Source of the DNA: an uncultured delta proteobacterium
GTDB taxonomy: Bacteria; RBG-13-61-14; DRUE01
Direction of reading: 5' to 3'
Assembly: GCA_903930515.1 (NCBI GenBank)
Contig: CAIYYW010000179.1
Span: 1 to 27,592, forward strand
Length of the DNA stretch: 27,592 nt
Made by a program: the position numbers and the translations under genes. Shown here in pieces: positions 1 through 27,592 of this stretch. The notes under the pieces were generated by a model. It was not told the origin of the DNA. It made no database searches and saw only the letters and a list, made by a program, of their open reading frames with translations. How positions within the stretch are numbered: the first letter of the stretch is position 1; each line of letters starts with the position of its first letter.

Positions 1-119
1 ATCATCTCGTCTTCAATCGCGAAATCCGGGAGCAGGAATTTCAATTGCGGGATTTGAACCAGGAGGGATAGCAACAAGATCATTCCGAAAATCAATTCAT
101 TCGCGCGGACTTTTTGCAT
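1..119 (-). CDS. N-terminal fragment of a membrane protein, cut by the window edge
   Basis: Only the first 39 codons are inside the window; the gene continues past base 1. The ATG is at 119-117 on the minus strand. The peptide begins MQKVRANELIFGMILLLSLL, a short charged head followed by about 20 hydrophobic residues, so it is either a first transmembrane helix or a signal anchor. It is followed by PQLKFLLPDFAIEDEM. A first helix followed by a loop with an Asp-Glu pair is also the start of many GT-C (family 39 type) glycosyltransferases, but 39 residues cannot establish that. There is no clear Shine-Dalgarno sequence. A promoter-like TTGACT-17-TAAGCT lies 8 nt upstream, which would give a leader of only one to three bases. 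Confidence 0.6.
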   Translation of the reverse strand, partial: MQKVRANELIFGMILLLSLLVQIPQLKFLLPDFAIEDEM

Positions 120-127
120 CTGGCAAA

Positions 128-156
128 AGCTTAATTCCGGTCCCGGGCAAAGTCAA
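128..156 (-). promoter_or_regulatory. Predicted sigma-70-type promoter for the left-edge membrane protein gene
   Basis: On the minus strand a -35-like TTGACT (156-151) is separated by 17 nt from a -10-like TAAGCT (133-128). The ATG starts 8 nt after the -10 box, so the expected transcript start falls one to three bases before the ATG. Seen by eye only, with no score computed. Confidence 0.45.
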
Positions 157-190
157 AGGGGGATCTGGTTCAGATGACCATCTGAAATAC

Positions 191-220
191 TTTGCGAATC
201 CTAAAGCTATGTGCTATGTT
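191..220 (+). promoter_or_regulatory. Possible promoter for the giant secreted repeat protein
   Basis: TTTGCG (191-196) and TATGTT (215-220) are 18 nt apart, and a TG one base upstream of the -10 gives an extended -10 form. It lies in the AT-rich part of the 191-bp gap between two divergent genes and would leave a leader of roughly 85 nt before the ATG at 311. A purine-rich GGGAAGGGG sits just upstream of that ATG as the ribosome binding site. Confidence 0.35.
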
Positions 221-310
221 AACAATAACCATAAGACATTCATTCAAATTCAAGGCGTGTTGCAAAAGGATTATGAAAAGACCTGAAAGCCGAGATCCCG
301 GGAAGGGGCT

Positions 311-3300
311 ATGAAAGGTCTCAAGCCGACAATAAACACGGCGGCGCTTTTCGGATTATTGATTGTTTCCCTGCCTTCCCTGCTTCACTCCCAAAAACCA
401 GGAGCTTTTTACTTTGGAGATTCGGACAACGGTCTCGTTGACGGCCCGGATCTGACTTCAATGGAATTGGGACTGGCCGCCCTGGACCCGGGCTACTGGC
501 TGATCCCTCCCAGCGATCGGGCCCGCACCGCGCTCTGGCAAGACCTGGACGGAAACGGGATTCTGGATGGCCCGGACTACGGCATTATCCAGGGCTGGCT
601 GGGCGGAGATTTCAGTGACTGTTCCGGGAATCCTTCTGAGATTGCGATAGAAGACCCGGCTCCCGGGGTGGAGGCCGGCAATTCGGTGGTCGTCCGCGCT
701 TACGCGCGATCTGGTTACGGCGCACTCCGGCCCGGATGGGGAATGGTGTTTGAGATCACCGGGGGCAGCTGCGACGGCGCTTTGGTTTACGGCCGGGACC
801 CGAACGACGGCGGCAGTTACGGATATTTTGGAGACCGGGCTTATGAATATACTGCGGAGCCTTTTGATGGCGGCTGGGCGAATGTCCGGGTGGTCTCGCC
901 GGGGACCTGCGGGAATGGACAGACCATTGAGTTGGAGGTTTATTTCCCGGCTGACAGCGAATACGGCATTCCCAACTCGCGGATGCCGGAGCGATTGACG
1001 GCTTGGAATTATTCGCCGAGCCGGGGCGGGACCATTGAGCGGATCGTGATCACGGTGAGCGGGACCGGTCTCCCTTATGTCACCGGCATTGAATTGCGTC
1101 CGAACCCTGCCACGGTTGACGAGGGCTCCACTATTTCTTTTCGCGCCCTCTGCGCGCTCTCGGACGCGAGCACGGTGGATTGCACTTCTTCATATCAGGG
1201 GGGCAATACCCAATGGACCAGCGTCGGCGATTTGACCCAACTCAATCCGGCGAACCTGTTCCAGGGAAACCTATACGGCGGGAACGGCGCCGTGACCGTG
1301 ATTTATGATGACGGCGCCAACCCCCCGGTCTCGGACGCGGTTTTGGTGACGGTTCTGGATGTAACCCCGCCGGACACTTTCATCAATTCTCATCCGCCGG
1401 ACCCGAGCAATTCTTCGGACGCGGCTTTTTCTTTCAATTGCAACGAGCCTTCCTGCGGCTTTGAATGCAAGCTGGACAGCATGAGCTTCAGCCCCTGTTC
1501 TTCTCCCAAGAATTATTCCGGGCTTTCCGACGGGATACATCTCTTCCAGGTCCGGGCCGTGGATGGCGGGGGCAATTCCGACCCGAATCCGGCCGGTTAC
1601 AGTTGGAGAGTGGAAGCCGGTCCGCCCGACACCTTGATCGTTTCCTCCCCGGCCGCTTACTCCATCCAGAGCGTGGCGCTGTTTGAGTTCGCCTGCACCG
1701 ACCCGGAATGCTCTTACCAATGCCGGATTGATTCCAGCGCCTGGTCCTCCTGCGTTTCTCCCTTAATTTATAACCTGTTCTGGGGAGCACTGTCCGACGG
1801 AGGCGCCCCCCCGGCCAGGTATAGGCACAGCGCGGTCTGGACCGGCTCGGAGATGATCGTCTGGGGCGGTTCCCCGCCCACCAACACCGGGGGCAGATAC
1901 AATCCGGTGACCGATTCCTGGCTGGCAACTTCAACCATCAATGCCCCTTTGGCAAGATACGGACAAACCGCGGTCTGGACCGATTACCTGATGATCGTCT
2001 GGGGAGGTCGGGACGCGCCACTCTACAATACCGGGGGAAAATATAATCCGGCCACGGATGCATGGACCGCCACTTCCACCACCGCCGCTCCCGCGGGACG
2101 CGCTTTTCATTCTGCGGTCTGGACCGGAACCGAAATGATCGTCTGGGGAGGAATTCCCAATGTCAATACCGGCGGCCGTTACAATCCGGCCGCCGATTCC
2201 TGGGCCGCGACTTCAACCGCGAACGCGCCCTCGGCAAGATCCTTTCAGAGCGCGGCCTGGAGCGGCAATGAGATGATGATCTGGGGAGGACACAACGGGG
2301 CCGCGTACCTGAACACCGGCGCCAGGTACTATCCCTCCTCTAATTCCTGGGCCTCGATTTCTTCCGCCAACGCCCCTGGCGCGAGGAGATACCATACCGC
2401 GCTCTGGACCGGAACCCGGATGCTGATCTGGGGAGGCGACGGCGGGAGCGCTCTTTTTGACACCGGGGGCCGTTATAATCCGGCGGCTGATTCCTGGAGC
2501 GCGACTTCCACCACCAACGCCCCGCAGAGGAGATACTATCACAGCGCGGTCTGGACCGGAACGGAAATGGTGGTCTGGGGAGGTTTTTATACGGACGGCA
2601 CCTGGAAATACTGGTTGAATACCGGGGGCAAATATAATCCCGCTTCCAACTCCTGGGCCGCCACGGAAATACAGGACGCGCCTTCCGGAAGGGAACGACA
2701 CAGCGCGCTCTGGACCGGCTCGGTGATGATCGCCTGGGGAGGAACTTCCAGTCTCGCGACCAATACCGGCTCTAAATACTACGCGAACGCCCCGAAGTTC
2801 AACCCGACCGAAGCGAGTCATCTGTTTGAAGTCAAGGCCACGGATTTGTCGGGGAACACCGATCCCAGTCCCGCGCTATACAACTGGACCATAGACCGGA
2901 CCGCGCCGAACACCTCCATTTCTTCCAGTCCCCACAACCCCTCCGGCCAGGGCTTTGCAACCTTCAACTTCTCCGCCAACGAGACCGGCTGCGCTTTTGA
3001 ATGCAAGCTGGACGCGGGTTTATGGGAGACTTGCGTCTCTCCCAAAATTTACGCCGGCATCCCGGACGGGTATCATTCCTTTTCCAGCCGCGCGATTGAC
3101 CGGGCCGGCAATGTGGACTCCACGCCCGCGGCCTATAGCTGGCAGATAGATACCGTGGCGCCGGAGACCACGCTCAATTCTCAGCCGGCCGATCCGAGCA
3201 ATTCCCAAAACGCGTCCTTTGCCTTCAGTTGTAATGAAGGGAGTTGTTCTTTTGAATGCAAGCTGGACGGACGGGACTGGACGGCTTGCGCCGGCGCCGC

Positions 3301-6300
3301 TCAATATTATTCGCTGGCCGAGGGCATCCATAGTTTCCAGGTTCGCGCCAAGGATCCCGCGAATAATCTTGATCCAACTCCGGCAAGCTACAGCTTCCGT
3401 GTGGACACGATTGATCCCGACACTTTCATCGCCCTTAATCCGCCCAATCCCTCTCCGACCAGGTCCGCGGGTTTCGGATTCAACGGTAACGAGGAGAATT
3501 GCTCCTTTGAATGCAGGATGGATCTGGGCCAATGGAGCGACTGTTCCTCCCCAATCAATTACTCCGGCCTTAATCCGGGCGCTCATTCCTTTGAAGCGCG
3601 GGCAATGGATTCCGCCGGCAACCTTGACCCATCCCCGGCCGTTTTCAACTGGACCATCAACCTGATTACCCCGTATTCTTTCATCATCGCTCATCCCGAT
3701 AATCCCACCGGAGAGAGGGATGCTCTTTTTGAATTCAATTGCGCCGGCGGCCCCTGCTCCTATCAATGTCAATTGGATTCCGGGAGCTGGAACAGTTGCG
3801 TCTCTCCCGGTTCCTACCGGAACCTCGGACTCGGCATCCATAATTTCCAGGTCCGCGCCACCGACGGCTTCGGGCAATTGGAATCCGAGCCTTCCCAATA
3901 TCAATGGGAGATTATTGACCTGGACCCGGACATACCCGACACTTTCATCAATTCCGGCCCGGCCGATCCCTCTTCCATCCGGTCCGCGGATTTTGAATTC
4001 AGTTGCGACGAGGCGGGTTGCAGTTTTGAGTGCAAAATGGACAGCGCCCCCTGGACTAATTGTTCCTCGCCGAAAAATTACTCCGGCATTGATCCCGGCG
4101 TCCATACCTTTCAAGCGCGGGCCACGGACACCGGCGGCAACCGCGATCCGAGTCCGGCCGGTTATTCCTGGAGCGTCAATATCTCCGCTCCCTATTCCAT
4201 GATCACGGCGCATCCCGGAAATTTCACCACCGAGCGGGAAGCTGCTTTCGCCTTTGATTGCGCGGGCGGGCCTTGCTCCTTTGAGTGCCAACTGGACTCC
4301 GGGGGATGGAGCGGATGCGCGTCGCCGGTCTCTTTCAGCGCATTGGGCCTCGGCCCTCATTCTTTTCAGGTCCGCGCCACCGACGGTTCCGGACAGACGG
4401 AACCGGAGCCTTCTCAATATCAGTGGCAAATCATCGTCTATCTCCAGGTCGCCTCCGGTTATGCCCACACCTGCGCCATCGCCAATAACGGCATGCTCTG
4501 GTGCTGGGGGGATAATAGCGCCGAGGAAATCGGCCCGGACTATCCCGGGATCGTTGACGCGCCGGTCCCCGCTTCCGCGGATACCGACTGGGCTCTGGTT
4601 TCCGCCGGAGGCAGTCATACCTGCGCGATAAAGAGCAATGGAAAGCTTTTCTGCTGGGGCGGCAACGGGTCCGGGCAATTGGGAAACGGTTTTTTCGGAT
4701 CCAGCGATTCCAGCCCGCAGGTAGGCTCGGAAAACAACTGGCAAAAAATTTCCGCGGGCGCGGATCAAAGCTGCGCCCTTAAAAGCAACGGAACCCTCTG
4801 GTGCTGGGGCGGCAATTCCTTGGGACAGCTCGGGGACGGGACCAGTGTGGACAAAAAATTGCCCGTCCAGATCGGAACCGCGACCGACTGGAGAGAAATC
4901 AGCGCGGGCAAATATCATAGTTGCTCCGTCAAGAACAACGGCTCGCTTTATTGCTTTGGATATAATTATTTCGGACAGCTCGGGGACGGGACCCAAACCG
5001 ACCGGCTTTCGCCCACCCGGGTGGGGGCCGCCCTGGACTGGCGGGGAATTTCCGCCGGCTATCAATACAGTTGCGCGACCAAAACCGGGGGCAGTCTCTG
5101 GTGCTGGGGATTGAACCAGGACGGCAAAGCCGGGTTGGGAGCCGTCACTCAGGTATTGGTCCCGACCCGGGTGGGCGCTGATTCCGACTGGTCCGGGATC
5201 AAGTCCTTTTGGAACCATAGCTGCGGGATCAGGAATAGCCAGCAATTATGGTGCTTTGGAGCCAACGATGACGGACAACTGGGAGACGGCGCCCGGGCGG
5301 ATCAACGAACCCCGATCCGGATCGGCGCTGACGCGGATTGGCTGCAGGTGGCCGGCGGGGGCGTTCATAGTTGCGCGGCCAAGGTCAACGGTGAAGTCTA
5401 TTGCTGGGGGGACAATTGGTATAGCCAGCTCGGACTCGGGTTTAGCGGCGGAAACAAGAACTCTCCGGTCCAGGAAGCCGCTTCAGGGGAGAACTGGGAA
5501 AAAGTGGAAGGGGGAGCGGGCAGGCTGCAATCCAATTACGGACATAACTGCGGGATCAAGAGCGATGGCTCACTCTCCTGCTTTGGGGATAATTCTTTTG
5601 GAGAACTGGGACTGGGGGACACGCTCAAGCAGCAAATCCCGCTCCAGGTCGGCGCGGATTTAAACTGGATTGATCTGGTTGGAGGCGGCGGTCATTTCTG
5701 CGCGCTGAAAAATAACGACTCGCTCTGGTGCTGGGGAGATAACGGCTCCGGCCAGCTCGGGGATGGAACCTGGATTGGCAAATGGAGTCCGGTTCAAATC
5801 GGGAGCGGAATCTCCTGGAAACAAATAGCCGGAGGATATGCCCATACCTGCGGGATCAAGTCCAATGATACCCTCTGGTGCTGGGGTTACAATGGCGTCG
5901 GACAATTGGGCGACGGGACCACCGTTTGGGACCGGAACACGCCGGCCCAGGTCGGCGCGGGGAATAACTGGAGCCAAGTCTCCGCGGGCGCCTATCATAG
6001 CTGCGGGCTCAAGAATGACGGCTCGGCCTGGTGCTGGGGAGAGGGGTGGGACGGGGAATTGGGAAACGGAACCACTGCGGATAAAAATGTTCCGACCCGG
6101 GTTGGAACCGAATCCAACTGGCTCCAGATTGCCGGGGGAGATTCCCATACTTGCGCGCTTAAAACCAACGGAACCCTCTGGTGCTGGGGATATAATTATT
6201 ATGGACAATTGGGGATCGGGAATTCCGGGTCCGGCTCTGATAAAAAAATCCCGACCCAGGCGGGAACCGACGCGGATTGGGCCCAGCTCTCGGCCGGAGG

Positions 6301-6571
6301 GAATCATAGCTGCGCCCTCAAGAGCGACCATTCCTTATGGTGCTGCGGATACGGCGGGCAGGGTCAGCTTGGAACCGGAACTTTTTCATCCCGGAGCGCG
6401 CTGACCCGGGTGGGGACCGGCGGAAACTGGGAGCAGGTGTCCGCGGACGGGGATCATACCTGCGCGGTCAGGACCGACCATACTTTGTTTTGCTTCGGCA
6501 ATAATCAATCCGGACAACTGGGAGACGGAACCGCCTGGAGGGACACCCCTCAAAGGGTAAAGGTGCGGTAG
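311..6571 (+). CDS. Giant secreted multidomain protein: Ca-loop, Ig-like, Kelch and RCC1 repeats
   Basis: 2086 aa, exported. Residues 1-28 are a Sec signal peptide with a hydrophobic core from about 11 to 26. Next come two dockerin/EF-type calcium-loop motifs at D37 (DSDNGLVDG) and D78 (DLDGNGILDG), then an unassigned beta-rich segment (about 105-255) and a Big_2-like Ig domain (about 256-350). From 354 there are eight repeats of about 83 residues with the pattern CNExxCxFECKLD...C.SP...HSFQVRATD. The second is split by seven Kelch repeats (about 493-827). Residues 1377-2086 are 14 RCC1 repeats, each with a paired-cysteine motif like HTCALKxNGxLWCWG. The paired cysteines suggest disulfides and an extracytoplasmic location. 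No C-terminal anchor or sorting domain is visible; the protein ends inside the last RCC1 repeat. The likely role is adhesion or ligand binding, but no ligand can be read from the sequence. The SD-like GGGAAGGGG supports this ATG. The neighbouring gene is convergent. Confidence 0.93.
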   Translation: MKGLKPTINTAALFGLLIVSLPSLLHSQKPGAFYFGDSDNGLVDGPDLTSMELGLAALDPGYWLIPPSDRARTALWQDLDGNGILDGPDYGIIQGWLGGDFSDCSGNPSEIAIEDPAPGVEAGNSVVVRAYARSGYGALRPGWGMVFEITGGSCDGALVYGRDPNDGGSYGYFGDRAYEYTAEPFDGGWANVRVVSPGTCGNGQTIELEVYFPADSEYGIPNSRMPERLTAWNYSPSRGGTIERIVITVSGTGLPYVTGIELRPNPATVDEGSTISFRALCALSDASTVDCTSSYQGGNTQWTSVGDLTQLNPANLFQGNLYGGNGAVTVIYDDGANPPVSDAVLVTVLDVTPPDTFINSHPPDPSNSSDAAFSFNCNEPSCGFECKLDSMSFSPCSSPKNYSGLSDGIHLFQVRAVDGGGNSDPNPAGYSWRVEAGPPDTLIVSSPAAYSIQSVALFEFACTDPECSYQCRIDSSAWSSCVSPLIYNLFWGALSDGGAPPARYRHSAVWTGSEMIVWGGSPPTNTGGRYNPVTDSWLATSTINAPLARYGQTAVWTDYLMIVWGGRDAPLYNTGGKYNPATDAWTATSTTAAPAGRAFHSAVWTGTEMIVWGGIPNVNTGGRYNPAADSWAATSTANAPSARSFQSAAWSGNEMMIWGGHNGAAYLNTGARYYPSSNSWASISSANAPGARRYHTALWTGTRMLIWGGDGGSALFDTGGRYNPAADSWSATSTTNAPQRRYYHSAVWTGTEMVVWGGFYTDGTWKYWLNTGGKYNPASNSWAATEIQDAPSGRERHSALWTGSVMIAWGGTSSLATNTGSKYYANAPKFNPTEASHLFEVKATDLSGNTDPSPALYNWTIDRTAPNTSISSSPHNPSGQGFATFNFSANETGCAFECKLDAGLWETCVSPKIYAGIPDGYHSFSSRAIDRAGNVDSTPAAYSWQIDTVAPETTLNSQPADPSNSQNASFAFSCNEGSCSFECKLDGRDWTACAGAAQYYSLAEGIHSFQVRAKDPANNLDPTPASYSFRVDTIDPDTFIALNPPNPSPTRSAGFGFNGNEENCSFECRMDLGQWSDCSSPINYSGLNPGAHSFEARAMDSAGNLDPSPAVFNWTINLITPYSFIIAHPDNPTGERDALFEFNCAGGPCSYQCQLDSGSWNSCVSPGSYRNLGLGIHNFQVRATDGFGQLESEPSQYQWEIIDLDPDIPDTFINSGPADPSSIRSADFEFSCDEAGCSFECKMDSAPWTNCSSPKNYSGIDPGVHTFQARATDTGGNRDPSPAGYSWSVNISAPYSMITAHPGNFTTEREAAFAFDCAGGPCSFECQLDSGGWSGCASPVSFSALGLGPHSFQVRATDGSGQTEPEPSQYQWQIIVYLQVASGYAHTCAIANNGMLWCWGDNSAEEIGPDYPGIVDAPVPASADTDWALVSAGGSHTCAIKSNGKLFCWGGNGSGQLGNGFFGSSDSSPQVGSENNWQKISAGADQSCALKSNGTLWCWGGNSLGQLGDGTSVDKKLPVQIGTATDWREISAGKYHSCSVKNNGSLYCFGYNYFGQLGDGTQTDRLSPTRVGAALDWRGISAGYQYSCATKTGGSLWCWGLNQDGKAGLGAVTQVLVPTRVGADSDWSGIKSFWNHSCGIRNSQQLWCFGANDDGQLGDGARADQRTPIRIGADADWLQVAGGGVHSCAAKVNGEVYCWGDNWYSQLGLGFSGGNKNSPVQEAASGENWEKVEGGAGRLQSNYGHNCGIKSDGSLSCFGDNSFGELGLGDTLKQQIPLQVGADLNWIDLVGGGGHFCALKNNDSLWCWGDNGSGQLGDGTWIGKWSPVQIGSGISWKQIAGGYAHTCGIKSNDTLWCWGYNGVGQLGDGTTVWDRNTPAQVGAGNNWSQVSAGAYHSCGLKNDGSAWCWGEGWDGELGNGTTADKNVPTRVGTESNWLQIAGGDSHTCALKTNGTLWCWGYNYYGQLGIGNSGSGSDKKIPTQAGTDADWAQLSAGGNHSCALKSDHSLWCCGYGGQGQLGTGTFSSRSALTRVGTGGNWEQVSADGDHTCAVRTDHTLFCFGNNQSGQLGDGTAWRDTPQRVKVR
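1370..4437 (+). repeat. Eight cysteine-rich Ig-like repeats (protein level), the second split by Kelch
   Basis: Repeat units begin near bases 1370, 1622, 2898, 3153, 3408, 3661, 3930 and 4186, and each encodes about 83 residues. The consensus is D-T-x-I-x-x-x-P-x-x-P followed by F-x-F-x-C-N-E-x-x-C-x-F-E-C-K-L-D, W-x-x-C-x-S-P, and H-x-F-Q-V-R-A-x-D with D-P-x-P-A-x-Y-x-W at the end. Four cysteines per unit are nearly invariant. Between 1787 and 2791 the second unit is interrupted by the Kelch block. These are coding repeats, not a DNA array. Confidence 0.85.
1787..2791 (+). repeat. Seven Kelch repeats, one predicted beta-propeller
   Basis: Seven units of about 46-53 residues carry the bacterial Kelch pattern A-P-x-x-R-x-x-H-S-A-V-W-T-G, then M-I-V-W-G-G, then N-T-G-G-R-Y-N-P-x-x-x-S-W. 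Seven is the usual blade number for a closed galactose-oxidase-type propeller. The seventh unit breaks off after NTGSKYYANAP, where the Ig-like sequence resumes. Confidence 0.85.
4438..6571 (+). repeat. Fourteen RCC1 repeats, probably two seven-bladed propellers
   Basis: Fourteen units of about 50 residues carry the RCC1 pattern S-A-G-x-x-H-T-C-A, N-G-x-L-W-C-W-G, G-Q-L-G-D-G-T, P-x-x-V-G, D-W. Seven blades is the known RCC1 fold, so 14 fits two propellers, with a boundary near base 5501 between units 7 and 8. Unit 1 lacks the GQLGDG turn, unit 8 has an insertion near its start, and unit 13 reads WCCG with an extra cysteine. Confidence 0.85.
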
Positions 6572-6574
6572 CTT

Positions 6575-6612
6575 TCCCGGCACGGGAGCAGGCCCCGAAT
6601 CTACGGCCGGGA
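6575..6612. terminator. Possible hairpin between two convergent genes
   Basis: TCCCGGC (6575-6581) is perfectly complementary to GCCGGGA (6606-6612). A tighter alternative, TCCCG/CGGGA with a 3-nt loop, sits at 6575-6587. It lies between the stop of the giant gene (6571) and the stop of the phosphatase gene (6614). There is no good T-run on either side, so intrinsic termination is uncertain. Confidence 0.3.
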
Positions 6613-6613
6613 T

Positions 6614-8356
6614 TTACTTGCTCACCATGACCTGATCAAACAGCGTTCCCTGATCGTCATAAGCCGAGACCTGAAAATAGTCCGCGCCGACCTCCACCAG
6701 CAGAAAGTGATAGCGCCATTCCTGAACCAGGCTTTGAACCTGCTCCCCCGAGGACTGGCTTTCCTCCTGCAAAAAGGACGGGTCCGGCGCGTCTCCCGCC
6801 GAAAAAAACGATCCGCCCCCGCCTCCGCTGGTAATATAGGGCACGCCCGAAACATCCAGCCGCTCATACAGGTGATTATGTCCGGCGAATCCCGCGGAAA
6901 CATCATATTGGCGGAACAGGGGCGCGAGAAAAGAAAGCCCCGCGACCCCCGGCCCATAAGAGTGGTCGTATCCCGAATAGAAAGGGGGATGGCTGAAGAT
7001 AAAAGTGAATTTTCGGTCCGGGTCCGAATAGGCCTTTGCCAACTCGCGCTCCAGCCAATAATAAACCGCGGAACCCTCTGCCAGTTGGTTTTCCAGGTCT
7101 TCAATCACAATAAAATAAACCCCCTGGTATGAAAAAGAATAACAAAGCTCGTTCAGGTCCGGGGAATAATTGTTTTTCGGAAGCGCATAATATGCCCGGT
7201 ACCAAAGGGCTGATTCGTGGTTGCCCCGGACCGGGAAAATCGGAGTCCGGCTGAGAAGCGGCTGTTCAATCTGGAAAAAATTGCGGCGCAGGGCGCCGGA
7301 AAAATCGTTGGCGAAATCCCCCAGGTGAAAATAAAAATCAAAATCCTTCCCGGCCATCTGATCAATCACCCGCTGATGATCTGGATCGGTCTGGGTGTCG
7401 CCGATAATGGCAAAGGCAAAAGTCTTCGGCTCCCGGGACAGGGTGCGGAAACTATCAACCGGGCTTGGATGATGGCTGGACCGAATCTGGTAATAATAGG
7501 TGCTTCCCGGCTCCAGCCCGGTCAATTCCACCTGGTGCACAGACAGGTTAAAGACCGGCGGATTGGTTATGCCGGACAGGCCGGGGTCCTGGTAGCGGCT
7601 GCTCTTGCCCACGGCCTGATCAAGAAGGGACGGCTTGGAGCCGTAATGAACAATGGAATGAGACTCGGAGTCGGTCTCCCATAAAACCGTCACGGAATCG
7701 GTCGTGATCTGATTTAAATAAGGCTGGATCGTAAGTTCCGCCCGCGGATCGTCCGGATGCGGAAGTTTCGCCCGCGCCTCCGCTTTGATCCTGACTTGCT
7801 CTTTCCCGTTCCCCAGTTCAAAGGCCATTGCCCAAAGCCAATTGCTCGGAGTATCGTTGTTATATCGGAGCGCCCGCTTTCGGGAATAAAAGTCTCCATA
7901 ATTATAATAAGGAAGGCCGGTTTTTTTATTGAAGCCGCTGATCAGGGAGATGGTATCCCCGGAAACGGCAACCAGGTCCTGGGGATAGACCGTCGGGGAT
8001 CCCAAATCCGTAATCTGGACCCGGGCGTCCGTCAAATCCTTGAGCAGTCGGCTGCCTTCCAGGCCGAGAAAAAGTATCACCATCTGATCCTGGAAAAAAT
8101 AACCCCGGACATAACCTGGATAGGGCGCCAACTGAGCGCTCATCCCGCCCAATTCTTCCGCGGCCGACCCCGGCCGGCTCTCCAGTTCAACCCTCTTCCT
8201 AACCGGGTCAATTTTGAACACCAGCTCCAAAAGGGGCTTCGGCGCCGGGTGGTCCAGGGACGGCGGATCGGATTGAAAAGGGGAATTAGATCCGGGCGAG
8301 CAGGAAAAGGCAGACAACCAAACCAGGACAGCTGCCCATTTTATCCTTGCCTTCAA
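6614..8356 (-). CDS. Secreted purple-acid-phosphatase-like metallophosphoesterase
   Basis: 580 aa. It is a predicted exported phosphoester hydrolase with a dinuclear metal centre. The start is TTG, chosen because GGAAGG lies 8 nt upstream and the encoded peptide opens with a signal sequence. Cys19 after LSAFS may be a lipidation site, although the lipobox is imperfect. Residues 35-200 form a region I do not recognise. Residues 206-306 look like the Fn3/PAP N-terminal domain (VTVLWETD, GLEPGSTYYYQI). Residues 313-500 are the catalytic domain with the motif set GDTQ (D320), GDFAN (D347), GNHE (N379, H380), SHPP (H456) and GHNH (H493, H495). The metal-binding and catalytic positions visible in these motifs are present, so activity is plausible. 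Nucleotides, phosphoproteins or phosphorylated glycans are all possible substrates. The gene has its own promoter and is convergent with the giant protein gene. Confidence 0.88.
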   Translation of the reverse strand: MKARIKWAAVLVWLSAFSCSPGSNSPFQSDPPSLDHPAPKPLLELVFKIDPVRKRVELESRPGSAAEELGGMSAQLAPYPGYVRGYFFQDQMVILFLGLEGSRLLKDLTDARVQITDLGSPTVYPQDLVAVSGDTISLISGFNKKTGLPYYNYGDFYSRKRALRYNNDTPSNWLWAMAFELGNGKEQVRIKAEARAKLPHPDDPRAELTIQPYLNQITTDSVTVLWETDSESHSIVHYGSKPSLLDQAVGKSSRYQDPGLSGITNPPVFNLSVHQVELTGLEPGSTYYYQIRSSHHPSPVDSFRTLSREPKTFAFAIIGDTQTDPDHQRVIDQMAGKDFDFYFHLGDFANDFSGALRRNFFQIEQPLLSRTPIFPVRGNHESALWYRAYYALPKNNYSPDLNELCYSFSYQGVYFIVIEDLENQLAEGSAVYYWLERELAKAYSDPDRKFTFIFSHPPFYSGYDHSYGPGVAGLSFLAPLFRQYDVSAGFAGHNHLYERLDVSGVPYITSGGGGGSFFSAGDAPDPSFLQEESQSSGEQVQSLVQEWRYHFLLVEVGADYFQVSAYDDQGTLFDQVMVSK

Positions 8357-8364
8357 ATTACGAT

Positions 8365-8370
8365 CCTTCC
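8365..8370 (-). promoter_or_regulatory. Ribosome binding site supporting a TTG start
   Basis: GGAAGG on the minus strand ends 8 nt before the TTG at 8356-8354. No ATG or GTG in frame nearby fits the signal peptide better, so this site decides the start of the metallophosphoesterase. Confidence 0.6.
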
Positions 8371-8374
8371 GGTT

Positions 8375-8403
8375 ATTATAGATGGAGCGGATATTGAAAG
8401 CAA
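8375..8403 (-). promoter_or_regulatory. Predicted promoter of the metallophosphoesterase gene
   Basis: TTGCTT (8403-8398) and a perfect TATAAT (8380-8375) are separated by exactly 17 nt on the minus strand. The transcript would start just upstream of the GGAAGG ribosome binding site and have a short leader. Confidence 0.55.
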
Positions 8404-8450
8404 TTTTTGCCGCGTTAGGATCGGCCGGGTGGGCTGGTTTGCAATCCCTC

Positions 8451-8480
8451 TTGACAGGATGGGGTAAAGTTTAGTACAGT
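8451..8480 (+). promoter_or_regulatory. Predicted promoter giving a near-leaderless message
   Basis: A perfect TTGACA (8451-8456) is followed after 18 nt by TACAGT (8475-8480). Only 8 nt separate the -10 from the ATG at 8489, so transcription would start within a base or two of the start codon. The sequence between the -10 and the ATG (ATCATCGG) has no Shine-Dalgarno sequence. Confidence 0.5.
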
Positions 8481-8488
8481 ATCATCGG

Positions 8489-8878
8489 ATGCCGGAAGAG
8501 AAGAAAATATTCATTTCCCAGGAAGTCCTGAACGCCCTGTTTGAGCAGGGCCAGGCCGAACTCCAGGACGACCAGTTGATTATCCATTCCAAGGAGAAGC
8601 AGGTGTTCAAGCTGGTTGCGGCCTATAAATTTTTATACCTGGTGGAAGGAGAATCTGATCCGAATAAATTGATTGGCAAAATTTTCACCGAGGAAGAAAT
8701 GAAGAACGCCAAGGCCGATATTTATATGGACTCGGTGATTTACAAGGATCTGGCCTACCAGGTGGAAACCGGATTCCTCGGCATTCCCCAGACCAAGAAG
8801 GCCGAAAAGACCGCGGAAAAAGTGGATGCCGTGGATGATGTCAAGATGCTGGAGAACTATCTGCTCAAAATCCTCTGA
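8489..8878 (+). CDS. Unrecognised small cytoplasmic protein
   Basis: 129 aa, with no signal peptide or membrane segment. I do not recognise the family. Residues 1-95 look like a compact alpha/beta domain (FISQEVLNALFEQGQAEL, then QLIIHSKEKQVFKLVAAYKF). Residues 96-117 are a Lys/Glu/Ala-rich linker (TKKAEKTAEKVDAVDD), and the protein ends in a short hydrophobic helix-like tail, KMLENYLLKIL. It is monocistronic, divergent from the metallophosphoesterase and convergent with the FG-GAP gene. The coding character is convincing: acidic and basic residues alternate and the composition resembles a normal soluble protein. The start is supported by a consensus promoter immediately upstream rather than by a ribosome binding site. 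The function is unknown; the linker-plus-tail ending suggests a docking peptide. Confidence 0.8.
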   Translation: MPEEKKIFISQEVLNALFEQGQAELQDDQLIIHSKEKQVFKLVAAYKFLYLVEGESDPNKLIGKIFTEEEMKNAKADIYMDSVIYKDLAYQVETGFLGIPQTKKAEKTAEKVDAVDDVKMLENYLLKIL

Positions 8879-8934
8879 CTGTATTTTTCTGAATCCCCTG
8901 CGCCTCAATAAAAACAAATTCTTCGCGCTCTTTG

Positions 8935-8970
8935 ACTTCGGCGAACTCCCTTCGGGGCTGAGCCTCAGGG
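8935..8970. repeat. Imperfect palindromic intergenic element
   Basis: The 139-bp gap between two convergent stops (8878 and 9018) holds a GC-rich stretch with CCC-TTCG-GGG (8948-8957), a UUCG-type tetraloop hairpin, and the palindrome CTGAGCCTCAG (8958-8968). It resembles the short palindromic intergenic elements that recur in many genomes, or it may be a weak bidirectional terminator. Recurrence cannot be tested in one window. The rest of the gap shows nothing else. Confidence 0.3.
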
Positions 8971-9017
8971 TAGAAGGCAGGGTTGAAGACACTCAAACCA
9001 ACTCTTTGCGCGGAAGA

Positions 9018-10709
9018 TTATTTCCAGATAATCACTTTGATCCGGGTTTCTTCCTTGGCCTCCGCAATCTTTTTTAACTCGTCTTCCTCGCTCACCGCGG
9101 CCGGGGCCGATCCGGGCGAGGCCTGGGACTTCTTCGCCTCTTCCATCGCCTTCCGCTTTTCCTTGACCCGCTCCTCGCTTTCGTAATAAGTGATCAGGTC
9201 CATTCTCTGGTCCTGGTTCAAGTCCGCGAAATCATAGGCCCAGGAGCTTTCCAGGCCGAGGCTCTGGCTCGGGGTCTGGGTCTTGAAATCCACCGCCTTG
9301 TTCCCAAAATAAATGTTGAGCGAGTCCGCGCCGTTGTCCGCGACCAGGTCGGGGAATCCGTCTCCGTTGACATCGGCTCCGAAATAGATCAGCGGGTTGA
9401 ACTCTCCCCTGATCATCGCCTCCGGGTCCATAATGATCCCCAAAATATTTATCCGGTAATTCAACTGAATCCGCTGGTCGGTTTTGGCGAATTCATTCCC
9501 CGGATCCTGGGCGTATCTACCGTTCGGCTGGATCAGGTAAATCTTGAACTGGACCTTGACCGAGTTGTCGGTGAGCATCTTAAAAGCCTGGGCCGGAGCG
9601 AAATGAAAAAAAGGCACCACAAAATCACGCTTGCCGTCCCGGTTCATATCGTAGGCTCCGAAATCAGCGCGGAAACCCGCCGAACTGATTTTCTGATCGG
9701 GCACGGCCGGATATACCAGGCCGGGTTTTCCATAATAAATCATATATTGGATGTTCACCCGCTGCTCCACCGAGCCGAATTTTACCTTGATAATGTCGGC
9801 GATGCCGTCCATATTCAAATCCACGAAGGTGAGCATCTCCCCCATAAACCCGAGCTTCTTCTCGCTTGAGGTGAGCACGCTCCGGTCAAAATGCAGGCAG
9901 GGCTTGTCCGCGAATTTGCCCCCATCCTCCTGGCAATACACCCAGAGGTCGTTGCCCAGGATCCCGATCAGGTCCGGCTTTTTGTCCCCGTTAAAATCTT
10001 CCACGAACAGGTCCGGGACCGTGTAGGTGGCCGAGGTGCGTTTCATATAGGTGCGGAAGCGGAGGAACTGGTTGATGTCGTCGGTATGGGTGAGGTCTCC
10101 CCAGCTTCCGACCTTGTAGCTCAGTTGGGAGGACAGCTTTACTTTTTGGAACAACTGGTAATTTCCGGTTGGGGATTTTTTGTAAATGGACGGGCCGCCA
10201 ATTTCCGGGGAGATCAGTTCCGGGACGCCGTCTTGATCAAAGTCGGCCAGGAAATGCTGGCGGGAGGGGTTGCGATATTCCGCGTAGCGGAAGATGGTGG
10301 GGGACTGGATCAGGGGGACTAATTTGCCGAACTTTCCGTCGGACTTGTCAAAATAAAATACCCCGCTGTCGCGGAAGGCGACGAATTCGTCTCCCGGGGC
10401 GTCCGCCACATTGCCGCAGTCAAAGGATCGGAGGTCCGAGGGCAAAAAATAATCCCAGGTCGGAACCGGCGCGAACCCCAGGCTCGCGTTCTGGAGAAAA
10501 ATCGCCAGATGACTTTTGTCTTCCTCGCTCGCCTTGGTGTAGATCATCAGCAGGTCCAATTTTTTGTCCCCGTTGACATCGCAGATGATTTTATCCCGGG
10601 CGGTCCCGGCAAGGGACATCTGGCTGTATTGATACTGCTGAGGGCCAAAGGCGGCCAAACTGAAGACGGGCGCGAGCAGGGCCGCGATTGAAAAGAGTGT
10701 TTTTTTCAT
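9018..10709 (-). CDS. Secreted FG-GAP/VCBS-type calcium-loop beta-propeller protein
   Basis: 563 aa. Residues 1-20 are a Sec signal peptide (MKKTLFSIAALLAPVFSLAA). Seven calcium-binding loops of the FG-GAP type are visible, starting near residues 44 (DVNGDKKLD), 156 (DFDQDGVPE), 238 (DFNGDKKPD), 297 (DLNMDGIAD), 354 (DMNRDGKRD), 446 (DVNGDGFPD) and 496 (DLNQDQRMD). A degenerate one lies near 98. This matches an integrin-alpha-like propeller of seven or eight blades. After residue 510 there is a highly charged tail (KEKRKAMEEAKK...) ending IKVIIWK. No enzymatic residues are recognised; binding or adhesion is the usual role of such proteins. Its ATG overlaps the TGA of the ABC permease by 4 bp (ATGA), with AGGAGGG 10 nt upstream, so it is co-translated with the transporter. 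Confidence 0.85.
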   Translation of the reverse strand: MKKTLFSIAALLAPVFSLAAFGPQQYQYSQMSLAGTARDKIICDVNGDKKLDLLMIYTKASEEDKSHLAIFLQNASLGFAPVPTWDYFLPSDLRSFDCGNVADAPGDEFVAFRDSGVFYFDKSDGKFGKLVPLIQSPTIFRYAEYRNPSRQHFLADFDQDGVPELISPEIGGPSIYKKSPTGNYQLFQKVKLSSQLSYKVGSWGDLTHTDDINQFLRFRTYMKRTSATYTVPDLFVEDFNGDKKPDLIGILGNDLWVYCQEDGGKFADKPCLHFDRSVLTSSEKKLGFMGEMLTFVDLNMDGIADIIKVKFGSVEQRVNIQYMIYYGKPGLVYPAVPDQKISSAGFRADFGAYDMNRDGKRDFVVPFFHFAPAQAFKMLTDNSVKVQFKIYLIQPNGRYAQDPGNEFAKTDQRIQLNYRINILGIIMDPEAMIRGEFNPLIYFGADVNGDGFPDLVADNGADSLNIYFGNKAVDFKTQTPSQSLGLESSWAYDFADLNQDQRMDLITYYESEERVKEKRKAMEEAKKSQASPGSAPAAVSEEDELKKIAEAKEETRIKVIIWK

Positions 10710-11611
10710 AAGGTAAAATCCCTCCTTTTAACAATCACCAGGGACGCGCAGAAGAAGACCAGGAAATAAATTCCGCAGACCAGAATCATTTTCTGGATAT
10801 CCCCGACCCACCAGGTGGTGATGGGCACCCCGGCTGGAAGGTCGTCCAATATGGTGAGCGGGACGAACCGCAAGATCGGGAACCCGAACAGGTTGAAGGG
10901 GACGAAATAGGATCCGAGATGGAAGCCGAGGTTGCTGGGGATGATCCCGACCAGGTCGAAGAAAAAATAGCAGATGATGCCCATAATCATCGCCCCGCCC
11001 ATGGTGCTGGAAAAACTGCTCACCAGCATCGCCAGGCTGGAAATGGTGATGAAGGGGATCATCAGCATCACCATCGCGATCAGCAAATGCTTGAACATCA
11101 CGCTCTTTTTGAATAACAAATAACCGTCCTCGGTCAGGTCCCCCAATCCGTAATAATGCCAGCCCATCCCCAGGCCCACGGTCAAAAAGATCATAAGCGC
11201 GATCGCGATCATCACCCAGGCCGTGATGTATTTCGCCAGCATCATCTCAATCCGGGTGACGGGACGGGAGAGAATATTCTTGACCGTTCCCCAGGTCATC
11301 TCCACCGAGAAGATCATACAGATCATCAGGAAGATGATGGATGACCCGATGTCCACCCCCCGCAACATCAGCCCGACCGCGAAGGCGTATCCGGACCCGG
11401 AGCTGAGCTTGGCGGCCTGCTCAATATGGAAGGTGAGGTAGGACGCGATCAGGGCGATCCCCACCATCGCAATATATCCTCCCCGGATCACCCAGTAGTT
11501 GAGCATCTTGTAAAGCTCAACCTTGATCACCACTAAAAAGCGCAAGAGCGAAAATCCGCGGAACTCCGAGAGTAATCCCCAGCCGGTCCCGGTTTTGGTT
11601 TCAATAGACAT
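10706..11611 (-). CDS. ABC-2-type transporter permease
   Basis: 301 aa from the ATG at 11611 (MSIETKTG). The reading frame stays open further upstream, but that stretch lies inside the ATPase gene in another frame and is Arg/Ser/Trp-rich nonsense. About six membrane segments are seen: roughly residues 33-55, 75-100, 120-150, 165-195, 205-225 and 270-292. The segment WGTVKNILSRPVTRIEMMLAKY between helices 2 and 3 is typical of ABC-2 permeases that partner with a separate ATPase. It would form the export channel in the inner membrane. The ATPase stop overlaps this gene by 11 bp and the FG-GAP gene start overlaps its TGA, so all three form one operon. The substrate is unknown. Confidence 0.88.
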   Translation of the reverse strand: MSIETKTGTGWGLLSEFRGFSLLRFLVVIKVELYKMLNYWVIRGGYIAMVGIALIASYLTFHIEQAAKLSSGSGYAFAVGLMLRGVDIGSSIIFLMICMIFSVEMTWGTVKNILSRPVTRIEMMLAKYITAWVMIAIALMIFLTVGLGMGWHYYGLGDLTEDGYLLFKKSVMFKHLLIAMVMLMIPFITISSLAMLVSSFSSTMGGAMIMGIICYFFFDLVGIIPSNLGFHLGSYFVPFNLFGFPILRFVPLTILDDLPAGVPITTWWVGDIQKMILVCGIYFLVFFCASLVIVKRRDFTL

Positions 11612-12527
11612 CTTTTGAATCCCCGGTCTGTTCCACGAACAAATCCTCCAGGTTCCTCCGTCGGGCTGAAATGGAATGAACCGAAAAACCCGCCTGGACC
11701 AGGTCGCGGTTGATTTTCGACAAATCCCATTGTTCCTTCCGGAATTCCAGCCAGCCCGCCTTCGGGATCTGGAGACGGATGCCCGGGAAATTTTTCTCCA
11801 AAAAATCCTTGGCCCGATCCGCCTCGTCCGTCTTGAGCTCGGCCAAATCCTGTTCTCCCCCCAGCAGCTTGTCCACATCGCCCTCCGCGATCAGGCCTCC
11901 CCGATACATAATCCCGATCCGGTTGCAGACCATTTCCATCTCGCTCAGGATATGGCTGGAGAGGAAAACGGTCATCTTGCCTTCCTGGCTGATCCGCCGG
12001 ATCAGGTTGCGCACCTCCCGGATCCCCTGCGGGTCCAGCCCGTTGGTCGGCTCGTCCAGGATCAGGAGCTTGGGACTATGCAATAAGGCCAGGCCGATTC
12101 CGAGCCGTTGTTTCATCCCGTGCGAGTATCCCTTGACCTTATGCTTGGCCCGTTTGGAAAGGCCGACCATTTCCAGGACCTCCCGGACCCGCGCCTGATT
12201 AACCCCGCCGCTCAAATCCCCGAACAGGCTCAAATTCCGATACCCGCTCAGATAGGGATAAAAGGCCGGGGATTCCACCAGCGCCCCCACCTGGGCGATG
12301 GTCTTGCGGAAATCCCGGTGCAGGTCGTGGCCGAAGATTCTCACCGTCCCCGAGTCGGAATGGATCAGGCTCAGGATCATCCGGATGGTGGTGGTCTTGC
12401 CGGCTCCGTTCGGGCCGATGAAGCCATAGACATCCCCCTGAAGAATGGTCAGGTTCAAATCCTTGACCGCGTGGATGTCCGCGAAAGTCTTGGACAGGCC
12501 CCGGACTTCTAAAACCGGTTCTTTCAT
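11601..12527 (-). CDS. ABC transporter ATP-binding protein
   Basis: 308 aa from the ATG at 12527 (MKEPVLEVRGLSK). An in-frame GTG ten codons upstream lacks a ribosome binding site, whereas AAGGG precedes this ATG. The nucleotide-binding domain is complete: Walker A GPNGAGKTT (38-46), Q-loop near Q79, a variant signature YSHGMKQR (134-141) where LSGGQ is usual, Walker B LLILDEP (154-160) and switch histidine H192 in LSSHILSE. The C-terminal 90 residues are the accessory region typical of the antibiotic/multidrug ABC-2 exporter ATPases (BcrA/DrrA/CcmA-like). It powers the downstream permease. The variant signature motif is common in this subgroup and does not argue against activity. Confidence 0.92.
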   Translation of the reverse strand: MKEPVLEVRGLSKTFADIHAVKDLNLTILQGDVYGFIGPNGAGKTTTIRMILSLIHSDSGTVRIFGHDLHRDFRKTIAQVGALVESPAFYPYLSGYRNLSLFGDLSGGVNQARVREVLEMVGLSKRAKHKVKGYSHGMKQRLGIGLALLHSPKLLILDEPTNGLDPQGIREVRNLIRRISQEGKMTVFLSSHILSEMEMVCNRIGIMYRGGLIAEGDVDKLLGGEQDLAELKTDEADRAKDFLEKNFPGIRLQIPKAGWLEFRKEQWDLSKINRDLVQAGFSVHSISARRRNLEDLFVEQTGDSKDVY

Positions 12528-12535
12528 TTTCCCTT

Positions 12536-12563
12536 TTGAAATTAGATCAAACTCCACTAAAAT
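12536..12563 (+). promoter_or_regulatory. Predicted promoter of the phosphoglucose isomerase gene
   Basis: TTGAAA (12536-12541), 16 nt, then TAAAAT (12558-12563): close to the sigma-70 consensus. The predicted start near 12570 gives a leader of about 33 nt that contains the strong ribosome binding site. Confidence 0.55.
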
Positions 12564-12567
12564 GCAA
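12539..12567 (-). promoter_or_regulatory. Possible promoter of the ABC transporter operon, overlapping the divergent one
   Basis: On the minus strand TTGCAT (12567-12562), 17 nt, TAATTT (12544-12539). The -10 match is weak. The site occupies almost the same bases as the plus-strand promoter, so the two RNA polymerases could exclude each other. Confidence 0.3.
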
Positions 12568-12590
12568 GAAAAGGTTGGGATTGAATTCTA

Positions 12591-12598
12591 AAGGAGGG
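12591..12598 (+). promoter_or_regulatory. Strong ribosome binding site
   Basis: AAGGAGGG ends 4 nt before the ATG at 12603. It is close to a perfect anti-16S complement and stands out against the weak sites before most other genes here. Confidence 0.7.
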
Positions 12599-12602
12599 AA
12601 AG

Positions 12603-13994
12603 ATGATCAAGCTGGATTATCGCTTCGCGGTCAAGGAAATCATCCGCAAGAACGGCCTGGGCAAAACCGAAATGGACGCCGTTTTGAAAAAGGCCCGGAC
12701 CGTCTTGAAAGAGCTGGCCAAGCAAAGGGCGGCCGGCGGGTTGGGGTTTGCCAACGCGCTCTCGGATCGGGAGATGTTGAGAAAGACCGCGGAACTGGCG
12801 CGGCATTTTGAAGGAAGGATTGAGAATGTGGTCGCCCTCGGCATCGGCGGGTCCGCGCTCGGGGCGAGGACTCTGGCGAAAGCGCTTCTTCCCGAGCCGC
12901 TCGCGCAGAACCCGGCGCTGGAAAAAAGGCCGCGGCTTTTAGTCTGCGACAACATTGACCCGGACTGGCTGAAGGACATTTTCAAAATCGCCTTTTCCGG
13001 CCCGAGTTTGTTTCTGGTGATCAGCAAGTCCGGCGCCACCGCGGAGACCGGTTCCCAGCTTTTATTCCTGATCAACAAGCTCAAGCAGGTTTACGGGGAG
13101 GGATGGAAGGACCGCCTGGTCGCGGTGACCGATCCGGAAAAAGGGATTCTGAGAAAATTCGTCAATCAGCATCATCTGAAGAGCCTTCCGGTCCCGGCTC
13201 AGGTCGGGGGCAGGTATTCCGTGCTTACCCCGGTCGGGCTTTTGCCGGCTGGGTTGCTCGGGATTGATCTGGAGCAATTGATGCGGGGCGCGATTGAGAT
13301 GGACGAGATGAGCTTCAAGTTGTCCAAGGACTTTGGCCCGGCCGAACTCCTGGCCGCGATTTATTTCCAGTTTGCGGGCAAAGGCCGGAAGATTCTGGTG
13401 ATGATGCCTTACAGCAACAAGCTCTCGGATTTTTCCGAATGGTTCGCCCAGCTCTGGGCGGAAAGTCTGGGCAAAAAATATTCGCTCGCCGGCAGGCCGG
13501 TCCGCGCCGGCTCCACCCCGGTCCGGGCCTTGGGAGCCACCGACCAGCACAGCCAGATGCAGCTTTATCTGGAAGGCCCGGAGGATAAGCTGGTCACTTT
13601 CCTGAAGCTGGATAAATTTTCCGAACCGCTCGCCATCCCCGCGGCCCCGGCCGGCTTGGAGGAATTGAGCTGGCTTACCGGGCACAGCATGGCTGAGTTG
13701 ATCAATGTGGAATTGTTCGCCACTTCCGCGAGCCTGGCAAGGGAGGGACGGCCCAGCCTGACCATCTCGATCCCGAAGCTGGACGCCTATCATCTCGGAC
13801 AACTTTTTTATCTCTTTGAACTCGCCACCGTGATCGCGGGCGGGCTTTGGAAAATCAACCCCTTTGATCAGCCCGGGGTGGAATTGGGAAAGCAATACAC
13901 CTACTCCCTGATGGGCAGGAAAGGGTTTGAGGAAAAGAAAAAGGAGTTGGAGCAGTTTCAGAAAAAAGGCGGACAATATTGCTGGCCGAAATAA
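12603..13994 (+). CDS. pgi: Glucose-6-phosphate isomerase
   Basis: 463 aa, cytoplasmic. It interconverts glucose 6-phosphate and fructose 6-phosphate in glycolysis and gluconeogenesis. Both SIS-type halves are present. Visible family signatures are GIGGSALGARTL (80-91), the sugar-phosphate loop SKSGATAETGS (141-151), VGGRYSVLTPVG (201-212), the catalytic Glu in WAESLGK (E287), the catalytic His in DQHSQ (H316), and the C-terminal PGVELGKQYTYSLMGRKG with the catalytic Lys. The length is near 450-460 aa, like the shorter bacterial enzymes rather than the roughly 550-aa E. coli/animal type. It has its own promoter and an excellent ribosome binding site, and is divergent from the ABC operon and convergent with the GH2 gene. 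It is the only central-metabolism gene in the window. Confidence 0.97.
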   Translation: MIKLDYRFAVKEIIRKNGLGKTEMDAVLKKARTVLKELAKQRAAGGLGFANALSDREMLRKTAELARHFEGRIENVVALGIGGSALGARTLAKALLPEPLAQNPALEKRPRLLVCDNIDPDWLKDIFKIAFSGPSLFLVISKSGATAETGSQLLFLINKLKQVYGEGWKDRLVAVTDPEKGILRKFVNQHHLKSLPVPAQVGGRYSVLTPVGLLPAGLLGIDLEQLMRGAIEMDEMSFKLSKDFGPAELLAAIYFQFAGKGRKILVMMPYSNKLSDFSEWFAQLWAESLGKKYSLAGRPVRAGSTPVRALGATDQHSQMQLYLEGPEDKLVTFLKLDKFSEPLAIPAAPAGLEELSWLTGHSMAELINVELFATSASLAREGRPSLTISIPKLDAYHLGQLFYLFELATVIAGGLWKINPFDQPGVELGKQYTYSLMGRKGFEEKKKELEQFQKKGGQYCWPK

Positions 13995-13997
13995 GCA

Positions 13998-14027
13998 TTT
14001 AGCGCAATTGCCAGGAACGGCGCTAAA
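13998..14027. terminator. Hairpin between convergent pgi and GH2 genes
   Basis: TTTAGCGC (13998-14005) and GCGCTAAA (14020-14027) form a perfect 8-bp stem with a 14-nt loop, 3 nt after the pgi stop and 21 nt from the GH2 stop. The flanks lack a long T-run, so it may act as a bidirectional processing or termination structure rather than a classical intrinsic terminator. Confidence 0.45.
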
Positions 14028-14048
14028 CTCGGAACGCGGAATTGTCCC

Positions 14049-16706
14049 CTATCTATCGCGCTCCTCAAACATTTTTCTCAGGATGATCTCGGGCTGGGTG
14101 AATAAATCTTCCTGGGGCCGGTCCAAAATCAGGGATTTTTGAGCGGCCTTATCCTTTTGGATTTGATCCAGTTGTTCAATGATTTTGTCAACCTCCTGGT
14201 CGGTGGGATTTGCCGGCACCGGGATCGGGAATTCAAAGATCAGCAGGCTGAGTTCAGCCGGCTCAATCCCGGTTTTACCGGAGTTCACTCCGGCCCGGAT
14301 CTGGATTTCTTCTTTCCTGCCGGCCAGTTCCTTGAGCAGAATTTTATCCTGTTCCTTTTCCGGGAGGTCCTTGATCTTTTTGTCAGTGGTCGCGGATTCC
14401 AGGGTGACGGATTCCAGGGTGACTTTGGATAATAGCCGGAAGAGCGCCACCCCGACGCCGTTCTCCAGCCGGAAGGGATTCTCGCCGATGATTTCCCCGG
14501 GACCGGAAATTTCAAACCGGACCGCCAATTTATTTTCCTTGACCGGATTCCCCTCCGCGTCCACCAGTCTCGCGATCACCCGGATCGGGTCGGAATATTC
14601 CTGATACGGGATCAGGGCGTCTATGTCCGGCTCAATCCGATTAAATTCTTCCCCCAATTCCAGAATAATTTTCGCCGGAGCTCCCGGGGTTTGGAGACGA
14701 TCTTCAGCCCGGACCTCGCCTTTAATCAGGCACTGCGCGGCCAGCTCTCCCGGCTCGAATTTGAACCCGGAGAAAGTGAAGGGAGGCCGGGACAGGGTTT
14801 GGTATTCGCCGGGGCGCGGGAACAAATATTTTTTGTCCGGGCCGCGGGTGGCAATCTCTTTATGGTTGATGGTCAATCTCACCTGGTCGCAATTGCCGAC
14901 CGCCATCACCTCGCCGGGGAAATCCGGTTTCTGCCACCATTGGTTGATGATTTTCACCATCGGGGTTTCCGAGGTCTGGGCCTGGAAGAAATAATAGCTC
15001 GGCTTTTTCAAACGGTAGAGGTCAACGATGCCGTGCCGTCTGATCCGGTATTTGGCATCCGGCGCCGCCAGCCGGGTCATAAAGGTATTGTAATCCGCAA
15101 AAACCCAGCCGGTTGAGCCGGAACAACTCGGCTCGGATTGAATCAAGTCCAGCATATATGCAGTCTGACGAACGGTGGCGATCTGAAGAGCGTCTGTCAG
15201 GGTCGGAGCTCCAACCGAATATTCGCTCACGATCCAGGGCTTATTTCCAGGCGGCTTGAGTAAACCTCCGGAATAATCGTTATGCGCGATCACCTCCTCG
15301 CGGAGATGCCGGAAGTTCCGGACAAAGCGCGCGCCGGAAGCCGGCCGGGTCGGGTCCAACTCATGCGCGGGCCGGATCATTTGCTCCAGCCATTTCTCCC
15401 CCCACCAGGCCTCGTTGACCCGGACCCCCCAGAGGATAATGCTCGGCCGGTTCCGGTCGCGGAGGATCATTTCCCGCAAAGATTGCTCAGCGACTTTTTT
15501 CCATTCCCGGTTCCCGACAAATCCCCATCCGGGCAACTCCTCAAAAGCCATCAGGCCGAGATGGTCGCAGGCGTCCAGGAAATCAGGGCTTTGCGGGTAA
15601 TGGGAAAGCCTGACGAAATTTAAGCCGCTTTGCTTGAGCAGGAGCGCGTCCAGGTATTGGAGCCGGAAGGACGCGGCGTTTCCGAGATAGGGATATGACT
15701 GGTGTCGGTTCAGGCCGAAAAGCTGGAGACGCTTGCCATTGAGAAAAAATCCCCGGTCGGTGAACTTAAACCAACGGAATCCGTAATGGAAGGAAATGAG
15801 ATCGGACATTTCCGGCGCTTCTTCCGAGGATTTGGTTTCGGATTTTTTTCTCAAGTCCGGGCAGGAGATTTTCAGGTTGAGGTCGTAAAGATAAGGATAG
15901 TCCGGAGACCAGAGTTTGGGATTTTCTACCGGCATCTCCAATTCCGCTTTGGAGCTTCCGGGAGGGACCGTTAATTCTTTTTCCCGCTCGGAAATGCTTA
16001 CCCCTTCCATCCCCTCCTTGCCCTTGACCTGATCCCATAAGCTCGCGGTGAAGGAACAAGAGATCGGCTCGGAAAGAGTATTGTTGGCGTCCGCGGAGAT
16101 TTTCAAGACCGCTTTTTGCTCATTGAGTTCGGGGGTGAAGGCAAAGGGATGCTCCAGGTAAACCGGGGGCTTGCGCTCGATCCAGACATCCCGATAAATC
16201 CCGCCAAAGAGGGTGTAGTCAACCAGAAACCCCTCGGGCGGGACATTCATTTTTGAATTGTCAACCTTCACCGCCAGCAGGTTTTCTTTTCCGGGCAGAT
16301 AGGCGTCCGTGGCGTCAAAGACGAACGGGGTATATCCGCCCAGATGATAGCCGAGGTATTTGCCGTTCAGCCAGACATCGGCCCGGGTGAGGGCGCCCTC
16401 GAAATGGATCAGGGCCCGGTCGCCGCTCCGGTAGTCGTCTCCGAAGGCGCTGAAGCGGAGGCGGTAAAGTCCGACGCCCCGGTAATATTTTTGGGACAGC
16501 TTGAACCGGGCCGGCTCCAGGTGGAGCGTATGCGGGAGCGAGACCTTGTCCCAGTCCTGATCATTGTATTGAGGCTTTTCAAAATTCTCCGCGTCCCCCT
16601 GGTGATAGAGCCAGGCGGAGTTGAGGGATAGCTGTTGGGATTCGCATCCGGAGCAGGAACTCAGGAACAGGAGCGCCATCCAGGCCGGGATCAGCAATTT
16701 TTTCAT
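14049..16706 (-). CDS. GH2-family glycoside hydrolase, predicted lipoprotein
   Basis: 885 aa. A lipoprotein signal (ALLFLSSC, Cys18) would place it on a membrane facing the periplasm or outside. The order is typical of GH2: sugar-binding beta-sandwich (about 25-178, with DVWLNGKYLGYHLGGYTPF), Ig-like domain (180-305), TIM barrel (308 to about 600). The predicted acid/base is E432 in WGVRVNEAWW, and the predicted nucleophile is E495 in WIVSEYS. A DUF4982-like domain (near VRLTINHKE), an invasin/Big-like domain (DPIRVIARLVDAEGNPV...) and a polar alpha-helical tail follow. Beta-galactosidase, beta-glucuronidase or beta-mannosidase activity are all possible, and the motifs do not settle which. 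The ATG overlaps the rodZ-like TGA by 4 bp and has no strong ribosome binding site, so translation is probably coupled to it. It is the last gene of its operon. Confidence 0.9.
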   Translation of the reverse strand: MKKLLIPAWMALLFLSSCSGCESQQLSLNSAWLYHQGDAENFEKPQYNDQDWDKVSLPHTLHLEPARFKLSQKYYRGVGLYRLRFSAFGDDYRSGDRALIHFEGALTRADVWLNGKYLGYHLGGYTPFVFDATDAYLPGKENLLAVKVDNSKMNVPPEGFLVDYTLFGGIYRDVWIERKPPVYLEHPFAFTPELNEQKAVLKISADANNTLSEPISCSFTASLWDQVKGKEGMEGVSISEREKELTVPPGSSKAELEMPVENPKLWSPDYPYLYDLNLKISCPDLRKKSETKSSEEAPEMSDLISFHYGFRWFKFTDRGFFLNGKRLQLFGLNRHQSYPYLGNAASFRLQYLDALLLKQSGLNFVRLSHYPQSPDFLDACDHLGLMAFEELPGWGFVGNREWKKVAEQSLREMILRDRNRPSIILWGVRVNEAWWGEKWLEQMIRPAHELDPTRPASGARFVRNFRHLREEVIAHNDYSGGLLKPPGNKPWIVSEYSVGAPTLTDALQIATVRQTAYMLDLIQSEPSCSGSTGWVFADYNTFMTRLAAPDAKYRIRRHGIVDLYRLKKPSYYFFQAQTSETPMVKIINQWWQKPDFPGEVMAVGNCDQVRLTINHKEIATRGPDKKYLFPRPGEYQTLSRPPFTFSGFKFEPGELAAQCLIKGEVRAEDRLQTPGAPAKIILELGEEFNRIEPDIDALIPYQEYSDPIRVIARLVDAEGNPVKENKLAVRFEISGPGEIIGENPFRLENGVGVALFRLLSKVTLESVTLESATTDKKIKDLPEKEQDKILLKELAGRKEEIQIRAGVNSGKTGIEPAELSLLIFEFPIPVPANPTDQEVDKIIEQLDQIQKDKAAQKSLILDRPQEDLFTQPEIILRKMFEERDR
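14395..14424 (-). repeat. 15-bp tandem duplication inside the GH2 gene
   Basis: Two adjacent 15-bp units differing only at the last base encode the repeated peptide VTLES-VTLES near the C-terminal end of the GH2 protein. It is in frame and lies in what looks like a linker, so it probably does not affect function. Confidence 0.6.
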
Positions 16707-17506
16707 TGCGGTTTCGTGGACTCCGGTTTCGGCTCCGGAGTTTTGGGCGCAGGCTTTTCAAATTTCTCCGGTAGGTATTTGGGCAGATCTTCCGGGATCA
16801 AAAACCGCATCGGCTTCCAGTGTCCGCCGATCGGCTTGAGCCTGACGCCGTTGATGACGATCTCCACCCCGCCGGCGTTCCCGATCAGGAGGCTCAATTT
16901 CTCCTGGGCCTCAATTTTAAAACTGTCCTCGGAATAAAGCATCATCTCCTTGCCGGCCTTGCCGTCAATGGTGGTCAGCACCCAGCAGAGTTCATTGGCC
17001 TTGAGGCTGACCGAGAAGGGCGGAGAAACACTCTGCAAAGAACGGACCGGCGCCGGAAGAGATGTCGCCACGGCGCCGCCCTGACCAGGGCTTGGCCGGG
17101 CCGGGGCCGGCAAAGCAACCCTTGCGGCGGGATTTTTTTTCAAACTCCAGATCAGGCTTCCGACCAGGCCGATCAGGATCAGGACGAAAAGCCCGGCCAG
17201 GCCCCAGACCCAGGCCCGGGACTTCTGCGGGATCGGCCCGGATTTCGGCCCGGACAGGGCAGGTTTGGTTTCCTTCAGATACTCCTCAAACCGGAGCAGG
17301 GTTTGTTCGGGATTCAGACCAACCTGCTCGGCATAGGCGCGGATAAATCCGCGGACAAAGATCAGCCCGGGCAATTGCTCATACTGATCTTTTTCCAGGG
17401 CGAGCAGGAATTTCTTTTGGATTTTGGTCTTGGCGCTGATCCCGTCCAGCGAGAACTCGCGGGTTTCCCGCTGCTGACGAAGGTATTCGCCGAAGGAGCT
17501 TTCCAT
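16703..17506 (-). CDS. RodZ-like membrane protein with N-terminal helix-turn-helix
   Basis: 267 aa. Residues 5-67 form the HTH_25/Xre-like domain of RodZ (GEYLRQQRETREFSLDGISA, then FVRGFIRAYAEQVGLNP). A basic linker leads to one transmembrane helix (about 99-122). A Pro/Ala-rich segment and a DUF4115-type beta domain (about 163-245, CWVLTTIDGK...GNAGGVEIVINGV) follow, and the protein ends in a Pro/Lys/Glu-rich tail. In E. coli RodZ links the MreB cytoskeleton to the cell-wall elongation machinery. Here the cytoplasmic HTH and extracytoplasmic beta domain have the same order, but it is shorter than E. coli RodZ. It starts 8 nt after the TPR stop and overlaps the GH2 start, so it is mid-operon. 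Co-occurrence with a PilF-like gene is conserved in gammaproteobacteria and supports the call. Confidence 0.85.
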   Translation of the reverse strand: MESSFGEYLRQQRETREFSLDGISAKTKIQKKFLLALEKDQYEQLPGLIFVRGFIRAYAEQVGLNPEQTLLRFEEYLKETKPALSGPKSGPIPQKSRAWVWGLAGLFVLILIGLVGSLIWSLKKNPAARVALPAPARPSPGQGGAVATSLPAPVRSLQSVSPPFSVSLKANELCWVLTTIDGKAGKEMMLYSEDSFKIEAQEKLSLLIGNAGGVEIVINGVRLKPIGGHWKPMRFLIPEDLPKYLPEKFEKPAPKTPEPKPESTKPQ

Positions 17507-17513
17507 CTGGCAA

Positions 17514-18284
17514 CTATTTCTGGGAGGAACAGTTTAATAGCTTGAGATACTGGCTCGAGGACTTGGCCTCGTCGCTCTCCGGGGTCGCGTTTCTCAAAGC
17601 CTGGTTGAATTCCGAGCAGGCCTCTTTGGTCTTGCCCTGCCGGTTATATTCCAGGCCGAGCAGACGGTGGGCGCGCGGAAGGTAGGGGCAGAGTTGGATG
17701 GCCTGCTGTAATTCCTTAACCGCCTCCGGATATTTCTTTTGCTTGCTCCGGAGCTCCCCTAAATTGGTATGGGGATTACAGAAACCGGAATTGAGCGCCA
17801 TTGAACGGTTGAGCGCGTTCTCCGCCTCCGGGAGTTTGTCCTGCAACAGGAAAATCCAGCCGATATCGTTCCAAGCGATATAGGCCTCGCGGAACAGGTC
17901 GTCGCTCGAGGCTTTCTGATAGCTCTTCAGGGCTTCCTCCAAATTGTTTTCCACCAGGTAGATGTCCCCGCGCAGGAGATTGGCATCAGAATATTTCGGG
18001 TTATATTGAATCGCCAACTCAATGTTTTCCTTGGACTTGCCTATCTCCTGGCGGAAGAGATAAATCTTGGACAGCCAGTAATAAACCTCCGGGTCCTTGG
18101 GATTGCACCGCTTGGCCTCTAGGATGTTGTTCAGCGCCGCGTAAAGGTCGTTGCGGTGGACATCCATCTGGACCTGCTCCTTTTTGACCTTGGCGTATTC
18201 CGGATTCTTGCACGGATCTTTTTCCTTGGCATTGGCGCAGGAAATCACGCTGAAAATAATTATTCCGATCCATGATTTTCGCAT
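17514..18284 (-). CDS. TPR lipoprotein, PilF/PilW/Tgl-like
   Basis: 256 aa. The signal peptide ends in the lipobox VISC (Cys16), giving a predicted outer- or inner-membrane lipoprotein. Residues 40 to about 250 are around six tetratricopeptide repeats, for example NPKDPEVYYWLSKIYLFRQE, NLEEALKSYQKAS, YPEAVKELQQAIQLCPYLP and GKTKEACSEFNQAL. Size, lipidation and position directly before rodZ match PilF/PilW and Myxococcus Tgl, lipoproteins needed to assemble the type IV pilus secretin in the outer membrane. No other pilus gene is in the window, so a general scaffold role is possible. GAGGGGGG overlaps the preceding stop and lies 4 nt before this ATG, so the pair is tightly coupled. Confidence 0.82.
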   Translation of the reverse strand: MRKSWIGIIIFSVISCANAKEKDPCKNPEYAKVKKEQVQMDVHRNDLYAALNNILEAKRCNPKDPEVYYWLSKIYLFRQEIGKSKENIELAIQYNPKYSDANLLRGDIYLVENNLEEALKSYQKASSDDLFREAYIAWNDIGWIFLLQDKLPEAENALNRSMALNSGFCNPHTNLGELRSKQKKYPEAVKELQQAIQLCPYLPRAHRLLGLEYNRQGKTKEACSEFNQALRNATPESDEAKSSSQYLKLLNCSSQK

Positions 18285-18294
18285 AGTTCCCCCC

Positions 18295-19482
18295 TCAAAA
18301 CATCGCCAGAAATTTTACCATTATCTTCAGGTCCTCGGGATCAAGACCGCCCTCGGCCGCCGGTTGATCCCCCTGGTCCGCGGCTTCCGGCCCAACCGGA
18401 TTCGCGGCCTCCGCAAAAATCTCTTCACGCCCCGCGCTGATCCCGGACGCGGCCTCCGCCTCCACCTGCTTTGGTTTGGCCGGCGCGGCCGGGATGGGCT
18501 TCGCCGGCTTGGCTTCCGGAACCGGCGCAAATTTTGCCTCAACCGCAGGCGGCTCCGGCTCGGCCAGGGTTTCAAAAGCAATCTCTTCCACTTCCATAAC
18601 CGGTTGCGGCGCGGTCTCCGACCCCGGCCCGATCTCGGTTTCAATCCCCGCGCTTATTTCCGGCTCCACCGAGATCGTCGGCTGAGCTTCATTGAGTTCC
18701 TGCTCCCAGGCAACTTCCACTTTCGGCTCCGCGGCCAGGGGCGGCTCCGGCTTCGCTTCGCTCTCTTCCATCTCAATGATCAGCCCGGTATCCCGCGCTT
18801 TGCCTCGGGGAGGCGGCATCTCCAGATCTTCTTTCAGCTCCAGGTTCTCCAGCAAAATGTCTTCCTCCGCCGGCGCCTGCCCCGGCTCCGGGGAGGCGGA
18901 CAGGGACTGCTCCAAGGGCGGGACCATCACCTCGTCCAGGATCGTCCCTTCCGGTTTTTGCTCCGCAAAGGCTTCCGCTTGAATGACAAAATCACCCTCG
19001 GTAACCGAACTCTCCTGCTCTTCCACCGACTCCACCACCAGCTCGTCAGCCACCGGTTCGATCTCCAGCACTTCCTCCTCAACCTGCTCCTGGAACCGGG
19101 AGAGGTCCTGGAAAAATGCCGGCATCGAGTTATAGAGCTGTTCCTTTTGATCCGGAGCCATCTCCCGCCAGCGCAGGTCATTCATCATAAATCCCATACT
19201 CTCGGTGAACTCGGTCGCGGCCTGCTGGACCTGGGGAACCGTTTCCTTCGGCATCACCCCTGCGTCCCACTTGTAAAGCAGCCCCAAGTTGGAAGTGATC
19301 AGGTGCAGGAAGATATAAAACTCGTAGCCCTTGGGGGATCGCAGGATGCAGACATAGGCCTGCGCCGGCTCGGGCGAGCGCCCGGGCGGAACCACGATCG
19401 GCCGGTTGACCGAGGTGGCCAGATATGCCACCTGGTCCGGCATGGCCTCCACCCAATTCTTTTTTGGCTCCTGCTGAAACAT
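18295..19482 (-). CDS. Unrecognised protein with long acidic Pro/Glu/Ala-rich region
   Basis: 395 aa, with no signal peptide or transmembrane helix. I do not recognise the family. Residues 1-135 look folded (AQAYVCILRSPKGYEFYIFLHL, then WDAGVMPKETVPQVQQAATEF and MNDLRWREMAPDQKEQLY), with a helical second half. Residues about 136-375 are low-complexity, rich in Glu, Pro and Ala and almost certainly disordered. The last 16 residues, LDPEDLKIMVKFLAMF, would make a short amphipathic helix. It is the first gene of the TPR/RodZ/GH2 operon, with a TTGACA promoter just upstream. Only 10 nt separate it from the TPR gene. The context suggests envelope assembly, pili or polarity, with the acidic linker acting as a tether. 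The function is unknown. Confidence 0.82.
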   Translation of the reverse strand: MFQQEPKKNWVEAMPDQVAYLATSVNRPIVVPPGRSPEPAQAYVCILRSPKGYEFYIFLHLITSNLGLLYKWDAGVMPKETVPQVQQAATEFTESMGFMMNDLRWREMAPDQKEQLYNSMPAFFQDLSRFQEQVEEEVLEIEPVADELVVESVEEQESSVTEGDFVIQAEAFAEQKPEGTILDEVMVPPLEQSLSASPEPGQAPAEEDILLENLELKEDLEMPPPRGKARDTGLIIEMEESEAKPEPPLAAEPKVEVAWEQELNEAQPTISVEPEISAGIETEIGPGSETAPQPVMEVEEIAFETLAEPEPPAVEAKFAPVPEAKPAKPIPAAPAKPKQVEAEAASGISAGREEIFAEAANPVGPEAADQGDQPAAEGGLDPEDLKIMVKFLAMF

Positions 19483-19497
19483 CCCTTGCTTGCCTAT

Positions 19498-19526
19498 AGA
19501 GTATCCACTTTATTTTTCATTGTCAA
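19498..19526 (-). promoter_or_regulatory. Predicted promoter of the acidic protein/TPR/RodZ/GH2 operon
   Basis: On the minus strand a perfect TTGACA (19526-19521), 17 nt, then TACTCT (19503-19498). The ATG at 19482 is 15 nt after the -10, so the leader would be about 8-9 nt, too short for a normally spaced Shine-Dalgarno sequence. AAGGG directly abuts the ATG. Confidence 0.5.
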
Positions 19527-19533
19527 AACCGGA

Positions 19534-19557
19534 TAAAAATTGCTTTTCAAGGCAATT
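19534..19557 (-). terminator. Weak intrinsic terminator at the end of the GH31 gene
   Basis: On the minus strand AATTGC (19557-19552), an 8-nt loop, GCAATT (19543-19538) and then a T-run give a short hairpin-plus-U-tract. The left arm covers the last GH31 codons. With only two G-C pairs in six the stem is weak, so read-through is likely. A promoter for the next operon follows within 15 nt. Confidence 0.45.
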
Positions 19558-21943
19558 GAACCTTGATTTGCTTGCCCGAATAGCTCACGGTTTGATCCGG
19601 GGTATTGGCGGGCAAGACCCCGACTCCGAAATTGTCGCGGACCAAAACGATCTGGAAGGTCCTCTGCTTGAGCATGGCGGGGAAGGATCCTTTCCGGTCG
19701 CCAATGACTATTGTCCGGGCGGCATCATCCCATTTGAATTTGATCAGGCAGTACTCTCCTTTTTCATAGTTATAGCTGAGACCGTCGTCTTCATAAAGCG
19801 TGAACTCCGAGTCGACTCCGGGATAGACGCGCAGTTCCAATGGATCCGCGGGTTTTTCCAGGGCGTATTGCAGGAACGGCCCCATCGGGATGATGGAACC
19901 GGCTTTGATGAAAATGGGCATAATCTCAATGGGCGCGGGGGCGTCAACGGTCTGGCCGCCCGCGATTTTTTTCCCGGTCCAGAAGTCATACCAGCTGGCG
20001 GATCCCGGCAGGCACACCTTGCGGGTCTGGGATTTGGCAGGAGAGGCTCCCGAAGCTTTGGGGCTGGTAACCGGATTGACCAGGATGGCCGGGCCGAACA
20101 TAAACTGGTCGGTAATGGATCGGACCTTTTGATCAGCCGGGAAATCCATGGGCAGTCCGCGCATAATGGTGTAACCATGGTCAGTGACCTGCCAGGCCAG
20201 GGAATATATATAAGGTAAGAGGCGGTAGCGAAGCTGGTCAAATTTTTCCAGGCTGTCGTAAGCCCAGGAGCCTTTTTCCCCGAACTGCCAGATTTCCCGC
20301 GGGGTCATTGTCCCGTGGGAGCGGAAGATCGGGCAGAAGGCTCCATACTGGAACCAGCGAACATACAGTTCGCGGTATTTTTCGTTCTCGCTCCCGCCCC
20401 GGAAAAAGACGAAAAATCCGCCGATGTCGGTGGTCCAGTAGGGAATGCCGGCCATTGAGATATTCAGCCCGGCCGGGATCTGTTTCTGGAAAACTTCCCA
20501 ACTCGCCTTGATGTCGCCGGACCAGGTGGCCGCAGCGTTGCGTTGTTGTCCCGCGAACGCGGATCGGGTCAGGATGAACACACGCTGGTCATCGGTCACG
20601 CCCCGCTGTCCTTGATAAACGGCCTCGGTGGTCATAAGCGAATAAGCGTTCAGATACCGGGCGGTGGAGCCGAGCGCGGTCTGTCCGGCTTTTTTGAAAT
20701 CCCGGGTCTCCATAAAGCGGAGATTGGCCAGGCTGAATTCCGGCTCGGTCCCGTCCAGCCACCAGGCATCCACGCCCTGCGAGAAAAGGCCCTTATTGAT
20801 ATAGTCCCAATACAACTTCCCCGCCGGCTCGCTGAACGCGTCATAAACCCCGGTCCCGCCCAGACCCGGGCGGGAATAGAGGAATCCCTTTTCCTTCATC
20901 GCTCGGTAGATGTCGGTCTCGGGTCCGAACTTGGGCCAGACCGAAATCATCAGGTGGACCTGGTATTTATTATGAAGCTCGTCAATCATTGCCTTCGGAT
21001 TCGGGAAGACGCTCGGATCAAATTGCATCGCGCTCCATCCCAGCTTTCCCCAATACATCCAGTCCTGAACGATCACATCCAGGGGCAGCTTGCGCTCCCG
21101 GTATTCCCTCACCGTGGCGACCAGTTCCTCTCCGGTCTGGTATCTTTCTTTGCTCTGGAAATAACCATAGGCCCATTTGCCGAACATGGGCGCGGCGCCG
21201 GTGAGGTCGCGATAACCCGCGATCACCTGGTCGGCCTCGGGCCCGTAAATGAAATAGTATAACACTCCATCCGCGACCTCGGACCAGAGAGAGAATCCGC
21301 CCGCCCTGCTTTGGAATTTGCTCAGCGAGCAGTTGTCCCACAAAATCCCGTAGCCCCGGGTTGAGAGCAGGAACGGCACCACCGCGATGGTGTTGGCCTG
21401 CGCCATCAAGACCTGATGTCCCGCCCAGTTGATCACCCCGTCCTGGTACTGGCCCAGGCCGTAAAGCCCCTCGTCCGGGCTGGAAAGAAAAGTCTGGCCC
21501 GCGTGATAAGTCTCTTCCCCCAGGACTTTGGCTTTGGTCAAAGTCCCGCCGCCGGTTTCCGGTTCCTGCAAAATAACGCTTCCGCTTCGGTCGAGATAGG
21601 TTATGGCGCCGGTCTTTTTGGAAATCTTCAGTTGCAGCCGGGCCGTGGTGATAACAAGGGTTTCCGCCGATTCCGATAATTGCCACTCCACGATCTTGCG
21701 GGTCTGGGCCGGGACGATCAGGCTCGGCCTGGTCGGAGAATTTTGAAAGGGCGAATAATAAACCCCGATGATGTTCTCGTCGAGAATGGCAAGGTTCATG
21801 GTTCCGGCGGGCAGGTTCAGGATCAGGCCGTTCGCCAATCGCTCAGCAATGGTAACCGTGCCCGCGCCGGCCGGGTTAATCCCTGAGCACAAAAAAATTG
21901 CCGCGGCCAAAAACATTTGAGAACATTTGCGCATGCCTCTCAT
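19547..21943 (-). CDS. GH31-family alpha-glycosidase, secreted
   Basis: 798 aa with a signal peptide ending near AGA (residue 27). Residues 30-235 form the GH31 N-terminal beta-sandwich (YGLGQYQDGVINW). The (beta/alpha)8 barrel follows to about residue 620: PLDVIVQDWMYWG, the predicted nucleophile D397 in WWLDGTEPE, the acid/base D477 in TWSGDIKASW, and PYWTTDIGGFF. A C-terminal beta region with PIEIMPIFIKAGSIIPMGP and VYPGVDSEFTLYEDDG corresponds to the family's DUF5110-type domain. Retaining alpha-glucosidase or alpha-xylosidase activity is expected. The LTRSAFAGQQRNAAATWSGDI segment resembles alpha-xylosidases, but this is not decisive. The start has GAGGGGG 7 nt upstream. It follows the GH38 gene by 14 bp in the same operon. 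Confidence 0.93.
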   Translation of the reverse strand: MRGMRKCSQMFLAAAIFLCSGINPAGAGTVTIAERLANGLILNLPAGTMNLAILDENIIGVYYSPFQNSPTRPSLIVPAQTRKIVEWQLSESAETLVITTARLQLKISKKTGAITYLDRSGSVILQEPETGGGTLTKAKVLGEETYHAGQTFLSSPDEGLYGLGQYQDGVINWAGHQVLMAQANTIAVVPFLLSTRGYGILWDNCSLSKFQSRAGGFSLWSEVADGVLYYFIYGPEADQVIAGYRDLTGAAPMFGKWAYGYFQSKERYQTGEELVATVREYRERKLPLDVIVQDWMYWGKLGWSAMQFDPSVFPNPKAMIDELHNKYQVHLMISVWPKFGPETDIYRAMKEKGFLYSRPGLGGTGVYDAFSEPAGKLYWDYINKGLFSQGVDAWWLDGTEPEFSLANLRFMETRDFKKAGQTALGSTARYLNAYSLMTTEAVYQGQRGVTDDQRVFILTRSAFAGQQRNAAATWSGDIKASWEVFQKQIPAGLNISMAGIPYWTTDIGGFFVFFRGGSENEKYRELYVRWFQYGAFCPIFRSHGTMTPREIWQFGEKGSWAYDSLEKFDQLRYRLLPYIYSLAWQVTDHGYTIMRGLPMDFPADQKVRSITDQFMFGPAILVNPVTSPKASGASPAKSQTRKVCLPGSASWYDFWTGKKIAGGQTVDAPAPIEIMPIFIKAGSIIPMGPFLQYALEKPADPLELRVYPGVDSEFTLYEDDGLSYNYEKGEYCLIKFKWDDAARTIVIGDRKGSFPAMLKQRTFQIVLVRDNFGVGVLPANTPDQTVSYSGKQIKVQLP

Positions 21944-21957
21944 TTGGTATCCCCCTC

Positions 21958-24879
21958 TTATCGGGCGTTGAGTTTGACCCGGATGGTCTTTACCTCAAAC
22001 GGCGCCAGGTCAATCGTGACAATTCCATTTTTAATTTCCATCGGCGACTGGACTCGCTCTACCCCGTCGGCAAGCCAAGCCCCGCTCAATTTGAACAACG
22101 GGAACTCCAGGCGCGCCGTCGCCGGCTTGCCCGATGCCTCATACAACCGGACGATGTATCCATCCCCGTCCTCCGCCATCTTGAACTCCGTGATCATCAC
22201 ATTGTCCGGGGAGACCGTGGCGAAGCTGCCCATGGGAGGGAGTTCGCCCGAGCCGCCTTCGGAAACCACCGCCATCGCCGGGGTTGAGAGTTCCCATCCG
22301 GACCGGTGCGCCTGGTCCGCGTCTTTGGAGTCAAGTGCAATGATCCGGTAGTGGAAGGTCATCTCGCCCTTCTGCGACGGGGAGAAATTGGTATTTTGGA
22401 AGTTGTTCATAAGCTCGGAATAAACGGTTGGCTGGTTCGGGTTCCAGGGATAAATGCCGGCCCGGTAAAAGAACGGCCAGAACATCTGGGAGGTGAAGCC
22501 GGCCTTTTTGGTGATCTCGCCCAGCTCAACCATCGGCGCCTCTTTCGTGCTCCAGACGATGCTGAAATTGTCGCTCTTGCTTTTGAGTTCAATGGAATGG
22601 CTCACCGCATAAAACTTGGCATAATCCGGAAGCTGGTCATAATACGGCCGCATCTTGCCGTAGGGGGTTTCCACCCAGATTTCAAAGTCGGGGATATTGA
22701 AGGGGAAGGCCAGATATAAAGATTCGCGGGAATGGTTATCGTAAGGAATCCGGTTTTCAAGATCAATATAATCCGACCCGTCATAAATGGTGAAAGTTTG
22801 TGTGATGGTTTTTTCGGCGCCTTGCTTTATGGGAGCGGAAATAGTGAAGGTCGCGCTTGCCGCGTGGTTATTTTTCTCGTTTGAAGATGAAATGATTTTA
22901 AGGCTAGTTCTTATATCGGTAAGGTCCGCGAGGTCCTGTTTGCGGGAAATAAATTCTCCCAAATGATATTTGGCGTTTTGGTCCACCAATTCGCGCCGGA
23001 GTTTTTTGTCATAGATACTGGTCACTCCTTTTTTCCCGTCAAAGGTCAATTGGTATCTCTGGTTTTCCAGGATGCCGTTCCCGGCCTGGAGATTGGCTTC
23101 CGGGGTTGGCTCATTACCGGGTGCGGGAATTTTAAAACTCTTATATCCGAAGGCTGGAATATCCGAATAAACCCCGGGAGATAAACCTTCCATTTTCATG
23201 GTTGAGCTTCCCTTTTCCGCAGCATAATAAGCAGCCGGCCAGGGAAGAGGATTGAAGACGATCACCGTTGGTTCCGGTCCGGCGATTTGTCGGGCTAAAA
23301 CGGAAAAGGCATCTTTCAATAACTTGTCAGCCTCTTCCCCGCTTTTGCTCAGCCAGCCGGATTTGATCCCGAAGATTTCCTGGTGCTGAGGCGCGGTATT
23401 GAGCAGGTATCCCCAGGTATGTTCGTCAAAGAGGATGTTGTTGTAATAGGCGTCGCTAATTTCTTTTTTGGGATATTGATAGGACGGGTCGAGCAGGCTC
23501 GCGATGCCGGCCACGGCCTCGGTTTGATAGAGCAGGTGATGCAGGCCGCGGCTGATCGCGGTCCATTTCGCCTCGGTGATCACGCCGTCGGCCCACCAGT
23601 CGGGCAGATCGCCTTTGACTTTGGGGATTTGGTCCTGGAAATTTGCTTCCAGGTATTGGAAGAATTTGGTCGGGGTTGAGGAGATGAGCCGGGGATAGGC
23701 GAAATGCGAATCCCATTCCTTGATCACCTCACAGGCGTCAATCCTGGGCCAGGAATTGTCGTTGGCGCCGCTCTTGTCCGCGCCCGAGCGGGTGATGTGG
23801 ATCGCGTCATAGCCGTAATTATTTTGCTCATACCCTTTGAGCAGGCCGGTCATTCCCTCCAGGGTCTGGTCGTATCCTGAATAAAGATAGGGCGCCTCGG
23901 TGTAGGCGTCCTTAGAGCGCCAGGTCAGGAGTTCGCCTTGATCCGGTCCCTGCCAATAAAATGCCTGGGGCATCTTGGTCGCGTGGAGGATATTGCCGCC
24001 CCGGTAAAAACTATTCGGGTTGAAGGAAAAATATTTGACGCCGGAACTTGCGAGCGCGGAGACCTCGCCCTGGGTGATTCCGTCAACATCGTTGAGCATG
24101 AAGGTTTTTGATTCCACCCCCAGCAGCGGCCCGACCACGATCTGCGAATAATAAACATCGCGGAAAAGTTCCTCATACCCCTCGGTCTCGGTGTGCTCGT
24201 GCACCAGCTTGGCGCAGACCTCAAGCCGTCCCTCTTGCGCGCGTTTCCTGATCTGGTCCAGCCGGTCCGGATGCTGCTCCAAAAAATACTTCAGTTCCCA
24301 CGCGCCTTCCATGGTCCAGCGGAACTTGGCGTCATCCGGCCAGTTGTCCGATTGGTCCATATCGGAAAGGGCCATCTCGGTGATGTCGTTCCGTTTTTTA
24401 AAAACATTCTCCGTGGTGTTGGTGTAGCCGAGGTCTAGGTGGGAGACAAAGCTGAGATAGACCTTCCACTGTTTGGCCGGGGTCCAGTCAAAATTCAGTG
24501 ACTGAATTTCTTTGCCGCCCTCAAGCAGCTTCAGCTCAAGCCCCGCCTTTTCCCGAAGGTCCAAGACCTTGATCACCGCCTCGGCTCCGTTGATCGGGTT
24601 GTCATAACTCCATCCGCCCGGCCGGACCGCGCGGATGATCAGCCTGCTCCCCGCATTGCCCGAAAGCTCCACTCTGACAAGTTGAAGGAGACGCGCATCC
24701 TCTTTCACAAAAAAGAAAGTCGGATAGACCGCGCGGATTTTAGGCCCGGACTTTGGCGCGGATTGCGAAACCGGGGCAACCGGCCGGGTGAAATATTGCT
24801 TGAGCATCGCCTCTTCTTTGCCCAGCGCAAACGCGCAGAGCGGCATCAGCCACGCAGCCAGAATCAGGAACCTTTTCAT
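21958..24879 (-). CDS. GH38-type glycoside hydrolase (alpha-mannosidase family), secreted, copy A
   Basis: 973 aa. Residues 1-20 are a signal peptide (MKRFLILAAWLMPLCAFALG). A beta-domain (about 45-135) precedes the GH38 catalytic domain. Its first zinc motif is SHLDLGY (H147, D149; the usual HxDxGW with Trp replaced by Tyr). The predicted nucleophile is D264 in MLNDVDG, and the third zinc ligand is probably H487 in FDEHTWG. Beta-sandwich domains follow (about 560-973). GH38 enzymes are zinc-dependent retaining alpha-mannosidases acting on N-glycan-like or mannan substrates, but this divergent branch could act on another alpha-linked sugar. The ATG overlaps the TGA of the upstream GH38 copy by 4 bp, and the GH31 gene follows after 14 bp. 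Confidence 0.9.
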   Translation of the reverse strand: MKRFLILAAWLMPLCAFALGKEEAMLKQYFTRPVAPVSQSAPKSGPKIRAVYPTFFFVKEDARLLQLVRVELSGNAGSRLIIRAVRPGGWSYDNPINGAEAVIKVLDLREKAGLELKLLEGGKEIQSLNFDWTPAKQWKVYLSFVSHLDLGYTNTTENVFKKRNDITEMALSDMDQSDNWPDDAKFRWTMEGAWELKYFLEQHPDRLDQIRKRAQEGRLEVCAKLVHEHTETEGYEELFRDVYYSQIVVGPLLGVESKTFMLNDVDGITQGEVSALASSGVKYFSFNPNSFYRGGNILHATKMPQAFYWQGPDQGELLTWRSKDAYTEAPYLYSGYDQTLEGMTGLLKGYEQNNYGYDAIHITRSGADKSGANDNSWPRIDACEVIKEWDSHFAYPRLISSTPTKFFQYLEANFQDQIPKVKGDLPDWWADGVITEAKWTAISRGLHHLLYQTEAVAGIASLLDPSYQYPKKEISDAYYNNILFDEHTWGYLLNTAPQHQEIFGIKSGWLSKSGEEADKLLKDAFSVLARQIAGPEPTVIVFNPLPWPAAYYAAEKGSSTMKMEGLSPGVYSDIPAFGYKSFKIPAPGNEPTPEANLQAGNGILENQRYQLTFDGKKGVTSIYDKKLRRELVDQNAKYHLGEFISRKQDLADLTDIRTSLKIISSSNEKNNHAASATFTISAPIKQGAEKTITQTFTIYDGSDYIDLENRIPYDNHSRESLYLAFPFNIPDFEIWVETPYGKMRPYYDQLPDYAKFYAVSHSIELKSKSDNFSIVWSTKEAPMVELGEITKKAGFTSQMFWPFFYRAGIYPWNPNQPTVYSELMNNFQNTNFSPSQKGEMTFHYRIIALDSKDADQAHRSGWELSTPAMAVVSEGGSGELPPMGSFATVSPDNVMITEFKMAEDGDGYIVRLYEASGKPATARLEFPLFKLSGAWLADGVERVQSPMEIKNGIVTIDLAPFEVKTIRVKLNAR

Positions 24880-27592
24880 TCTCGCCCCGTTCCTTTCGCA
24901 ACCTTGATTTTAACCGTGATTACTTGATACGGGCCCAAGTCCAGTTCCAGCCGGTTATTCTTGAGCGTCAGTTTTTCCCGCTCCCGTTCCACTCCGTCCG
25001 TGATCCAGGCCTCGGTCACCTGGAAAAGCGGAAATTCCATAATCGCTTTGGCCGGCTTTCCTTCCGCTTCATAAACGCGCAGGATATGGCCGTCGCCATC
25101 CTCGGCCATCTTGAACGCGGTGATCATTACAGGATCGGGCGAGACCTTGACGAAACTTGCCGAAGCCGGAAGTTTGCCTTCGCCGTTTTCCGCAAGCGCC
25201 GCGATCACGGGCGAGCTTAATTCCCATCCGCTTTGGTGGGTTCGGCCAGCGTCTTTGCCATCCAAGGCGGTGATCCGATAGCTCCAAACCGCGCTGCCTT
25301 TTTGGAAAGGCGAGAAATTGGTGCTCTGGTAGTTGTTCATAATTTCGGAATAGACCGTTGGCTGGTCCGGGTTCCAGGGGTATTTGCCGGGGTGGTAGAA
25401 GGGCATCGACTGATTGGCAAGCTTGGTGATTTGTCCCAGTTCAACCATCGGCGCCTCTCTGGCGCTCCAGATGACGCTGAAGTTCTGGGTCTTGCTCCGG
25501 AGTTCCACCGAGTGCGACACCACATAGAATTTCGCGTAGTCCGGAAGCTGGTCATAATAGGGCCGCATTTTTCCGTAAGGGGTTTCCACCCAGATTTCAA
25601 AATCGGGAACCTGGAACGGGAACGCGAAATAGCGAGACTCCACCAGCTTGTTCTCATAATTCTTGAAATCGTTGATCAGATCAATATCATCCAGGCCGTC
25701 GTAGATTATGATGTCCTGGGTAAGGGACGCCTTCGGGTTCCCAGGGTCTTTGACGATGATCCTCGCGGTTGAAAAAACCGGGCCGGAAATAAATTGGATC
25801 GTCTCCGCCTTTCCAGTCCTCTTCAAGTCAATGATGCTGGAAAACCGGTCCTGCTTCCGATAGATAAACCTGCCGGCTTCGCCGTCCAAAAGCTCGCGGT
25901 TTAATCTTTTGTCCTTGATGCTCGCGAGCAGATGGTCCTGGTTAAAAGTCAGCGCAAAGCGGTCGTTCTCAAGGATATTATCGCCTGCTTTCATCTTAAC
26001 GGCATAAACCGGAATCGTCTCAACCGGCACAACCCGGTAGCTCCGGTATCCCATTGCCGGAATATTTTTGGCGATGAAATAAACCTCTTGTTCCCCGCCG
26101 GCCTGCTTTGGGAACTGGACCGGGATTTCCTGATTGGTTTGAGGGTCTATGATTTTCAAGTAGCCGCGGGTCCAGGGGAAATGAACCAGGTCATTCCTTT
26201 GCCAACTCAGCGGGTTGAAGACCACCAGGTTTATTCCCGGCCCGACGATTTTCGCGGCAAGCAGGGCTTGCGCCTGGGAGGAGATCTTTTCGCTCGCGGC
26301 CAGGCCGGAATGCATCCACCCGGCCTTGGTCTGGAAAATCTGCTGGTGCTCGGGCGCGTAGATGTCGTAGAAACCCCAGGTGTGTTCGTCAAACATCAGG
26401 CTATTGTAATATGCCTCGCCGATTTCCTTGACCGGGTATTGGTATCCCGTCGCGGCCAGACTCGCCATGCTTGCCAGCGCCTCGGTCTCAAAAAGTCGGT
26501 GATGCAGCTCGCGGCTCAATCCCTCTTCCCTGGCCTCGGTGATCACGCCGTCCGCCCACCAGTCCGGGCTGTCGCCGCGCGCGTCCGGGATTTGCCCGCC
26601 GAAATTCTTCTCCAGATATTCAAAAAACATCCGGGGCGTGGCCGAGATCAGGCGAGGATAGGCAAAATTCTTGTCCCACTCGCGGATGACCATACAGGGC
26701 TCGAGCTTGGGGATGGTGTTGTCCCACTTCGGCCCGGTGCGGGTGAGATGGATCGCGTCATAGGCATATCCGCTTTTTTCATATCCCGCGAGCAGGCCGG
26801 TGAGTTTGGGCAGGGTCTTCTGGTAGCCGTCAAGGAGATAGGGCGCCTCTCCGTAGGAGTCCTTGCTTCGCCAGGTGAGAATTTTTTCCCCGTCCGGTCC
26901 CTGCCAGTAATAGGCCTGCGGGAACTTGGTGTTGTGGACGAGGTTGCTGCCGCGATAGGACATATTGGGGTTGTATTGGAAATATTTCACGCCTGAGAGC
27001 GGCAGCACCGTGGCCTCTCCCCAGGGGATGCCCGCCACATCGGTCAGGTTGGCGGTCACCACCGGCGCCCCCAGCAACGGCTCGAGCACGCGCTTCCCGT
27101 AATAAAGCTCGCGGAACAGGCTTTCATATCCCGCGGTTTCCACATGCATGTGCACCAGCTTGGCGCACACTTCCAAGCGGCCTTCCTTGGCCAGCTTTTG
27201 CAGATCTGACAGTTTTTCCGGGTGTTCGGCGAGGAAATTTTTTATTTCCCAACTCCCCTCCGCGGTCCAGCGCCAGCGCGCATCCACGGGCCAATCCCTG
27301 GTCTGCTCGGCGTATTGCAAAGCGGTCTCGGTGATCTGGTTGCGCTTGGCAAAAACCTGCTGCTGGGTGCCGGTGTAGCCGATGTCCAGATGCGAGACAA
27401 AACTGATGTAAACCTTCCAGAGCCGCTCCGGCTCCCAGTCAAATTTCAACGATTGAATCTCCCGGCCCGAATCCAACAGCTTCAACTCCAGTTCCGCTTT
27501 TTCCCGCAGGTCCGGAACCTTGAGCATCATCTCTCCCGCGGCTGAAACCGGATTGTCATATTTCAAATTGCCCGGCCGGATCGCGCGGATGG
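24876..27592 (-). CDS. GH38-type glycoside hydrolase, copy B, 5' end outside the window
   Basis: About 905 residues are visible and the true start lies beyond the right edge. The open frame reads through base 27592 (IRAIRPGN...), which aligns with residue 82 of copy A, so roughly 80 N-terminal residues, probably including a signal peptide, are missing. The TTG at 27566 is therefore not a start. The catalytic set matches copy A: SHLDIGY, nucleophile Asp in LTDVAG, and FDEHTWG. Beta domains include the stretch PYGKMRPYYDQLPDYAKFY, shared exactly with copy A. The two copies are clearly paralogous but diverged along their whole length, for example in the region after the zinc motif FDEHTWG. It is the upstream gene of the GH38-GH38-GH31 operon, with a stop that overlaps the next ATG. 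Confidence 0.9.
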   Translation of the reverse strand, partial: IRAIRPGNLKYDNPVSAAGEMMLKVPDLREKAELELKLLDSGREIQSLKFDWEPERLWKVYISFVSHLDIGYTGTQQQVFAKRNQITETALQYAEQTRDWPVDARWRWTAEGSWEIKNFLAEHPEKLSDLQKLAKEGRLEVCAKLVHMHVETAGYESLFRELYYGKRVLEPLLGAPVVTANLTDVAGIPWGEATVLPLSGVKYFQYNPNMSYRGSNLVHNTKFPQAYYWQGPDGEKILTWRSKDSYGEAPYLLDGYQKTLPKLTGLLAGYEKSGYAYDAIHLTRTGPKWDNTIPKLEPCMVIREWDKNFAYPRLISATPRMFFEYLEKNFGGQIPDARGDSPDWWADGVITEAREEGLSRELHHRLFETEALASMASLAATGYQYPVKEIGEAYYNSLMFDEHTWGFYDIYAPEHQQIFQTKAGWMHSGLAASEKISSQAQALLAAKIVGPGINLVVFNPLSWQRNDLVHFPWTRGYLKIIDPQTNQEIPVQFPKQAGGEQEVYFIAKNIPAMGYRSYRVVPVETIPVYAVKMKAGDNILENDRFALTFNQDHLLASIKDKRLNRELLDGEAGRFIYRKQDRFSSIIDLKRTGKAETIQFISGPVFSTARIIVKDPGNPKASLTQDIIIYDGLDDIDLINDFKNYENKLVESRYFAFPFQVPDFEIWVETPYGKMRPYYDQLPDYAKFYVVSHSVELRSKTQNFSVIWSAREAPMVELGQITKLANQSMPFYHPGKYPWNPDQPTVYSEIMNNYQSTNFSPFQKGSAVWSYRITALDGKDAGRTHQSGWELSSPVIAALAENGEGKLPASASFVKVSPDPVMITAFKMAEDGDGHILRVYEAEGKPAKAIMEFPLFQVTEAWITDGVEREREKLTLKNNRLELDLGPYQVITVKIKVAKGTGRE

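Follow-up and report, generated by a model that had tools for sequence, protein, structure and literature searches.

The window, by which we mean the whole 27,592-nucleotide stretch of DNA analysed, carries on its forward strand an open reading frame of 2086 codons without interruption (positions 311 to 6571), whose complete product of 2086 amino acids we call P0001. A Shine-Dalgarno-like GGAAGGGG (301 to 308), read directly from the sequence, lies 2 nt 5' of the ATG, and the N-terminus, read by eye, is hydrophobic and signal-like, with a signal-peptide-like segment at residues 1-27 (311 to 391) that ends in LPSLLHS|Q. P0001 is probably a large secreted protein, and its export would proceed through Sec. 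No LPXTG-like motif was seen by eye in P0001, and no anchor was recognised; a search for the T9SS marker SprA gave no matches in the genome and likewise none in the control genomes. The host belongs to a sparsely sampled bacterial lineage, in which a sister species is represented by a genome from lake sediment (MAG AlinenSedimentsD2_bin-1424). An open frame of 741 aa on the minus strand (3020-5245) runs antisense across the region coding for Ig-like and RCC1 repeats and is probably a side effect of the recurrent codons there.

The neighbouring gene (6614-8356) lies on the opposite strand and converges with the P0001 gene, which thus stands alone, with no partner gene that points to a function. 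Farther along, positions 14049-27590 of the minus strand hold glycoside hydrolase genes: a GH2 gene, a GH31 gene and, side by side, two GH38-like genes, of which the second was assigned by eye; the last gene runs off the window. These genes are too distant and oppositely oriented for a role shared with P0001 to be assigned.

Residues 29-353 of P0001 constitute an N-terminal module. It includes a dockerin-like pair of calcium loops (residues 33-105; 407 to 625), recognised by motif and alignment, with a Dockerin_1-related match elsewhere in the genome. The second loop, DLDGNGILDGPD, is canonical, with 12 residues, and the first is shortened, with one residue missing. The remainder (residues 110-353; 638 to 1369), presumed to form beta-sandwich domains, aligns with paralogues and with the sister species at 46-54% identity (alignment A1), and the sequence after the calcium-loop part has no Pfam family. 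The Dockerin_1 model (PF00404, cut-off 22.9 bits) found no match in P0001 up to E 0.1 and scored one of six family modules, at E 0.077. The calcium-loop module proposed in the initial annotation is thus plausible overall, one canonical loop speaking for it and the silence of Pfam against it. The likeness to type I dockerins lies in the paired 12-residue calcium-loop pattern, whereas the score below the Pfam threshold, the N-terminal position and the shortened first loop set the P0001 module apart.

Outside its own genome, the contig search found the module only in the sister MAG, of the same genus, and it was not found in viral contigs. Large secreted peptidases of the same genome, and of one further genome in the order, have weaker relatives of the module at their C-termini. 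One such relative lies at the C-terminus of an S8 subtilase (L048:5229-10004, own contig C313), and others at the C-termini of peptidases that by eye are M6- and C25-like (L088 and L089, genome G002). The genome also holds two cohesin matches, at 25.4 and 24.6 bits barely above the cut-off of 24.1, in L086 and L087 (own contigs C165 and C207); both proteins show a dockerin-like stretch by eye, and the locus on C165 adjoins a gene that by eye encodes a PorV-like outer-membrane protein.

Eight Ig-like repeats follow, starting at residues 354, 439, 866, 951, 1036, 1121, 1209 and 1294, with a mean identity of 45%. Motif and HMM delimit repeats 1 (1370 to 1624), 3 (2906 to 3160), 4 (3161 to 3415), 5 (3416 to 3670), 6 (3671 to 3934), 7 (3935 to 4189) and 8 (4190 to 4438), and profile alignment places the first half of repeat 2 (profile positions 1-50) at 1625 to 1774 and its second half (profile positions about 51-82) at 2798 to 2905. 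Six of the eight repeats contain four cysteines and two, those at residues 866 and 1036, contain three. The initial annotation had described eight disulfide-rich Ig-like repeats, a count on which motif and HMM agree, but only seven are intact, as the second is split by the Kelch block. Pfam Big_13 matches P0001 at 4.8e-14 (PF19077, 53.1 bits for the whole protein against a cut-off of 27, with no single stretch above the cut-off alone), and the Ca_tandemer adhesin repeat (NF033510) scored 44.8 bits, below its 50-bit cut-off. The repeats resemble Big_13 and NF047446 (OmpL47-type domain) in exceeding both curated cut-offs, and differ from them in that a sequence search of the PDB with the Ig repeats, up to E 1, found no relative of solved structure.

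The Kelch block comprises seven repeats (starts at residues 503, 549, 597, 643, 692, 740 and 794; mean identity 51%), the number originally proposed and now obtained by motif and HMM alike. Pfam Kelch_KLHDC2 matches P0001 at 7.3e-55, and the Kelch model PF24681 scores 186 bits against a cut-off of 50. The block, a predicted seven-bladed propeller of 341 aa (1775 to 2797), lies where the consensus of Ig-like repeat 2 breaks off: that consensus runs from residue 439 to ...CVSPLIYN (residue 488) and resumes after the propeller with FNPTEASHLFEVKATD... (residue 830), so that the insert is flanked by SPLIYN before and FNPTEASHLF after. Scored with an Ig profile derived exclusively from other proteins that this genome encodes, the spliced halves reached 99.4 bits, aligned over profile positions 1-82, whereas the first and second half separately gave 57.2 and 32.6. 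Because the consensus resumes and the splice restores the score, the Kelch block is, on sequence evidence, inserted inside the second Ig repeat and not between Ig domains, and the initial view that Ig-like domains space the propellers was wrong for Kelch.

An AlphaFold model of residues 437-867, computed with 4 sequences (pLDDT 82, pTM 0.73), supports closure of the Kelch repeats into one seven-bladed ring. The closed propeller occupies model residues 52-395 and matches galactose oxidases at Z about 32 over 316-323 aligned residues; the structural search also returned Kelch domains of the KEAP1/KLHL type. Ig strands appear on both sides of the propeller in the model (model residues 32-37 and 400-408), the split-Ig part being of low to middling confidence (blocks 47-77 in the first half). 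The P0001 Kelch block thus shares seven repeats and a closed ring in the model with galactose oxidase and the Kelch domains of KEAP1 and KLHL20, but its ring, in a bacterial protein, sits whole inside one Ig-like repeat. The likeness to galactose oxidase is one of modelled fold, and we do not claim galactose oxidase activity.

Fourteen RCC1 repeats occupy residues 1384 to 2086, again the number first proposed and the one that motif and HMM both return, with a mean identity of 42%. Pfam RCC1 matches at 4.8e-99 with 14 stretches (PF00415, 325 bits against a cut-off of 21.7) and WD40_RLD at 4.8e-139; by these scores, the Pfam and repeat evidence in P0001 lies far beyond chance. Pfam, motif and model together delimit two putative seven-bladed propellers, A (4439 to 5482), with a C-x9-C pair in each blade, and B (5501 to 6568). 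The two are 39.9-44.7% identical with no register clearly closer, and so show no sign of a recent duplication of a whole propeller. An AlphaFold model computed with 7 sequences (pLDDT 72, pTM 0.52) supports two separate seven-bladed rings, although their relative placement in it is not reliable: the structural search paired model residues 1-348 with UVR8 (Z about 51) and, separately, residues 355-710 with other RCC1-like chains (Z about 27-33). With the Kelch match to galactose oxidase, these models and structural matches support, as predictions, the early proposal of three closed propellers. P0001 shares RCC1 repeat sequence and fold with UVR8, RCC1, HERC2 and BLIP-II and differs from them in its tandem propellers, its C-x9-C in every blade and its attached Ig stalk.

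P0001 is one of many mix-and-match proteins in its genome (3.65 Mb in 401 contigs, 93% complete), where we found 104 match segments to it. In the contigs examined, the N-terminal module stands at nine gene starts, Kelch repeats occur in seven ORFs, and RCC1 repeats in over 25 ORFs, whole or fragmentary, many of these last cut by contig ends. In the sister species, proteins combine the module with Kelch x7, with Kelch x14, with both nested and C-terminal Kelch, or with nested Kelch and a non-RCC1 C-terminus. The 5' ends of several module paralogues are 81-94% identical at the DNA level over roughly 320-600 bases, which points to recent copying of gene starts; a close DNA copy of the 5' end of the window gene's module was not found among the paralogues. 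The near-identical starts lie on own contigs C54, C245, C220, C285, C157, C186 and C321 (loci L023, L012, L025, L026, L024, L022 and L036). So many propeller sets on related scaffolds suggest a repertoire of binders arising from domain shuffling.

A profile of the nested region, scanned across both species and one genome of the same order, gave 11 match segments in the P0001 genome and, in the sister species, 61. Exactly five proteins matched over the full span: P0001 and four sister proteins that share its insertion point and carry inserts of 331-346 aa. One sister match is collinear over about 1090 residues. The split Ig consensus is kept on both sides in all five, and the Ig fold therefore seems to be maintained. 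Where other Kelch blocks were examined in the two species, most came after an intact Ig repeat. In one 2253-aa sister protein (L094:3-6761, sister contig C427), cysteine-rich repeats ('YTCNDDGDTITG...') form an array into which one Kelch block is set, and Ig repeats may thus not be the only repeat type that Kelch blocks enter.

A protein from an unrelated lineage (G290:C44, locus L234) has the order Ig-Ig[Kelch]-FN3-like-RCC1, which resembles that of P0001. Unlike P0001, it has a classical Kelch block (29% identity to the window region), a shorter RCC1 block and a different N-terminus, and its Kelch insertion lies about 5 residues earlier. Its nesting is probably an independent insertion, the alternative being a common origin followed by drift; a propeller tree built on the question of one insertion or several gave branches without resolution, and the placement of its outgroup row G016, taken from the wrong frame, is worthless. 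The domain order, first put forward as new, holds up to the extent that an identical full-length order was not found, but its first half recurs in the sister species and a similar order in G290:C44, so the order is not isolated.

Farther afield, 116 of the 195 genomes in the phylum of G030 contained Kelch-region matches, with no split Ig repeat in the loci examined, and the phyla of G120 and G045 gave no full-span match to the nested region. As these wide searches scored no more than a handful of top candidates in each genome, the rarity of nesting is an impression and not a measurement. Peptide patterns for the nested region and for RCC1 had no match in viral contigs, where DNA patterns turned up numerous ORFs with RCC1 and two with Kelch, none of them with Ig halves; the plasmid search also gave no match. 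IMG/VR contigs commonly encode RCC1 proteins, in which the repeats number 7, 14 or 21 (L142, L099, L198, L184, L124 and others).

We consider it somewhat better than an even prospect that P0001, the product of a lineage-specific gene family, is secreted and serves as a modular binding protein, equipped with propellers that include an Ig-nested Kelch. Bacteria secrete RCC1-like propellers as binders, as BLIP-II illustrates (PMC9218822), and we infer a role in binding or display because Kelch and RCC1-like propellers bind elsewhere, secreted BLIP-II among them (PMC9218822). By sequence and model, its signal-like start and dockerin-like module are followed by eight Ig-like repeats, the second with the Kelch propeller in one of its loops, and two RCC1 propellers make up the C-terminus. 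The paired cysteines of the Ig repeats and RCC1 blades would form disulfides, and the Ig repeats thus stabilised would act as a spacer or stalk. The Kelch propeller, its two ends lying close together, would plug into an Ig loop and leave the Ig fold unbroken, and so would point out from the side of the stalk, with the RCC1 pair at the stalk's end. The propeller faces would bind extracellular protein or glycan ligands. The long extracellular display fibre of the initial annotation is conjecture, as neither the sequence nor the models show a fibre or attachment to the surface.

Alternatively, the N-terminal module may dock to cohesin-like surface domains in the manner of a cellulosome, making P0001 part of a cell-associated assembly scaffold with the propellers as cargo. 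Every family member that spans the dockerin-like loops conserves them, secreted peptidases bear a related module at their C-termini and two cohesin matches stand just above cut-off, all of which is consistent with such an assembly. Against this, the cohesin matches are borderline and come from proteins built differently, the first calcium loop is shortened and Dockerin_1 is silent on P0001, its single hit among six family modules being weak, and we regard docking as improbable. An artefact of assembly is far less credible still: the genome is fragmented and many family genes stop at contig edges, but the nesting recurs, with long collinearity, in the assembly of a second species, and the Ig halves splice precisely, so a chimaeric reading frame or chimaeric nesting is scarcely conceivable.

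It is also conceivable, if unlikely, that the nesting has no significance of its own: one old insertion would have been passed on through gene copies, with no functional meaning beyond a linker, and the gene would be one of many repeat proteins under loose constraint. That all five family members have the insertion at one site fits a single event, a tree without resolution cannot show repeated insertion, and most family Kelch blocks lie outside Ig repeats; yet the split consensus kept on both sides in five proteins suggests that the fold is maintained, and G290:C44 shows a nearby but different insertion point in another lineage. The bolder extension of our preferred reading, a binding protein with a nested propeller, is that the Ig loop is a general socket into which whole beta-propellers have been inserted more than once as exchangeable, side-facing heads, which we offer tentatively, as a possibility with the odds against it.

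None of the domain types in P0001 is new, and propellers of the Kelch and RCC1 kinds occur widely, both in bacteria and on contigs filed as viral; P0001 is a neat variant and not a new kind of system. A complete propeller within an Ig-like domain is nonetheless an unusual domain insertion, and we found no description in the literature, among open-licence papers, of a propeller nested in an Ig repeat of this type. With an exact junction and a recurrence in a second lineage, it offers a practical model of the way in which a small domain can accommodate a large one. The matches to the nested region point to a genus-level expansion of propeller proteins, and, were the Ig loop indeed a general socket, these sparsely sampled bacteria would possess a shuffled repertoire of propeller binders.
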